Of a DNA stretch of 64,000 bases, positions 1 through 64,000 are shown piece by piece. Position numbers and translations under genes: made by a program. Positions within the stretch are counted from its first letter, which is position 1. Every line of letters starts with the position of its first letter. This DNA comes from Microbispora sp. H13382 (GTDB lineage: Bacteria > Actinomycetota > Actinomycetes > Streptosporangiales > Streptosporangiaceae): positions 62,001 to 126,000 of the forward strand of contig NZ_JABBXA010000023.1 of NCBI RefSeq assembly GCF_014161445.1. Reading direction: 5' to 3'. Below the pieces are notes generated by a model. The model was not told the origin of the DNA, made no database searches, and saw only the letters and a program-made list of their open reading frames with translations.

Positions 1-479
1 ATCTGCTCCACCCACATGCGCTCGACCTCGTCCTCGGCCCGCACCAGGTAGTCGAACCGGTCGCCGGGCAGCGAGCGCAGGTAGTTCCAGTCGTTCTGCA
101 TGACCGTGATGGCCGCCCGGTGGTCCTCCAGCGTGCCGAAGCCGATTCTGACCATCTCCGCCAGGACCGAGCGCGGGTCGGCCTGCGTGTTCAGGGCCGC
201 GCGGTAACGGGCGATCAGATCCTCGAGGAAGGTGCGCAGCACCTCGTCGACGATCGTCTCCTTGGAGTCGAAGTGGTGGTAGAGACTGCCGGAGAGGATG
301 CCGGCCTCCAGCGCGATCTCCCGCACGGTGGTGGCCTGGAAGCCCTTGCGCGCGAACAACTCGGCGGCGAGCTTGACGAGGTGGTCGCGCCGTTCGGACG
401 CCGAACCGGCCGCCCCCCGCTTCGCCCTGACCGGCGCGGCCGTGCCGCCGGAGTCCTTACGCTGGTTCACGGCTCCCAT
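1..479 (-). CDS. TetR-family regulator, KstR2-like (3' end outside window)
   Basis: This is a DNA-binding repressor of the TetR family. It reads leftward from the ATG at 477-479, and 159 codons are visible before the window edge cuts off the C-terminal ligand domain. After a basic, disordered first 28 residues there is a typical N-terminal helix-turn-helix (about residues 32-75). Its recognition segment ILSGSLYHHFDSKE (61-74), followed by VDEVLRTFL, closely resembles what I recall of mycobacterial KstR2, the repressor of cholesterol C/D-ring (HIP) catabolism. The gene is divergent from the phosphatase gene at 566, and a KstR2-type palindrome lies between them at 491-504, so autoregulation is likely. 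The KstR2-like assignment is from memory of the family; the regulated genes probably lie to the left, outside the window. Confidence 0.85.
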   Translation of the reverse strand, partial: MGAVNQRKDSGGTAAPVRAKRGAAGSASERRDHLVKLAAELFARKGFQATTVREIALEAGILSGSLYHHFDSKETIVDEVLRTFLEDLIARYRAALNTQADPRSVLAEMVRIGFGTLEDHRAAITVMQNDWNYLRSLPGDRFDYLVRAEDEVERMWVEQ

Positions 480-490
480 TATGGCCGCCG

Positions 491-504
491 ACCAAGAGCT
501 TGTT
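491..504. promoter_or_regulatory. KstR2-type operator (14-bp palindrome)
   Basis: The sequence ACCAAGAGCTTGTT matches, at every defined base, the consensus AnCAAGnnCTTGnT that I recall as published for KstR2. It lies 12 bp upstream of the KstR2-like start codon and 62 bp upstream of the divergent phosphatase start, where a repressor could control both. The match is seen directly; binding is inferred. Confidence 0.7.
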
Positions 505-565
505 CACATTCTCGCCTCGCCCGACCTCCCCGCACCGGCCGGGCCCGTAGGGCAGGATCGAACTC

Positions 566-1942
566 ATGGCGAAAATGGGCTATCCGTTCACCCTGGGGGT
601 GGCGTCAGGGGAGCCGTTACCCGACGGCGTGATCCTGTGGACCCGTCTGGCCCCCGAACCGCTGCATCCGACACAGCCTGGCGGCATGCCCAACCGGGCG
701 ATGACCGTACGGTGGGAGCTCGCCGAGGACGAGGCGTTCACGAGGATCCTGCGGTCCGGCACGGCGCCCGCGCAACCGGACTGGGCGCACAGCGTACACG
801 TGCGGGTGACCGGGCTGCGGCCCGCCGCCGACTACTTCTACCGGTTCTCCGTGGAGGGCCACGTCAGCCCGGTGGGCCGCACCAGAACCGCGCCGGCCCC
901 CGATTCGACCGCACCCGTGCGGTTCTGCTTCGTCTCCTGCCAGCGCTACGAGCACGGCCACTTCACCGCGCTGCGTCACATGGCCGCCGAGCGCCCCGAC
1001 CTCGTCCTCCACCTCGGCGACTACATCTACGAGTACGGCAAGCCGAAGAACCCCAAGCCGGGCCGATGGGTGCGCCCGCTCGAGTCGGCGGCCGAGTGCA
1101 CGACGCTGGGCGCCTACCGCAACCGCTACGCCCGCTACAAGATGGATCCGGACCTGCAGGCCGCCCACGCCGCCGCGCCCTGGGTCCCGATCCCCGACGA
1201 CCACGAGGTGCGCGACAACTGGGCGGGCGCGCTGCCCGGCGACGGCGGCAGCCCCGCCGCCTTCCTCAAGCGCAGGGCCGCCGCGTTCAAGGCCTACTAC
1301 GAGCACCAGCCGCTGCGCGTGCGCCCGTCCGGCTCCAGTCTGCAGAACCACCGCTGGCGCCCTTACGGTCGGGTGGCCGACTTCCTGCTGACCGACACGC
1401 GGCAGTACCGCGAGGGGCGCGACATGCTCGGCGCCGAGCAGGAGAAGTGGCTGACCGACCGGCTGCGCGGCTCGGCGGCCCGGTGGAAGGTGCTCGCGCA
1501 GGCCGTGTTCTTCTCCCAGCGCAAGTTCCCGCTCGAACCCGTCAGCGCCGACGCCTGGGACGGCTACCCCGGCTCGCGGTCCCGCGTGCTCGCCGCCGCC
1601 CCCGACGGGCTGGTCGTGCTGAGCGGCGACGTGCACAGCGCGTACGCCTGCGACATCCGTGCCGACTGGGCGGATCCGGCCTCGCGCGCCCTCGGGGTCG
1701 AGTTCGTCGGGCCGTCGGTGACGAGCATGCCCGGCATCACGGACGCGAGCGCGATCCTCGACGTCAACCCGCACATCGCGTTCTTCGACAGCCGCCACGG
1801 CTACGTGTCCTGCGCGGCGGACATGGAGGGCTTCCGCGCGGACTACCGGGCCGTCGCCTTCGTGGACCGTCCCGGCGCGCCGGCGACCACCGTCGCCGGC
1901 TTCGAGGTGAAGGAGAACCGGCTCCACCGCGTCGATCTGTGA
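566..1942 (+). CDS. PhoD-like phosphodiesterase/alkaline phosphatase without signal peptide
   Basis: A 458-residue metallophosphoesterase of the PhoD type, expected to hydrolyse phosphate mono- or diesters with a Ca/Fe-containing site. It begins directly with the PhoD N-terminal beta domain (FTLGVASGEPLPDGVILWTR, residues 8-27). The metallophosphatase core follows with LHLGDYIYEYG (about 148-158), PDDHEVRDNW (about 209-218) and LSGDVHSAYACD (about 351-362). Classical PhoD proteins carry a twin-arginine signal of some 40 residues. Here an in-frame TAG at 548-550 lies six codons before the ATG, so no signal can be encoded and the product is predicted to be cytoplasmic. It is divergent from the KstR2-like regulator. 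Confidence 0.88.
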   Translation: MAKMGYPFTLGVASGEPLPDGVILWTRLAPEPLHPTQPGGMPNRAMTVRWELAEDEAFTRILRSGTAPAQPDWAHSVHVRVTGLRPAADYFYRFSVEGHVSPVGRTRTAPAPDSTAPVRFCFVSCQRYEHGHFTALRHMAAERPDLVLHLGDYIYEYGKPKNPKPGRWVRPLESAAECTTLGAYRNRYARYKMDPDLQAAHAAAPWVPIPDDHEVRDNWAGALPGDGGSPAAFLKRRAAAFKAYYEHQPLRVRPSGSSLQNHRWRPYGRVADFLLTDTRQYREGRDMLGAEQEKWLTDRLRGSAARWKVLAQAVFFSQRKFPLEPVSADAWDGYPGSRSRVLAAAPDGLVVLSGDVHSAYACDIRADWADPASRALGVEFVGPSVTSMPGITDASAILDVNPHIAFFDSRHGYVSCAADMEGFRADYRAVAFVDRPGAPATTVAGFEVKENRLHRVDL

Positions 1943-1969
1943 GCACATCCCCAGGCCTGCCCCCTAGCA

Positions 1970-1988
1970 AATAGGAAACTTTCCTATT
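1970..1988. promoter_or_regulatory. Perfect 19-bp palindrome upstream of GH3 gene
   Basis: AATAGGAAACTTTCCTATT is a perfect 9-bp inverted repeat around one central base, AT-rich in a GC-rich neighbourhood, 23 bp upstream of the hexosaminidase ATG. The right arm runs into TATTAGAT, which could serve as a -10 element, so the site is placed for repression. A GGAAA-N-TTTCC core resembles operators of sugar-phosphate-sensing RpiR/MurR-type regulators; that assignment is inference. There is no U-run, so it is not a terminator. Confidence 0.6.
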
Positions 1989-2011
1989 AGATTGCGGGGC
2001 ATGCCTGAGCG

Positions 2012-3517
2012 ATGCCTTGTGGGCGCAGCATGAAGCGAAGCCCTGACCTGCTCCGTCTGGCCGACACGGTCCTGTTGCCCGGCTTCACCGGGACCACCGC
2101 CCCCGACTGGGTGCGGCGGCGGCTCGCCGGCGGGCTCGCCGGTGTGGTGCTGTTCTCCCGGAACGTCGACACCCCGGCCCAGCTCGCCGCGCTGACCTCG
2201 GCTCTGCGCGCGGAGAACCCCGACATCCTGATCGGCATCGACGAGGAGGCCGGGGAGGTGACGAGGCTCGAGGCCCGCACGGGCAGCTCGCGGCCGGGCA
2301 ACTACGCCCTGGGCGTCGTGGACGACGTGGAGCTGACCGAGCGGGTGGCCCGCGACATCGGCCGCGACCTGCGGGCCGCGGGGGTGAACATCGACTTCGC
2401 CCCGGCCGCCGACGTCAACTCCAATCCGGACAACCCGGTCATCGGCCTGCGGTCGTTCGGCGCCGATCCGCTGCTCGTCGCGCGGCACACGGCCGCCTGG
2501 ATCCGCGGCCTGCAGTCCACCGGCGTGGCGGCCTGCGCCAAGCACTTCCCCGGGCACGGCGACACGTCGGTCGACTCCCACCACGGCGTGCCGCGCGTCG
2601 GGGTCTCCCGCGAGGAGCTGGCCGAGGTCGAGCTGTGGCCGTTCCGGGTGGCCATCGACGAGGGCGTGCGCTCGATCATGACCGGCCACCTGCTGGTCAC
2701 GGCGTACGACGAGGAGCTGCCGGCCACGCTCAGTCCCCGCATCCTCACCGGCCTGCTGCGGGAGGAGCTGGGCTTCGAGGGCCTGATCGTGACCGACGGC
2801 ATCGAGATGGCCGCCGTCTCCGGCCGGTACGGCTTGGGCGGCGCGAGCGCGATGGCCGTGGCGGCGGGGGCCGACGCGGTCTGCGTGGGCGGGGAGAACG
2901 CCGACGAGGCGACCCACGAGCACATCCGCGACGCCGTCGCGGACGCGGTGACCGAGGGCAGGCTGTCGGAGGAGCGGCTCGCCGACGCCGCGGCGCGGGT
3001 GCGCGCCCTGACCGCCTGGCAGGCGCAGGCCCCGCCGCTGGACGACCGCACGGACGAGATCGGGCTCGTCGCCGCCCGCCGGGCCGTACGGGTGACCCTG
3101 CGCGGGGCGGACGGCGTGCTGCCGCTGGCCGGAGCCCCGCACGTGGTGGAGCTGGCGCCGGAGACCAACCTCGCGATCGACAAGGGCATGCCGTGGGGTG
3201 CGGGGGAGCCGCTCGGCAAGCTGCTGCCCGGCACCACGGTCGCCCGGCTGCGGCAGGGCGACGTGCACAACGGCGTCGCCGGCACGGTGCTGAGCCAGGC
3301 GGCCGACCGGCCCCTCGTCATCGTCGTGCGGGACGCCCACCGCCACCTCTGGCAGACGGACCTGCTGGAGCGCCTGCTGGCCGCCCGGCCGGACGGCGTC
3401 GTGGTCGAGATGGGGCTGCCGGGCCGTACGGACCTGGGGGCGGTCCACATCGCCACGCACGGCGCCGCCCGGGTGTGCGGCCAGGCGGCGGCGGAGGTGC
3501 TGGCCGGGCTCACCTGA
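2012..3517 (+). CDS. Glycoside hydrolase family 3, NagZ-like beta-N-acetylhexosaminidase
   Basis: A 501-residue GH3 enzyme, expected to release GlcNAc from anhydro-muropeptides in cell-wall recycling or from chitin-type saccharides. The TIM-barrel half carries the NagZ signature KHFPGHGDTSVDSHH (about residues 176-190), which includes the His-Asp general acid/base pair, and the nucleophile region IVTDGIEMAAV with Asp at about 262. About 150 further residues form a C-terminal domain, as in the two-domain Bacillus NagZ type. No signal peptide is present, so the enzyme is probably cytoplasmic. ATG 2012 is the first start; the in-frame ATG at 2030 (MKRSPDLL) is an equally good alternative. The palindrome at 1970-1988 probably controls it. 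Confidence 0.88.
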   Translation: MPCGRSMKRSPDLLRLADTVLLPGFTGTTAPDWVRRRLAGGLAGVVLFSRNVDTPAQLAALTSALRAENPDILIGIDEEAGEVTRLEARTGSSRPGNYALGVVDDVELTERVARDIGRDLRAAGVNIDFAPAADVNSNPDNPVIGLRSFGADPLLVARHTAAWIRGLQSTGVAACAKHFPGHGDTSVDSHHGVPRVGVSREELAEVELWPFRVAIDEGVRSIMTGHLLVTAYDEELPATLSPRILTGLLREELGFEGLIVTDGIEMAAVSGRYGLGGASAMAVAAGADAVCVGGENADEATHEHIRDAVADAVTEGRLSEERLADAAARVRALTAWQAQAPPLDDRTDEIGLVAARRAVRVTLRGADGVLPLAGAPHVVELAPETNLAIDKGMPWGAGEPLGKLLPGTTVARLRQGDVHNGVAGTVLSQAADRPLVIVVRDAHRHLWQTDLLERLLAARPDGVVVEMGLPGRTDLGAVHIATHGAARVCGQAAAEVLAGLT

Positions 3518-3563
3518 CGTGCCCAATAGCATTGGTCACCGATGACATGCGGATGGGAGCGTC

Positions 3564-4388
3564 ATGAAGGTCGCCTACGTCACCACTGACCACCCGGCGG
3601 CCGAGCTGGACGACGAGCGGGAGATCGCCCTCGCCGCCTGGCTCGGCGCCGGCATCGAGGGCGCGCCGGTGAACTGGCACGACCCCCGCGTCGACTGGTC
3701 GGACTTCGACGCGGCGGTGGTCCGGTCCCCGTGGGACTACATCGACCGTCGTGACGAGTTCGTCGCGTGGGCCCACCGGGTGGAGTCGGTGACGCGGCTG
3801 TTCAACCCGGCGCCGGTGATCGAATGGAACACCGACAAGACCTACCTGCGCACGCTCGGCGTGCCCACCGTTCCGACGCACTGGGCCGAGTCCGGCACGG
3901 ACCTGCCCGACTGGGACGAGTACGTGGTCAAGCCCGCCGTCTCGGCGGGCGCCCGTGACACCGTCCGCACCGCGGACCGGGACGCCGCCGCGGGCCACGC
4001 GGCGAAGCTGCTCGCCGAGGGCCGTACGGTCATGGTCCAGCCCTACGTCGCGTCCGTCGAGCAGGAGGGGGAGCTGTCGCTGCTGTACTTCGGCGGGCAG
4101 TTCAGCCACGCCGTACGGCGGCACCCGATGCTGACCGGCGTGGCGGAGACCCGGGAGAACCGCGCCACGCTGCGCGACCCGGACGACGACCAGTTCGCCC
4201 TCGCCGAGCGGGTCCTGGCCGCGGTGCCGCCGAACCTGCTGTACGCCCGGGTTGACCTGGTCCGGATGCCGGACGGCGAGCCGGTCCTGATCGAGCTGGA
4301 GCTCACCGAGCCCTACCTGTTCCTGCGGGACGAGCTGGCCGCGCCGGACCTGTTCGCCGAGACCCTCGCCGAGATGCTCAAGGGCTGA
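3564..4388 (+). CDS. ATP-grasp domain protein
   Basis: A 274-residue protein of the ATP-grasp superfamily (glutathione synthetase/RimK-like), which join a carboxylate to an amine or thiol through an acyl-phosphate. Typical elements are the N-terminal MKVAYVTTDHP strand, RSPWDYIDRRDEF (about 54-66), NTDKTYLRTLGVPTVPT before the ATP-binding lobe, YVVKPAVSAGARDT with the nucleotide-contacting Lys (about 119-132), VMVQPYVASVEQEGELSL, and a Mg-binding end VLIELELTEPYLFL. The substrate cannot be told. It follows the GH3 gene by 46 bp on the same strand and its 3' end overlaps the convergent SLOG gene by 11 bp. Confidence 0.85.
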   Translation: MKVAYVTTDHPAAELDDEREIALAAWLGAGIEGAPVNWHDPRVDWSDFDAAVVRSPWDYIDRRDEFVAWAHRVESVTRLFNPAPVIEWNTDKTYLRTLGVPTVPTHWAESGTDLPDWDEYVVKPAVSAGARDTVRTADRDAAAGHAAKLLAEGRTVMVQPYVASVEQEGELSLLYFGGQFSHAVRRHPMLTGVAETRENRATLRDPDDDQFALAERVLAAVPPNLLYARVDLVRMPDGEPVLIELELTEPYLFLRDELAAPDLFAETLAEMLKG

Positions 4389-4869
4389 ACGGGCCCGCCC
4401 GTCCCGCGGCGGCCAGCGCCAGCCGTACGGCCTCGGCCGGGCCGGCCGCGGGCACCGGACCGGGCACCGGGCGGCCCTCGGCGTCGAGGACCTGCCAGCC
4501 GCCGAGGGTGATCACGGGCGTGCCGCCCCGCTGGGCGAGGGCCAGCTCGGAAAGCGTGCCCCAGGACCCGCCCACGACGACGACCGCGTCGGCGGCCCGC
4601 ACGATCAGCGCGTTGCGGGCCTCGCCCAAACCGGTGGGCAGGGCCACGGTGAGGTCCGGGCTCGCCCCGGACCGGTCCCGCCCGGACAGGACGCCGACCG
4701 CGACGCCTCCGCCCTCCCGGGCGCCCGCCGCGGCGGCGGCCATCACCCCGCCGTACCCGCCGCACAGCACGACCGCGCCGTGCTCGGCCAGCAGACGGCC
4801 CACGGCGCGGGCCGCCCCGGCCTCCTGCGGGGTGCACTCGCCCGGCCCGCACACCGCGATCTGCCACAT
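4378..4869 (-). CDS. SLOG/TIGR00725-type nucleotide-binding protein
   Basis: A 163-residue Rossmann-like protein of the SLOG/LOG-like family (TIGR00725 type). Visible motifs are IAVCGPGECTPQE at the N-terminus, the glycine-rich VLCGGYGGVMAAAAAGAREGG loop (about 34-54), LGEARNALIVRAADAVVVVGG, and the sharp turn SWGTLSELALA. This family resembles lysine-decarboxylase-like cytokinin-activating proteins but lacks the full PGGxGTxxE motif (GGSWGTLSE here), so nucleotide or ADP-ribose ligand sensing is as likely as catalysis. It lies 9 bp after the SDR gene and is the last gene of the leftward operon 6206 to 4378. Confidence 0.8.
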   Translation of the reverse strand: MWQIAVCGPGECTPQEAGAARAVGRLLAEHGAVVLCGGYGGVMAAAAAGAREGGGVAVGVLSGRDRSGASPDLTVALPTGLGEARNALIVRAADAVVVVGGSWGTLSELALAQRGGTPVITLGGWQVLDAEGRPVPGPVPAAGPAEAVRLALAAAGRAGPFSP

Positions 4870-4878
4870 GCCCGTCCC

Positions 4879-5640
4879 CTACCCGTGGGTGGAGATCCCG
4901 CCGTCCACCGGGATCACCGCGCCGGTCAGGTACGACCCGGCGCGTGAGGCGAGGAAGATGGCCGCGCCCGCCATGTCGTCGGGCCTGCCGATCCGGCCCA
5001 GCGGAACGCCGTTCTCGATCGCGCCGCGCATCTGGGGGTCGTCGAGCGCGAAGGCCATCATCTTCGACTCGAACGGCCCGGGCGCGATCGCGTTGACCGT
5101 GATCGACTCCCGGGCGAGCTGGTGGGCCAGGTGCCGGGTCAGCATGTGGACGCCCGCCTTGGCCGCCGAGTACGCGTAGTTCTCCAGGAACGGCACGCGG
5201 AGCCCGTCGATCGACCCGATGTTGATCACCCGTGCCGGGTCGCCGGGTGACGCGGCGGCGCGCAGCAGCGGCAGGAACCGGCGGGTGAGGAAGAACACGC
5301 CCTTGACGTTGATGTCCCAGAGCTTGTCGAAGGCGTGCTCGGGATACTCCTCCAGCGGCGCGCCCCAGCTCGCCCCCGCGTTGTTGACGAGCACGTCGAG
5401 GCGGCTCTCGCGCTCCGACACGGCCTGCGCCAGCGCCTCGACGCCGTCGGGGGTGGACAGGTCCGCCCGTACGGCGTGGCAGCCCAGCTCGGCGGCCGTG
5501 GCCTCCAGCTCGTCCTTCTTCCGTGAGGAGATGTAGACGGTGGCGCCCGCGTCGAGGAACCCTCGCGCGATCATCTTCCCGATGCCCCGGGACCCGCCCG
5601 TGACGACGACCGTCTTGCCTTCCACCGAGAACAGAGTCAT
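4879..5640 (-). CDS. SDR-family NAD(P)-dependent oxidoreductase
   Basis: A 253-residue classical short-chain dehydrogenase/reductase. The cofactor loop is TGGSRGIG (about residues 14-21), followed by the NNAG motif, a catalytic Ser in VINIGSIDGL, and the catalytic Tyr-Lys pair in NYAYSAAKAG; the C-terminus ends GAVIPVDGGISTHG. The SSRKKDE segment after the second strand favours NADP(H). It resembles RhlG/FabG-like 3-oxoacyl reductases, but the substrate is not determined. The start at 5640 (MTLFSVEGK) places the glycine loop at the usual distance from the N-terminus, although the frame stays open further upstream. It sits 32 bp after the flavin reductase gene in one operon. Confidence 0.88.
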   Translation of the reverse strand: MTLFSVEGKTVVVTGGSRGIGKMIARGFLDAGATVYISSRKKDELEATAAELGCHAVRADLSTPDGVEALAQAVSERESRLDVLVNNAGASWGAPLEEYPEHAFDKLWDINVKGVFFLTRRFLPLLRAAASPGDPARVINIGSIDGLRVPFLENYAYSAAKAGVHMLTRHLAHQLARESITVNAIAPGPFESKMMAFALDDPQMRGAIENGVPLGRIGRPDDMAGAAIFLASRAGSYLTGAVIPVDGGISTHG

Positions 5641-5672
5641 GCGGGCAGCATACCGACCGGTCGGTTCCTGCG

Positions 5673-6206
5673 TCAGGAGCGGAACCCTCCGTACGCGCCG
5701 CGGAAGAACACCAGCGGGCCGCCGTCGTCGTGCCGGTCGAGCCCGGTGACCCGGGCGACGACGATCACGTGATCGCCGGCGGGGTGCTCCACGTCCACGA
5801 CGCAGTCGATCCAGGCGAGCGCGCCGTCCAGCACGGGGGCGCCGCCGGGGGACAGGGCCCACGACAGGCCCGCGAACTTGTCCCCGCCCGGGGCGGCGAG
5901 CCGCTCGCACGCCTCCCGCTGCTGTTCGGCGAGCACGTTGACGCACAGGTTCGCGGCGGCCTTCAGCCGCGGCCAGCTCGTGCTGTCGCCCGAGACGCAG
6001 AACGCGACCAGCGGCGGGTCGAGGCTCACGGACGTGAAGGAGTTGACGGCCAGGCCGCACGGCTCCCCGGTCCGCGGGTCGATCGCGGTGACGGCCACGA
6101 CGCCCGTGGCGTACCTGCCGAGGACGTTCCTGAAGTGCTGGGGATTGACGGCCGGAATCCTCCTGGCGCCGTCATGGCCGACCCTCCGGGACACAGGGAT
6201 GCTCAT
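5673..6206 (-). CDS. Flavin reductase-family protein (HpaC-like)
   Basis: A 177-residue FMN-binding split-barrel protein like HpaC, which supplies reduced flavin to two-component monooxygenases. Visible family features are FRNVLGRYATGVVAVTA, GLAVNSFTSVSLDPPLVAFCV (about 50-70), the NLCVNVLAEQQ segment, and the end VFFRGAYGGF. It is the first gene of a leftward operon with an SDR and a SLOG protein; no partner monooxygenase lies beside it. A GAGGAGG sequence about 12 bases before the ATG is a somewhat distant ribosome binding site, so a start slightly downstream is possible. Confidence 0.85.
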   Translation of the reverse strand: MSIPVSRRVGHDGARRIPAVNPQHFRNVLGRYATGVVAVTAIDPRTGEPCGLAVNSFTSVSLDPPLVAFCVSGDSTSWPRLKAAANLCVNVLAEQQREACERLAAPGGDKFAGLSWALSPGGAPVLDGALAWIDCVVDVEHPAGDHVIVVARVTGLDRHDDGGPLVFFRGAYGGFRS

Positions 6207-6764
6207 CGCGCGGGCGCCTCCTCAGCCGGAACTCCCCATGAGACTCAAGGAGGGCCGGAGACGATGCATTCCCTGCTTGCGCCTAACGGTGGCGCGTCCT
6301 GGCGGGCGTGGGGGACCCGCCAGGACGCGCTCCGCCCCGGCGCGAGACCTCGACCCCGGCGAGGGTTGGGGTCGAGACCTCGTTCATTCGCACGGAGTCC
6401 GTGGGGAGCGGCCGTCCTCGTCCGGCCGCTCGGGGGTGCGGTGGTACCGCGCGTTCGGGCATGTCACGCCATTTCCGCGCAAGGCGGTCATGCCGGTGGA
6501 TACCGACAGCTCTGACATGTCGTTCCCGTCGCTCTGATAGGTCTGGGCTCTGGCAGGTCTGGGCTCGGTTGGCCGGGGTCGGAGCTCGCGGCAGAGCGAG
6601 TTCGGCGTTCGCGCACCGACCGCCCTCACGGGCCCACCTCCATTGGATGGATTTGTACCAACGTTTGGATAATGCGCGGCCGGGTGGGCTCAGGTCAAGG
6701 GGTTGTTTCCCGGTAGACCGAGATCCTCTAGATTTGTTGGAACAAAAGGGTGGATTGAGGAAAG
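6207..6764. other. Structured intergenic region with hairpins and a direct repeat
   Basis: No convincing gene lies in these 558 bp between the divergent flavin reductase and GntR genes. It holds a perfect 15-bp stem with a 9-base loop (6292-6306 with 6316-6330, GCGCGTCCTGGCGGG left arm), a second 9-bp stem (6349-6357 with 6368-6376, CTCGACCCC), the repeat GAGACCTCG at 6344-6352 and 6374-6382, and a 12-bp direct repeat AGGTCTGGGCTC at 6539-6550 and 6555-6566. Base composition turns AT-rich after about 6640. An antisense open frame across it has no domain features. It could encode a structured RNA; I recognise no known family. Confidence 0.5.
6703..6745 (+). promoter_or_regulatory. Promoter with overlapping GntR operator
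   Basis: TTGTTT (6703-6708) can act as -35 and TCTAGA/TAGATT (about 6727-6734) as -10. Immediately after lies TTGTTGGAACAA (6734-6745), a perfect inverted repeat with 5-bp arms and a 2-base centre, 19 bp before the GntR start. A related TTGTACCAA occurs about 80 bp upstream, in the stretch 6650-6665. The position suggests that the GntR protein represses its own gene. Confidence 0.5.
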
Positions 6765-7517
6765 ATGGCACGATCGTCGCTCTACCAGCAGGTGGCCGCT
6801 GAGGTGCGCAGGGCCATCTACGCGGGCGAACTCGCGCCGGGCGACCAGATCCCGACCGAGGCCGACCTCATGGAGGCGCACGGCGTCAGCCGCAACACCG
6901 TACGGCTGGCACTGGGCGAGCTGGAGAACGAGGGTCTCATCCTGCGGATGCGCCGGCGTGGAACGTTCGTACGCGAGCGCCGCCCCCTCCTCATGCGCCC
7001 CCAGGACGAGTTCCTCCCGTACGACCAGGAGGAGCCGCGGTTCGACACCTTCGTCCACGCGGTCCGCTCCGAGGGCCGAACGGCGGACCAGCGGATCGAG
7101 GTCTCGATCGTCGAGCCGCCCGAGGACGTGGCCACCCGCCTCGCACTGGCCGACGGCGCCCTGGCCGTCGTGCGCCGGCGGCTGCGCTTCGTGGACGGCC
7201 AGCCGTACAACACGCTGGACTCGTACTTCCCCCTGGAGATCGTGGGGGACTCCGAGATCGCCCGGCCCGGCGACATCACGCGCGGGGCCAACCGGGTGCT
7301 GGAGGAGCTGGGACATCTCCAGGTCCGCGTGATCGACGACATTTCCGCGCGCATGCCGACCTCGGACGAGTCGTTACGGCTCCAGCTGGAGCCCGGCACT
7401 CCGGTCGTCGTCCACACCCGGGTCGGCTACGACGCCGATGACACGCCCGTACGCGTCGCCGTGTCCGTGCTGCCCGCAGACAAGCATCTGATCCGATACG
7501 AGCTGGAACGTCATTGA
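6765..7517 (+). CDS. GntR-family regulator, HutC subfamily
   Basis: A 250-residue transcription factor. The winged helix-turn-helix is at about residues 5-70 (YQQVAAEVRRAIYAGELAPG, IPTEADLMEAHGVSRNTVRLAL, RMRRRGTFV). The C-terminal part is the UTRA ligand-binding domain found in HutC-type members (about 95-245), which usually senses sugar phosphates, amino acids or related small molecules. The putative operator at 6734-6745 argues for autoregulation. No catabolic operon lies directly beside it, since the next gene is an acetyltransferase after a terminator, so its other targets are unknown. Confidence 0.88.
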   Translation: MARSSLYQQVAAEVRRAIYAGELAPGDQIPTEADLMEAHGVSRNTVRLALGELENEGLILRMRRRGTFVRERRPLLMRPQDEFLPYDQEEPRFDTFVHAVRSEGRTADQRIEVSIVEPPEDVATRLALADGALAVVRRRLRFVDGQPYNTLDSYFPLEIVGDSEIARPGDITRGANRVLEELGHLQVRVIDDISARMPTSDESLRLQLEPGTPVVVHTRVGYDADDTPVRVAVSVLPADKHLIRYELERH

Positions 7518-7525
7518 CGAGGCCC

Positions 7526-7553
7526 GGACACCCTCTCGGCTGAGCGGGTGTCC
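7526..7553 (+). terminator. Hairpin terminator after GntR gene
   Basis: GGACACCC (7526-7533) pairs with GGGTGTCC (7546-7553), a perfect 8-bp stem 9 bp after the stop codon. There is no strong U-run. A second GC hairpin follows at about 7563-7582. Confidence 0.5.
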
Positions 7554-7733
7554 CCGGCCACAAGGCCCTCCTCCGGGGGGCCGTTCCCGCGATTCCCGTC
7601 CTGACCCCGGCAGGGGACCGCGCCGGACCCGCGCGCCCTGACGCGGCCCGCCGTCTCCGGACGGACGCTGTACGGCATCCCGCCGTCACTCACAGTGGTC
7701 GAATCGCCGCCGTCGGCACGAAAGGAATCAGGC

Positions 7734-8426
7734 ATGCCTGCGAACACCCTGGATCTTGTTACGGAACTCACGCTGCGTCGCGCCGCCCCCGCCGATCTGC
7801 AGGGCGTCCTCACCCTGCTGGCGCGCACCGCCGGGTGGCTGAACGGCCTCGGCGTGCGGCAGTGGCCCGCCGGAGGCTTCCCCGCCGGGCGCATCGAGCC
7901 GCTCATCGGCGAGGGGGTCATGTACGTCCTGGACGCCGGTGAGGACGCCGACGCCGACGCCGACGCCGGTGTCCGGGTGCCGGCGGCCACGATCGCCGTG
8001 GACGGCCACGCCGACCCGGAGTTCTGGACCCCCGGGGACCGGCCCGGCGACGCGCTCTACGTCCACAAGCTCGCCGTGAGCAGGGCCTACTCGGGACAGG
8101 GCCTGGGGGAGGCGCTGCTCGACTGGGCCGCCCTGCGGGCCGCCGTCCACGGCCGGCCCTACCTCCGGCTGGACTGCGCCAAGGACAACGCCGGCCTGCA
8201 GTCGTACTACCGGAGGGCGGGCTTCCGGCACGTCCGCACCGTCGACCTGCCGCACCGCGCCTCCGGCGCGCTGTTCGAGCGGGACGCGCCCGGCGCGCTC
8301 CCGGCCGGTTCGTCCCGTCGCCGCACGCCGGCGGTGCCGGTGGTGCCGGCCCCCCGCTCGGGACATGCCACACAAGCCCGGAGGGTTCTTGACATCACAG
8401 CCCACAACGAGTTGATCGAGTGCTGA
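7734..8426 (+). CDS. GNAT-family N-acetyltransferase
   Basis: A 230-residue acetyl-CoA-dependent acetyltransferase. LTLRRAAPADLQGVLTLL is a typical GNAT opening (residues 11-28), and the acetyl-CoA pyrophosphate loop is AYSGQGLGEALL (about 120-131), followed by LRLDCAKDNAGLQSYYRRAGF. Start 7734 is chosen because AAAGGA lies 7 bases before it; an in-frame ATG at 7695 would add 13 residues without a good ribosome site. An acidic DADADADA repeat occurs near residue 72, and about 45 residues of low-complexity tail follow the domain. The substrate is unknown. Confidence 0.85.
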   Translation: MPANTLDLVTELTLRRAAPADLQGVLTLLARTAGWLNGLGVRQWPAGGFPAGRIEPLIGEGVMYVLDAGEDADADADAGVRVPAATIAVDGHADPEFWTPGDRPGDALYVHKLAVSRAYSGQGLGEALLDWAALRAAVHGRPYLRLDCAKDNAGLQSYYRRAGFRHVRTVDLPHRASGALFERDAPGALPAGSSRRRTPAVPVVPAPRSGHATQARRVLDITAHNELIEC

Positions 8427-8477
8427 ACAGGGCGGATGCCGTGAGGTGCCGCAAAGGGACCGGATACTGTTCACTCC

Positions 8478-9158
8478 ATGACGGGATCCCTCCTTGAAGT
8501 GATCGCGCTCGACCTGCGTGACGCCGTGGCCGCCGAGGAGGGCGGGGCGGACCGCCTGGAGATCGTGTCCGACATGGACGCGGGCGGGCTCACCCCCTCG
8601 GCGGACCTCGTCGCGGCGATCGCGCGCGAGTGCGGGCTGCCGCAGATGGTCATGCTCCGCTGCAACGCCGGGTTCACCGTGACCTCGGAGGAGCTCGACC
8701 GGCTGCGCGGCCACGTCAAGGAGCTCGCCGAGGCCGGCGCTGCGGGGTTCGTCTTCGGTTTCCTGACCGAGGACGGGTCGGTCGACAGGGAGGCGACGGA
8801 CGCGCTGATCCACGCGGTCTCGCCGCTGCCCTGGACCTTTCACCGCGCCGTGGACCACGCCGCCGACGTGCGGGCCGCCTGGCGTGCCGTACGGCTGCTG
8901 CCGAACCTGGCGACCGTCCTCACGTCCGGTTCACCCGAGGGCGTCGGCAGCGGCCTGGGGGTCTTACGCGCGCGGGCCGAGGCGGGCGACGCCTCGCTCA
9001 TGCTCGCCGGCGGCGGCCTGCGCGAGGAGCACGTGCCGGTGCTGCTCGACTACGGCGTCCGGGCCTTCCACGTGGGCAGCGCCGTACGGGGCTCGTGGCG
9101 GGAGCCGGTCGACGCGGACCGGGTCAGGCGCTGGCGCGGCATCGTGGACCGGTTCTGA
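8478..9158 (+). CDS. cutC: CutC-family protein
   Basis: A 226-residue TIM-barrel protein of the CutC family, historically linked to copper homeostasis though its catalytic role is unsettled. Characteristic segments are EVIALDLRDAVAAEEGGADR (about 6-25), EIVSDMDAGGLTPSADLV, VMLRCNAGF, WTFHRAVDHAADV, TVLTSGSPEGVGSG and MLAGGGLREEHVPVLLDYGV. Length is normal for the family. No copper-related gene is nearby. Its stop is 6 bp from the 3' end of the convergent flavoprotein-methyltransferase fusion. Confidence 0.9.
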   Translation: MTGSLLEVIALDLRDAVAAEEGGADRLEIVSDMDAGGLTPSADLVAAIARECGLPQMVMLRCNAGFTVTSEELDRLRGHVKELAEAGAAGFVFGFLTEDGSVDREATDALIHAVSPLPWTFHRAVDHAADVRAAWRAVRLLPNLATVLTSGSPEGVGSGLGVLRARAEAGDASLMLAGGGLREEHVPVLLDYGVRAFHVGSAVRGSWREPVDADRVRRWRGIVDRF

Positions 9159-9164
9159 CGCTCT

Positions 9165-10748
9165 CTACGGGCGGCGGCGGGCGACGAGGACGGCGTCGCG
9201 GATGGTGACCTCGCGCCCCTCCTGGTCGGCGGCCGTGCGCGGCCGGGCCTCGGCCGCCGCGACCTCCCACTCGGCCGGGTCGAGCGAGGCCGCGACCTCC
9301 TCGGCGGTGAACATCATGTGCGGGAAGTGCATCCGCCTGACCGTGGTCAGCAGGTCGGACGGGTGGTGCCCGACGATCAGCAGGGTGCCTCCCGGAGCCA
9401 CCGCGGCGGCCAGCCGGCCGAACAGCCCCCGCCTGGCCTCGCCCGGCAGGTGCATGTACTGCGCCGAGACGAGGTCGTAGGCGCCCTCGGGAAGGGCGTG
9501 GTCGCGCAGGTCCGCGTGCAGCCACTCGACGCGGCCCGCCACGTCCGCACCCGCCTCGGCGGCATGGGCGGCGGCCCGCTCCAGCGCCGTGGCGGAGATG
9601 TCGGCTCCCGTCACCCGCCAGCCCCTCGCGGCGAGCCAGACCGCGTCGGCGCCCTCGCCGCTGCCGACGTCGAGGGCCCGGCCCGGCGGCAGCTGGGCGG
9701 CCTCGGCGACGAGCTGGGCATTCGGCTGCCCGCTCCAGACCGCCGGCCGGGAGCGGTAGCGCTCCTCCCAGGCGGCCTCCTCGACAATCGTGCTCATCTG
9801 GTCCCGGTAGGCGGCGACGGCCTCCCGGGTCTCCTCCGCGGTGAGATCCATGTTGATCGCCGCGCCGGCGGCCAGGCCCGCGGCGGCGGACGCGATCACA
9901 ACGGCGCGCACGTCCGTCACGTTGCCCGCCACCCAGACGCCGGGCACGGCGGTCGCCCCGGTCGGCTCCGCGGCGATCCGGGTGCCGGCCACATGACCGC
10001 CGTGCTCCGCCTCGACCGGCTTGAGCCCGAGCGATTCCAGCACCCCGGAGCGAGCGGTGAGCGGCGCTGCGACGACGAGCGCGTCGAGCGCGACGACCTC
10101 GCCGGAGGCCAGCCGCACCCCGGTGAGCGCGTCGCCGGTCACCTCGATCGCCGCGACCGTGCCTTCGGCGACGGGAATCCGGCGCGCGGCGAGCCGCTCG
10201 GCGTCCTCCTCCGGCAGCGCGGGGAGGTGGTGGGCCAGGAACACCACGTCCTCGCTCCACTGCCGCCACAGCAGCGCCTGCTCGACGGAGAGCGGCCCGG
10301 TGGCCAGCACCCCGATCCGCCGGTCGCGGACCTCCCAGCCGTGGCAGTACGGGCAGTGCAGCACGTCGCGGCCCCACCGCTCGGCCAGGCCGGGCACGCC
10401 GGGCAACTCGTCCACGGCTCCGGTCGCCACCAGCAGCCGCCGGGCCCGTACGGCGCGGCCGTCGTCCAGCGTCACGAGGAAGCCGTCGTCCTCCCGCGTG
10501 GCGGCCTCGGCCCGCCCGGCGACGACCTCGACGCCGTACCGGATCACCTCATCCCGCCCGGCCGCCAGCAGCTCGGCGGGCGGCGTGCCGTCCCGGCCGA
10601 GGTAGTTGTGCATGTGCCCGGCGGGCGCGTTGCGCGGCTCCCCGGCGTCCACCACCAGCACCGACCGCCGCGCCCGTCCCAGCGCCAGGGCGCCGCTGAG
10701 CCCGGCGGCGCCGCCGCCCACCACGACCACGTCGTACTTCTCGTTCAC
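9165..10748 (-). CDS. Fused FAD/NAD(P) oxidoreductase and SAM methyltransferase
   Basis: A 527-residue two-domain protein. Residues 1 to about 310 form a thioredoxin-reductase-like flavoprotein: the FAD loop is VVVGGGAAGLSGALALGRA, a CPYCHGWE motif lies near 133-140, and it ends VWVAGNVTDVRAVVIASAAAGL. Residues about 320-527 form a class I methyltransferase with motif I ALDVGSGEGADAVWL near 357-371 and a DLVSAQYMHLPGEARR segment. The GTG start at 10746-10748 is preceded by AGGAGG at a good distance, although the frame is open further upstream into the next gene. Such fusions are known in actinobacteria, but the substrate and the link between oxidation and methylation are not. The domains are clear; the function is unknown. 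Confidence 0.85.
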   Translation of the reverse strand: MNEKYDVVVVGGGAAGLSGALALGRARRSVLVVDAGEPRNAPAGHMHNYLGRDGTPPAELLAAGRDEVIRYGVEVVAGRAEAATREDDGFLVTLDDGRAVRARRLLVATGAVDELPGVPGLAERWGRDVLHCPYCHGWEVRDRRIGVLATGPLSVEQALLWRQWSEDVVFLAHHLPALPEEDAERLAARRIPVAEGTVAAIEVTGDALTGVRLASGEVVALDALVVAAPLTARSGVLESLGLKPVEAEHGGHVAGTRIAAEPTGATAVPGVWVAGNVTDVRAVVIASAAAGLAAGAAINMDLTAEETREAVAAYRDQMSTIVEEAAWEERYRSRPAVWSGQPNAQLVAEAAQLPPGRALDVGSGEGADAVWLAARGWRVTGADISATALERAAAHAAEAGADVAGRVEWLHADLRDHALPEGAYDLVSAQYMHLPGEARRGLFGRLAAAVAPGGTLLIVGHHPSDLLTTVRRMHFPHMMFTAEEVAASLDPAEWEVAAAEARPRTAADQEGREVTIRDAVLVARRRP

Positions 10749-10831
10749 CTGTGCCTCCTGTGTTCGGCTTGTGCGCAACAGTGCGGCACGGCCGGTGAAC
10801 ACGGCAAGAAATTTTGCCGATGCGGCAAATC

Positions 10832-12022
10832 TCAGCAGAGCGCCCGGTCGGCTCGGGCCAGCGCGGCGACCAGCGTCTTGATCGTCGCGGGCTCGTCGAG
10901 CACGCCCCCCGCGGCCGTACGCCGTTCCTGCCAGGCGCGCACCCGATCGGCGTACTTCTCGTAGCAGGCGAGATGGAACGCGTAGACGGTCGTGAAGCGG
11001 CTGACGAGGTGCGAGGGGTGCATGTCCCAGCCCTGGTAGAAGCCGTGCGCCAGCGAGTGCGACACCAGCGCCGAGTGCCTGCTCAGCAGGGCGTGCACGT
11101 CGGCCGCCGCGTCCGAGGCCGGGGTCGCGGCCAGGGAGCCGTCCGACAGCTCCACGCCCGTCCCCGACAGCGCCGTCTGCATGACGTGCCGCGCGTGGTC
11201 GCAGGCCGGATGGTCGAGCCGCTGCTCGTCCGGCGGCAGCCCGAGCGCGGCGGTGTAGTCGAACACCCCGAAGTGGGCGGCCGCCAGCCGCCCGCCCAGT
11301 GAGGGCACCAGGTCGGCCGAGCGCTGGAGCATGAGCACGGTCTGCGGAGCCTCCACCTGCATCTCGAAGCGCAGCGTGCCGGTGGGCAGGCGCAACGCCC
11401 GTTCCAGCGCCTCCAGGCAGCCGGCGAACTGGCGCAGGTAGTCCTCCATGAGGACCTTGGGGAACGTGACCGTGAACCCGCCGGGCAGTTCGCCGGTGCG
11501 CCGCACGACCCCGGTCAGGAACCCGTCGAGCGTGCGCAGCGAGCGCAGGGGGTCGCCGTCGGCGAACGACTTCACCCGCAGCCCCCACCTGCGGGGCAGC
11601 GTGCCCGCCGCGTGCATCGCGGCCACGGCCGTCGCGGCCGACTCGGTGTGCCGGTCCTCCTCCTCGTGGGGGCGCCGGCCGTACCCGTCCTCGAAGTCGA
11701 TCCGCAGGTCCTCGATGGGCTCGGCGTGCAGCTTCCTGCGTACGCGGTCGTGCACGGGCTGGGCCAGCTCGGGGTCGAGACCGAACAATGCGGCCAGCTC
11801 GGCGGGGGTGAACAGGAGCCGGTGGAGCAGGTCGGTCGCGGCGTGCCGCCACTGCTGGACGATCTCCGCCGTCACCCGGTCCGCGGGCACGTACACGGTG
11901 TGCACCGGCTGCCACGCGGGTTCCCGTTCGGGGAACCGGGTGAGCTGCTCGTCGTAGGTGCCGGCGAAGCCGTCGAGCAGTCCGTCGAGCGGTCCGTCCG
12001 GGCCGGTCAGCGTCGTCTCCAT
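10832..12022 (-). CDS. DUF6986 protein (HpcH/HpaI-citrate lyase-like aldolase fold)
   Basis: A 396-residue protein related to the phosphoenolpyruvate-utilising HpcH/HpaI and citrate-lyase beta superfamily. Telling segments are VHTVYVPADRVT, LRIDFEDGYGRRPHEEEDRH (about 100-119), RWGLRVKSF with a conserved Arg, TFPKV, LRFEMQVEAPQTVL with the acidic metal ligand, and the C-terminal FYQGWDMHPSHLVSRF. The start at 12020-12022 is preferred because GAGGA lies 10 bases upstream; an ATG at 12070 would add 16 residues. It is divergent from the NYN gene, and a terminator-like hairpin lies in its upstream region. The substrate is unknown. Confidence 0.8.
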   Translation of the reverse strand: METTLTGPDGPLDGLLDGFAGTYDEQLTRFPEREPAWQPVHTVYVPADRVTAEIVQQWRHAATDLLHRLLFTPAELAALFGLDPELAQPVHDRVRRKLHAEPIEDLRIDFEDGYGRRPHEEEDRHTESAATAVAAMHAAGTLPRRWGLRVKSFADGDPLRSLRTLDGFLTGVVRRTGELPGGFTVTFPKVLMEDYLRQFAGCLEALERALRLPTGTLRFEMQVEAPQTVLMLQRSADLVPSLGGRLAAAHFGVFDYTAALGLPPDEQRLDHPACDHARHVMQTALSGTGVELSDGSLAATPASDAAADVHALLSRHSALVSHSLAHGFYQGWDMHPSHLVSRFTTVYAFHLACYEKYADRVRAWQERRTAAGGVLDEPATIKTLVAALARADRALC

Positions 12023-12137
12023 GGGGACGATCCTCGCAGACGCCCCCGCCACGGCGACGTCATCACGCAACGTCGCTGCGTGAGCACGATCCGTTGGCTA
12101 TTCTTTTCCTCGAACAGCCGATCGAACAGGTGAGCGA

Positions 12138-12167
12138 AAAAAGAAACGGCCCCCTGTCGGGGGCCGT
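12138..12167 (-). terminator. Intrinsic terminator-like hairpin in an upstream region
   Basis: ACGGCCCCC (12146-12154) pairs perfectly with GGGGGCCGT (12159-12167) around TGTC. On the minus strand the stem is followed by TTTCTTTTTTCGC, an ideal intrinsic terminator. No gene ends here: it lies about 115 bp upstream of the DUF6986 start. It is either an attenuator in that gene's leader or the end of a short RNA starting near 12210. Confidence 0.6.
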
Positions 12168-12213
12168 AGAGCCCGGGGACGTAGCCGCGGGCGCGGTGAC
12201 TCCATGTTAGGAG

Positions 12214-12867
12214 ATGATGGCGGTGCGCGACAACCCCGTTCCCCACGTCGTGCGTGTCGGGGTCTACGTCGACGGGTTCAACCTCTACTACGGGCTGCGC
12301 TCCCTGCGGGGGCGGCGCTATCTCTGGCTCGATCTACAGGCGCTGGCCCTTCGGCTGCTCAGGACCGGGCAGACGCTGACCGCCGTCCGCTACTTCACCG
12401 CTCCCGTCCGGGGCGACGCTCGTGCCCTCGCCCGCCAGCAGACCTATCAGGCGGCCCTGGAGACCCTGGGGGTCGAGGTGGTGCTCGGGCGGTTCCAGGA
12501 GCAGCGCGCCTCCTGCCGGGCCTGCGGCGTCTCCTGGAAGACCTACGAGGAGAAGCAGTCCGACGTCGCGCTGGCCGCCGCGATGGTCGGCGACGTCGCC
12601 CTCGACCTGGTGGACACGGTGCTGCTGCTGTCGGCAGACTCCGACCTGTGCGCGGCCATCGAGGCGGTGCGCCAGGTGGACGCCCGGCGCGGCGGAAAGA
12701 CCCGGGTCGTAGCCGTCTTCCCGCCCGGCAGACGCTCCGACGGCCTGCGCCTCGCCAGTGACGCCTGGTTCCCCCTCGGCGACGCGCTCATCCGGCAGTC
12801 GCAGCTTCCCGAAGTCGTGCCCGGCCGCGACGGCGCGCGCTACCACCGGCCGGCCCACTGGTCCTGA
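12214..12867 (+). CDS. NYN-domain (PIN-like) putative ribonuclease
   Basis: A 217-residue protein of the NYN/PIN-like nuclease fold. The first acidic residue is in VGVYVDGFNLYYGL (about 12-25), later acidic residues are in KQSDVALAAAMVGD (about 113-126) and LLSADSDLCAAI (about 136-147), and the final strand is TRVVAVFPPG. A small CRACG-V-SWKTYEEK element inserted in the middle may bind metal. Bacterial NYN proteins are inferred RNases. The start is ambiguous: AGGAG touches ATG 12214, so the GTG at 12223 would be better spaced. The gene is convergent with fprA, 12 bp apart. Confidence 0.8.
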   Translation: MMAVRDNPVPHVVRVGVYVDGFNLYYGLRSLRGRRYLWLDLQALALRLLRTGQTLTAVRYFTAPVRGDARALARQQTYQAALETLGVEVVLGRFQEQRASCRACGVSWKTYEEKQSDVALAAAMVGDVALDLVDTVLLLSADSDLCAAIEAVRQVDARRGGKTRVVAVFPPGRRSDGLRLASDAWFPLGDALIRQSQLPEVVPGRDGARYHRPAHWS

Positions 12868-12879
12868 CCGGGACAACCG

Positions 12880-14202
12880 TCAGGACGCGCTCCCCGGCCG
12901 GGCGAGCCGGCCGCACGCGCCCAGCATCGCGTCCCTGCCCACCAGCTTCACCCGCTCGCCCCTCCGCAGACTGCCGGCCAGCGAGGCCTCCGCGGCCTCG
13001 ATCGCGAGCCAGTCCTCGTACGTCACCGGGCTCAGCCCGCGCGCGGCGAGCAGATCGTCCAGCCGGGTGGTCGCGGTGCCCGGCACCGCCTCGGCGAGCA
13101 GGGTGCGCACGGTCTCGGCGGCATCGGACTTGTTGGTCCCGATCACGCCCGTCGGCCCCCGCTTGAGCCAGCCCGAGACGTACTGCCGGTCCGCCACCCT
13201 TCCGGCGACGTTCGGCACCGTCATCGTCTTCGGGTCGAACGGCACCCCGGGCAGCGCCACGCTCTGGTAGCCCACCGAGCGCATCACCATGTCCGCCGGG
13301 ATCGTCTCGTACTCGCCCGTCCCGACGACCCGCCCGTCCTCCAGCCGGGTCCGCTCCAGCCGTACGCCCTCGACCCGGGACACACCGAGGATCTCCACGG
13401 GACGCAGCCAGAAACGCACCTCCAGGCGGCGAGGCCGGTCGGCCGGCTTGCGCTCCGACCACGACCGCAGGACGTCCACATTGCCCTTGACCTGCCGCGA
13501 CAGCGTGGTCAGGTCGGCGACCGCGATCTCGTCGGGGAAGGTGAGGACGTCGGCGTTCAGCAGTTCGCCGAGCTCGCGCAGCTCCTTCAGGGTGAACTTC
13601 GCGTGCTCGGGGCCGCGCCGGCCGACCATGTGGATGCGCTTGACCCGCGAGGCGGCCAGCCGGTCGAGCACCTCCTCGGGCACGTCGGTGCCGCGCAGCT
13701 CGCCGGCGCTCTTGGCCATGATCCGCACCACGTCCACGGCGACGTTGCCGACACCGATGACGACGACGTCCTCCACGTCGAGGGAGAAGGCGTCCGGCGG
13801 TACGTCCGGGTGGCCGCAGTACCAGTTGACGAAGTCGGTCGCGGCGACGCTGCCCGGCAGGTCCTCGCCCGGGACGCCGAGGTGCCTGTCGACCATCGCC
13901 CCCGTGCAGTACACGACGGCGTCGTAGCAGGACAGCAGGTCGTCCGCGGAGAGGTCCGCGCCCAGCTCGACGCCGCCCAGGAAGCGGACCCCCGGGGTCT
14001 CCAGCACCCTGCGCAGGTAGCCGGCGATCGACTTGATCGACGTGTGGTCGGGCGCGACGCCGTACCGGACGAGCCCGTACGGCGTGGGCAGGCGTTCGAG
14101 GACGTCCACCTCGACGGGATCGGGCGACTGCTTGACCAGCGCCTCGGCCGTGTAGATGCCGGCCGGGCCCGACCCGACGATCGCGACGCGCAGTGTCACC
14201 AT
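12880..14202 (-). CDS. fprA: Ferredoxin/adrenodoxin-type NADP reductase FprA
   Basis: A 440-residue FAD enzyme of the adrenodoxin-reductase family that moves electrons between NADPH and ferredoxins, for example for cytochromes P450. The FAD loop is VAIVGSGPAGIYTAEAL (about 6-22), followed by VDVLERLPTPYGLVRYGVAPDH. The NADP-binding loop is VVVIGVGNVAVDVVR near 145-159, and GWLKRGPTGVIGTNKSDAAE near 345 is the classic C-terminal signature. Length and order match mycobacterial FprA. The frame stays open far upstream, but the ATG at 14202 begins directly at the Rossmann strand. Confidence 0.93.
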   Translation of the reverse strand: MVTLRVAIVGSGPAGIYTAEALVKQSPDPVEVDVLERLPTPYGLVRYGVAPDHTSIKSIAGYLRRVLETPGVRFLGGVELGADLSADDLLSCYDAVVYCTGAMVDRHLGVPGEDLPGSVAATDFVNWYCGHPDVPPDAFSLDVEDVVVIGVGNVAVDVVRIMAKSAGELRGTDVPEEVLDRLAASRVKRIHMVGRRGPEHAKFTLKELRELGELLNADVLTFPDEIAVADLTTLSRQVKGNVDVLRSWSERKPADRPRRLEVRFWLRPVEILGVSRVEGVRLERTRLEDGRVVGTGEYETIPADMVMRSVGYQSVALPGVPFDPKTMTVPNVAGRVADRQYVSGWLKRGPTGVIGTNKSDAAETVRTLLAEAVPGTATTRLDDLLAARGLSPVTYEDWLAIEAAEASLAGSLRRGERVKLVGRDAMLGACGRLARPGSAS

Positions 14203-14426
14203 GGCCTCCAGGCGCAGGCGGAGCTTCTACCTGTGATTCTTTATCATCGCCAGCACGCCCTGCCAGTGGTACGCCATGCCGTGCACCCCATGCGGATCCG
14301 TGTTGTGATGATTCGCGGGGTTGCGGGGGAGCGGCGGCCGCGATCAAAGTGATGCCCGTGGGCTCTGGGGCTAAAAGACGGGGAAACCCGCGGACGAGAA
14401 GGCCGGGCGGTGGCACCCTCCCTGAC

Positions 14427-14951
14427 ATGAGGGGACTCCGCGGGGGGCGGGACGAGCCCGGGGCCTCACCGGCCACGGTCTACGGCCCGCAGAACGGTCA
14501 GGACGACGGCGACGACGCGCCGCCGCACGGCTCCGGCCCGGACGGGCTCAGGTACGAGGCGCTGGGACGGGTCATGGCCGCCCTGTCCGGCGAGGCCGAG
14601 ACACTCGAGGCGTGCCGCGACCTCACCTGGTGGCGGGGCACCGGCCGGTCCTGGCACATCGAGTGGCGCGACGGCCCGTACGCGGCCGAGGTGGCGGCGC
14701 TGCTCATGGAGCGGGTGGGTGAACCGGGGCCGGAGACCGTGCCGGCGGCCCCCGCGGGCCCGGCGACCACGTCGACGGCGATGCTGAACGTGATGGGCGT
14801 GACCTTCGTGCTGCGGGCCATCGACCCGTCCGGCATGGAGCGGCACCGGACCAGGGCCGGTCTGTGGCGGCTGTCGGCGGCGCTGGACGGCGGCCCGGTC
14901 GGCACGGGAGGGCGGTCGCGCCGGCACTGGGAGGAACTGCTCGGCGGCTGA
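14427..14951 (+). CDS. Hypothetical protein
   Basis: I do not recognise this 174-residue protein. It starts with a disordered Gly/Asp-rich segment, then has a compact part with [38 protein letters not shown] (about 73-92) and [13 protein letters not shown], then [17 protein letters not shown] and [11 protein letters not shown] near the end. The Trp-rich middle and regular amphipathic helices suggest a folded domain. ATG 14427 is preferred since the frame upstream reads as low-quality sequence; ATG 14352 is possible. It lies between fprA (divergent) and proS (same strand, 173 bp on). Confidence 0.6.
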
Positions 14952-14999
14952 GCCGGACCGGTCGCCGTTCAAGTGAGGCGGTGAGGGCCCCGGAGTCGA

Positions 15000-15005
15000 T
15001 AGCCT
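15000..15005 (+). promoter_or_regulatory. Candidate -10 element of proS
   Basis: TAGCCT within GTCGATAGCCTTGAG resembles the rimP upstream sequence GTCGATAGGCTGTTG and the dapB sequence CGTATAGCCTTGG. The three housekeeping genes share a TAG(C/G)CT element at a promoter-like place. No clear -35 is seen here. It would give a leader of about 115 bases. Confidence 0.35.
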
Positions 15006-15124
15006 TGAGAGCACATCGTCTTCGTCTCGTCTCTCAGGTCGTCTCCGAGGATCCGCGAGTAGCTCCGCGTCGCGGGCCCCGAGGAGGCGCCGCCGGCGAG
15101 ACCTCTCACGAGCAAGGAGTAGCC

Positions 15125-16867
15125 GTGCTGCTGCGTATGTCGACCCTGTTCCTGCGCACCCTGCGTGAGGATCCGGCGGACGCGGAAGTGCCGAGCCACA
15201 AGCTGCTCGTCCGCGCCGGCTACATCCGCCGGGTCGCGCCCGGTATCTACTCCTGGCTGCCGCTCGGCAAGATCGTGCTGGAGAACGTCGCGCGGGTCGT
15301 CCGTGAGGAGATGGACCGGATGGGCGCGCAGGAGGTGCTCTTCCCCGCGCTGCTGCCCAGGGACTTCTACGAGCCCACGGGCCGCTGGACCGAGTACGGC
15401 GACACGCTGTTCCGGCTGAAGGACCGCAAGGGCGCCGACTACCTCCTGGGGCCGACCCACGAGGAGATGTTCACCGACATGGTGAAGGGGGAGTACTCCT
15501 CCTACAAGGACTACCCCGTCACCCTGTACCAGATCCAGACGAAGTACCGCGACGAGGCCCGGCCCCGCGCGGGCATCCTGCGGGGCCGCGAGTTCGTCAT
15601 GAAGGACTCCTACTCCTTCGATCTCGACGACGACGGTCTCAAGCGGTCCTACGAGATGCACCGCGAGGCGTACATCCGCATCTTCGAGCGCCTCGGCATC
15701 GACTACAAGATCTGCTTCGCGATGTCGGGCGCCATGGGCGGGTCGGCCTCCGAGGAGTTCCTCGCCCCCTGCCCGACCGGTGAGGACACCTTCGTGGCCT
15801 GCCACAACTGCGGCTACGCGGCCAACGCCGAGGCCGTCGTCACGCCCGCGCCGCCCGCCGTCACCGCCGCGCAGCCGCCCATGCGGGTGCTCGACACGCC
15901 CGACACCCCGACGATCGAGTCGCTCGTCTCGTACGTCAACGAGCACCACGGTCTCGGCATCACCGCCGCCGACACGCTGAAGAACCTCGTCGTCAAGGTC
16001 CGCACGCCGGGCTCCGACGAGGTCAAGACGGTGATCGTCGGTGTGCCCGGCGACCGCGAGGTCGACTTCAAGCGCCTGGAGGCGGCGCTCTCGCCCGGCG
16101 TGCCGGAGATCTTCGAGGCCGAGGACTTCGCCCGTCACCCCGGCCTGGTGCGCGGCTACATCGGCCCGCAGGTGCTCAGGGACCTGGGGATCACCTACCT
16201 GGTCGACCCGCGCGTGGTCGAGGGCTCGGCCTGGGTGACGGGCGCCAACGAGCCGGGCAGGCACGCCGCGCACGTGGTCGCGGGCCGCGACTTCCAGCCC
16301 GACGGCACGATCGAGGCCGCCGAGGTGCGGGCGGGCGACTCCTGCCCCCGCTGCGCGCACCCGCTGTCGATCGACCGGGGCATCGAGATCGGCCACATCT
16401 TCCAGCTCGGCCGCAAGTACGCCGACGCCGCCCAGCTCGACGCGCTCGGGCCCGACGGCAAGCCGATCCGCATCACGATGGGCTCGTACGGCGTCGGCGT
16501 CTCCCGGGCGGTGGCCGTGCTCGCCGAGCAGCGCCACGACCAGCTGGGCCTGGTGTGGCCCAGGGAGGTGGCGCCCGCCGACGTGCACATCGTCGGCACC
16601 GGCAAGGAGAACCAGATCGAGGTCGCCAGCACGCTCGCCGAGACCCTCGAGGCGCGGGGGCTGCGGGTGCTCGTGGACGACCGTCCCGGGGTGTCACCCG
16701 GTGTCAAGTTCAAGGACTCCGAGCTGCTCGGCCTGCCCACCGTCCTGATCGTCGGCCGGGGACTGGCCAACGGCGTGGTCGAGCTGCGCGACCGGGTCAC
16801 CGGGACCAAGGAGGAGATCCCGCTGGACGAGGCCGTCGAGCGGGTGCTGACCGCCTGCCGGGCCTGA
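15125..16867 (+). CDS. proS: Prolyl-tRNA synthetase
   Basis: A 580-residue class II aminoacyl-tRNA synthetase charging tRNA-Pro. Motif 2 is [20 protein letters not shown] (about 142-161), preceded by [10 protein letters not shown]. The insertion (editing) domain spans roughly 225-390, and the C-terminal catalytic and anticodon parts contain [20 protein letters not shown] and [15 protein letters not shown]. Cys pairs CHNCGY and CPRCAHP are present. The GTG at 15125 is chosen because AAGGAG lies 5 bases before it; the in-frame ATG at 15137 would be 17 bases away. It is transcribed from its own promoter and ends in a strong terminator. Confidence 0.96.
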
Positions 16868-16881
16868 TCGCCGGACACACG

Positions 16882-16934
16882 GCGCCGCCGTCCCCCGCAC
16901 ATGACTCACGCGGGGCGGCGGCGCTGCCCTTTTC
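16882..16934 (+). terminator. proS terminator
   Basis: GCGCCGCCG with CCCGC (16882-16898) pairs with GCGGGGCGGCGGCGC (16910-16924) around an 11-base loop, with small asymmetry. It is followed by CCTTTTC, 15 bp after the proS stop and 30 bp before the 3' end of the convergent gene. Confidence 0.75.
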
Positions 16935-16963
16935 GCTGAACGCGGGGTCGTGTCCTGCGCCGC

Positions 16964-17557
16964 CTACTGGCCGTCGGGCGCGGACGGCTCCGGCTGGGCC
17001 TCCTGACCGGACGTCTCCGCGGAGACGTCGGATTCGGAGCTGTCCACGACGGGGGAGTCCGGCGCGGAGGATTCGGCTTCCTGAGTGGGGATGGCGGCGT
17101 CGAAGTCGGCGCCGTCCCGGCCCATGCCCGGAAACGGGTCACCGATCTTCGGCTGCCAGCCGTACGCCCGGGTCGCGCACTCCTGCGCGGTCAGCGCCGC
17201 GATCCGCCGCAGGCCGGGGTCGGGGTCGGCGGCCAGCTCCAGGTAGGCGGTGATCATCCGCTGCTCCACCAGCACCGCCAGGCGCACCGCGTCGGCCGGT
17301 TTGCGCACCTCGAAGGGCAGGCGGTAGGTCGGGCCCGGCTCGGCGGGCGTGCCGCCCCGCTCGGTGATGAACGCGCGAAGCTGGTCGCGCCGCGCCCGGT
17401 GGGCGTCGAACCCCGCCATGGCGCGCCTGAGCAGCGCACCGCTCGTCTTCCCGCCGATCACTCCGTACGCGAACACGGCGGCGTGCTCGGCGGACAGGAC
17501 ACGGCCGAGCACGTCGTCGGCCGGCGACCCGGTGGGCCCGGTCGGGCTCTCAGTCAC
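16964..17557 (-). CDS. Ferritin-like DUF4439 protein
   Basis: A 197-residue protein whose first 125 residues form the DUF4439 four-helix ferritin-like fold: VLGRVLSAEHAAVFAYGVIGG with EH metal-type residues (about 18-38), AHRARRDQLRAFITERGG, and EQRMITAYLELAA. The last 60 residues are acidic and disordered. The fold suggests a metal or redox role, but no function is established. The GTG start at 17555-17557 overlaps the stop of the lipoprotein gene upstream (17550-17552), so the two are translationally coupled. Confidence 0.78.
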   Translation of the reverse strand: MTESPTGPTGSPADDVLGRVLSAEHAAVFAYGVIGGKTSGALLRRAMAGFDAHRARRDQLRAFITERGGTPAEPGPTYRLPFEVRKPADAVRLAVLVEQRMITAYLELAADPDPGLRRIAALTAQECATRAYGWQPKIGDPFPGMGRDGADFDAAIPTQEAESSAPDSPVVDSSESDVSAETSGQEAQPEPSAPDGQ

Positions 17558-18080
17558 GCACCCTCCCCAGGGCGACGACGTGGACGGCCTCGCACGCCCC
17601 GATGCTCGCCAGGAGCTGGGAGAGAGCGGGGGAGGCCGCGGCCATCTGCGCCGGGCGCGCCGACGCGGCGCGCCGCTCGGCGTCCCTGAGCGCTTGCACC
17701 GAGACCGCCGACCGCCCTTCCGCCGGCGACGCGGAGGACGAGGGCGGGGACGGGGGCGCGGGGCTCGCGGGGAACGTTCCCGTGCCGTTCGCGGCGGGCA
17801 GGAGCACGCGCAGGGCCTGCAGATGGGCCACGTGACGCTGACGGAACGGCTCCAGCGCCGCGGCCCGGTCCGGCAGGGCGGCGGCCGCGCGCCCGTACAA
17901 CGACACCAGTTGCTCCTTGCCGGCGATCAGCGAGGTGAGCAGCACGGCCTGCGGGTCCGGCGACGCCGGCGCGGCCGGTCGCCGCGGGCCCGAGGAGCAG
18001 CCGGCCGCGGCCAGACCGGCCGCGGCGGCGGAGCCCAGCAACACGCGCCTCGTCACCCGTGCCCCGCCGCTGTGTCTCAC
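17550..18080 (-). CDS. Putative Tat/lipoprotein paired with DUF4439 gene
   Basis: An exported protein of about 176 residues. Near the N-terminus TRRVLLGSAAAAGLAAAGCSSG combines twin Arg, a hydrophobic stretch and a lipobox ending in AGC, so it is probably a lipid-anchored, possibly Tat-exported, protein. The mature part is helical, with LIAGKEQLVSLYGRAAAALPD, FRQRHVAHLQALRVLL and, near the end, SPALSQLLASIGACEAVHVVAL, compatible with another ferritin-like bundle. A Pro/Ser-rich linker lies between. The start is uncertain: GTG 18080 is used, GTG 18056 and ATG 18116 are alternatives. It overlaps the DUF4439 gene, so the products may act together at the membrane. Confidence 0.68.
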   Translation of the reverse strand: MRHSGGARVTRRVLLGSAAAAGLAAAGCSSGPRRPAAPASPDPQAVLLTSLIAGKEQLVSLYGRAAAALPDRAAALEPFRQRHVAHLQALRVLLPAANGTGTFPASPAPPSPPSSSASPAEGRSAVSVQALRDAERRAASARPAQMAAASPALSQLLASIGACEAVHVVALGRVRD

Positions 18081-18193
18081 GACACAGCATCGTACGGCGC
18101 GCCGCCCAGTGGTCATCGCCCCGTGACCACGATGATCGTGCACGTGTCGGAGCGCCGCTCGGGTGTGGCGCTGTTTCCACCTCCCGGTGTCGA

Positions 18194-18199
18194 TAGGCT
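18194..18199 (+). promoter_or_regulatory. Candidate -10 element of the rimP-nusA-infB operon
   Basis: TAGGCT in GTCGATAGGCTGTTG lies 57 bp before rimP. TGTTTC at 18172-18177 can serve as a -35 with a 16-base spacer. The element resembles those before proS and dapB. Confidence 0.4.
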
Positions 18200-18255
18200 G
18201 TTGGCACATCGGGCTAGGCACACGGTCACAGCCACACGGTCATAGGGAGGTCGGC

Positions 18256-18783
18256 ATGGGCAGCGACGCTCGAAGCGGCCGCCTGGTTGAACTGCTCGGC
18301 CCGGTGGTCGCCGCCGAGGGCTTCGACCTGGAGGACGTGACGGTCACACCGGCGGGTCGCCGGCGGCTGGTGCGCGTCGTGGTGGACCGGGACGGCGGCG
18401 TGAGCCTGGACGACGTGGCCGACGTGAGTCAGTCGGTCTCCAAGCGGCTGGACGAGGTGGACGTCCTCGGCGGCAGCCCGTACGTCCTCGAGGTCACCTC
18501 TCCCGGCGTCGACAGGCCGCTCACCGAGCCGCGTCACTGGCGCCGGGCGCGCGGGCGGCTGGTGAAGGCGGAGCTGCGCGACGGCACCGCCGCGGAGGGC
18601 CGCGTGACCGAGGCCGACGAGACCGGTGTGGAGCTGGACGGCACGCGCCGCCTCGCGTACGGCGAGCTGGTGCGTGGCCGGGTGCAGGTCGAGTTCAACC
18701 GGCGAGACGCCGGGCTCGACGACGAACTTGATGAGGACCTCGATGTCGACGAAGACATCGACGACGCCGACGACGAGGGCTAG
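18256..18783 (+). CDS. rimP: Ribosome maturation factor RimP
   Basis: A 175-residue protein needed for 30S subunit maturation. The family core is visible: [21 protein letters not shown] (about 9-29), [22 protein letters not shown] (about 34-55), and the hallmark [14 protein letters not shown] (about 80-93). The last 25 residues are almost all Asp/Glu. ATG 18256 is chosen because AGGGAGG lies 5-12 bases upstream. It opens the conserved operon rimP-nusA-rnpM-infB. Confidence 0.95.
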
Positions 18784-18793
18784 GGGGAGCCTT

Positions 18794-19795
18794 GTGGACA
18801 TTGACATGAGCGTCCTGCGCAGCCTGGAGCGGGAGAAGGACATCTCCTTCGACCTGGTCGTCAAGGCGATCGAGGACGCGTTGCTCATCGCGTACTTCCG
18901 GACGGAGGGCGCGGCGCAGAAGGCGCGCGCCGAGCTGGACCGCGACACGGGCCACGTGATCATCTGGGCGGCCGAGCTGGACGAGAACGGCGACGTCGTG
19001 CGGGAGTACGACGACACCCCGTCCAACTTCAGCCGGATCGCCGCCACGACGGCCAAGCAGGTGATCCTCCAGCAGCTGCGCGACGCCGAGGACGAGATCA
19101 ACTTCGGTGAGTTCGCCAGCCGCGAGGGCGAGCTGGTCGCGGGCGTCATCCAGCAGGGCAAGGACCCGCGGGTGGTGCTGGTCGACCTCGGCAAGATCGA
19201 GGCGATCCTGCCGCACAACGAGCAGGTCCCGGGCGAGGAGTACGCGCACGGCGAGCGCATCCGCTGCTACGTCGTGCAGGTGAAGAAGGGACCCAAGGGC
19301 CCGTCGGTCACGCTGTCGCGCACTCATCCCAACCTCGTGAAGAAGCTCTTCGCGCTGGAGGTTCCGGAGATCGCCGACGGCACGGTGGAGATCGCGGCCA
19401 TCGCGCGCGAGGCCGGCCACCGCACCAAGATCGCGGTGAGGTCGCGCAAGCCCGGCGTCAACGCCAAGGGCGCCTGCATCGGCCCGATGGGCTCGCGCGT
19501 GCGCAACGTCATGACGGAGCTGCACGGCGAGAAGATCGACATCATCGACTGGTCGGAGGATCCGGCCGAGTTCGTCGGGAATGCCCTGTCGCCCGCGCGC
19601 GTTTCCCGTGTCGAGGTGGTCGACGCCGACAGCCGCACCGCGCGGGTGATCGTGCCCGACTACCAGTTGTCCCTGGCGATCGGCAAGGAAGGGCAGAACG
19701 CCCGCCTCGCCAACCGTCTGACGGGCTGGCGGATCGACATCCGGCCGGACACCGAGCAGGCACCTGCTGATCCCGCTGATGCGTCGGCGAGGTAA
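18794..19795 (+). CDS. nusA: Transcription termination/antitermination factor NusA
   Basis: A 333-residue NusA with the N-terminal RNA-polymerase-binding domain ([20 protein letters not shown]), an S1 domain ([20 protein letters not shown], about 117-136) and two KH domains ([18 protein letters not shown] about 224-241; [19 protein letters not shown] about 293-311). As usual in actinobacteria it lacks the C-terminal acidic repeats of E. coli NusA. The GTG at 18794 is preceded by GGGGGAG. It lies 10 bp after rimP, and the rnpM start lies within its 3' end. Confidence 0.95.
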
Positions 19796-20081
19796 GCTGG
19801 AATATGGTTACCGGGCAGCCCCACTGAGAACGTGTGTGGGCTGCCGGGTTCGCACGGTAAAGTCCGAGTTGCTCCGCCTGGTCGTGGCCGAGGGCGTGAT
19901 CGTCCCCGACACGACAGGACGGCTTTCGGGACGCGGTGCGTCGCTGCACCCGTCCCCGCGCTGTCTGGAGCTCGCCGAGCGTCGCCGGGCGTTCCCTCGC
20001 GCGTTCCGCGTGGAGGGGCCGCTTGACACGTCGCTCTTGCGGGCTCACGTGGAGGGGTTGACGCCGGGGCGGTCCGGGTGA
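19779..20081 (+). CDS. rnpM: YlxR/RnpM-family RNA-binding protein
   Basis: A 100-residue protein of the YlxR (DUF448) family, recently described in Firmicutes as an RNase P modulator. The hallmark PLRTCVGCR is at about residues 15-23, followed by [25 protein letters not shown] and a basic helical end. The ATG at 19779 lies inside the last codons of nusA (17-base overlap). No better start precedes the RTCVGCR motif. Its place between nusA and infB is the conserved one. Confidence 0.88.
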
Positions 20082-20268
20082 ATGGTTACCGCTGGCCCTC
20101 GGTATCGGCTCCGGGAGCCAGGGCACGACGAAATTGTCATGTAGGACGCCGAGTTGATGGGCGGAGTCAGATTGCTATGAGCGCCTGATGAGCACGCGGC
20201 GATGAGTACGTTCAGGTAGCGACGGTCCGGCGGCACTGCAAGCCTCCCGGGCCGAGTTAGGGAGTGCA

Positions 20269-23394
<3,126 letters not shown>

Positions 23395-23402
23395 CGCACC
23401 GT

Positions 23403-23435
23403 GCCGCCGCCCCCGCCACGCGCGGGGGCGGCGGC
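23403..23435 (+). terminator. GC hairpin after infB
   Basis: A perfect 14-bp stem, GCCGCCGCCCCCGC (23403-23416) with its complement at 23422-23435, and a 5-base loop, 9 bp after the infB stop. It has no U-run, so it may attenuate transcription or protect the mRNA end and need not stop the operon. Confidence 0.55.
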
Positions 23436-23462
23436 CGGGCGTTCGGGACGTGGTGAGAACCC

Positions 23463-23762
23463 ATGTTCATCGGTGCTCTTACTCTGGACATCCTGCTGGG
23501 CGACGTCCATTCGCTGAAGCAGAAGCGCTCGCTGGTCCGGCCGCTCATCGCCGAGATCCAGCGCAAGTACCCCGCCGTCGCCGTCGCGGAGGCGGGCCAC
23601 CTCGACCTGCACCGGCGCGCCGAGATCGGCGTGGCCGTCGTGTCGGCGTCCGCGGCCAACTGCGACGAGGTGCTGGACGCCTGCGAACGCCTGGTCGCCT
23701 ACCATCCCGAGATCGAGTTGCTGTCCGCGCGGCGGCGGCTCTTCAACGACCACGAGGAATAG
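23463..23762 (+). CDS. DUF503/YlxP-family protein
   Basis: A 99-residue protein of the DUF503 (YlxP) family, regularly found between infB and rbfA in Gram-positives. Visible signature: [20 protein letters not shown] (residues 2-21), [25 protein letters not shown], and [20 protein letters not shown]. Homologues are implicated in ribosome biogenesis, but the exact task is unknown. It is 68 bp after infB, beyond the hairpin, and 47 bp before rbfA. Confidence 0.9.
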
Positions 23763-23809
23763 ACGGCCCGGCCCGCGCGTCAGCCGTACAGATACGAGGG
23801 AGCGTGAGC

Positions 23810-24298
23810 ATGGACGCAGCGCGTGCCAGAAAACTGGCCGACCGCATCCAGCAGGTGGTCGCGGAGATGCTGGAGCGGCGGATCAAGGATCCGCGGCTGG
23901 GGTTCGTGACGGTGACCGACGCCAAGGTCACCGCTGACCTGAGCGACGCGACCGTCTACTACACGGTGTTCGGCTCCGAGGCGGAGCGGGCCGACACGGC
24001 CGCCGCCCTGGAGAGCGCCAAGGGCATCATCCGGTCCGAGGTCGGCCGGCAGACCGGCCTGCGGCACACCCCCGGCCTCACGTTCGTGCACGACCCCCTC
24101 CCCGACAACGCACGTCACATGGACGACCTGTTCGCGCTCGCCAAGGCCAAGGACGCCGAGATCGCCCGCCAGGCGGAGGGCGCGAACTTCGCCGGGGACG
24201 CCGACCCCTACCGCTTCGAGGAGGACCTCGACGCCGAGGCGGCCGAGGAGGAGGGCGAGGACGAGTCCTCCGGCCGGGCGGGACGCCCCGCGCGGTGA
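23810..24298 (+). CDS. rbfA: Ribosome-binding factor RbfA
   Basis: A 162-residue 30S maturation factor with a KH-like fold. The family pattern is clear: [20 protein letters not shown] (about 5-24), [20 protein letters not shown] (about 25-44), and [22 protein letters not shown]-terminal extension of about 40 residues is acidic. The ATG at 23810 starts MDAARARK, a common actinobacterial N-terminus. Its TGA overlaps the GTG of nrnA. Confidence 0.94.
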
Positions 24299-25314
24299 CC
24301 GCGATCGACGAGACGGCGATCGGCGAGACGGACTGGCGGCGGGCGGCCGATCTGATCGACGCCGCCGGCTCCCTGGCCCTGGCCTGCCACGTGTCCCCGG
24401 ACGGGGACGCACTCGGCTCGATGCTCGGTCTGGGGCTGGCGCTCGCGCGTACCGGGAGACAGGTCGTGGCGTCATTCGGCGACCGGGTCTTCGCGGTGCC
24501 CCGGCTGCTGCGGTTCCTGCCCGGGCAGCGGCTGCTGGTGGAGCCGTCGGCCTACCCCGCCGAGCCCGACCTGATGGTCACCTTCGATGCCTCCACGATG
24601 GAGCGGCTGGGCCTGCTCGCGCCCCACGCGGGCAAGGCAGGCGAACTCGTCGTGATCGACCACCACGTGTCGAACACCCGCTTCGGGACGGTCCACCTCG
24701 TGGATCCCACGGCGGCCTCGACCACGATGATCGTCGAGGAGCTCATCCGCCGGCTCGGGCTCACGGTGGACCGAGAGGTCGCCACCTGCCTGTACGCGGG
24801 CCTGGCGACCGACACCGGCTCCTTCCGGCACTCCATCACCACTCCGGCCGCCCACGCCATGGCCGGCCGGTTGCTGGCCACGGGACTGCGCCCGGAGGAG
24901 ATCGCCAGGGAGCTGTGGGACCGCTCGCCGTTCGCGTACCTGCGGGTGCTCGGCACCGCGCTCGGGCGGGCCGCTCTGGAGCCGGACGCCGCGGGCGGCC
25001 TGGGACTGGTGTGGACCTACGTGAGCCGCGCCGACCGCGCCGCGGAGGGCCTGCCGTACGACGAGGTGGAAGGCATGATCGACGTCGTGCGCCGGGTCGA
25101 CGAGGCGGAGGTCGCGGTCGTCCTCAAGGAGGACGACGAGGGCGGCTGGAACGTCTCGACCCGGTCGAAGGGCGCGGTGGACGTGGCGCGGGCCTGCGCC
25201 GCGCTCGGCGGCGGCGGCCACCCGCGTGCCGCCGGGTTCTCCTCGGCGCTGCCGGTGGCGGACACGATGGCCGCCCTGCGTTCCCACCTCACCCCGGAAG
25301 GGAGCCGGTCATGA
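24295..25314 (+). CDS. nrnA: DHH-family oligoribonuclease / pAp phosphatase NrnA
   Basis: A 339-residue DHH/DHHA1 phosphoesterase that degrades short oligoribonucleotides and dephosphorylates 3'-phosphoadenosine 5'-phosphate. Metal-binding motifs are [16 protein letters not shown] (about 33-48), DASTMERL, and [13 protein letters not shown] (about 119-131); the later [11 protein letters not shown] and the substrate motif [12 protein letters not shown] (about 304-315) complete the set. The GTG start overlaps the rbfA stop (GTGA), and the end overlaps the truB start (ATGA), so the three are translationally coupled. Confidence 0.93.
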
Positions 25315-26225
25315 GCACGGCCCAACCCAAAAGGACGCAGCCCAGAAGAACTCCTCCGCCGAGTGGCCTGATCATCGTGGACAAGCCGTCCGACTGGACG
25401 TCGCACGACGTGGTGGGCAAGATGCGCGGCGTCGCGGGCACCCGCAAGGTCGGCCACGCGGGCACGCTCGACCCGATGGCCACCGGCGTGCTGGTGATCG
25501 GGGTGGAGAAGGCGACCCGCCTCCTCGGGCACCTCGCGCTGACCGAGAAGGTCTACGAGGCGACGATCCGCCTCGGCGCGACGACGAACACCGACGACGC
25601 CGAGGGCGAGGTGGTCGCCACCACCCCGGCCGGGCACGTGACCGACGAGCAGGTGCGCAAGGGCGTCGCCGCGCTCACCGGTGAGATCATGCAAGTTCCG
25701 CCGCAGGTGAGCGCCATCAAGGTGGACGGGCAGCGGGCCTACAAGCTGGCCCGCGCCGGCGAGGAGGTGGCGCTGGCCGCCCGGCCGGTCACGATCCACG
25801 CGTTCGAGGTCGGGGAGATCAGGCGGATCCCGGAGACGGTGGAACTGGACGCCGTGATCACCTGCTCCAGCGGCACCTACATCCGGGCGCTGGCCCGCGA
25901 CCTCGGCGCGTCGCTCGGCGTCGGCGGCCACCTCACCCGGCTGCGCCGCACCCGGGTCGGGCCGTACGGCATCGAGGCGGCCCGCACCATCGAGGACCTC
26001 GCCCGGGAGTGTGTGATCATGCCCATGGCCGACGCGGTGGCGGCGGCCTTCCCCCGCAGGGACGTGGGCGAGGAGGAGGCGCGGCTGGTCGCGCACGGCG
26101 GCAGGCTGCGCGCGGCGGGCCTCGGGCCGGGCCCGATCGGCGTTTTCGGGCCGGACGGAGCGCTGCTCGCGCTCGCCGAGGAGCGCGGCGGTACGGCCCG
26201 GCCCCTGGTGGTCTTCGCCTCCTGA
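25311..26225 (+). CDS. truB: tRNA pseudouridine-55 synthase TruB
   Basis: A 304-residue enzyme that isomerises U55 of the tRNA T-loop. It carries GLIIVDKPSDWTSHDVVGKM (about 19-38), the catalytic region KVGHAGTLDPMATGVLVIG with the nucleophilic Asp (about 45-63), KVYEATIRLGATTNTDDAEG, QVPPQVSAIKVDGQRAYKLA, and SSGTYIRALARDLG. The C-terminal region carries the actinobacterial extension. ATG 25311 overlaps the nrnA stop. Confidence 0.95.
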   Translation: MSTAQPKRTQPRRTPPPSGLIIVDKPSDWTSHDVVGKMRGVAGTRKVGHAGTLDPMATGVLVIGVEKATRLLGHLALTEKVYEATIRLGATTNTDDAEGEVVATTPAGHVTDEQVRKGVAALTGEIMQVPPQVSAIKVDGQRAYKLARAGEEVALAARPVTIHAFEVGEIRRIPETVELDAVITCSSGTYIRALARDLGASLGVGGHLTRLRRTRVGPYGIEAARTIEDLARECVIMPMADAVAAAFPRRDVGEEEARLVAHGGRLRAAGLGPGPIGVFGPDGALLALAEERGGTARPLVVFAS

Positions 26226-26363
26226 CGCCGGGGCTGGTTCCCCGGCACCCTGGTTCCCCGGCACCCCCTGGGGCATGGCAGTCTTGTCTACTGCGCTTCC
26301 CACGCGAGGCGGCTCAGGCGCCTTGCCGGAGGCGCGGCAGATGAACACAGAAGCGAGGTCGAG

Positions 26364-27308
26364 GTGCAGAGCTGGCACGGGCTGGACGAGGTCCCACAGG
26401 ACTGGGGCAGGTCCGTCGTCACGATCGGCGTGTTCGACGGCGTGCATCTCGGTCACCAGCGGATGGTGGCCCGCGCGGTGGACATGGCCCGCGATCTGGG
26501 GCTGCCGGCCGTGGCCGTCACGTTCGACCCGCACCCCGACGAGGTCGTACGGCCCGGGAGTCATCCGCCGCGGCTCACCACGACCACCCGCCGGGCCGAG
26601 CTGCTCTTCACGCTCGGCGTGGACGCGGTGTGCGTGCTGCCGTTCACGCTGGAGTTCTCCCGGATGTCGCCGGACGAGTTCGTCCAGACGGCTCTGGTCG
26701 ACCGGCTGCACGCCGCGGGGGTCGTGGTGGGGGAGAACTTCCGCTTCGGCCACAAGGCGTCGGGCGATCTGGAGACGCTGCGGACGCTGGGGGAGAAGTA
26801 CGACTTCACGGCCGAGGGCGTGCCTCTGGTCAGCGACGGCGACGCCATCTCCTCCACGTTGATCCGGGAGCGGCTGGCCGCCGGCGACGTCGCGGGCGCG
26901 GCCGCCCTGCTGGACCGCCCCCACCGGGTGGAGGGCGTGGTGGTCCGCGGTCACCAGCGCGGCCGGGCGCTCGGCTTCCCCACGGCGAACGTCGAGTCGC
27001 CGCAGCACACGGCCATCCCCGCCGAGGGCGTCTACGCCGGATGGCTGCAGTGCGTGCAGAGCCCCTCGCCGTACGAGGGGGAGCGCTGGCCGGCCGCGAT
27101 CTCGATCGGGACCAACCCCACGTTCGACGGAGTGGAGCGCACGGTCGAGGCGTACGCGCTGGACCGCGACGACCTGGACCTGTACGGCGCGCACGTGGCG
27201 GTGGACTTCGGCGAGCGGCTGCGCGACACGCTCAGGTTCGACTCGATCGAGGCGCTGATCGAGCAGATGCACGCCGACGTGGCCCGGGCGCGGGAGCTCA
27301 CGTCCTGA
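26364..27308 (+). CDS. ribF: Bifunctional riboflavin kinase/FAD synthetase
   Basis: A 314-residue enzyme making FMN from riboflavin and then FAD. The adenylyltransferase half has TIGVFDGVHLGHQRMVARA (about 20-38) and VTFDPHPDE; the C-terminal kinase half has RVEGVVVRGHQRGRALGFPT (about 192-211), SIGTNPTFDG and a conserved Glu in TVEAYALD. GTG start at 26364. The 138-bp gap after truB, with a TCTACT promoter-like stretch near 26288, may hold a separate promoter. Confidence 0.95.
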   Translation: MQSWHGLDEVPQDWGRSVVTIGVFDGVHLGHQRMVARAVDMARDLGLPAVAVTFDPHPDEVVRPGSHPPRLTTTTRRAELLFTLGVDAVCVLPFTLEFSRMSPDEFVQTALVDRLHAAGVVVGENFRFGHKASGDLETLRTLGEKYDFTAEGVPLVSDGDAISSTLIRERLAAGDVAGAAALLDRPHRVEGVVVRGHQRGRALGFPTANVESPQHTAIPAEGVYAGWLQCVQSPSPYEGERWPAAISIGTNPTFDGVERTVEAYALDRDDLDLYGAHVAVDFGERLRDTLRFDSIEALIEQMHADVARARELTS

Positions 27309-27368
27309 AGGGCCGGCGTGACGCGGTGTGTCCTACGGGCTGGTAGGGTTGTATGTCAGCCATGTTCA

Positions 27369-27452
27369 GGTGGCGTAAGCCACCCGGCTGTCCTGTCACG
27401 GCGACTGTAGGCACGCACGGTCGTTCGCGGGCTGGGAACCGTTGCGCGTGCC
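27369..27452 (+). promoter_or_regulatory. Structured rpsO leader, possible S15 autoregulatory site
   Basis: The 5' region of rpsO can fold into two helices. GGTGGC (27369-27374) pairs with GCCACC (27379-27384) around a GTAA tetraloop. GGCACGCACGGT (27410-27421) pairs with ACCGT plus GCGTGCC (27438-27452), with a three-base bulge. The second helix ends 22 bases before the GTG. Ribosomal protein S15 represses its own mRNA through such structures in several bacterial groups; that it does so here is inference. A -10-like TAGGGT lies near 27345-27350. Confidence 0.5.
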
Positions 27453-27474
27453 ATTTCACCAGAACGGAGAAGCA

Positions 27475-27744
27475 GTGTCGCTTGACGCCGCTACCACCAA
27501 GTCCATCATCGGCGAGTACGGCACCAGCGAGGGTGACACCGGGTCGCCGGAGGTCCAGATCGCGCTTCTGAGCAAGCGGATCAGCGACCTCACCGAGCAC
27601 CTGAAGACGCACAAGCACGACCACCACAGCCGTCGTGGTCTGCTCCTGCTGGTGGGTCGCCGTCGCCGGCTGCTGAAGTACCTGCAGGCCAAGGACATCA
27701 CCCGCTACCGCTCCCTCATTGAGCGGCTGGGCCTTCGCCGATAA
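27475..27744 (+). CDS. rpsO: 30S ribosomal protein S15
   Basis: An 89-residue ribosomal protein binding the central domain of 16S rRNA. Family features: [20 protein letters not shown] (about 22-41), [20 protein letters not shown] (about 43-62) and [23 protein letters not shown] start at 27475; the upstream GGAGAAG is the ribosome site. It is followed by a strong intrinsic terminator before pnp. Confidence 0.97.
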
Positions 27745-27753
27745 GGTGAGGAA

Positions 27754-27781
27754 GGAGCGGCGATTCTTCGCCGCTCCTTTT
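27754..27781 (+). terminator. rpsO terminator
   Basis: GGAGCGGCGA (27754-27763) pairs perfectly with TCGCCGCTCC (27768-27777) around TTCT and is followed by TTTT. This is a textbook intrinsic terminator 9 bp after the stop. Confidence 0.9.
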
Positions 27782-27882
27782 CCATAACGGGCCACAATGG
27801 CCTGAGCGAGACAACTGAATAGCCGAGACCAACTGCCCCGCGTCCGCAAGCAAGCCGCAGCGCGATCCCGCGGCGTGAGAGG

Positions 27883-27960
27883 GCCGGTCCTCGGTAGTGG
27901 CCCCCGGTCGGCACGGCGACAGCCGTTTGTACGGACCGGGCGCTTCGATCGAAGACCGGC
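27883..27960 (+). promoter_or_regulatory. pnp leader hairpin (possible RNase III site)
   Basis: GCCGGTC (27883-27889) pairs with GACCGGC (27954-27960), enclosing the palindrome CTTCGATCGAAG (27943-27954) at one flank. The GGTCCTCGGTAGT...TCGATCGAAGACCGG framing resembles, from memory, the streptomycete pnp leader, whose intergenic hairpin is cut by RNase III. The rest of the 282 bp between rpsO and pnp contains no gene. Confidence 0.4.
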
Positions 27961-28026
27961 ACTGCACCTGAACGGGGAGCCCGGCGACCGAGGACGCGGG
28001 AGACCGATCCGAAGAGGAGGTCCCCC

Positions 28027-30351
28027 GTGGAGGGTGTCCACAGCACAGAGGCCGTTATCGACAACGGTCCCTTCGGCACGCGCACGATCAGGTTCGAGAC
28101 CGGGCGGCTCGCCCGGCAGGCGGCGGGAAGCGCCGTCGCGTACCTGGACGACGAGACGATGATCCTGTCCGCGACCACCGCGTCCAAGCATCCCAAGGAG
28201 AACCTGGACTTCTTCCCGCTCACGGTCGACGTCGAGGAGCGGATGTACGCGGCCGGCCGCATCCCCGGCTCGTTCTTCCGCCGGGAGGGCAGGCCGTCCG
28301 AGGACGCGATCCTCACCTGCCGTCTCATCGACCGGCCGCTGCGCCCGTCGTTCGTGAAGGGCCTGCGCAACGAGATCCAGATCGTCGCGACGGTCATGGC
28401 CCTGCACCCCGAGCACCTGTACGACGTGATCGCGATCAACGCCGCGAGCATGTCCACGCAGCTCGCCGGGCTGCCGTTCTCCGGCCCGATCGGCGGCGTC
28501 CGCGTCGCGCTGATCGACGGCCAGTGGGTGGCGTTCCCGACCCACACCGAGCTCGAGCGCGCCACGTTCGACATGGTCGTCGCCGGGCGCGTCCTGGCCG
28601 ACGGCGACGTCGCGATCATGATGGTCGAGGCCGAGTCGACCCGCGACACGCTCAAGCTGGTCGCCGAGGGCGCGGTGGCCCCGACCGAGGAGGCCGTGGC
28701 CCAGGGTCTGGATGCCGCCAAGCCGTTCATCAAGGTGCTCTGCGAGGCCCAGTCGAAGCTGGCCGAGGTCGCCGCCAAGCCGACCGCCGAGTACCCGATC
28801 TTCCTCGACTACCAGGACGACGCCCTGGAGGCCGTCACCGCCGCCGTCAAGAGCGAGCTCGCCTCGGCCCTGACGATCGCGGGCAAGCAGGAGCGCGAGC
28901 TGGAGATCGACCGCGTCAAGATGCTGGCGGCGGAGAAGCTGCTGCCGGACTTCGAGGGCCGCGAGAAGGAGATCGGCGCCGCGTTCCGGTCGCTCACCAA
29001 GAAGCTGATGCGCGAGCGCGTCATCAGCGAGGGCGTCCGCATCGACGGCCGCGGCCCGAAGGACATCCGGCAGCTCAACGCCGAGGTCCACGTGGTGCCG
29101 CGGGTGCACGGGTCGGCCCTGTTCGAGCGGGGCGAGACGCAGATCCTCGGCATCACGACGCTGAACATGCTGCGCATGGAGCAGATGATCGACACGCTCA
29201 ATCCCGAGCGGACCAAGCGCTACATGCACAACTACAACTTCCCGCCGTACTCCACGGGCGAGACGGGCCGCGTCGGCTCGCCGAAGCGCCGCGAGATCGG
29301 CCACGGCGCGCTGGCCGAGCGGGCGCTGATCCCCGTGCTGCCGTCGCGCGAGGAGTTCCCGTACGCCATCCGGCAGGTGTCGGAGGCGGTCGGGTCGAAC
29401 GGCTCGACCTCCATGGGGTCGGTCTGCGCCTCCACGATGGCCCTGCTCGACGCGGGCGTGCCGCTCAAGGAGATGGTCGCCGGCATCGCGATGGGCCTCA
29501 TCGGCGAGGGTGACACCTACGTCACGCTGACCGACATCCTCGGCGCCGAGGACGCCATGGGCGACATGGACTTCAAGGTCGCCGGCACCAAGGACCTGAT
29601 CACCGCGCTCCAGCTCGACACCAAGCTGGACGGCATCCCGGCCCACGTGCTCGCCGCGGCCCTGAAGCAGGCGAGGGGCGCCCGGCTGGCGATCCTCGAC
29701 GTGATGCAGGAGGCCATCGACGCCCCGGCGGAGATGAACCCGACCGCGCCGCGCATCATCACGATCAAGGTCCCGGTCGACAAGATCGGCGAGGTCATCG
29801 GCCCCAAGGGCAAGATGATCAACCAGATCCAGGACGACACGGGCGCCGAGATCACCATCGAGGACGACGGCACGATCTACATCGGCGCCACCGACGGCCC
29901 GTCCGCCGAGGCCGCCCGTACGCTGATCAACGGCATCGCGAACCCGCACATGCCGGAGGTCGGCGAGCGTTACCTGGGCACGGTCGTCAAGATCGCCGCC
30001 TTCGGCGCGTTCGTCTCGCTGCTGCCGGGCAAGGACGGCCTGCTGCACGTCTCGCAGATCCGCAAGCTGCACGGCGGCCGGCGGATCGAGAACGTCGAGG
30101 ACGTCATGAACGTCGGCGAGAAGATCCAGGTGGAGATCGCCGAGATCGACTCGCGCGGCAAGCTTTCGCTGGTCCCGGTCGAGGTGGTCGAGAAGGAGGC
30201 CGCCGAGAAGGCCGCCGCGGCCGAGAACGGCGAGGCCGCGCCCGCTCCGGCCGAGGCCGCCGCCGCTCCGGCGGAGGAGGAGGACCAGCCGCGGACGCCG
30301 CGCCGCAGCCGCAGCCGCACCCGTGGCGGACGTGACGAGCGCAACTCGTGA
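28027..30351 (+). CDS. pnp: Polynucleotide phosphorylase
   Basis: A 774-residue 3'-5' phosphorolytic exoribonuclease and RNA-tailing enzyme. Two RNase PH domains are separated by a helical domain: the first includes [18 protein letters not shown] and [20 protein letters not shown], the second [19 protein letters not shown] and [23 protein letters not shown] domain ([20 protein letters not shown], about 596-615) and an S1 domain ([20 protein letters not shown]) follow. The tail is Ala/Glu- then Arg/Ser-rich. GTG start; its TGA overlaps the GTG of the M16 peptidase gene. Confidence 0.97.
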
Positions 30352-31658
30352 CGACCGAGACGCTGTTCCCGGGCAAGGACGGTGCGGGGGTCATCCGCCG
30401 CACCGTCCTCCCCGGCGGCCTGCGGGTCGTGACCGAGACGATGCCGACCGTGCGAAGCGTGGCGGTCGGCCTGTGGGTGGGCATCGGCTCGCGTGACGAG
30501 GCCCCCGAGCACATGGGGGCCACCCACTTCCTGGAGCACCTGCTTTTCAAGGGCACGCCCACGCGTGACGCCATGGAGATCTCGGCGTCCATCGAGGGCA
30601 TCGGCGGTGAGATCAACGCGTTCACCGCGAAGGAGTACACCTGCTACTACGCCCGGGTGCTCGACGAGGACCTGCCGCTGGCGATCGACGTGCTCGCCGA
30701 CGTGGTGACCTCCTCGCTCATCACCGAGGAGGACGTGGAGTCGGAGCGCGGCGTGATCCTGGAGGAGATCGCCATGCACGACGACGATCCCTCGGACGTG
30801 GTGCACGAGCAGTTCTCCGCCGAGCTCTACGGCGACACGCCGGTGGGCCGCCCGATCCTCGGCAACGAGGAGTCGATCAACGCGCTCACCCGTGACCGCA
30901 TCCGCGAGTACTACCAGCGGTTCTACGTCCCGCCCCGCACGGTCGTGTCGGTGGCGGGCAACGTCGACCACGAGCGGGTGGTCGCGCTGGTCGCGGCGGC
31001 GTACGAGCGGGCGGGCGCCCTCGGCGGCTCCGTCGAGCCCGCGGCCCCGCGCCTCGGCGGTCCCGGCGTGGACGTCCGCAGCGGCGTCCGGGTGCTCGAC
31101 CGGCCCACCGAACAGGCCAACCTGGTGCTCGGCATGACCGCCGTCCACCGCAACGACGACCGGCGCTTCGCCCTCGGCGTCCTGAACGCGGCGCTCGGCG
31201 GCGGCATGTCGTCGCGGCTGTTCCAGGAGATCCGGGAGAAGCGCGGCCTGGCCTACAGCGCCTACAGCTACACCTCCCAGTACGCCGACACCGGGCAGTT
31301 CGGCATCTACGTGGGCTGCCTGCCCGGCAAGGTGGACGACGTGCTCAAGATCTGCCGCGACGAGGTGGCCAGGGTCGTCGCCGAGGGGATCACCGCCGAG
31401 GAGATCGCCCGCGGCAAGGGCCAGATGCGCGGCGGACTGGTGCTCGGCCTGGAGGACACCGGATCGCGCATGTCCAGGATCGGCAAGAGCGAGCTCGTGT
31501 ACGAGCGCCTCATGACGGTCGACGAGGTGCTCGCGCGGATCGAGGGGGTCACCCCCGAAGAGATCGCCGCGGTCACCGAGGACATCCTCAACCGGCCGCT
31601 GACGCTCGCGGTGATCGGGCCTTATTCCGACAAGGACTTCGGCTTCGCCATCGCCTGA
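30348..31658 (+). CDS. M16-family (pitrilysin) zinc metallopeptidase
   Basis: A 436-residue processing-peptidase-like protein. The zinc signature HFLEH is at about residues 61-65 in [19 protein letters not shown], with the downstream Glu about 75 residues on in [17 protein letters not shown] second inactive-type domain follows, with the R/Y pair in [20 protein letters not shown]. No signal peptide is seen. It overlaps pnp by four bases (GTGA) and is the usual actinobacterial neighbour of pnp and dapB. Confidence 0.92.
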
Positions 31659-31669
31659 CCGTGCCGTTG

Positions 31670-31709
31670 GAGGCCGCGCCGGCGCCGTCGCGCGTCGCGC
31701 GGCCTCTTT
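31670..31709 (+). terminator. Terminator after M16 peptidase gene
   Basis: GAGGCCGCGC (31670-31679) pairs perfectly with GCGCGGCCTC (31697-31706) and is followed by TTT. It ends the pnp-M16 transcript 12 bp after the stop. Confidence 0.65.
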
Positions 31710-31853
31710 CGTCCCCGCGACATGCGGGCCGCCCGCTCGTCGCGGCCCGGCCCCGCGCCCGCCCGGTACGGCTTTCGCCGCGGCGGCGCCTCCCGCCGTC
31801 GCGGGCACGGGCGCGTCGTGCCGCTCCTCGCCGTCCCGGCTCCCGCCGGCACG

Positions 31854-32605
<752 letters not shown>

Positions 32606-32622
32606 TCCATCCACAGCCGGCA

Positions 32623-32643
32623 CCGGGCGGACGATCCGCCCGG
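32623..32643 (+). terminator. Hairpin after dapB
   Basis: CCGGGCGGA (32623-32631) pairs with TCCGCCCGG (32635-32643) around CGA, 17 bp after the stop. There is no U-run. Confidence 0.5.
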
Positions 32644-32954
32644 GCCGTGTCAGAGGGCCGGATCGAGCGGGAGGAGGGCGCCGCGGGCGCCCCGGCCCGA
32701 TGAGGCCTGGCGCCAGGGTACGCCTGCCTGTGTTCACCGTCCTCGGGGCTTGTCCCGCCGAGCCGGACGTCGATCGGCAGGCGTGTCCCTGTTCCTCCTC
32801 CCTTTCTCTCATCGGTGTTCTCACCGGTGTCCCCGCGTGTCTCCTGCGTGTCTCCAACATGTTTCCTGGATGTTCCTCATAACAGAATTGCCTGACCGAA
32901 GGCGCAGAACGCTTCTTAAACTCATCCGGACACGCGAGATTCAGGAAGTGCCCG
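32644..32954. other. Intergenic region with a pyrimidine-rich tract
   Basis: No gene seen. The plus strand from about 32785 to 32885 is rich in C and T with many TGTCC/TGTTC repeats, then turns AT-richer (CTTCTTAAACTCATCC near 32910), a plausible promoter area for the operon starting at 32955 or 33086. I find no good copy of the island's operator here. Confidence 0.4.
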
Positions 32955-33089
32955 ATGATCACCGAAGTGACGCCCTCCCCGGTGCGACTGGTCGCAACGG
33001 ACGCTCCGAACCAGCCTCCGACGACCCCGAGACGGCTCGCTGAGCTCAGCGGCCCGGCACGGCTCGTCGACCGGGCCGAGCGACCGTGA
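32955..33089 (+). CDS. Candidate 44-residue leader ORF
   Basis: ATG ATC ACC at 32955 opens a 44-codon frame (MITEVTPSPVRLVATD...) whose TGA at 33087-33089 overlaps the GTG start of the maleylpyruvate isomerase gene. The exact stop-start overlap is what one expects of a coupled gene pair, and it may set translation of the isomerase. The peptide is Pro/Arg-rich and I recognise no family; GAAGTG eight bases upstream is a weak ribosome site. It may be a chance frame. Confidence 0.35.
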   Translation: MITEVTPSPVRLVATDAPNQPPTTPRRLAELSGPARLVDRAERP

Positions 33090-33781
33090 GCCGCACGCGA
33101 GTCTGGATGGACGAGGTCAGCACGTTGTTCCTCCTGGCCATGTCCTCCCTCGACGACGACGAGCTGAGCGCACCGACCGCGCTGCCGGGGTGGACGCGGC
33201 GACATGTTCTGGCGCACGTCGGATGGAACGCCAGGGCCTTGCAGCGGCTGGTCGGCTGGGCGCGCACCGGTGTGCCCGCGGCGATGTACGCCTCCGCCGA
33301 GCAGCGTGTGGCCGACATCGAGGAGGCCGCGGGCTGGGAGGGGCAGCGCCTGCGGGAACTGGTGGCCGCCGGCATGGCGGACCTCGCCGCGGATCTCGAC
33401 GGCCTGGACGACGACCAATGGCAGGCCCGGCTCGTCGTGCAGGGCCGCACCGTGCGGGCCGCGGAGCTGCCGTGGCTGCGAACCCGCGAGGTCGGCGTTC
33501 ACGCCGTGGACCTCGGGGCCGGCGTGACCTTCGAGGATCTCGCCGAGGATCTGTGTGCGGCACTCCTGGACGACGTGGCCGGCCGTCGTTCCTCGTTGCG
33601 CGAGGACCCCGCCCTGCTCCTGAGGGACGAGGCCGGACGGTCGTGGCCGGTCGAGGGGCACGGCGTCCCGATGACCGTCACGGGGTCGGTGCACCGGCTC
33701 GCGAGCTGGCTGACCGGCCGTGGCGGCGAGGGCGTACGAGCCGAGTCCGGTCCGCCGCCGGCCCTGACCCCATGGTTGTAG
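33086..33781 (+). CDS. Mycothiol-dependent maleylpyruvate isomerase family enzyme
   Basis: A 231-residue DinB/MDMPI-fold protein. In actinobacteria this family isomerises maleylpyruvate to fumarylpyruvate using mycothiol, the second step of gentisate breakdown. The hallmark metal His is in LPGWTRRHVLAHVGWNARAL (about residues 33-52), followed by QRLVGWARTGV and AMYAS as in Corynebacterium enzymes; the second part of the metal site is in WLRTREVGVHAVDL (about 131-144). The C-terminal domain carries a short SCP2-like segment. It heads the operon with SDR, PhyH and MFS genes; the ring-opening dioxygenase (47149) and the hydrolase (43551) lie elsewhere in the island. Confidence 0.85.
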   Translation: MSRTRVWMDEVSTLFLLAMSSLDDDELSAPTALPGWTRRHVLAHVGWNARALQRLVGWARTGVPAAMYASAEQRVADIEEAAGWEGQRLRELVAAGMADLAADLDGLDDDQWQARLVVQGRTVRAAELPWLRTREVGVHAVDLGAGVTFEDLAEDLCAALLDDVAGRRSSLREDPALLLRDEAGRSWPVEGHGVPMTVTGSVHRLASWLTGRGGEGVRAESGPPPALTPWL

Positions 33782-33896
33782 AGGGGCGCGGCGGCACCGC
33801 CACCAGCCCCGCGGAGGCGGGGACGTCCGGCATCGGACGAAATCCTGAACCGTCCGGATCGGTCTTCGGCCCAAGGTCTCGATGAGGAGCACCAGC

Positions 33897-34658
33897 ATGT
33901 TGAACCAGCTTCGGTTCACCGGAACCAGCGTCGTCGTCACCGGCGCGGCCGCCGGCATCGGCGCGGCCGTCGCCGAGCAACTGGCCCAGTTGGACGCTCA
34001 CGTCGTGGCCGTCGACGTCGACGAGACCGGCCTGGCGCGGCTCGTGGAATCGCTCGCGGCGCAGTCGCTTCAGGCGACGAGCGTCGTGGCCGACGTCCGC
34101 GAGCCCGCGAGTGCGACGCGTGTCGACGCCGCGGTCGCCGGGACCGGCGTGCCGCTCAAAGCCCTCGTCAACAACGTCGGGGTGAACCGGAAGGCCCCGT
34201 TCTCCGAGGTCACCGAGGCCGACTGGAACGAGACCCTGGCGCTGAACCTCACGAGCGCCTTCCGGCTGACCCAGGTTCTTCTGCGGAGACTCCTGGCGGC
34301 GCCGGGTGGTGGGGCGGTGGTCAACGTGTCGTCCGTTCACGCCCTCCGGGGCCAGCCGGGGGCCACGGGCTACGCCACCACCAAGGCGGGGCTCATCGGC
34401 TTCACCCGGCAGCTGGCGGCCGAATACTCCGAGGCCGGCCTGCGGGCGAACGTCGTCTGCCCGGGGCTCACGATGACCGAACGTATCCTCGCGCGTGGCC
34501 ATGGGGAGGCGCAGGAGGCGCTTCGCGATCGGCTGCTCGACGGCCGCTTCGCGGAACCGGCCGAGGTCGCCAACGCGATCACGTTCCTCGCCTCCACCGC
34601 CGCTTCGTATATCAACGGCGTCGTCCTCCCTGTCGACGGAGGCTTCACCGCCCGCTGA
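33897..34658 (+). CDS. SDR-family oxidoreductase (catabolic island)
   Basis: A 253-residue classical short-chain dehydrogenase. The cofactor loop VVVTGAAAGIGAAVAEQL begins near residue 12, VVAVDVDETG places an Asp for NAD preference, and NNVG, VNVSSVHALRG and GYATTKAG supply the catalytic Asn-Ser-Tyr-Lys set; the end is INGVVLPVDGGFTAR. ATG 33897 is chosen over 33882 because AGGAG lies 8 bases upstream. It may oxidise an alcohol made by the neighbouring oxygenase; the substrate is not known. Confidence 0.87.
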   Translation: MLNQLRFTGTSVVVTGAAAGIGAAVAEQLAQLDAHVVAVDVDETGLARLVESLAAQSLQATSVVADVREPASATRVDAAVAGTGVPLKALVNNVGVNRKAPFSEVTEADWNETLALNLTSAFRLTQVLLRRLLAAPGGGAVVNVSSVHALRGQPGATGYATTKAGLIGFTRQLAAEYSEAGLRANVVCPGLTMTERILARGHGEAQEALRDRLLDGRFAEPAEVANAITFLASTAASYINGVVLPVDGGFTAR

Positions 34659-34690
34659 ACAACGATCACTATGCGAAAGGGAATTCAGAC

Positions 34691-35509
34691 ATGACGATCG
34701 CTACGGGCCTGAGCCGGGACCAGGTGGAGGCCTACCGGAGGGACGGCTTCCTCTTTCCTCTGCGGGCCATGTCCGCCGAGAAGGCCGCGGAGTACCGAGC
34801 CAGGATGGAGGCGTTCGAGTCCGAGCACGGCGAGCGCGCTTCCGGCATCCTCCGCTCGAAGTCCCACCTGGTGCTGACCTGGGTGAACGAGCTCATCCGG
34901 CTCGATTCGGTGCTCGACGCCGTCGAGAGCGTCCTCGGGCCCGACATCTACTGCTGGGGCTCCTCGTTCTTCATCAAGAATCCGCACAACCCCGGGTTCA
35001 TCGCGTGGCACCAGGACGCGCCGTTCTCCGCCATCCCGCCTGGTGGTGAGATCCTCACGGCGTGGATCGCCCTGGCTCCGAGCACCCTGGAGAACGGCTG
35101 CCTCAAGGTCGTCGCCGGCACCCACAAGGAGCAGGCGGAGCACGTGTTCGTCGACAACGACTCCAACATGCTCTCGCAGGGACAGGAGATCGCGGTCGAG
35201 GTCGACGAGGCGGACGCGACCGCCATCCAGCTCCTCCCCGGCGAGTTCTCCCTGCACCACCAGTTCATCTTCCACGGCTCCGGCCCCAGCGTGAGTGACG
35301 AACGCCGCATCGGCCTCGCGGTCCGGTACATGCGCCCCTTCCCGCGGCAGGACGACGAACCCGTCACCGCGACCCTCGTCCGCGGACAGGACCCGTACGG
35401 CACCTTCGAGAACGAGCCGGTGCCGACCACGGATATGGACCCCGCCGCTGTCGCCTACCTCGACGAGCAGCTCATCCGGCGCCACGGCGACCGCTACCGC
35501 AAGGCCTGA
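34691..35509 (+). CDS. Phytanoyl-CoA dioxygenase (PhyH) family 2-oxoglutarate/Fe(II) oxygenase
   Basis: A 272-residue non-haem iron oxygenase. The metal triad is visible: His and Asp in FIAWHQDAPFSA (about residues 103-114) and the distal His in HHQFIFHGSGPSV (about 189-201), with the 2-oxoglutarate Arg in ERRIGLAVRYMRPF. Because the second ligand is Asp (HxD) rather than Ala/Gly, it should hydroxylate rather than halogenate. It opens with SRDQVEAYRRDGFLFPLRAM, typical of the family. It lies 32 bp after the SDR gene and 44 bp before the MFS gene. It may attack a side chain or ether carbon of the imported substrate. Confidence 0.88.
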   Translation: MTIATGLSRDQVEAYRRDGFLFPLRAMSAEKAAEYRARMEAFESEHGERASGILRSKSHLVLTWVNELIRLDSVLDAVESVLGPDIYCWGSSFFIKNPHNPGFIAWHQDAPFSAIPPGGEILTAWIALAPSTLENGCLKVVAGTHKEQAEHVFVDNDSNMLSQGQEIAVEVDEADATAIQLLPGEFSLHHQFIFHGSGPSVSDERRIGLAVRYMRPFPRQDDEPVTATLVRGQDPYGTFENEPVPTTDMDPAAVAYLDEQLIRRHGDRYRKA

Positions 35510-35553
35510 CCAGTGCCGACGGCCGCTGACGCAGCCGATCTTCAGGAGTGCGG

Positions 35554-36738
35554 ATGATCCCGGTCGTGGCCGGTGCCGTCATGTTGGCCACGACCGGGAC
35601 CCTGCCGGTGTTCATGCTCACCGCGCAATCGGTGCTCGTCACCGACGATCTGGGCCTGACCGATGCGCAGCTGGGCATGCTCGTCACGGTTTTCTACACC
35701 GCGTCGGCTCTTTCCTCGATACCGACCGGCCGTGCGGCCGAGCGGCTCGGGACCGGCAGGGCCAGCCGGCTGGCCGCGGGGCTCGCGGCTGTCAGTCTGG
35801 TCGGGATCTCCCTACGGCCCACCTCGCCGGTCATGCTCGCCGTGTTCCTGGTGCTCGGCGCGGTGGGCAATTCGATGTCCCAGGCAGCGTCGAACCTGCT
35901 TCTCGCCCGGGGCACACCGGCCCGGCGGCAGGGGGCGGCCTTCGGAGTCAAGCAGTCCGCCGTTCCGCTCGCGGCCGCGATCGGCGGTGCCGCCGTGCCC
36001 ACCGTCGGCGTATCCCTCGGATGGCGGTGGGGCTTCGCGGGGGCGGCCGTCCTCGCTGTGCTGGTCGCGCTGCTCGTGCCCCGCGTCTGCTCCGGTGCCG
36101 AGGCGGCCCGGTCCCGGACGACGAGCCGCGACGGCGCCCGGCCGAGGCTTGTCGGCCTGCGTCCTCTGCTGCTGCTCGGGACGGCGACCGCCTTCGGCAG
36201 CGCGGCGATGGGCAGCCTCATGGCCTATCTCGTCATCTGGGCGAACCACTCGGGGATGACCGCGGGAAACGCCGGTCTCCTGCTCTCGGTCGCCGGCGTC
36301 GGCAGCATCGTCGCGAGGGTGTCCATCGGATTCGTCGCGGACCGCCGGGCGGGCAACAACATGGCCGTGGTCATCGGCCATGTCCTGCTCGGCGTCGTGG
36401 GGCTGTGCCTGATCGGCACCGGAGTCGTCCCGCTGATCGTGCTCGGCGCGGTGCTGACCATCTCCATCAGCTGGGCCTGGCCCGGACTGATGCTCTTCAC
36501 CGTCGTCCGGACCAACCCGTCCTCTCCCGCCGCGGCGACCGGCGTCATCCAGATGGGCGCCTATACGGGAAACGCCGTGGGACCGGGTCTGTTCGGTGTG
36601 CTGCTGACCCTCGTGGCCTTCCAGGTAGGCTGGCTGGTCAACGCCGGTCTGCTCGTCATGGCGGCTCTGCTGATGGCATGGGCCCGCCGCCTACGGCTGG
36701 TGGAGCGGCGACGACCCGAAGAGCCGCCCACCGTCTGA
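35554..36738 (+). CDS. MFS transporter
   Basis: A 394-residue membrane carrier with about 12 predicted transmembrane segments and the MFS loop motif at about residues 60-70 (GRAAERLGTGRASRL). Segments such as LRPLLLLGTATAFGSAAMGS and the final WLVNAGLLVMAALLMAW are clearly hydrophobic. ATG 35554 follows AGGAG by 5 bases. It is the last gene of the 33086-36738 operon, so it probably carries the pathway's substrate or a product. Confidence 0.88.
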   Translation: MIPVVAGAVMLATTGTLPVFMLTAQSVLVTDDLGLTDAQLGMLVTVFYTASALSSIPTGRAAERLGTGRASRLAAGLAAVSLVGISLRPTSPVMLAVFLVLGAVGNSMSQAASNLLLARGTPARRQGAAFGVKQSAVPLAAAIGGAAVPTVGVSLGWRWGFAGAAVLAVLVALLVPRVCSGAEAARSRTTSRDGARPRLVGLRPLLLLGTATAFGSAAMGSLMAYLVIWANHSGMTAGNAGLLLSVAGVGSIVARVSIGFVADRRAGNNMAVVIGHVLLGVVGLCLIGTGVVPLIVLGAVLTISISWAWPGLMLFTVVRTNPSSPAAATGVIQMGAYTGNAVGPGLFGVLLTLVAFQVGWLVNAGLLVMAALLMAWARRLRLVERRRPEEPPTV

Positions 36739-37088
36739 GCCATCCTGCGCCGCATCGACAGAAATCCGTGGACACCGTCGCCTTCCTGCCCGTCCTCGGC
36801 GCGGGCACAGTACGCCGCCCGGCGCACGCGACCTTCACCCGAATGCCCCCATTTCCGTGATCTTCGCCGCGACCGACCGGTGCGGCGGAATCTTTCCAAT
36901 GTCTCCGCGAGATTCGGGAGGCGAGCGCGTTCGCGCAGTTCAACCGGCATCGATTTCAGATTTTCGGTATGGCCCCGGCCTTTCGCCGGAATGGCTTGGC
37001 GCAATCTCGTTCTGCTAGGTGGAATGGTATTGTCGCCGAACAGAGCATGTTCATACGTTGAGCGCACTCTGAAGGGAAGGTAAAGGCA
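36739..37088. promoter_or_regulatory. Upstream region of the ABC importer operon
   Basis: These 350 bp hold no convincing gene and are more AT-rich than their surroundings after 36850. TGTTCATACG at 37048-37057 equals the left half of the island's operator (TGGTCATACG) except for one base, 32 bp before the binding-protein start, but the right half is not conserved. It may be a weak or half site. Confidence 0.35.
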
Positions 37089-38144
37089 ATGAACGCAGGT
37101 CGTCGAACCGCTGGTCTCATCGGTGCTGTCGTCGTGGCCCAGGCGGTCCTCGCCGGCTGCGGCAACGGTGGCAATGGCACGGACACCGTGATCCGGGCGG
37201 GCGAGGTGAAGCTCGAGGGTGAGCAACTCGTCGCCGCGGCCAAGGAAGAGGGAGAGCTCTCCTTCTACTGCGCCAGCGCTCCGGACACCTGTAAGGCGCT
37301 GGCCGACGGTTTCCAGGAGAAGTATCAGGGGACCCGTGTCGTCGTGCTGCGCGTGACCAGCCCGGACCTTTCCGCGCGCTACGCCTCGGAGAAGAAGGCG
37401 CGGGCCAAGACCGCGGACGTCCTCCTGCACTCCGACATCCCCTTCATCGCCGTGGGACTCAAGGAGGGCCTCATCACGTCCTTCGGGAAGGCGGGCTACC
37501 TGCCCGGGGACTTCCCGAAGGAGTGGGTGGTCTCCACCGGCGAGATCACCGGCACGCCCTTCATCTCCGAGGGCATCGGAATCGGCGTCAACACCGAGGT
37601 CGTGCCGCAGTCGGAGCGGCCGACATCGTGGCAGGACATCACCGACCCGAAGTGGCGCGGCAAGATGACGGGCCCGGACAAGACGAACGCCGGCTTCGCG
37701 CCGATGTACGGAACCACCGCGGACCACGTGCCGGGGCTGCTGGAAGGGCTGAGCAAGCAGGAGATCTTCGGGGACACCGGCGGCATGGTCAGCCTCACCG
37801 AGTCCCTGGGCGCGGGTCAGTACGCCATCCAGACCCTGGCCAGCCCCGTGACCATCGCGGCCGCGAAGCAGAAGGGCGCTCCGGTGGACGTCGTGTACCC
37901 GAAGGAGGGGGTGACGGGCCCCGCTTTCGCGTACACGCTGAACCCGGAGCCGGCGAAGCCGCACCTGCAGAAGTTGTTCGCCCAGTACGTCGCCTCCAAG
38001 GACGCCGGCGAACGTCTCTCGAAGATCAACGATGCCCTCGCGGCGGCCTACATCGACCTCAAGTTCACCTTCAACCCGCCGAACTTCGAGTACTACACCG
38101 AGGCGGGGAAGAAGAAGATCATCGACGCGATGGCCGGCAACTGA
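37089..38144 (+). CDS. ABC transporter substrate-binding lipoprotein (iron/AfuA-type)
   Basis: A 351-residue binding protein of the type-2 periplasmic fold. The signal MNAGRRTAGLIGAVVVAQ leads to a lipobox LAGC with Cys at about 24. The mature part resembles ferric, thiamine or phosphonate-type binding proteins: LVAAAKEEGELSFYCAS, KARAKTADVLLHSDIPFIA, EITGTPFISEGIGIGVNTEV, PTSWQDITDPKWRGKMTGPD. Ligand is not certain; in a catabolic island an organic anion is as likely as iron. A permease and an ATPase follow directly. Confidence 0.9.
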   Translation: MNAGRRTAGLIGAVVVAQAVLAGCGNGGNGTDTVIRAGEVKLEGEQLVAAAKEEGELSFYCASAPDTCKALADGFQEKYQGTRVVVLRVTSPDLSARYASEKKARAKTADVLLHSDIPFIAVGLKEGLITSFGKAGYLPGDFPKEWVVSTGEITGTPFISEGIGIGVNTEVVPQSERPTSWQDITDPKWRGKMTGPDKTNAGFAPMYGTTADHVPGLLEGLSKQEIFGDTGGMVSLTESLGAGQYAIQTLASPVTIAAAKQKGAPVDVVYPKEGVTGPAFAYTLNPEPAKPHLQKLFAQYVASKDAGERLSKINDALAAAYIDLKFTFNPPNFEYYTEAGKKKIIDAMAGN

Positions 38145-38171
38145 GCCACGTGATCGGGAAGTGAGACCAGG

Positions 38172-39920
38172 ATGAGCATCCTGCAGGCGCCGAAGCCTCA
38201 GAGCGTGGCAGCGGCCGACACCCGCGGGCGCCAGGTATTTACCCCAGCACGGGTCGTGGTCGCGGTGATCGGCCTGCTGATCAGTGTCCTGATCGGCTAT
38301 CCCCTGTTACGAGTCCTCGCGGGCATCGTATGGGTGGACGGGCGCCTCAGCACGGCGGCCATCACGGAAACCCTCGCCCTGCCGGAACTCGGCGTGGTGC
38401 TGCGCGACACGACGATCGTCGTGGTGAGCGCGGTGGCGATCGCGCTCTTCGTCGGCTCCCTGTTCGCGTGGCTCAACGAGCGTACCGACGCGCGAATGGG
38501 GGTGCTCACCGACGTCCTGCCGATCGTCAACTTCCTGATGCCCGGCATCGCCACCGCGGTGGGCTGGCTGCTGCTCCTGTCGTCGCAGGCGGGCTACGTC
38601 AACAAGGTGCTGCGCGCGGTGCTCAACTCGGTGTTCGGCATGGACCTGAAGTCCGGACCGCTCTCCGCGCACAGCTGGTACGCGGTGATCGGCGTCTACG
38701 CGCTCACCCTGGTCCCCTTCGTCTACCTGGTCGTCTCGGCGGGGCTGCGCAACATCGACTCGCGTCTGGAGGAGCAGTCGAGGATGTGCGGCGCGGGAAC
38801 GCTGACCACGCTGCGCCGGGTGACTCTGCCGGCGCTGCGGCCGAGCTTCCTGTCCGCGAGCTTCCTCGCCGTCTGGTTCGGCTTCGCGATCTTCTCGGTG
38901 CCGGTGGTGCTCGCCGAGCCCGCCGGGATCCAGATCATCTCGGTGCGGATCGTGCACATGCTCACGGAGACCTATCCGCCGAAGACGGCGGTGGCGATCG
39001 GGCTGAGCCTGGTGATCCTGGTCTCGCTCGCGGCGATCTGGATGTTGCAGCAGAAGTCGATCCGCAGCCAGCGCTCCGCGATGCTCGGAGGCAAGGGCGC
39101 GGGCACCGGCCGCATACCCCTCGGCCGGCTGCGGATCTGGGCGCGGCTGGCGATGCTCGCCTACCTGATCTTCGCGGTGGTGCTCCCGCTGAGCGCCCTC
39201 GTGCTCGTCTCTTTCAACGGCTTCTGGGGCAACATCCGCTGGACCGAGCTGTCTGTGGCGCCGTTCCTCGACGTCCTGTCCAAGCCGGCGAACTTCGCCG
39301 CTGTCCAGAACAGCCTCGTGTTCGCGCTGATCGTGGCGACGGTCGCCATGCTGCTCTCGGCGTGCATGGCGTGGGCGGCCGTGACGTCTCCCGGCCGTCT
39401 GTCCCAGGTAGCGGCCGCGATCGCCAAGGTTCCCGCGGCGGTGCCGCCCATCGTCATCGGCGTCGGTATCGTGCTCGCGGTCGCCGGCCCCCCGTTCTTC
39501 CTCGGCGGGACCGCGTTGATCCTCATCCTCGGCTTCCTGATCGTGGCGATGCCCGAAGCGTCCATCACGTCCGAAGCCGCCGTCGGGCAGGTCGGCCATG
39601 AGCTCGGCCATGCGTCGGCGCTGTCCGGCGCCTCGCCGCTGCGCACGTTCCGGTCCGTCTACCTGCCCCTGATGATGCCGGGGCTCGCGGCCGGCTGGAC
39701 CCTCATCTTCGTCAGGATCATGGCCGACGTCGAGATGTCAGTCCTGCTCGCCAGCACCGGGACGCCCGTCATCGGCTTCCAGTTGCTCTCGATCTTCGAG
39801 GGCAGCGGAGGCTACGCGGAGCTCGCGGCACTCGCGCTGTTCGTCACGATCACCTCGATCACCATGGTGACGATCGTGCTGAGCACCACCGCAGCACTTC
39901 AGCGCCGGCGAAGCCGGTGA
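38172..39920 (+). CDS. ABC transporter permease (two fused domains)
   Basis: A 582-residue membrane protein with about 12 transmembrane helices made of two permease domains, as in FbpB/AfuB-type iron importers. EAA-type loops are visible in EEQSRMCGAGTLTTLRRVTL (about 200-219) and GHELGHASALSGASPLRTFR (about 476-495). The two copies form the full membrane channel with the ATPase encoded next; its TGA lies within the GTGA preceding that gene. Confidence 0.92.
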   Translation: MSILQAPKPQSVAAADTRGRQVFTPARVVVAVIGLLISVLIGYPLLRVLAGIVWVDGRLSTAAITETLALPELGVVLRDTTIVVVSAVAIALFVGSLFAWLNERTDARMGVLTDVLPIVNFLMPGIATAVGWLLLLSSQAGYVNKVLRAVLNSVFGMDLKSGPLSAHSWYAVIGVYALTLVPFVYLVVSAGLRNIDSRLEEQSRMCGAGTLTTLRRVTLPALRPSFLSASFLAVWFGFAIFSVPVVLAEPAGIQIISVRIVHMLTETYPPKTAVAIGLSLVILVSLAAIWMLQQKSIRSQRSAMLGGKGAGTGRIPLGRLRIWARLAMLAYLIFAVVLPLSALVLVSFNGFWGNIRWTELSVAPFLDVLSKPANFAAVQNSLVFALIVATVAMLLSACMAWAAVTSPGRLSQVAAAIAKVPAAVPPIVIGVGIVLAVAGPPFFLGGTALILILGFLIVAMPEASITSEAAVGQVGHELGHASALSGASPLRTFRSVYLPLMMPGLAAGWTLIFVRIMADVEMSVLLASTGTPVIGFQLLSIFEGSGGYAELAALALFVTITSITMVTIVLSTTAALQRRRSR

Positions 39921-39955
39921 CACGCCCCGATTTCTTCGGCACTGAGGAGAACCCC

Positions 39956-41113
39956 ATGTCCGTGACCGCCACGACCGCGATTCCGGCGACATCCCCTGAT
40001 TCCGACGCCGGGCCGGCGCTGAGCATCCGCCAGCTCAAGAAGGTCTTCCACCGCCCCGGCGGGCAGGACGTGCCCGCCGTCGACGACACCACCATGGATG
40101 TGGCCAAGGGAGAGCTCCTCGTTCTCCTCGGCGCCAGCGGCTGCGGAAAGAGCACCTTCCTGAGGTGTATCGCCGGCCTGGAGACACCGGACAGCGGCGT
40201 CATCGAAAGCCACGGCAGGATCTGGTACTCGTCCCAGGACAGGATGCTGGTTCCCCCGGAGCGGCGCGACCTCAGCATGATCTTCCAGTCGTACGCCCTC
40301 TGGCCGCACATGACCATCCGCGACAACGTGGCCTATCCACTCACCGTCGGCAAGAAGCGCCCCTCCCGGACGGAGATCCGGGAACGCGTCGACGATGTCC
40401 TGCGGATGATGGGGATCGAGAACCTCGCGGAGCAGTATCCCGCCCAGATCAGTGGCGGCCAGCAGCAGCGGGTCGCCCTGGCCCGGGCGCTTGTCCGAGG
40501 CTCCGAGATCGTGCTGTTCGACGAGCCGCTGTCGAACGTCGACGCCCGGGTGCGTGACCAGCTCCGTACGGAGATCCGTGCCATGCAGCAGCGTCTGGGC
40601 TTCACCGCGATCTACGTGACGCACGACCAGGAGGAAGCCCTGGCGATCGCGGACCGGATCGCTGTGATCGACCATGGCGTGGTGGCCCACCTGGGTACGC
40701 CTCGGGAGGTGTACCTGGCCCCGGCCAATCTCCGGGTCGCCCGGTTCGTGGGCAAGCTGAACGAGGTCGACGGCGTCGTCTCCTCGGTCGAAGGCGGCCG
40801 CGTCACGGTGCGGACGGACATCGGAGAGGTCGTCGCGGGCTCCGCGCAGGAGGGACTGGCCGTAGGCGATCCTGCGGTCGCTGTCTGGAGACCCGACCGC
40901 GTGCGCCTCGGCGGCGGCACGTCGGGTCCGAACTCCTGGGACGGCGTCGTGACGAGCTCGCACTTCTTCGGTTCCTTCACGGACACCAAGGTGGCTGTCG
41001 CCGGCGTGACCGTCCTTACCTGGGACCTCGGCGACTGTCCCCAGCCGATTCAGGGGAGCGTGCGGTTCAGCGTCGCGCCCGACGACGTGCGGGCGCTCAA
41101 GCCGATGCCGTGA
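39956..41113 (+). CDS. ABC transporter ATP-binding protein
   Basis: A 385-residue ATPase. Walker A is LLGASGCGKSTFLRCI (about 57-72), the signature is ISGGQQQRVALARALVRGSE (about 163-182), Walker B is IVLFDEPLSNVD (about 183-194) and the H-loop is YVTHDQEEAL. A TOBE domain occupies the C-terminal 120 residues, as in Fe/spermidine/sugar importers. ATG 39956 has GAGGAG 6 bases upstream; an in-frame GTG at 39917 overlapping the permease stop would add 13 residues. Confidence 0.93.
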   Translation: MSVTATTAIPATSPDSDAGPALSIRQLKKVFHRPGGQDVPAVDDTTMDVAKGELLVLLGASGCGKSTFLRCIAGLETPDSGVIESHGRIWYSSQDRMLVPPERRDLSMIFQSYALWPHMTIRDNVAYPLTVGKKRPSRTEIRERVDDVLRMMGIENLAEQYPAQISGGQQQRVALARALVRGSEIVLFDEPLSNVDARVRDQLRTEIRAMQQRLGFTAIYVTHDQEEALAIADRIAVIDHGVVAHLGTPREVYLAPANLRVARFVGKLNEVDGVVSSVEGGRVTVRTDIGEVVAGSAQEGLAVGDPAVAVWRPDRVRLGGGTSGPNSWDGVVTSSHFFGSFTDTKVAVAGVTVLTWDLGDCPQPIQGSVRFSVAPDDVRALKPMP

Positions 41114-41146
41114 GTCGCCGCATCGCGGCGTCCCTCAGTTCGATCA

Positions 41147-41171
41147 GGAGGGCCGGGTCACCCGGCCCTCC
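41147..41171 (+). terminator. Terminator of the ABC importer operon
   Basis: GGAGGGCCGGG (41147-41157) pairs perfectly with CCCGGCCCTCC (41161-41171) around TCA, followed by TTCG, 33 bp after the ATPase stop. Confidence 0.65.
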
Positions 41172-41242
41172 TTCGAGTGTCCGCGGTTCGCCGCGAGGCG
41201 GAGCGGGAGGTGGGCGAGCTGAACTCGGCGCCAGACCGCGAA

Positions 41243-41276
41243 AGACGCTCGGCCGGGATACCCCGGCCGAGCGTCT
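41243..41276. terminator. 15-bp hairpin between convergent genes
   Basis: AGACGCTCGGCCGGG (41243-41257) pairs perfectly with its complement at 41262-41276 around ATAC. On the minus strand the stem is followed by TTTCG. It probably ends the leftward tauD-type transcript, 78 bp after its stop. Confidence 0.6.
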
Positions 41277-41354
41277 CGCTGTGCTTCTCGACGCCAGTGA
41301 TCGATCACAGTGTGGCGACGGCCGCTCGAATGCGCCGACGGCGGGCGGCGGTGG

Positions 41355-42173
41355 TCAGCCGATCACGAGCCGGTGCATGACGCGCAGGTGGCCGGTGGAG
41401 TCGTTGATGGCGTAGTGCCAGACCTGACGATTGTCCCAGAAGGCGATGGAGCCCTTCCGCCAGCGGAAGCGGCAGCCGAATTCGGGACGCAGGGCGTGCT
41501 GGAAGAGGAAGTTGAGCAGCGGTGTGCTCTCCTCCTCGGTCCATCCGTCGAACCGCACCGTGTAGCCGGGCGACACATACAGCGCCTTGCGCCCCGTTTT
41601 CGGGTGGGTCGTCACGACCGGGTGGACGGCGACCTCGGGCCGGGCGGCGATCTCCTCCGGCGTGCGGTTCTTCTGGTTGCGCGCGTGCACGTGGACGCCC
41701 TTGAGGTTCTCCAGGGTCTGCTTCAGCCCCTCGGAGAGGTATTCATAGGCGGCCTGCATGTTGATGTACGCGGTGTCGGCGCCGTATTCGGGCACCTGCA
41801 AGCCGTACAGCATGGTCCCGTAGGTCGGCTCGTCCCGGTACGTCTGGTCCGCATGCCAGACGCCGCCGACGACGTCCGGCTGGGCTTCGGGCCGGCGGAT
41901 GAGCTCGTTGATGAGCGGGTGTCCGGCGACGGTGGGAAGGGCCTTGCTGACGCTGATCTCCCCGAAGTGGCCGCCGAACTCGAGGTACTGCTCAGGGGTG
42001 AGGTCCTGGTCCCGGAAGAAGATGACGCCGTGCTGGTTGAGCGCGTCCTTGATCGCCTTGATCGTCGCCTGATCCAGCGGCTGCGACAGATCCACTCCGG
42101 ACAGTTCGGCGCCGAGCATCCCCGTCACGGGAACGACGGACAGCCCCTGGATCGGCTGCGTGGTAATGGTCAT
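41355..42173 (-). CDS. TauD/TfdA-family 2-oxoglutarate/Fe(II) dioxygenase
   Basis: A 272-residue non-haem iron oxygenase of the TauD/TfdA group, whose members open sulfonates, aryloxy-alkanoate ethers and similar C-X bonds by hydroxylating the adjacent carbon. The metal ligands are His and Asp in GVWHADQTYRDEP (about residues 103-115) and the distal His in NRQVWHYAIND (about 248-258); the 2-oxoglutarate Arg is in LRVMHRLVIG at the end. The start is preceded by AGAGGAAAGACC. Promoter and operator copy A lie directly upstream. Ether cleavage of an aryloxy compound would fit the gentisate genes around it, but this is inference. Confidence 0.9.
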   Translation of the reverse strand: MTITTQPIQGLSVVPVTGMLGAELSGVDLSQPLDQATIKAIKDALNQHGVIFFRDQDLTPEQYLEFGGHFGEISVSKALPTVAGHPLINELIRRPEAQPDVVGGVWHADQTYRDEPTYGTMLYGLQVPEYGADTAYINMQAAYEYLSEGLKQTLENLKGVHVHARNQKNRTPEEIAARPEVAVHPVVTTHPKTGRKALYVSPGYTVRFDGWTEEESTPLLNFLFQHALRPEFGCRFRWRKGSIAFWDNRQVWHYAINDSTGHLRVMHRLVIG

Positions 42174-42195
42174 TGGTCTTTCCTCTGCACATCAG

Positions 42196-42217
42196 GTCAT
42201 CCGTAAAACCATATGAC
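42196..42217. promoter_or_regulatory. Island operator, copy A
   Basis: GTCATCC-N8-ATATGAC, one of three copies of the inverted repeat GTCATAC-N8-GTATGAC in the island. As in the other copies the spacer ends in ACC and is preceded by G. It lies 23 bp before the TauD-type gene, straddling the expected transcription start (about 42214). Confidence 0.7.
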
Positions 42218-42220
42218 TAG

Positions 42221-42249
42221 AGGATAGCGCTGAGCTGGAATGGAAACAA
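42221..42249 (-). promoter_or_regulatory. Promoter of the TauD-type gene
   Basis: On the minus strand TTGTTT (42249-42244) and TATCCT (42226-42221) are separated by 17 bases. Transcription would start within operator A, giving a leader of about 40 bases. Confidence 0.6.
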
Positions 42250-42631
42250 GGGGCGTAGATCGGCGCATGGCAAGCCGTGATCGTCGATGTGACGACCTGG
42301 TGGAGCTCGTGGGCGGGATGCCGCCTATCCGCGGGACATCACAGGTGGAGGGCGATCCGGCACGAGCCGGACCGGATCGCCGCCGCACGACACCGCGGAG
42401 GGGAAGATGGCCCAGGTGGTGTGGGGCGGGCAGTCGGGCAGGCCTGGCGCGCCACCCGCCCGGAGCCGCCCCGTGGCCGTCGCGTCACCGTGGTCGTCGC
42501 GTCACCCGTGGCCGTGGCCGACGGAGCGGGGGCGACCCCTGACCGCGGCCGTGAGCGCGCCCTGGCGTGCTCACACACCTCCTGGGCGTCCCAGGAGGTG
42601 CGGGAGGTGAGGGACCGGGAGAGAAGGGGTG
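42250..42631. other. Intergenic region; tandem 17-bp repeat and a hairpin
   Basis: No gene seen. A 17-bp tandem duplication with one mismatch (42471-42487 and 42488-42504, CCGTGGCCGTCGCGTCA in the first copy) lies in the middle. CACCTCCTGGG (42576-42586) pairs perfectly with CCCAGGAGGTG (42590-42600) and can terminate the leftward menA transcript, though it lacks a U-run. Confidence 0.5.
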
Positions 42632-43516
42632 TCAGGCGGCCACAGCCAGGCCGGCGAACATGCCGAGCGCCCACAGCAGTTCGGCGACGCTCGTCTGTGC
42701 CAGCACCGGCACCAGCCGCCCGCCGGTGGCGCCGCGCAGGACGGTCGACACGGCCGGGACCGCGGCGGCCAGGAAGACGAGGCCGAGTAGCGCCCACGGA
42801 GACGTTGTCGCGGCCACCACCGCCAGACACAGCACGGCGGCGGCAAGCACCGCCGCGTACAGGAGCCGGGACTTACGGTCTCCGAGCAGGGCCGGGACGG
42901 TCAGTTTGCCGGACAGCGGATCGCTGTCGATGTCTCGCAGGTTGTTCGTCAGCATCACCGCGGCGGTGAGGATCCCGACGCCGGTGCCGGCGGCGAGTGT
43001 CGGGATCCAGATGCCCGAGAGCGACTCGACCTGGATGTAGGTGATCCCGGTGACGGCCACCGGGCCGAAGAACAGGAAGACCATGACCTCGCCGAGCCCG
43101 TGGTAGGCGTACGGTCTGGGTCCCCCGGTGTACGTCCACGCCGCGAGGAGGCACAGGGCGCCCAGTAGCAGCAGGCGTAGGTCTGTCGTCACCGCTATGA
43201 CGACGCCCGCCACCGCCGCGATGCCCAGCGAGATCAGCGCGGCGGTGCGGACGTGTGCGGGTGCGGCCGCCTTGGAGGCGACGAGCCGCGCCGGACCGAT
43301 CCGGTTGGTGTCGGTGCCCTTGATGCCGTCGAAGTAGTCATTGGCGTAGTTCGCTCCCGCCTGCACGCCCGCGACGGTGATGAGGGCGAGCAGTGCCTTC
43401 GGCCAGCTGGCCGAGCCGGCGAACGCCGCGATCGCGGTTCCGCCCAGAACCGAGGCCATGGCGACGGGGAGTGTCCGGGGGCGGGCGCCCTGGATCCACT
43501 CGCGCGGTGAGGTCAT
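42632..43516 (-). CDS. menA: MenA-like 1,4-dihydroxy-2-naphthoate prenyltransferase (UbiA family)
   Basis: A 294-residue membrane prenyltransferase with about eight transmembrane helices. Both Asp-rich prenyl-diphosphate motifs are intact: NYANDYFDGIKGTDTNR (about residues 57-73) and NNLRDIDSDPLSGKLTVPAL (about 190-209), the second in the form seen in MenA. It would attach a polyprenyl chain to dihydroxynaphthoate in menaquinone synthesis. It follows the FAA hydrolase by 34 bp, apparently in the same transcript, which is an odd place for a quinone gene. It could be a second copy, or the genome's only one. ATG 43516 begins MTSPREWIQGARPRTLP, a typical N-terminus. Confidence 0.85.
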   Translation of the reverse strand: MTSPREWIQGARPRTLPVAMASVLGGTAIAAFAGSASWPKALLALITVAGVQAGANYANDYFDGIKGTDTNRIGPARLVASKAAAPAHVRTAALISLGIAAVAGVVIAVTTDLRLLLLGALCLLAAWTYTGGPRPYAYHGLGEVMVFLFFGPVAVTGITYIQVESLSGIWIPTLAAGTGVGILTAAVMLTNNLRDIDSDPLSGKLTVPALLGDRKSRLLYAAVLAAAVLCLAVVAATTSPWALLGLVFLAAAVPAVSTVLRGATGGRLVPVLAQTSVAELLWALGMFAGLAVAA

Positions 43517-43550
43517 GGTCTCCGTCCGGGTCGTCAGGCGTCCGGTCCGG

Positions 43551-44408
43551 TCACACCTTCGCCTGGGGACGGTCGGCGTACGGCACCGCGCCATTGCTGC
43601 TGACAGTGGCGGTAAGTCTACCAACCTGCTCGATTTCGACGACGATCCTGTCGCCGTCACTGAGCGGCCCGACCCCCTCGGGCGTCCCGGTGGCGATGAC
43701 GTCGCCCGGGAACAGCGTCATCACGGAGCTCGCGTAGGCGATCAGCTGGGGGACACCGAAGATCATCGCCGAGGTGCTGGCATCCTGCCGGAGATCATCG
43801 CCCACCCAGCACCTGAGCCGCAGGTCGTCGGGGTCGGCGATCTCGTCCTTGGTGACGATGTACGGCCCGATCGGGGTGAACGTGTCGTACGACTTGCGCG
43901 TCGAGCGGTCCTCGGTCGACCGGGTGGTGATGTCGAGCAGGCAGGTGTAGCCGAACACGTAGTCGAGCGCCTCGTCCGCGGAGACGTGCCGCGCCTCGCG
44001 GCCGATGACCACCGCGAGCTCGCCCTCCTGGTCCGTCCGCACGTCGGTGTAGGGCAGCTCCACCGTGCCGCCGTCACCGATCACCGACGAACTGGCTTTG
44101 AGGAACAGGCCCCACTCGTTGATCGTCGTCGGGTTCCCCATCTCCTCGACATGCGCCCGGTAGTTCGCGGGGGCGCCGAGAATCTTGTCCGGGTGCGGCA
44201 GCGGGGCCCTCCAGCGCGGGTTCGCCACGCGCGGAGCCGAGCGCAGGGCTTCCTCGGTCAGCCTGGCCTCGAGCTGCCCGCACGCGATGAGCGCGTGCAG
44301 CAGTCCCTGCCGGCCGGCGGAGTGGACGCCGGCGATCTCTGTCACGTCGAGGACCTCGTCCTTGTGGATGACACCGAGCCGGTCGTCGTCGAACACGCCC
44401 AAACGCAT
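43551..44408 (-). CDS. Fumarylacetoacetate hydrolase family (putative fumarylpyruvate hydrolase)
   Basis: A 285-residue FAH-fold hydrolase that should split fumarylpyruvate into fumarate and pyruvate, the last step of the gentisate pathway. Motifs are DKILGAPANYRAHVEEMGNP (about 80-99), a metal-binding EGELAVVIGREARHVS, YVFGYTCLLDITTR, FTPIGPYIVTKDEI and the closing FPGDVIATGTPEGVG. Start 44408 (MRLGVFDDDRLGV) has AGGAG 6 bases upstream. Related family members act on acylpyruvates or oxaloacetate, so the exact substrate rests on context. Operator copy B lies 48 bp upstream. Confidence 0.88.
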   Translation of the reverse strand: MRLGVFDDDRLGVIHKDEVLDVTEIAGVHSAGRQGLLHALIACGQLEARLTEEALRSAPRVANPRWRAPLPHPDKILGAPANYRAHVEEMGNPTTINEWGLFLKASSSVIGDGGTVELPYTDVRTDQEGELAVVIGREARHVSADEALDYVFGYTCLLDITTRSTEDRSTRKSYDTFTPIGPYIVTKDEIADPDDLRLRCWVGDDLRQDASTSAMIFGVPQLIAYASSVMTLFPGDVIATGTPEGVGPLSDGDRIVVEIEQVGRLTATVSSNGAVPYADRPQAKV

Positions 44409-44455
44409 GCGCTCTCCTGGGGTTGCTGAAGGGGCTGAAGGAATCATGGGGGGAA

Positions 44456-44477
44456 GTGATACGGTATCATGTATGAC
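44456..44477. promoter_or_regulatory. Island operator, copy B
   Basis: Read on the minus strand it is GTCATAC-N8-GTATCAC, one mismatch from the shared inverted repeat, again with a spacer ending in ACC. It lies between the divergent FAA hydrolase (start 44408) and beta-hydroxyacid dehydrogenase (start 44548) and could control both. Unlike copies A and C, no strong -35/-10 pair is seen beside it. Confidence 0.62.
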
Positions 44478-44547
44478 CAGACGACTTGGGGGCGGGTGCC
44501 CGTACGTCGTCCCGTCGGGCCCGTGAGACGCGCAGATGAGGTGCACC

Positions 44548-45444
44548 GTGCGATCCAATGAGGTACTCGGCTTCGTCGGTCTGGGGGCCATGGGGCGGCC
44601 GATGGCGGAGCACCTGCGGGACGCGGGCTTTCCCCTCGTCGTCCACGACGTGTCCGCGGCGGCGTCTTCTCTTTCCGGTGTCACCGTTGCCGCCACTCCG
44701 GCGGAGGTGGCAGATCGGGCTGATGTGGTCTTCCTCTGCCTCCCGGACGCGCACGCTGTCCGGGAGGTCGTTCTGGGACCTCAGGGACTGCGCCTGGGAG
44801 AGCGGATGTCCGTGCTCGTGCACACCGGGACGTCCGGGGCGCCGGTCGTGCAGGAGATGGCGTCGGCGCTGGCAACCGTTTCGGTCGTCGACGCGCCCGT
44901 CACCGGCGGCGTGCCGCGGGCGCGCGCCGGGTCGCTGACCGCCATCGTAGCGGGGCCGGTGGTGGCGGTCGAGCGTGTCCGGCCCTACCTGGACGCCTTC
45001 GCCACGAAGGTGGCGCACGTCAGTGCCAACCCCGGCGACGCGCAGCGGATGAAGCTGGTCAACAACTTCCTCTCCGCGGGCAATCTCGCGCTGGCCTGCG
45101 AGGCCATGGTCCTCGGCCAGAAGCTGGGCCTGGACCCGAAGGCCATCGTGGACGTCGTCAACAGCGGTTCGGGCCAGAACAGCGCGACCCTGACGAAGAT
45201 CCCGGAAAACGTCATTCCGCGGAAATTCTCCCGCGGCGGCGCCATCGGCATGCTGCTCAAGGACCTGCGCGAGGCCGAGGACGAGGCCCGGGCCAACGGG
45301 GTCGAGACCCCGCTCGGCGACGCGGTGCGTGCGGTGTTCGCGCGTGCGATCGCCGAAGGCTCGCCGCGAGACGACTCGACGTCGGTCATCTGCCACATGG
45401 AGCGGGCTGCCGGGCTGCACAGCCACATGTCGGCCGAGGACTGA
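44548..45444 (+). CDS. Beta-hydroxyacid dehydrogenase (3-hydroxyisobutyrate dehydrogenase-like)
   Basis: A 298-residue NAD(P)-dependent dehydrogenase. The cofactor loop is GFVGLGAMGRPMAEHLRDAG (about 8-27), followed by DVVFLCLPD, the substrate loop VDAPVTGGVPRARAGSLTAI (about 115-134) and the catalytic Lys in QRMKLVNNFLS. It reduces or oxidises short hydroxyacids or semialdehydes such as tartronate or methylmalonate semialdehyde; here the substrate is unknown. The GTG at 44548 is used; ATG 44536 would add four residues. It lies 6 bp before the GntR gene, so regulator and enzyme are co-transcribed. Confidence 0.88.
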   Translation: MRSNEVLGFVGLGAMGRPMAEHLRDAGFPLVVHDVSAAASSLSGVTVAATPAEVADRADVVFLCLPDAHAVREVVLGPQGLRLGERMSVLVHTGTSGAPVVQEMASALATVSVVDAPVTGGVPRARAGSLTAIVAGPVVAVERVRPYLDAFATKVAHVSANPGDAQRMKLVNNFLSAGNLALACEAMVLGQKLGLDPKAIVDVVNSGSGQNSATLTKIPENVIPRKFSRGGAIGMLLKDLREAEDEARANGVETPLGDAVRAVFARAIAEGSPRDDSTSVICHMERAAGLHSHMSAED

Positions 45445-45450
45445 GGACCT

Positions 45451-46221
45451 ATGAACACGACACCGGACACGTCGTTGCTCCGCCCGCTGTACCAGCGGGT
45501 GTACGCCGTTCTGCTGCAGCGGATCTCGGAAGGAGAGTATCCGGTGGGCTCGGCCCTGCCCTCGGAGTCCCGCCTGTCCGAGGAGTTCGCGGTCAGCAAG
45601 GCGACCATCCGCAAGGCGGTCGACGAGATGGTCGTCCGCGGCTACGTCGTGCGTCGGCAGGGCAGCGGCACCTACGTCAGCGCCAGGGGCCTGCGGCCGG
45701 AAGGCGGCGTCTTCGTGGGATCCATGGACGACCTGATCTCCGGCACGCCGCATCTGCCCGTTCACGACGTGCGCGTCTCGCGGGGTGTGCGCTTTCCGCA
45801 GGACGTCCGCGAGGTGTTCTCGCCGGGCGTCGAGAGCGGGACCATAGTCCGCAGCAGGCGCAAGTCCGGAGACACGATCTTCGTCTACTCCGTCCACTAC
45901 CTGTCGCCCGGGATCGAGCCGCTCATCACCGAGGAGGAGCTCCGGGAGGGCGGCATGATGGCTCTGCTTCGCCGGCGCGGTGTGCCGCTCACCGCGGTCG
46001 AGCAGACCATGTCAGCCCGGCTCGCCGATGTCGAGGTGGCGGAGGAGTTCGACATCGGCGTCGGCTCGCCGGTTCTGCTGGCCCGCCGCGTGCTCTACGC
46101 GCAGGAAGGCCCGGTGGACGTGACGCGGATCTGGTACCGCGGGGACATGTTCCAGTGGCGGGCCTCGCTGCGCCTGGCGGAGGGCCAGGAGGACGGAATC
46201 TACTCGGCGTCGGCGCGCTGA
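45451..46221 (+). CDS. GntR-family regulator, HutC/UTRA type (island regulator)
   Basis: A 256-residue transcription factor. The winged HTH is at about residues 10-78 (YQRVYAVLLQRISEGEYPVG, LPSESRLSEEFAVSKATIRK, RQGSGTYV); a UTRA ligand domain fills about 100-245. It is co-transcribed with the dehydrogenase and overlaps the convergent IclR gene by 22 bp at the 3' end. It or the IclR protein should read the three operator copies. HutC-type sites often contain GT-N(1)-TA-N(1)-AC cores, and the operator's GTAT/ATAC arms are compatible, but no direct evidence picks one regulator. Confidence 0.9.
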   Translation: MNTTPDTSLLRPLYQRVYAVLLQRISEGEYPVGSALPSESRLSEEFAVSKATIRKAVDEMVVRGYVVRRQGSGTYVSARGLRPEGGVFVGSMDDLISGTPHLPVHDVRVSRGVRFPQDVREVFSPGVESGTIVRSRRKSGDTIFVYSVHYLSPGIEPLITEEELREGGMMALLRRRGVPLTAVEQTMSARLADVEVAEEFDIGVGSPVLLARRVLYAQEGPVDVTRIWYRGDMFQWRASLRLAEGQEDGIYSASAR

Positions 46222-46991
46222 GGCAGTCCGCTTCGGGGGCTGCCCCGAAGGTCCCGCTCGACGGCGGCGACGGTCGACGCGATCTCCGCGTTGAGCCTCG
46301 ACAGCTGGTCCCTGCGGAACCGGGACGTGGGCATCGCCAGCGACATGGCCGCTATGACCTCCTCGTTCGGCTGCCTGACCGCGCGCGCCACCGCGGTCAC
46401 GCCGCGCTCGGTGCGCTTGTGCTGATCGTTGATCGCGAACCCACGCCGCCGCACCATGTCCAGGATCTTGAGCAGGCTGTCGAGCTGTGACGGGTCGAAC
46501 TCCGGCTCCGCGGTCAGGCGCTCGACCAGTTCCTCCGGCGGCAGCGCCGCCAGGAGGACCCTTCCCCCGGAGATGTCCCATGCCGGGAACAGCTGACCCT
46601 CGCGGTCGCCGACCTTCAGCAGGTGGGTCGACTCCACGCACGCGATGAACCGGACGTGGAGACCGGACAGGACCTGAAGGTTCACCGTCTCACCGGTCGT
46701 ATCGCGCAGCGTCTGCAGGTGGGGCATCGCGAAGGCGCGCAGCTCCGCGACCTGGGTGGAGTTGAGGCCGATCGGCCGCAGGGCCGGCCCGGCGTCGTAC
46801 CGGCGGTCCTCGTTCTGCTGGGCGAAACCGCGGTACACGAGCATGGCCAGCAGCCGATGTGCCGTCGAGCGGGCGATCTTCAAGCGGCTCGCGAGCTCCG
46901 AGCTTCGCATCGGGCCCTCCTGCTGAAGGAGGAGGGCGAGCCTGAGCGCGTGGTCGACGGAAGAGACCGCGTAGTCGGGGCGATTCTTCAT
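46200..46991 (-). CDS. IclR-family regulator
   Basis: A 263-residue transcription factor of a family that commonly controls aromatic-acid catabolism, often as an activator. The HTH is at about residues 12-65 (HALRLALLLQQEGPMRSSEL, ASRLKIARSTAHRLLAMLVY, RGFAQQNEDRRYDAG). The effector domain follows with VNLQVLSGLHVRFIACVEST and RGFAINDQHKRTERGVTAVA. It is divergent from the gentisate dioxygenase gene, with 157 bp between the start codons; ATCGTATATCGGAT near 46997-47010 is a palindrome-like stretch where it may bind. Confidence 0.9.
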   Translation of the reverse strand: MKNRPDYAVSSVDHALRLALLLQQEGPMRSSELASRLKIARSTAHRLLAMLVYRGFAQQNEDRRYDAGPALRPIGLNSTQVAELRAFAMPHLQTLRDTTGETVNLQVLSGLHVRFIACVESTHLLKVGDREGQLFPAWDISGGRVLLAALPPEELVERLTAEPEFDPSQLDSLLKILDMVRRRGFAINDQHKRTERGVTAVARAVRQPNEEVIAAMSLAMPTSRFRRDQLSRLNAEIASTVAAVERDLRGSPRSGLPQRADAE

Positions 46992-47148
46992 GGCGGCATC
47001 GTATATCGGATCAGCGGAATCGCGATTAGCCTCTCAGGTGATGGTCGCCGGTCCCCAGAGTCCGCTCCCTCGGCATAGCCGGGCGGACAGCCGGCACCAC
47101 GAGCGCGGGAACCCGCGCTACTACATCGACGCCGGAAGTGAGGACGCG

Positions 47149-48183
47149 ATGGCGACATCGACTGAGAAGCGCGGGGCTTTGGCCGAGTCCTACTACGAGC
47201 GCGTTCGCGAGGCGCACCTCGTGGCACTGTGGCGGGTCCCGGAGACGGACGCGCCGGAGCCCGCGCCGGCGGAGTCGCCGCATGTCTGGCGCTACGACGA
47301 GCTCATCGGTTTGCTCAAGGAGGCCTGCGCCCTCGACCTCGGAGGCGAGTCCGACCGGCGGGCGCTCAACGCCGTGAACCCCGGCCGCCTTTGGGGGACG
47401 ACGCAGAGCATGGTGGCCGGCTACCAGATGGTGCTCCCCGGTGAGAGCGCCCCTGCGCACCGGCACACCCCTGCCGCGATCCGCCTCATGTTGTCGGGGC
47501 GGGGGTACACGGTGGTGGAAGGCGAGGCCGTCTTCATGGAGCCGGGCGACCTTGTGCTCACCCCCGGGTGGACCTGGCATGACCACCGCAACGACGGAGA
47601 CGAGACGATGGTCTGGCTCGACGGCCTCGACGTCCCGTTCGTCCGCGGTATGAACGCCCAGTTCTACGAGGACTTCGAGGGTAAGCAGCTGCAGCCCAAG
47701 CTCGTTCCGGACAACGCCAGCGTGTCGCGCTTCGGCTCCGGCGTGGTCCCCTCGGACGAGCCCGCCGTCACCAGGCACTCCCCGCTGACCAAGTATCCGT
47801 ACGGCTCCACACTGGCGAGCCTGCGGCGGCTGCGCGAGGTGAAGGGTGACCCGGAGCACGGCGTGTCCATCGACTTCGTCCATCCGCTCACCGGCGGCCC
47901 CGTGCTGCCCACGATGGCCTGCGCCATGCAGTTGCTCCCTCCGGGCCGCGCGACCCAGGCGCGCCGGCACACGTCCAGCACCGTCTTCTGCGTCACCCAG
48001 GGCGAGGGTTACACCGTCGTCAACGGTGAGCGCATGGACTGGAAGCACAAGGACTTCTTCGTGGTGCCGTCCTGGACCTGGTACGAGCACCACGCCACCG
48101 GTACCGAGGACGTGACGCTGTTCTCGATGAGCGACCGACCGCTCCTGGAGCCGTTCGGGCTCTACCGGGAGCAGGTGCGCTGA
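47149..48183 (+). CDS. Gentisate 1,2-dioxygenase-type cupin ring-cleavage enzyme
   Basis: A 344-residue bicupin iron dioxygenase that opens gentisate to maleylpyruvate. The N-terminal cupin has HRHTPAAIRLMLSGRGYTVV (about residues 104-123) with the His ligands, then LVLTPGWTWHDHRNDGDETM; the C-terminal cupin has ATQARRHTSSTVFCVTQGEG (about 267-286) and VVPSWTWYEHHAT. Size and layout match bacterial gentisate dioxygenases; 1-hydroxy-2-naphthoate dioxygenase is a close relative and cannot be excluded. ATG 47149 has GTGAGGA upstream. It heads the operon 47149-53047 with the FAD hydroxylase 13 bp on. Confidence 0.88.
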   Translation: MATSTEKRGALAESYYERVREAHLVALWRVPETDAPEPAPAESPHVWRYDELIGLLKEACALDLGGESDRRALNAVNPGRLWGTTQSMVAGYQMVLPGESAPAHRHTPAAIRLMLSGRGYTVVEGEAVFMEPGDLVLTPGWTWHDHRNDGDETMVWLDGLDVPFVRGMNAQFYEDFEGKQLQPKLVPDNASVSRFGSGVVPSDEPAVTRHSPLTKYPYGSTLASLRRLREVKGDPEHGVSIDFVHPLTGGPVLPTMACAMQLLPPGRATQARRHTSSTVFCVTQGEGYTVVNGERMDWKHKDFFVVPSWTWYEHHATGTEDVTLFSMSDRPLLEPFGLYREQVR

Positions 48184-48196
48184 GGGATCGGACGAG

Positions 48197-49432
48197 TTGA
48201 GAGCAGATAGGACTAGACAGTTGAATTTGGCACAGCGAGCCCTTCCTCGGGTCGTCGTGGTCGGTGGCGGCATCGGGGGGTTCACGACGGCGCTGGCGCT
48301 GGCCCTGCGGGGGATGGAGGTGCAGGTCCTCGAACGAGCCCCCGAGTTCACGGAGATCGGCGCCGGGCTTCAGTTCGGCCCCAACGCCAACCGGGCCCTT
48401 GAGCGCCTCGGCGTACTCGACGCCGTGCTCAAGACGGCGGTGCTGCCGACGAAGTTCGCCATCATGGACGTCTACACGGGTGCCGAGCTCTACCACGCCA
48501 AGCTCGGCGAGGTTCTGGCCAGCCGCTACGGGGCGCCGTACACGGTCATGCACCGTCATGACCTGCTCACCGCGCTCATGGAGGGCGCGAGGGCGACCGG
48601 GCGCGTGGAGGCCCTGCCGGGCAAGGAGGTCGTCGACCTGGCTCAGGACAGCACCGGCGTCCGGGTCACCTGCGCGGACGGCTCGACGTACCAGGGGGAC
48701 GTGCTCGTCGGGGCGGACGGGGTGCGCTCCATCGTGCGCAGGCTCGTCCTCGACGACTCGGAGCCGCTGATGTCCGAGTACGTCATCTACCGCGGGCCCG
48801 GTCCCCGGCCGGAGGGCATCGAGGACGCCGTGATGCTGTACACCGGCGACCAGATGCACCTGATGCAGTACCCCATCCAGGGGGGTGCCATGGTCAACCG
48901 CGTCCTGTCCTTCCGCAGCACGAAGGGGAAACCCGGAAGCGACGAGTGGGGCACGCCGGAGGAGCTGTTCGACCGGTTCAGCGTGGCCTGCGACCACGTG
49001 CGGGCGGCGCTGCCGACGCTGGACCTGGAGAAGAAGTGGGTGCAGTTCGACCGGGCGCCCCTGGCGGGGTGGGCGCAGGGACGAGTCGCGCTCCTGGGCG
49101 ACGCGGCTCATGCCATGCGGCAGTACCTCGCGCAGGGTGCCGGGCAGGCGGTGGAGGACGCTCTCGCCCTCGCCGAAGCCCTCAGCGCGCGGCCGGACGA
49201 CATCCCGGCGGCACTGGCGCGCTACGAGGAGGTCCGCTTCCCGCGCGCCAGCGCCGTCCAGATGAACACGCGCTTCTTCGGGGAGTTCACCCACTTCGGG
49301 GGCATCGAGGCACTGGTCCGGAACTATCTTCTGAAGATCCTGTCGAGCGACGACTACGAGCTCGTGGAGTGGCTCTACGGTGACGGCAGCGTCCCGCCCC
49401 CCGTCCCGCCGAGAAGCCTGAACCTGTACTGA
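48197..49432 (+). CDS. FAD-dependent aromatic hydroxylase (3-hydroxybenzoate 6-hydroxylase/salicylate hydroxylase-like)
   Basis: A group A flavoprotein monooxygenase of about 411 residues. The FAD loop is VVVVGGGIGGFTTALALALR (about 16-35), the NAD(P)H/FAD motif is VLVGADGVRSIVRR, and the ribityl motif is GRVALLGDAAHAMRQYLAQG (about 295-314). Its place next to gentisate dioxygenase suggests that it makes gentisate, for example by 6-hydroxylating 3-hydroxybenzoate. There is no ATG: TTG at 48197, 48221 or 48227 are the possible starts, and 48221 has AGGA about 9 bases upstream. Confidence 0.88.
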   Translation: MRADRTRQLNLAQRALPRVVVVGGGIGGFTTALALALRGMEVQVLERAPEFTEIGAGLQFGPNANRALERLGVLDAVLKTAVLPTKFAIMDVYTGAELYHAKLGEVLASRYGAPYTVMHRHDLLTALMEGARATGRVEALPGKEVVDLAQDSTGVRVTCADGSTYQGDVLVGADGVRSIVRRLVLDDSEPLMSEYVIYRGPGPRPEGIEDAVMLYTGDQMHLMQYPIQGGAMVNRVLSFRSTKGKPGSDEWGTPEELFDRFSVACDHVRAALPTLDLEKKWVQFDRAPLAGWAQGRVALLGDAAHAMRQYLAQGAGQAVEDALALAEALSARPDDIPAALARYEEVRFPRASAVQMNTRFFGEFTHFGGIEALVRNYLLKILSSDDYELVEWLYGDGSVPPPVPPRSLNLY

Positions 49433-49505
49433 TGCCCGTCCTTCCGGGATGGCGGCGCGTGACGCCGCGCCGGAAGGAACTGGAGAAGGACAACGAGGAC
49501 AACAA

Positions 49506-50489
49506 GTGGTTGAACGAATCACATTGGCGTGCGGGCCCTACGACCGCACCGCGGCACTCGCCGACGGCCGGGTCAGGGTGCAAGGCGTCGACCTGAACTA
49601 TCTGCCCCTGAGCGCCGAGGAGATCTTCTTCCGGATGGCCCGGCACGGGGAGTTCGACGTGGCGGAGATGTCGCTGTCCTCGTACACCCTGAGCGTTCTG
49701 CGCGGGCGGCCGTTCGTGGCGATCCCCGTCTTCCCCTCCAGAACCTTCCGGCACCACGGCGTCTACGTCCGCGGTGACAGCGACTACACCGACCCGTCGC
49801 AACTGGCGGGCAAGACGGTGGGCATCCCGGAGTACCAGATGACCGCGGCGGTGTGGATTCGCGGCATCCTCCAGGAGCACCATGGGCTGCCCGTCGACTC
49901 GGTGAGGTACCGAACCGGCGGACTGCTCGAACCCGGCCGGATCGAGAAGCTCACGATCGACGTCCCGGGCGTCGACATCGCGCCGATTCCCACCGGCACC
50001 ACGTTGTCGGACATGTTGGAGCGCGGCCAGATCGACGCGCTGTACACCGCCCGGACGCCCCGGGGCTTCGGCGGCCCGGACAGCAACATCCGCCGGCTGT
50101 GGAGCGAGCCGATGGACGTCGAGTCCGACTACTTCCGTCAGACCGGCATCTTCCCGATCATGCACACCGTCGTCATCCGCTCCGACGTGTACGAGCGCAA
50201 CCGCTGGCTGGCCCGCTCCCTGATGAACGCCTTCTCCGAGGCGAAGGCTCTGGCCGCCCAGTCCCTCGCCGAGGTCGTGGCGCTGTCCAATCTCCTACCC
50301 TGGGGCTACCGGCAGGCGGAGCACGTCCGCGAGCTCATGGGAACGGATCACTGGCCGTACGGCATCGAGGAGAACCGGGCCTGCCTCACCACCTTCCTCG
50401 GCTACATGCGGGCCCAGGGCCTCACGCAGCGGCTTGTCAGCCCCGAGGAGATCTTCGCCCCCGAGACCCACGACGAATTCGTCGTCTGA
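49506..50489 (+). CDS. 4,5-dihydroxyphthalate decarboxylase-like protein
   Basis: A 327-residue cytoplasmic protein with a periplasmic-binding-protein fold but no signal peptide. ERITLACGPYDRTAALADGR near the start, EMSLSSYTLSVLRGRPFVAI (about 57-76), YRTGGLLEPGRIEKL and DALYTARTPRGF are the pattern of Pht5-type 4,5-dihydroxyphthalate decarboxylase. It probably removes a carboxyl group from a hydroxylated aromatic diacid before ring cleavage; a binding-only role is possible. The GTG at 49506 follows GAGGA by 7 bases. Confidence 0.8.
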   Translation: MVERITLACGPYDRTAALADGRVRVQGVDLNYLPLSAEEIFFRMARHGEFDVAEMSLSSYTLSVLRGRPFVAIPVFPSRTFRHHGVYVRGDSDYTDPSQLAGKTVGIPEYQMTAAVWIRGILQEHHGLPVDSVRYRTGGLLEPGRIEKLTIDVPGVDIAPIPTGTTLSDMLERGQIDALYTARTPRGFGGPDSNIRRLWSEPMDVESDYFRQTGIFPIMHTVVIRSDVYERNRWLARSLMNAFSEAKALAAQSLAEVVALSNLLPWGYRQAEHVRELMGTDHWPYGIEENRACLTTFLGYMRAQGLTQRLVSPEEIFAPETHDEFVV

Positions 50490-50507
50490 TTACGGAGTGA
50501 TGCACTC

Positions 50508-51080
50508 GTGACCTCCCGGCTTGCCGAGCCTGATCCGCGGTCCTTCACGGCCGACGAACGTGCCGTTTACGACGTTGTCACCAGCGGCCCGCACAACCCC
50601 ACCGGGCCGACGGCGATCTGGTCCCGCAGCCCCAGGCTCGCTCAGGCGGCACTCGACTTCGGTAACTACGTCCGCTTCGGTTCGGTTCTCGAGCCGCGGC
50701 TCCGGGAACTGGCGATCCTCGTCACCGCCGTGGAGTGGCGCTGCGAGAACGAATGGCTCGCCCACGAGCCGCTGGCCCGCAAGGCCGGCCTGTCCGAGGA
50801 GGCCGTCGCGGGCGTGCGTGACGGCGCTTTCGCGTCTCAGGACGCGGCGGAGCGGGCGGTCCACGACGTCGCCGTGTGCCTGCACCGGGACCGGGACATC
50901 CCGGACGACGTTTACGAGCGCGCGTCGCGCGTCCTCGGTGACCGGGGAATGGTCGAGCTCATCTCCACCGTCGGCTTCTACACGATGATCGCCATGCTCC
51001 TCAACGGAACCAGGGCCCCCATCACCAGACGCGACGACAAGGACACCCGGCCCGACCCCCAGGAAGTGAGCAAGCCATGA
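50508..51080 (+). CDS. Carboxymuconolactone decarboxylase-family protein
   Basis: A 190-residue helical protein of the CMD/AhpD superfamily. The core RELAILVTAVEWRCENEWLA with a following His (about residues 64-86) carries the Glu-Trp-x2-His arrangement of decarboxylase-like members and lacks the redox CxxC of AhpD, so a decarboxylase, isomerase or lactonase-like role is likelier than peroxide reduction. GTG start; 18 bp after the decarboxylase-like gene, and its stop overlaps the next start (ATGA). Confidence 0.85.
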   Translation: MTSRLAEPDPRSFTADERAVYDVVTSGPHNPTGPTAIWSRSPRLAQAALDFGNYVRFGSVLEPRLRELAILVTAVEWRCENEWLAHEPLARKAGLSEEAVAGVRDGAFASQDAAERAVHDVAVCLHRDRDIPDDVYERASRVLGDRGMVELISTVGFYTMIAMLLNGTRAPITRRDDKDTRPDPQEVSKP

Positions 51081-53047
51081 GCCCGTTCGAGACCCTCTCC
51101 AGCCCGATCTCGATCGCCGGGATGACGGTTCGCAACCGTCTCATGCTGACGACGCACAACCCGAAGATGAGCGAGCGGCGCTACCTCAAGTACCTTGAGA
51201 CGCGCGTGCGCGGCGGCGTCGGACTGGTCGGCATCCCCGTTCTGTCCGAGGCCATCTCGACGCCGTACTTCGTGACGACCGGATGGCAGGACCACGTCGC
51301 GATCGATGACATCGACGCCGGTCCCGACCCCGAGACCCCGGAGGGCGAGGCTTTCTACGACCGCTTGCTGCTGCCGAAGATCGAGGCGCGAGCCAAGATC
51401 GTCCACGACTCCGGCGCCGTCGTGTTCGGGCAGGTGGCGAACCGCGGCTCGATCCGCCTGCCGGAGACGTTCCAGGCCATGGTCTCCCCGAGCGGCAAAC
51501 AGGATCCGCACGTCCGTACGCAGCCGCACACCCTGACGACGGACGAGGTGAAGCAGGTGGTGCGGCTCTTCGCCCGGGCGGCCTCGCGGGTCCAGCGCGG
51601 CGGCTTCGACGGTGTCGAGGTGCACGCCACCCATGGCTACCTCGTCGAGCAGTTCCTCTCCCCGGTCACGAATCAGCGGACCGACGAGTACGGCGGCACC
51701 CCGGAGAACCGGCGCCGTTTCCTCGACGAGATCATCGCCGCTATCCGCGAGACCTGTGGTCCGGACTTCCCGATCGGCATGCGGATCAGCGGCCGGCAGG
51801 CGAACCCTCAGGGACTGTCCACCGGCGACGTCGTGGAGATCGTCCGCGCGGTCGAGCAGCACCTGGCCTATGTCAATGTCACGGCGGGTACGATCGGCGC
51901 GCTCGACGACGGGGTCGTGCTGCCCTACGTCGCCTCCGCGTACCTCGAGCCCGGGTTCAACGGCGAGTCGGCGGCACGGGTCAAGTCCGCGGTCTCGGTG
52001 CCCGTCATCCTGACCGGCCGGATGAACGACCCGGCCCTGATGGAGCGGGTGCTCAACGAGGGTCTGGCGGACATGGTCGGGACGACGCGGGCGCTGATCG
52101 CCGACCCGGACTTCCTCCGCAAGGCCGAGCGCGGCGACGCCGGGCGTATCCGCAAGTGCATCGGCGTCAACGAGTGCCACTATCCCGACCGGGTGTCGGC
52201 CTGCCCGGTGAACCCCTGGGCCGGGCGAGAGGACGAGCTGGCCGTCCCCGCGCCGCCGGCGGGCAAGCACGTGGTGATCGTCGGAGCCGGGCCCGCGGGC
52301 CTGATGTGCGCGCGTACGGCGGCCGAGCGGGGGCACCGCGTCACACTCCTGGAGAAGCAGGACCAGCTCGGCGGTAAGCTGCGCCGGCTGTGCCTGGACC
52401 CGGGCCGTGCGGAGATGCGTTCCCTCATCGACGGGCTGGAGAAGGAGGTCCGCCAGGCGGGCGTGGACGTCCGCACCGGGGTCGAGGCGACACCGGAGCT
52501 GATCGCCGCCCTGGCGCCGGACGCCGTGGTCGCCGCGACGGGCGCCATGCCGGCCATCCCGGATCTCCCGGGAGCCGGGGACATCAGGACGTTCAGCGCC
52601 CTGGACATCCTCGACATGGACCTGTCCGAACTGGGGGAGTCCGTGCTTGTCGTCGGTGGTCTGAACGACCACGTCGCACCGCTGGCGGCGGCGGACTTCC
52701 TGGCCGCGGCAGGCAAGCAGGTGACCCTGATCTCGGAGTGCTTCGTCCCGGGGCAGGGTGCGGAGCCGTCGATCCTCCATCTCCTGACGCAGCGCTGCCT
52801 GGAGCAGGGCGTGGACATCAGGGCGAACACGAGGCTGGACACGCTGGGCCCGAAGCCGCAGGTCTACAACACCTTCTCCAGGCGAACCGACCTCGTCCCG
52901 GCCGACTCGGTGGTCTTCGCCGCCGCCCAGGAGGTGACGGACTTCCCCGACATCGAAGGGGAGTTCTACCGGATCGGTGACGCCCTCGCGCCTCGCAGGA
53001 TCGTGCACGCCACGTTGGACGGGGCCCGGATCGCACTGCGTCTTTGA
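51077..53047 (+). CDS. Old Yellow Enzyme/2,4-dienoyl-CoA reductase-like FMN-FAD oxidoreductase
   Basis: A 656-residue protein. Residues 1 to about 350 form the FMN barrel, with FDGVEVHATHGYLVEQFLSP (about 176-195) followed by NQRTDEYGGTPENR. Residues about 390-656 form an FAD/NAD(P) unit starting VVIVGAGPAGLMCARTAAER. Between them, where relatives bind a 4Fe-4S cluster through three close Cys plus one later Cys, the sequence is CIGVNECHYPDRVSACPVNP: Cys 361, Val 364, Cys 367, Cys 376, so the second Cys is a Val. Homologues reduce dienoyl-CoA or enones or N-demethylate amines. It is co-translated with the CMD gene. Confidence 0.87.
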   Translation: MSPFETLSSPISIAGMTVRNRLMLTTHNPKMSERRYLKYLETRVRGGVGLVGIPVLSEAISTPYFVTTGWQDHVAIDDIDAGPDPETPEGEAFYDRLLLPKIEARAKIVHDSGAVVFGQVANRGSIRLPETFQAMVSPSGKQDPHVRTQPHTLTTDEVKQVVRLFARAASRVQRGGFDGVEVHATHGYLVEQFLSPVTNQRTDEYGGTPENRRRFLDEIIAAIRETCGPDFPIGMRISGRQANPQGLSTGDVVEIVRAVEQHLAYVNVTAGTIGALDDGVVLPYVASAYLEPGFNGESAARVKSAVSVPVILTGRMNDPALMERVLNEGLADMVGTTRALIADPDFLRKAERGDAGRIRKCIGVNECHYPDRVSACPVNPWAGREDELAVPAPPAGKHVVIVGAGPAGLMCARTAAERGHRVTLLEKQDQLGGKLRRLCLDPGRAEMRSLIDGLEKEVRQAGVDVRTGVEATPELIAALAPDAVVAATGAMPAIPDLPGAGDIRTFSALDILDMDLSELGESVLVVGGLNDHVAPLAAADFLAAAGKQVTLISECFVPGQGAEPSILHLLTQRCLEQGVDIRANTRLDTLGPKPQVYNTFSRRTDLVPADSVVFAAAQEVTDFPDIEGEFYRIGDALAPRRIVHATLDGARIALRL

Positions 53048-53193
53048 CCCGGCGGCCGGCGGCCGGCGACGAGGACGCGGGCGGGCCCACGCCTGACGCC
53101 GGCCCGGCCGATGCCGCCGTGTCGTCCGCGTGTCGTCCGCGTGGCGGTCGGTGGGACGCGCGGTCGGCGGACGTGTGGTTGGAGGGGGGCGGG

Positions 53194-53856
53194 ATGACCG
53201 ATCCGGTGCGGACCTGGCGAGCGCGACGGGCGTGGGGCAGGTTCGTCGGCGCGGTGTACGCCGGCGGTGCCGAGCGGGAGTGGATCTTTCGAGTCGCCGG
53301 CCGGGTGCTGTGGGGGACCGACACGCGGCTGCTGCGGCGCGGCATCGGCGAGCTCGCGCGGTTGCCGTCGGACGTGCTGATCCTGGACGCGCCGTGCGGA
53401 AGCGGTGTCGCGCTCGCCGGGCTGCGCGCCGCCGGTGGGCCCGGATACGTCGGCGTCGACATCTCACCGGCCATGGTCAGCCGCGCCCGGCGGCGCGCCG
53501 GGCCGGGATCCGCGGCGCGGTTCGCTCGCGCCGATGTGCGGGCGCTGCCCTTCGCCGATGGCGCGTTCGGGGGGTGCCTGTCCTACAACGGGCTGCACTG
53601 CCTCCCCGATCCCGGCGTCGCGGTGGCGGAACTGGCTCGCTGTCTCGCCCCCGGCGGCCGACTGGTGGGGTGCTGCATCGTCAGGAAGGCCGGGCCGCGC
53701 TTCGATCGGATGATCGCCCTGCTGCGCCGGTTCGGGGTGTTCGGAGCCGTGGGAACGGCGTCCGACGTGCGGGGATGGTTTCAGGAGGCCGGCCTGCGAC
53801 TCGACCGCTTCGACCGTTCGGGCGCGGTCGTCCACTTCGTTGCCGTGCGCCGGTGA
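53194..53856 (+). CDS. Class I SAM-dependent methyltransferase
   Basis: A 220-residue methyltransferase. Motif I is LILDAPCGSGVALAGL (about residues 53-68) and the acidic residue of motif II is in YVGVDISPAMVSRAR; later come ADVRALPFADGAFGGCLSYN and ELARCLAPGGRLVGCCI, as in ubiquinone/menaquinone-type C- or O-methyltransferases. The substrate is unknown. ATG 53194 follows GGAGGGGGGC; the frame is open back to the preceding stop. Promoter C begins inside its last codons. Confidence 0.82.
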   Translation: MTDPVRTWRARRAWGRFVGAVYAGGAEREWIFRVAGRVLWGTDTRLLRRGIGELARLPSDVLILDAPCGSGVALAGLRAAGGPGYVGVDISPAMVSRARRRAGPGSAARFARADVRALPFADGAFGGCLSYNGLHCLPDPGVAVAELARCLAPGGRLVGCCIVRKAGPRFDRMIALLRRFGVFGAVGTASDVRGWFQEAGLRLDRFDRSGAVVHFVAVRR

Positions 53857-53868
53857 ACCTGTTACTGT
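53840..53868 (+). promoter_or_regulatory. Promoter of the alcohol/aldehyde dehydrogenase genes
   Basis: TTGCCG (53840-53845) and TACTGT (53863-53868) with a 17-base spacer, partly inside the methyltransferase gene end. As at the TauD-type gene, the operator begins a few bases after the -10 element. Confidence 0.6.
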
Positions 53869-53874
53869 CTACTG

Positions 53875-53896
53875 GTCATACGCTTAACCGTATGAC
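53875..53896. promoter_or_regulatory. Island operator, copy C (best copy)
   Basis: GTCATAC-N8-GTATGAC, a perfect inverted repeat (with one more pair, G53882/C53889, extending each arm to 8 bp). It straddles the predicted transcription start of the dehydrogenase transcript. Flanking GACTGGAGGA (53893-53902) resembles GACTAGAGGA beside copy A. Confidence 0.75.
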
Positions 53897-53903
53897 TGGA
53901 GGA

Positions 53904-54222
53904 AAGCTGTGCGGTCCACGGCGGGTAGCAGGAGTCGATGCCTTTCCCGCCGGGTGCCCGCGGTCGGACCGATGAACGTGTCCGTGTCCTCCCACGCGGC
54001 GGCGTGGTGGACTTCCCCAAGATCGACGGCGAGGTCTGTCGCATCGACGCCTGCCTCGCCACTCGCCCCCTTCACCCCCCTGGACCCCTTCACGCCGCAC
54101 CCCTCGCCGGGCTCGTCCACGCGACATCCGGCGAGGCTCGTACGGGGCTCGAAGGGGGCCGTGCAGGGGGATCTCGCGGGGGTTCGTGAACATGACGCAG
54201 ACGGCGTGACTGGAGGAGACGC
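53904..54222. other. Long leader between operator C and the alcohol dehydrogenase
   Basis: About 320 bp without a convincing gene. A GTG at 53909 with GGAGG ahead opens a frame of 115 codons that runs into the next gene, but its composition is not protein-like. GACTGGAGGA occurs at 53893-53902 and again at 54208-54217, the second being the dehydrogenase ribosome site; the stretch between could be an insertion or duplication that separated the operator from its gene. Confidence 0.45.
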
Positions 54223-55275
54223 ATGCGCGGAGTGGTGTTCCCCGGAAGCAGTGTGATCGGTTTCATCGACCTGCCCGACCCCACACCCGGACCGGGCGAG
54301 GTCGTCGTTGAGATCAAGGCGTCGGGAATGTGCGGAAGCGATCTCAACCTCTACCGGGCGGCGCCGGGCAGCAAGCGCCACCCCAAGCTCCCGCCGCCGA
54401 CCGAGCCGATCATCGCGGGGCATGAGCCGTGCGGGGTGGTGGCGGCCGTGGGGTCCGGGGTGACGGCGAACGAGGCCAGGGTCGGCGACCGGGTCATGGT
54501 CCACCACTACTGGGGCTGCAGCGTCTGCGAGCACTGCCGGGCGGGCTGGGCGCAGATGTGCTCCCGGGAGGTCCCGGCGGTCTACGGCATCAGCGCGCAC
54601 GGTGCCCACGCCCCGTACATGACCGTCCCCGCCCGTACCCTCGTGCCGCTGCCCGAAGAGCTGAGCTTCGAGGCGGGCTCGGCGATCTCCTGCGGCATGG
54701 GCACCTCCTACGGCGCGCTGATGCGGGTGCGGCCGTCCGGGAGGGACACGGTGGCGATCTACGGCCAGGGCCCGGTCGGTCTCGCCGCGACGCAGCTCGC
54801 CGCCGCGATGGGCGCCCGCGTCATCGCCCTCGACATCAGTGAGGAGCGGCTTCGGCGTGCCGGGGAACTCGGCGCGGACGTGATCGTCAATCCGGCGGTG
54901 GAGAGCTCCGTGGAGGCGATCCTGCAGCACACGAAGGGGCGCGGGGCGGACTACGCTCTGGAGACCTCCGGCGCCGTGTCGGCACGGGCCGAGGCCATCG
55001 CGGCGGTCCGCCCGTGGGGCGCGGTCGTCCTGGTCGCCGGGGTCACGGCGCTGCAGGTCGAGAACGTCAGCACGATCACCTCCCGGCAGCTCACGATCAT
55101 GGGCTCGTGGACCTTCTCGAACGTCGGGCAGGCCGAGTGCGCGCAGTTCGTCGTCGATCACGGCATTCCGGTCGACGAACTGTTCAGCCACCGGTGGCGG
55201 CTCGACCAGGCCGAGGAGGCATACCAGCTGTTCGCGCGGCAGACCGACGGAAAGGGGGTCTTCCTGTTCGGCTGA
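54223..55275 (+). CDS. Zinc-dependent alcohol dehydrogenase
   Basis: A 350-residue medium-chain dehydrogenase. Catalytic zinc ligands are Cys in GMCGSDLNLY (about 37-46) and His-Glu in IIAGHEPCGVV (about 63-73); the structural zinc site is CSVCEHCRAGWAQMC (about 95-109). The nucleotide loop is VAIYGQGPVGLAATQLAAAM near 177-196. It should oxidise a primary or secondary alcohol to aldehyde or ketone, and the aldehyde dehydrogenase 127 bp on would take it to the acid. GGAGGAGACGC precedes the ATG. Confidence 0.92.
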   Translation: MRGVVFPGSSVIGFIDLPDPTPGPGEVVVEIKASGMCGSDLNLYRAAPGSKRHPKLPPPTEPIIAGHEPCGVVAAVGSGVTANEARVGDRVMVHHYWGCSVCEHCRAGWAQMCSREVPAVYGISAHGAHAPYMTVPARTLVPLPEELSFEAGSAISCGMGTSYGALMRVRPSGRDTVAIYGQGPVGLAATQLAAAMGARVIALDISEERLRRAGELGADVIVNPAVESSVEAILQHTKGRGADYALETSGAVSARAEAIAAVRPWGAVVLVAGVTALQVENVSTITSRQLTIMGSWTFSNVGQAECAQFVVDHGIPVDELFSHRWRLDQAEEAYQLFARQTDGKGVFLFG

Positions 55276-55402
55276 TGGAGAACTACCGGCTCCGCGCCGG
55301 CCTCGGCACGATCGGGGCGACGCGTGCCGGATGGCGACCAGCCCCCGGTGGTGCCTCGTGTGGCCCGGTCACATGGCCGGGATGAAAGAAGAGAGAGCAG
55401 GT

Positions 55403-56884
55403 ATGTCAGTCGAGAACTATGGGCTTTTCATCGACGGGAAGTGGCGTCCCGGGTCGGAGGGGGAGAGCTTCGAGGCCGTCAACCCGTACACCCGGCAGGC
55501 ATGGGCCACGCACGCGCAGGCCAGCCCGGCGGACGTCGCCGACGCGGTCGAGGCCGCCCATGCGGCTTTCGCGGGCACGTGGCGCAGGACCAGCGGCCTG
55601 CGGCGGGCCACCCTGCTGCACGAGCTCGCCTCTCTCGTCGAGCGCGACGTCGACCGGCTTGCCCTGCTGGAGACCACCGACAACGGCAAGGTCATCCGGG
55701 AGACCCGAGCCCAGGTGCTCGGTGCCGCCCGGCAGTTGCGCTTCTACGCCGGCTACGCCGACAAGGTGTGGGGCTCCTCCATTCCTCTGGACCGGCCGGA
55801 CGTCCTCGACTACACCCATCGCGAGCCGATCGGTGTGGCCGCGCTCGTGACTGCCTGGAACTCCCCGTTGTCACTGCTGTCGAACAAGCTCGCGCCGGCG
55901 CTGGCGGCGGGCAACTGCGTGGTGATCAAGCCGTCGGAGCACGCGTCGGCGACGACCGCGGAGCTGTGCCGGCTGGTCGAGGAGGCCGGCTTCCCGCCAG
56001 GTGTGGTGAACATGGTGACGGGGGACAGCCGCGTCGGCAAGGCGCTCGTCGACGGGCGGCGTATCGGACGGGTGAGCTTCACGGGGAGCCCGGAAGTGGG
56101 CCGGGAGATCGCCGCCGCGGCCGGCCGCAACCTCGTCCCGGTGACCCTGGAGCTCGGCGGCAAGTCGGCGAACATCGTCTTCCAGGACGCCGACCTTCCT
56201 CGTGCCCTGGTCGGCGCCGTCGCCGGGATCTTCGCGGCCGGTGGCCAGAGCTGCGTCGCCGGGTCCAGGCTGCTGGTGCACCGGAGCATTCACGACCAGG
56301 TGGTCGAGGAACTGCGGACGCGGGCCGAGCGGATCGTCCTCGGGGATCCCGCGGATGCGGCCACGGAGATGGGCTGCGTCGCGAACGAGCCGCAACTGAG
56401 CAAGATCCTCACGATGATCGAGGGCGCCGAGCAGTCCGGGGCCAGGCTCGTCACCGGCGGTCGCCGGGCCTCGGGTCCCGGTCTGGAGCAGGGCTTCTTC
56501 GTGCAGCCCACCATCTTCACGGACGTCACGCCCGACATGCCGCTGGCCCAGGAGGAGGTGTTCGGCCCGGTGCTGGCCGTCCTGCCCTTCGACGACGAGG
56601 ACGAGGCGATCGCGATCGCCAACAATTCCCGGTACGGCCTGGCGGCGGCGGTATGGACCCGCGACGTCGACCGGGCCGTCCGGTGCACCCGCGCCCTCGA
56701 TGTCGGGACCGTCTGGGTCAACTGCTATCGGGCGGCCGGCGTCCAGGCGCCGTCGGGCGGTGTCAAGGACAGCGGCTTCGGGCGGGAGCGAGGGGAGGAG
56801 GCGCTCGACGACTACCTCACGGTGAAGAACGTCATGATCGACTACTCGGGCTCGACCGGCGACCCATTCGTGATCAAGACGTGA
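55403..56884 (+). CDS. Aldehyde dehydrogenase
   Basis: A 493-residue NAD(P)-dependent enzyme. VTAWNSPLSLLSNKLAPALA (about 150-169) and FTGSPEVGREIAAAAGRN are cofactor-binding segments; the catalytic Glu is in LELGGKSANI (about 250-259) and the catalytic Cys in GGQSCVAGSRLLV (about 283-295). It ends as usual with GGVKDSGFGRERGEEALDDY. ATG 55403 is chosen because it begins directly with SVENYGLFIDGKW; an upstream ATG at 55331 adds 24 residues. With the alcohol dehydrogenase it forms an alcohol-to-acid pair. Confidence 0.93.
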   Translation: MSVENYGLFIDGKWRPGSEGESFEAVNPYTRQAWATHAQASPADVADAVEAAHAAFAGTWRRTSGLRRATLLHELASLVERDVDRLALLETTDNGKVIRETRAQVLGAARQLRFYAGYADKVWGSSIPLDRPDVLDYTHREPIGVAALVTAWNSPLSLLSNKLAPALAAGNCVVIKPSEHASATTAELCRLVEEAGFPPGVVNMVTGDSRVGKALVDGRRIGRVSFTGSPEVGREIAAAAGRNLVPVTLELGGKSANIVFQDADLPRALVGAVAGIFAAGGQSCVAGSRLLVHRSIHDQVVEELRTRAERIVLGDPADAATEMGCVANEPQLSKILTMIEGAEQSGARLVTGGRRASGPGLEQGFFVQPTIFTDVTPDMPLAQEEVFGPVLAVLPFDDEDEAIAIANNSRYGLAAAVWTRDVDRAVRCTRALDVGTVWVNCYRAAGVQAPSGGVKDSGFGRERGEEALDDYLTVKNVMIDYSGSTGDPFVIKT

Positions 56885-57455
56885 GCACCTCCCGGGTGCC
56901 GGCCGTGCGGCCGGGCAGGGCCTCGACGCGCTCGCGCGTCTAGCTCTCACCAGAGGTCTGGTCCTGCCGGCGGCTCTGGCTCTTGCCGGGGAACAAACGC
57001 ACGTCAGAGGCGTCGTACCGGGCGGGCTGCCGGAAGCCTGAAGAACTTCCATCAGCCCGGTTCGGAGGGCGCCTCTCGCTGTTTCCGGGGCACTTCAGTC
57101 ATGTTCCGGCCCGTGGATCCAGGCTGGGCAACGTCACACCGGCAAGCCCGCGGTCACCGGACGCGCATGACGCCACTTCGACGCCCGGTCTCAGCGACCG
57201 AGAAGGCGTCGGCTGTGCGTCCATCCGCTACCCAGCATGCGCACCCAGCACGGATAGCGGATTTCCACAACAGCCTGTGCCGCCGTTTCTGTCCTCCTCT
57301 TTCTTTTCAGGCCGCAGTACCGAGATGTCCGGCAAGCGCGGCATCGTCGGTGTGGTCGGCGCTCTGTCCACGGGAACGTACGGCGACGGATCGACTGTGG
57401 CTTCGACATGTTCAGCCGAAGCCGCGAAGGGCCGGAGGCGGGGACGGATGCCGCG
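56885..57455. other. Gene-free stretch at the right border of the island
   Basis: 571 bp between the aldehyde dehydrogenase and the convergent acetyltransferase. Open frames here lack domain features and good starts. Parts (57230-57320) are less GC-rich than the neighbourhood. I see no tRNA, transposase remnant or clear repeats that would mark an integration boundary. Confidence 0.4.
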
Positions 57456-58058
57456 TCAGCGGATGTCGGTGGTGAGGCGGATCATCCTGATCGGGCGGCC
57501 CATGTCGAGGACGCGCTCGGCCTCGTCCTCGCCCCAGCCGGCCGACTCGAGGAAGCCCAGCATCGGGTGGTTGTCGGCGAAGACCCAGGTGACCACCGTG
57601 CTGTAGCCGTCCTCGCGCAGGTGGTCCACCGTGGCGTTGAGCAGTCTGCTGCCGTGTCCGCGCCTGATGTGGTTGGGATCGACGAGCAACGTCATCAGCT
57701 CGGCCGTCGTGGCGGGATGGAGATCCGGATCTTCGGCGGGTCCGTGCGACGCCAGCCCCACGACCCGGTCGGAGGCACGCTGCGCCGCGGTCGCCAGGAT
57801 GCCGCCGGGCCCGAGCGCGGTGAACGCGTCGGTGTCGGGCACCACCCGCTCGACGGCGACGAGCAGGCGGTGACGCGGCGAGGGCGGGGAGAGGATCGCC
57901 TCCTCCCACTGGCGGCGCCACATCTTCTCCGCCGCCGGCCCGGTCATCTGCTCCAGCGGGATCGGTGGCAGGAAGTCGCGATAGACAGCCTTCCACGCCC
58001 GGATCTGGGTGCTGGTCACCGCGTCGACGTCCTCGAGGCGGGCAGCTCTAACACCCAT
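57456..58058 (-). CDS. GNAT-family N-acetyltransferase
   Basis: A 200-residue acetyltransferase. It opens with VRAARLEDVDAVTSTQIRAW; the acetyl-CoA loop is MTLLVDPNHIRRGHGSRLLN (about 119-138), followed by VVTWVFADNHPMLGFLESAG, typical of the Rim/antibiotic acetyltransferase-like group. The end RPIRMIRLTTDIR is the last strand. The ATG at 58058 begins at the fold. The substrate is unknown. Confidence 0.85.
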   Translation of the reverse strand: MGVRAARLEDVDAVTSTQIRAWKAVYRDFLPPIPLEQMTGPAAEKMWRRQWEEAILSPPSPRHRLLVAVERVVPDTDAFTALGPGGILATAAQRASDRVVGLASHGPAEDPDLHPATTAELMTLLVDPNHIRRGHGSRLLNATVDHLREDGYSTVVTWVFADNHPMLGFLESAGWGEDEAERVLDMGRPIRMIRLTTDIR

Positions 58059-58096
58059 TCGGCGGGCTCCTTTCTTAGCCTGTAACACCGTACTGG

Positions 58097-58642
58097 TCAG
58101 GAGGGCCTCGGCGTACCTTCCGCCTGGCGTCGTGCCCGATATGCCCGGGTTTTTGTGCGGTTTCCGCAGACGCGCATGGAGCACCAGGAGCGAGACCGAT
58201 TTTTCGAGGAGTCGATGAACGCCCATTGACAGGTGCTCTCGGCGCATACCTTCAGCCGCGGCCAGGTGCCGTCGGCGTGGGCGGCCGGGATCAGCGCCGC
58301 GAGGCGCGCGAGTCCGCCCGCCACTCCGGGCGCCGCCGGCTCCAGGGCCGGCGTGCCCGCCGAGAGCGTCACCCGCACCGGCAGCCCCGCCAGCGCCGCG
58401 TCCAGCCCGTCCGGCACCTCGTACGAACCCCCGTCGTGGTTGCCGCGCAGCGCGGCCCGCAGCCCTTCGCGCAGCTGGGTCGCCACGGCGAGATCCTCGT
58501 CGGCGGCGCGGTCGTCGTCGCCGATCAGCCCTCGCTCGCGCAGCCAGACGGACAGCTCGGCCGGCGAGGCCAGTTCGTCGGCGTCTCCCTCGACGTCGTA
58601 GGTGTTCACGAAGTCGCGGAGCAGCTCCGCCGGGCCCGTCAT
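58097..58642 (-). CDS. CGNR zinc-finger transcriptional regulator (ABATE domain)
   Basis: A 181-residue protein with the stress-responsive ABATE domain at the N-terminus (ELLRDFVNTYDVEGDADEL, AVATQLREGLRAALRGNHDG) and a CGNR zinc finger at the C-terminus: CAESTCQWAFIDSSKNRSRS then WCSMRVCGNRTK (about 131-162), giving a CX4C...CX4C metal site. Such proteins are thought to be DNA-binding regulators in actinobacteria. It is transcribed away from the small ORF at 58745. Confidence 0.9.
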   Translation of the reverse strand: MTGPAELLRDFVNTYDVEGDADELASPAELSVWLRERGLIGDDDRAADEDLAVATQLREGLRAALRGNHDGGSYEVPDGLDAALAGLPVRVTLSAGTPALEPAAPGVAGGLARLAALIPAAHADGTWPRLKVCAESTCQWAFIDSSKNRSRSWCSMRVCGNRTKTRAYRARRQAEGTPRPS

Positions 58643-58744
58643 GATCGATCACCCCTCGTGACCACTGTACGACAGTCGGAGGTCGCGGAATAACAACACC
58701 TTCGTAAGCGTTTTGCCGGTGTTTGCCATTCCGAGGAGGAGCCC

Positions 58745-58867
58745 ATGCGCTTCAGCTACCTGGCCTACCTGGCGCTGCGGAACAGCGAGCGCCGCGAGCG
58801 TCTGTCGCGGGCCACCCGCCGTGGAGAGCACGGAGAAGAGCCCCGATCCGGTCGCGAGCGCCACTGA
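58745..58867 (+). CDS. Candidate 40-residue small protein
   Basis: ATG at 58745 preceded by GAGGAGG at ideal distance, 40 codons to a TGA. The peptide begins MRFSYLAYLALRNSERRERL and is strongly basic, with a short hydrophobic N-terminal stretch followed by Arg-rich residues. I recognise no family. The strong ribosome site in an otherwise empty divergent region is the main support. Confidence 0.45.
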   Translation: MRFSYLAYLALRNSERRERLSRATRRGEHGEEPRSGRERH

Positions 58868-59007
58868 CGAATCGGATGCCTCCCTCGGAAACGGGGATCC
58901 GAGCCGAGGTACGAGAGCGGCGGTGCACGGCCTCTCCTCTGTCAAGGGGGATGACACAGATAAGACGGTTCAGGTGGGGCAAAAGTTGTCTCCTGGGGCT
59001 CCTGTGA

Positions 59008-60423
59008 CTAACCGAGACGCCGGGCCGCATGGAACGTCAGAACCGGGCCGAGGCGGCGGACGCCCTCGTCGAGCTCGGGCAGGCCCGCCGCGGCCGTGTG
59101 GGTCAGCCGGAGCCGCGGGCCCGGGGGCTCGGAGGGGTAGTAGATGCGCCCCGGGCTCACCAGCACGCCCTGTGCCTGTGCCGCCTCGACCACCTCCGCC
59201 TCGTCGGTGCCGGGCGGGAGCCGTACCCAGACGTGCAGGCCGCCGGAGGGCACCAGATGCACCTCGGCGGCGGGCGCGTGACGGGCGAGCCCGGCCAGTA
59301 GCGCGGCCTGCCGTACGCCGATCTCCTGGCGGACGGTGCCGAGGTGCCGCCGCCAGGCGGGGGAGCCGACGAACTCGACGGCCGTCTCCTGCAGGGGCCG
59401 GGCGACGAAGAACGACTCGACCACCTGACCGGCCCGCAGCCGGTGCGCGGCCGGGCCCCGCGCGATCAGGCCCGCCACCCGCAGGCTCGGTGAGGTGATC
59501 TTGCTCAGCGACAGGACGTGGACCACGGTGCCGTGAGCATCCACGCTCACCATGGGCGGCGGGACCGGGCCGGTCGCCAGATATCGCGCGTAGTCGTCCT
59601 CGATCACGAACGCCCCCGCGGCCCGGGCCACGGCCAGCACCTGTTCCCTGCGCTCCCGGGTCAGGGTCGCCCCGGTGGGATTGTGCAGCGTCGGCTGGCA
59701 GTAGAACACCCGCGCCCCCGTCATCGCGAACGCCTCCGCCAACAGGTCGGGCCGTACGCCGTCCTGGTCGAGCGGCACCGCGCTCGCCCGCAGTCCGGCG
59801 GCCTTGGCCGCCGCGAGCGCTCCCGGGTAGGTGGGGGTCTCGACGAGGATCGGCGAGCCGGGGGCCGCCAGTGCGCGGAACGCGAGGGTGAGCGCCGACT
59901 GGCCGCCGCTCACGACGAGCACGTCGTTCTGCGTCACCGCGCCGCCGACCTCGGCGGCGAACCAGCGGCGCAGCTCCGGCAGGCCGTTCAGCGGGGGCAT
60001 GCTCCACGCCTCCGGCCGGCGTACGGCTCGCGCGGCCGCCGCTGCCAGCGCCCTGACCGGGCGCAGCTCGGGGTTGAGATAGCCGCCGGTGAGCGGGACG
60101 ACGCCGTCGGCGGGCTGGGCCAGCAGGCTCGCCGTCGCCGAGTCGTCCACCACCCGGTCGCCCAGGGCCACGGTCTGCCACGACAGGTCGGGCGCCTCCG
60201 TGACCGGCCGCCGGGCCGGGACCACGAACACCCCCGCGCCGGGCCGGGTGACGACCCGCCCCTCCGCCGAGAGCTGCGCGATCGCCCGCGAGACCGTCAC
60301 CGGGCCCACGCCGTGGCGGCGCATGATCTCCCTGCTGGACGGCAGCCGCTCGCCCGGCCGCGACCGCTCCGTCTCCTCCCGGAGGATCGCGGCGAGACGG
60401 GCGATACTGCTATCGTCGTTCAT
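59008..60423 (-). CDS. MocR-type regulator (GntR HTH fused to PLP aminotransferase fold)
   Basis: A 471-residue chimera. The GntR winged helix is at about residues 8-72 (IARLAAILREETERSRPGER, LPSSREIMRRHGVGPVTVSR, RPGAGVFVV). An aminotransferase-fold domain follows, with GGQSALTLAFRALA, FYCQPTLHNPTGATL, VIEDDYARYL and the PLP Lys in LSLSKITSPSLRVAG (about 300-314). MocR proteins sense PLP or amino compounds and often act on a divergent gene. Its ATG (60421-60423) overlaps the ATG of the divergent EamA gene in the tetramer CATG, and the CTATCG repeats beside it are likely binding sites. Confidence 0.92.
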   Translation of the reverse strand: MNDDSSIARLAAILREETERSRPGERLPSSREIMRRHGVGPVTVSRAIAQLSAEGRVVTRPGAGVFVVPARRPVTEAPDLSWQTVALGDRVVDDSATASLLAQPADGVVPLTGGYLNPELRPVRALAAAAARAVRRPEAWSMPPLNGLPELRRWFAAEVGGAVTQNDVLVVSGGQSALTLAFRALAAPGSPILVETPTYPGALAAAKAAGLRASAVPLDQDGVRPDLLAEAFAMTGARVFYCQPTLHNPTGATLTRERREQVLAVARAAGAFVIEDDYARYLATGPVPPPMVSVDAHGTVVHVLSLSKITSPSLRVAGLIARGPAAHRLRAGQVVESFFVARPLQETAVEFVGSPAWRRHLGTVRQEIGVRQAALLAGLARHAPAAEVHLVPSGGLHVWVRLPPGTDEAEVVEAAQAQGVLVSPGRIYYPSEPPGPRLRLTHTAAAGLPELDEGVRRLGPVLTFHAARRLG

Positions 60424-60462
60424 GAAAATTGACAATAGCGCTATCGGCGTCCTCCCGATAGC
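60401..60462. promoter_or_regulatory. Shared MocR/EamA control region with CTATCG repeats
   Basis: GCTATCG occurs at 60409-60415 and 60440-60446, and inverted as CGATAGC at 60456-60462; the central ATAGCGCTAT (60435-60444) is a perfect palindrome. TTGACA, a perfect -35, lies at 60429-60434. Since both genes start at 60421-60424, their promoters and the regulator's sites must overlap the coding ends, and leaderless mRNAs are likely. Confidence 0.6.
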
Positions 60463-61360
60463 GGACTCCCCTCGCCGTTCCGCGTGGCGGGGCAGTCTCC
60501 TGGCCGGCGTCGGCGTGCTGTCGTTCTCGGGGTCGTTTCCCGCGACCGTGTTCGCGATGCGGGGGTTCGATCCGTACCTCGTCGCGATCGGGCGCGCGGC
60601 GATCGCGGCGCTGGCCGCCGTGATCTGCCTCAAGGCCGCCGGTGCGCCGCTCCTGCCGCCCCGCGCCCACCTGCGGTCGTACGCGATGATCGTGCTGGGC
60701 GTGGTCGTCGGCTTCCCGCTGTTCAGCGGCCTGGCCCTCGACGGCGGCGCGAGCACGGCCCACTCCGCCGTCGTCATCGGCCTGCTCCCGGCCGCCACCG
60801 CCGCGTTCGCGGTGCTGCGGGCGGGGGAGCGGCCGCGGCCCCTGTTCTGGGCCGCCTGCGCGGCGGGCGCGCTGTCGATCACCGTGTTCACGCTGACCCG
60901 GGGGACCGGCCGTTTCGCCGGGGCGGACGTGCTCCTCGTGCTCGCCCTGCTGTCGGCCGCCGTCGGCTACACCGAGGGCGGCCGCCTGGCCCGGGACACG
61001 CCCGGCTGGCGGGTCATCTCGTACGCCCTGGTGCTGGCGGCCCCGCTCACCGTGCCCGTGACGGTGGTGCTGGCCGTCACCACCCCTGTGGAGCCCTCGG
61101 CCGTGTCGCTCGCCGGGTTCGCGTACGTCGCGCTGGTGTCGATGTTCCTCGGGTTCATCCCGTGGTACGCCGGGCTCGCGATGGGCGGGATCGCGCGCGC
61201 CGGGCAGATCCAGCTCGCGCAGCCGCTGCTGACGCTGGTGTGGGCCTGGCTGCTGCTGGACGAGGAGATCGGCGCCGCGACGATCGTGGCGGCTGTCGCC
61301 GTGCTCGTGTGCGTCGCGGTCACGCAGGGCAGCCGCGGACGGCGAGGTGTGGGCGCCTGA
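60422..61360 (+). CDS. EamA/DMT-family transporter
   Basis: A 312-residue membrane protein with about ten transmembrane helices in two EamA repeats. Hydrophobic segments include SLLAGVGVLSFSGSFPATVF (first helix, about 24-43), AMIVLGVVVGFPLFSGLAL and, in the second repeat, LLVLALLSAAVGYTEGGRLA and LVWAWLLLDEEIGAATIVAA. The family exports amino acids or related metabolites. It is divergent from the MocR regulator, which probably controls it. No in-frame start exists between ATG 60422 and the first helix except a GTG near 60515. Confidence 0.88.
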   Translation: MKIDNSAIGVLPIADSPRRSAWRGSLLAGVGVLSFSGSFPATVFAMRGFDPYLVAIGRAAIAALAAVICLKAAGAPLLPPRAHLRSYAMIVLGVVVGFPLFSGLALDGGASTAHSAVVIGLLPAATAAFAVLRAGERPRPLFWAACAAGALSITVFTLTRGTGRFAGADVLLVLALLSAAVGYTEGGRLARDTPGWRVISYALVLAAPLTVPVTVVLAVTTPVEPSAVSLAGFAYVALVSMFLGFIPWYAGLAMGGIARAGQIQLAQPLLTLVWAWLLLDEEIGAATIVAAVAVLVCVAVTQGSRGRRGVGA

Positions 61361-61457
61361 GCGGTGTGGGCACTTGATTGGTGTGACGGCACGGCGCAGG
61401 ATGAGGCTGACGCTGTTACATGGTGATGTGGGTCACAGTCGCGGGAGGGTGAGACGG

Positions 61458-62480
61458 ATGTCGGACGTCGTGGTTCCTGAGGGCGGTTTCTGGCCGGCTC
61501 CCGAGATCCCGCAGCCCAACATCTACCCGATGGAGTGGCGGGTGGAGACCGAGAAGCTCGCGGCGATCTACGAGAAGTCCAAGCGCATGGTCTGGAACCC
61601 CGCCGACCTGCCGTGGAACCTGCTCGATCCCGGGGAGTTCACGGCCGAGCAGCGGCTGGGGATCATGTACTGGTTCTCCGTGCTGGCCAACTTCGACGCG
61701 TCCGGCCCCGCCGTCTTCGCCCGCGCCACGATCCACGCGTTCGAGAAGCACGAGGAGGATCCCGTACGCAAGTGCTTCTTCTCGATCACCCGCGACGAGA
61801 TGAACCACGAGGAGTGCTGCCAGCGGACGATCGCACGGCTGTGGCCCGGCGGCCCGCTCGACTGGCAGCCTTCCGGCGACCTGGAGCGGGCGGCGCACAA
61901 CAACATCGGCTGGCTCTACCACAACGGCGGGCGCTACTGGAACGGCTACAACGCGGCCGTGGGCAAGTATTCGCTCGCCGTGCTGTTCACGAGCTTCATG
62001 ATGGGGGAGATGGCGGCCTCGACGCTGTTCCGGGGGATGGCCTCCGGCACCGAGCACCCCCTGTTCTCGGACATGTTCCACAAGATCGGCCGGGACGAGT
62101 CGCGCCACCTCCAGATCTGCATGACGATCCTGGAGAACGAGTGGCCGGGGCTCACCGACGACGTGCGCGGCCTGATCACGCGTCAGTTGCGCGCCGGGTT
62201 CGTGTTCCTGTCGATGATCCTGTGGGAGCCGCCCGAGGGCTTCTGGGAGCTTCCGCCGTACTTCCTGCACAACCACCGGGTGCTCATGGACCACGCGCGG
62301 GAGGGCGGCCTCGGCGTGCTGTCGTACGAGGAGCAGGCCGACAACTGGCGGCTGGCGATGGCCCGGGTACGCGCGATCGTCGAGCGGTGGGGCATCGAGT
62401 TCCCCGCGATCCCCGAGCTCGACATCGACGGCGTGGAGGTCGACGTGATCGACCCGGAGGACATCATCCCGGTGTTCTGA
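61458..62480 (+). CDS. Ferritin-like diiron protein
   Basis: A 340-residue protein with two EXXH-type metal motifs: SITRDEMNHEECCQ (about 111-124) and KIGRDESRHLQICM (about 212-225), plus single Glu in HAFEKHEEDP and in MMGEMAASTLF. This is the carboxylate-bridged diiron pattern of the ribonucleotide-reductase-R2/ferritin-like oxygenases. Substrate unknown; a small-molecule oxygenase is plausible. ATG 61458 begins MSDVVVPEGGF; GGGAGGGTGAG lies upstream. Convergent with the LysR gene, 3 bp apart. Confidence 0.8.
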   Translation: MSDVVVPEGGFWPAPEIPQPNIYPMEWRVETEKLAAIYEKSKRMVWNPADLPWNLLDPGEFTAEQRLGIMYWFSVLANFDASGPAVFARATIHAFEKHEEDPVRKCFFSITRDEMNHEECCQRTIARLWPGGPLDWQPSGDLERAAHNNIGWLYHNGGRYWNGYNAAVGKYSLAVLFTSFMMGEMAASTLFRGMASGTEHPLFSDMFHKIGRDESRHLQICMTILENEWPGLTDDVRGLITRQLRAGFVFLSMILWEPPEGFWELPPYFLHNHRVLMDHAREGGLGVLSYEEQADNWRLAMARVRAIVERWGIEFPAIPELDIDGVEVDVIDPEDIIPVF

Positions 62481-62483
62481 CTC

Positions 62484-63368
62484 CTATCGGACGGCGGAAC
62501 GCAGGGCCGCGATCAGGGCGACGACGGCGGGGTGACCGCCGGCGCCCCGGCGGAAGGCGACGCGGGTGCGGCGGCGCATGGACAGCGCGGTCAGCGTGAC
62601 GCCTCCGGGCGGGTCGGCGGCTCCCAGCTCCGGCACGAGCGCCACGCCCTGCCCGACGGCGACCATCGCCAGCACCGTGGCGAAGTCGTCGATGTGGTGA
62701 CGTACGCGGGGGGAGAACCCCGCCGCCTGGCAGGCGCGCATGGTCATCGCGTGGCACAGCGTGCCGGGAGTGGAGGCGATCCACGGCGCGTCGCGGCAGG
62801 AGAGGAGCGTGGCCGCGTCGCCCTCTCCGTCGACGGTGTGCGGGGTGGCCAGGTACATGAATTCGTCGAGGAGGGGGACGGCGTCCAGGGCGAGGTCGGG
62901 CTCGGCCGGGACGAAGTCGTACTCATGGACCAGGGCGACATCGAGCTCGCCGGCGCGCAGCCGGGGCGCGACCTCGGCGGGATCGACCTCGTCCACCATC
63001 GGGTCCAGGCCCGGGTGGCTCCGCGCGAGCGCCGCCAGGGCCGCGGGGAGGATGGCGCGGGTCGCCGTGGGAAAGGCGCCGATCCGCAGGATCCCGGACA
63101 GATCGCTCCTGGCCGCGGCGAGTTCCGCCGCCGCCTGCTCCAGCCGTTCGAGCACGGCCTCCGCGTGCCGCACCAGCGCCACCCCGGCGGGGGTGAGCGC
63201 GACCCGCCGTCCGGTGCGCTCCAGCAGGGCGACCCCCGCTTCGCGTTCCAGCGCGGCGAGTTGCTGGGAGACGGCCGAGGGGGTGAACGTCAGCGCCTCG
63301 GCCACCGCCGCGATCGTGCCCCGGTAGGCGAGTTCACGGAGCAGGCGGAGCCTGCGGACATCGAGCAT
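62484..63368 (-). CDS. LysR-family regulator
   Basis: A 294-residue transcription factor. The winged HTH is at residues 1-60 (LDVRRLRLLRELAYRGTIAA, VAEALTFTPSAVSQQLAALE, AGVALLERTGRRVALTPAG) and a substrate-binding-like effector domain follows (LRIGAFPTATRAILPAALAA onward). It is divergent from the DapA-like gene, with 104 bp between starts, and probably controls it. The start region is duplicated upstream (see next entry). Confidence 0.92.
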   Translation of the reverse strand: MLDVRRLRLLRELAYRGTIAAVAEALTFTPSAVSQQLAALEREAGVALLERTGRRVALTPAGVALVRHAEAVLERLEQAAAELAAARSDLSGILRIGAFPTATRAILPAALAALARSHPGLDPMVDEVDPAEVAPRLRAGELDVALVHEYDFVPAEPDLALDAVPLLDEFMYLATPHTVDGEGDAATLLSCRDAPWIASTPGTLCHAMTMRACQAAGFSPRVRHHIDDFATVLAMVAVGQGVALVPELGAADPPGGVTLTALSMRRRTRVAFRRGAGGHPAVVALIAALRSAVR

Positions 63369-63429
63369 CAGTGCAGACGGCTTCGGGACGCATCGAGCAT
63401 CAGTTCAGCTTAACGGTTTCGACAGAAAC
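63359..63429. promoter_or_regulatory. Duplicated start region, 10-codon upstream ORF and GTTTC/GAAAC repeat
   Basis: CATCGAGCATCAGTGCAG (63359-63376) recurs as CATCGAGCATCAGTTCAG (63391-63408), 17 of 18 bases alike with a 32-bp period. The upper copy gives the minus strand an ATG at 63400 whose 10-codon frame (MLDASRSRLH) ends in a TGA overlapping the LysR ATG as TGATG. GTTTC (63416-63420) and GAAAC (63425-63429) form an inverted repeat that may be the LysR box. Confidence 0.5.
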
Positions 63430-63472
63430 ACGAACTGGACCTACACGGTTGCTCGCCGGAAGGATCGTGGGC

Positions 63473-64000
63473 ATGACTCTTTCCGGTGTTCACGTCCCGT
63501 TGATCACTCCGTTCGCCGAGGACGGCGAGATCGCCGTCGACGCGCTCGAAGCCCTGGCGCACGCCGTGCTCGACGACGGCGCGTCGGGGCTCGTCGCGCT
63601 CGGTACCACTGCGGAGGTCGCCACGCTGGCCGAGGAGGAACGGCGCGCGGTGATCGAGATCTGCGGCCGGGTCTGCCGCGAACGGGGCGCCACGCTCACG
63701 GTCGGCGCGGGGTCGGCCGACACGCGGAGCACGGCCGAGGCGCTGCGCGCTCTCAAGGGGGAGGCGGACGCGGCGCTGGTGACGGTCCCGGCGTTCGTCC
63801 GCCCGTCCGAGGCGGGCGTGCTCGCCCACTTCACCGCGCTGGCCGAGCAGACGCCGGTGCCGCTGGTCGTCTACAACATCCCCTATCGAACCGGGCAGTC
63901 CGTGGGCGCGGGCACGCTGCGCCGCCTGGCCGAACTGCCCATGGTGGCCGGGGTCAAGCACGCGGTCGGCGGCGTCGACATGGACACGGTCGCTCTGCTC
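63473..64000 (+). CDS. DapA-family (dihydrodipicolinate synthase-like) aldolase, 3' end outside window
   Basis: 176 codons are visible of a class I aldolase of the DapA/NAL family. GVHVPLITPFAEDGE opens the barrel; GLVALGTTAEVATL has the pyruvate-binding Thr-Thr with Ala in place of the usual Gly; YNIPYRTG (about 140-147) carries the catalytic Tyr; and the Schiff-base Lys is in MVAGVKHAVGG (about 160-170). The family joins or cleaves pyruvate with an aldehyde. Beside a LysR gene and apart from dapB, it may serve sugar-acid or hydroxyproline-type catabolism. GGAAGGA precedes the ATG. Confidence 0.9.
   Translation, partial: MTLSGVHVPLITPFAEDGEIAVDALEALAHAVLDDGASGLVALGTTAEVATLAEEERRAVIEICGRVCRERGATLTVGAGSADTRSTAEALRALKGEADAALVTVPAFVRPSEAGVLAHFTALAEQTPVPLVVYNIPYRTGQSVGAGTLRRLAELPMVAGVKHAVGGVDMDTVALL

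Follow-up and report, generated by a model that had tools for sequence, protein, structure and literature searches.

The closest described systems are the regulators of the HutC subfamily, with DasR, NagR/YvoA, PhnF and TreR among them, which combine an HTH with a UTRA domain. According to PMC4494728, single FadR/HutC sites sit centrally in divergons together with the regulator gene, and the HutC consensus has published exceptions, SdhR among them. Here we present a locus of Microbispora sp. H13382 found in the window, that is, the whole stretch of 64,000 nucleotides analysed. It includes a GntR-family regulator with the same combination of HTH and UTRA (Pfam: GntR 5.8e-20, UTRA 1.2e-20), whose solved sequence relatives include YvoA and DasR. 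As in HutC systems, the regulator gene belongs to a divergon that has a site, B, near its middle. Together with two further sites, A and C, this site makes up a shared inverted-repeat motif, and judged from sequence we consider it probable that all three are operators of the island's own autoregulated GntR/UTRA repressor of HutC type (Table 1).

Table 1. Genes, candidate operators and island, with positions in the window
Feature	Position	Strand	Remark
Island in native menA slot	32605..57454		24.85 kb
TauD/TfdA-type oxygenase (tauD)	41355..42173	-	behind site A
Candidate operator site A	42196..42217	+	2 mismatches; centre 33.5 bases upstream of tauD ATG
Extended site A	42193..42224	+	11-base half-sites and tail
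menA, 1,4-dihydroxy-2-naphthoate polyprenyltransferase	42632..43516	-	34 bases after FAA
FAA-hydrolase-family protein (FAA)	43551..44408	-	flanks site B
Candidate operator site B	44456..44477	+	1 mismatch; near centre of FAA-menA / HIBADH-gntR divergon
Extended site B	44453..44484	+	11-base half-sites and tail
3-hydroxyisobutyrate-dehydrogenase-like (HIBADH) oxidoreductase	44536..45444	+	first gene of gntR operon
GntR-family regulator with UTRA (HutC type)	45451..46221	+	second gene after B; proposed operator binder
IclR-family regulator	46200..46991	-	divergent from gentisate operon
Gentisate-type operon	47140..53047	+	ring dioxygenase, 3-hydroxybenzoate-6-hydroxylase-like, NMT1/DHPD-like, CMD, DCR-like
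Methyltransferase	53194..53856		frame between gentisate operon and site C
Candidate operator site C	53875..53896	+	0 mismatches (perfect)
Extended site C	53872..53903	+	11-base half-sites and tail
Zinc-binding alcohol dehydrogenase (ADH)	54223..55275	+	behind site C
Aldehyde dehydrogenase (ALDH)	55331..56884	+	behind site C

The shared inverted repeat and its occurrence in the genome

The earlier note placed GTCATAC-N8-GTATGAC at A, B and C with two, one and no mismatches, and this is exact. All three sites are intergenic, C lying 18 bases from the methyltransferase stop and 326 bases before the ATG of ADH (337.5 bases when counted from its centre). The flank GACT(A/G)GAGGA, reported for two sites, indeed follows A (GACTAGAGGA) and C (GACTGGAGGA), and B has a looser version of it (GACCAGACGA). 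The statement that all spacers end in ACC is false for B, the spacer of which is GGTATCAT, and the same orientation ascribed to the sites holds on the plus strand but not relative to the genes, since tauD is on the minus strand and A is thereby reversed. When aligned, the three sites have left GT.AT.CG and right TATGAC..GA.GA in common, and the six half-sites, read outward as CGGATGACCTG, CATATGACTAG, CGTATCACTTC, TGTATGACCAG, CGTATGACCAG and CGTATGACTGG, make up an inverted repeat whose arms of about 11 bases are separated by 6 bases.

A scan of the window with up to three mismatches finds nothing beyond A, B and C. Among 100 shuffled windows, 5 also had at least three matches of this kind, so that the bare count is weak evidence and the weight is carried by the copies with no and one mismatch. 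We then scanned the whole genome (8,709,848 bases in 70 contigs) with IUPAC patterns at up to three mismatches. At one mismatch or fewer, only B and C are found, 9.4 kb apart, with 0.20 places expected for independent bases. At exactly two mismatches there are three places, A and two others, where 5.2 are expected on the same assumption; site A alone thus has no genome-wide significance, and its credibility needs its position and flank. Relaxed to three mismatches, the 22-base pattern is uninformative genome-wide, with 79 places against 61 for the reversed control and 88 expected for independent bases. A 29-base pattern made from A, B and C, at up to three mismatches, matches in the genome the three sites, C on its reverse strand and two places with three mismatches, while its reversed control gives no match in the whole genome. 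In addition, a self-built matrix scores the three sites at 31-34 bits, a circular measure for these sites themselves, with the next best place in the window at 6.8. On the whole, pattern scans of the entire genome bear out the claim that the three promoter regions have one operator motif in common and that it is limited to the island.

The two other places with two mismatches were also inspected. Both are at gene edges. One (L003, 1501-1522), outside the island, runs for 17 bases before the ATG of an aminotransferase-like gene on its contig and for 5 bases into that gene; the other (L005) covers the last 15 bases of a gene for a substrate-binding protein and precedes the following gene by about 55 bases. 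Neither has the flank, and with 5.2 places expected we put both down to chance, although they may be operators.

In a post-hoc simulation of the island's intergenic DNA, 86 of 10,000 sets are equally good, that is, they hold a perfect 7-base dyad, a partner with at most one mismatch and a further partner with at most two. The null set used for this simulation and for counting dyads begins at 33800, omits 32605-33799 and takes the methyltransferase boundary at 53130. Because the real intergenic DNA is richer in dyads than the simulated (25 versus a mean of 4.9), the post-hoc chance is rescaled upward to about 0.01-0.05, a rough figure that precedes the genome-wide evidence.

The island, its promoters and its menA

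DNA homology to two genus mates (L037 and L038) stops at 32602-32604 and returns at 57455, the flanks having 86-94% DNA identity in the aligned pieces. In the same slot L037 has 1.09 kb with menA; the slot of L038, 2.52 kb long, holds two more gene-like frames besides menA. The menA part gives a 67-70% DNA match in all 14 genus mates, in two of which the gene order was inspected. The island, a block of imported genes for the breakdown of aromatics, encodes a maleylpyruvate isomerase family protein, SDR, PhyH, MFS, an ABC transporter, TauD, menA, FAA and a HIBADH-like protein, followed in our list by GntR/UTRA, IclR, gentisate-dioxygenase-like, 3HB6H-like, NMT1/DHPD-like, CMD, DCR-like, methyltransferase, ADH and ALDH proteins, several of these names standing for the nearest family at scores under the NCBIfam curated cut-offs. 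The methyltransferase has no match in L037, L038 or the Arthrobacter plasmid described below.

Site B is located almost in the middle of the divergon at 44409-44535 (127 bases), its centre at 44466.5 being 5.5 bases from the divergon centre at 44472. For promoters, the earlier note described -35/-10 pairs at A and C, and these are present with the geometry given there, namely TTGTTT-17-TATCCT on the minus strand 3 bases before A and TTGCCG-17-TACTGT 6 bases before C; however, each agrees with the consensus at only 7 of 12 positions. At B the best pair (8/12, minus strand) is partly inside the site, and a scan at a threshold of 9/12 finds no promoter at the sites. A repressor operator straddling the start of transcription is a possible arrangement here, as judged from these pairs. 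The note had also joined the three promoters into one pathway regulon, which is mostly right for the GntR module but leaves the gentisate operon outside: no copy of the operator is present in the IclR/gentisate region (46992-47148), so the regulon would cover only part of the island.

Two observations concern neighbouring intergenic DNA. The IclR/gentisate divergon has one GGAATC box and its Arthrobacter counterpart two TGGAATC boxes, which are possible IclR sites; the two regions share no word of more than 7 bases. Between site C and ADH, the 326 bases at 53897-54222 have a codon-position GC that is not gene-like and would be unusually long as a leader, and are possibly debris of module insertion. 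A small gene at 53909-54256, with a GTG start and a good Shine-Dalgarno sequence, was considered and rejected, its codon-position GC not being gene-like and Pfam giving no match.

The menA protein of the island is 45-50% identical to those of the genus mates. With the native protein as query, no second menA-like gene is found in the genome at E<=1e-10, and menB is present, scoring above the cut-off. Apparently, the native quinone-synthesis gene has been displaced by an imported menA copy. It is unexpected that site B precedes FAA-menA, which holds the only menA found in the genome. Since menA closely follows FAA on the same strand, as it does in Arthrobacter (13 bases), the two are probably transcribed together from the region of site B. 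The menA gene is essential in menaquinone-dependent bacteria. A tentative suggestion, which we hold to be possible rather than probable, is that the native menA gave way to the island and that the cell's only copy of this essential respiratory-quinone gene, second in the FAA operon behind B, has come at least partly under the control of an imported repressor of catabolism. If the only menA is located behind operator B with no promoter of its own, quinone supply would answer to an acquired catabolic switch.

The regulator proposed for the three sites

The GntR/UTRA protein is proposed as the binder because of its domain make-up, its own operon behind B, the divergon geometry and the common absence of regulator and operator in one relative. 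This relative is plasmid NZ_CP126248.1 (59.6 kb) of Arthrobacter sp. zg-Y820, a marmot gut isolate, which carries most of the island at 8777-25577. Fourteen island proteins are found there at 41-76% identity: isomerase 41%, SDR 64%, PhyH 76%, transporter 62/75/67%, ADH 60%, FAA 66%, menA 68%, IclR 67%, dioxygenase 76%, hydroxylase 68%, DHPD-like 76% and DCR 75%. The plasmid has the FAA-menA order, the IclR and most of the gentisate operon like the island, but unlike it has no GntR ortholog, HIBADH, TauD, CMD, MFS or methyltransferase. Its annotated GntR is only 25% identical and has a different gene neighbourhood, and its ALDH is only a 33% paralog elsewhere on the plasmid. Among the absent genes are the one behind A and those flanking B on the side of gntR, as well as the ALDH that follows C. 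The operator itself, at up to three mismatches, is absent from two overlapping stretches that cover the record except for its start junction. As the plasmid keeps the IclR without GntR and operator, the operator appears to accompany GntR/UTRA and not IclR, by one comparison confined to a plasmid. This suggests an island made of an IclR/gentisate core common with Arthrobacter and a GntR module.

Several points stand against the GntR/UTRA protein. The published HutC consensus GTMTAKAC (GT-N4-AC) occurs in none of the three sites, the best having 2-3 mismatches of 8. The Arthrobacter relative also lacks island genes that have no operator (CMD, MFS and methyltransferase), and it keeps FAA and ADH without one. 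Further such points are the two-mismatch places at gene edges elsewhere in the genome, the lack of significance of A by itself and the weak promoter matches.

Relatives of this regulator are rare. Besides its own, orthologs are found in none of 14 genus genomes and none of 340 family genomes at E<=1e-40, and, at E<=1e-25, in none of 344 other genomes of the order and in 2 of 393 other genomes of the class (44% and 38% identical), these genome sets overlapping and the family, order and class counts covering the best 6-7 candidates per genome. Six peptide patterns searched across genome contigs likewise give nothing besides the regulator itself, and in the families of the two distant hosts, at E<=1e-50, only the hosts themselves are found (1/35 and 1/17). 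Neither distant relative has the operator at up to two mismatches in the fetched stretches, and their intergenic DNA has no similar site. In L042 (7570-10748), the 38%-identical GntR is divergent to an ALDH that has 44% identity to the one in the island, and a HIBADH match of 32% adjoins, which again ties this regulator type to such enzymes. A query of genome contigs with the DHPD-like protein gave 278 confirmed loci, 80 of which were kept; among these, no GntR above 60 bits and no operator at up to two mismatches is found, and three-mismatch matches are present in 11. An Acidovorax plasmid has ADH and the DHPD-like gene in common with the island, and Cupriavidus and Salipiger plasmids have ADH and ALDH, with no operator in the stretches fetched from them. 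Our searches found no second GntR-bearing island, nor any literature on this operator or island in titles and the starts of abstracts.

As a binder of A-C, the island's own IclR, with GntR and IclR dividing the island in some other way, seems unlikely to us. IclR regulators often control aromatic catabolism, and the TsdR motif GTGTGRY...RTCAYAC has a half-site resembling GTATGAC (both from PMC8222616), but the intergenic region between IclR and the gentisate operon holds no operator, and the Arthrobacter IclR has a nearly identical recognition helix (IARSTAHRLL in the island, IARSTTHRLL in Arthrobacter) in a plasmid lacking the operator. Sites A-C also depart from published motifs, with 5-7 mismatches to the two general IclR consensuses (groups 1 and 2), 4-8 to that of TsdR and 3-5 of 10 to that of GenR; the test is weak, for the IclR-gentisate region itself has 4-6, 7 and 3-4. 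Of GntR and IclR, between which the earlier note did not choose, GntR is favoured by the Arthrobacter plasmid, by the geometry of the divergon and by the comparison of motifs.

We regard a regulator encoded elsewhere in the genome as quite improbable. It would fit a motif that matches no published subfamily consensus exactly and an island binder that is putative, but the motif has no close copy elsewhere in the genome, by which such a regulator could act on its own gene. There is a similarly small probability that only B and C are operators, A being a chance match and tauD outside the regulon. About five two-mismatch places are indeed expected genome-wide; against this, the number expected within the island at two mismatches or fewer is 0.015, and A is close before tauD and has both TATGAC and the flank GACYRGASGA. 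Finally, RNA hairpins in leaders would be a most improbable account of the repeats, for although C could give a stem of 8 pairs with a 6-base loop, the changes in A and B break pairs, with 0 of 8 pairs altered on both sides in the three sequences, which speaks for conserved base identity and a DNA site rather than RNA pairing, and no Rfam match is present in 32000-58000.

With the GntR/UTRA repressor as the preferred binder, its dimer would read the inverted half-site CGTATGACYRG, 6 bases apart and 28 bases in total. Bound at A (tauD), B (FAA-menA and HIBADH-gntR) and C (ADH-ALDH), it would block RNA polymerase, and at B it would regulate itself. A pathway metabolite is expected to bind the UTRA domain and release the repressor, repression until then being most likely, and the gentisate operon would presumably be left to the neighbouring IclR. 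Going by gene families, our guess is that a compound oxidised by the TauD enzyme and the dehydrogenases would feed the gentisate-type core. The locus thus offers a testable local regulon, with three promoter regions, one likely repressor and one half-site, CGTATGACYRG, under a HutC-type regulator that is seldom found and the proposed sites of which are off the family consensus.

Comparison with described operators

In the HTH, the island GntR has the residue pair SK, as does L041, and the pair is SR in L042 and PDB 2ra5. Ser40 is taken as 28 and Lys50 as 38 (Arg positions of FadR), in a numbering that we assume from the FadR sequence. The SK pair in the recognition helix may go with the unusual site. 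Unlike HutC operators, the sites here have no GT-N4-AC and consist of a pair of inverted half-sites, the 7-base arms of which are 8 bases apart; none of the three fits NyGTMTAKACNy. The arms of A-C look more like the FadR-type box GTM-N-KAC than the HutC consensus. With GTM-N0-1-KAC as the FadR type, GTMNKAC is present in each arm of C and in the right arm of B, while A needs one mismatch for a fit, and so does the operator-free IclR region. The differences from this type are the two boxes per site and a regulator with UTRA in place of the FadR C-terminal domain. In PMC4494728, SdhR also has a long palindrome, departs from the HutC consensus and has a core readable as 7-8-7, but its letters differ, with 10 to 12 of 22 mismatches to the sites here. 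The same paper describes YtrA-subfamily operators, which go with an ABC-transporter operon and in which GT and AC are remote from the centre of the palindrome; their geometry looks similar. On the whole, the locus adds one more case of a familiar arrangement, and the switch it would form is of an ordinary kind.
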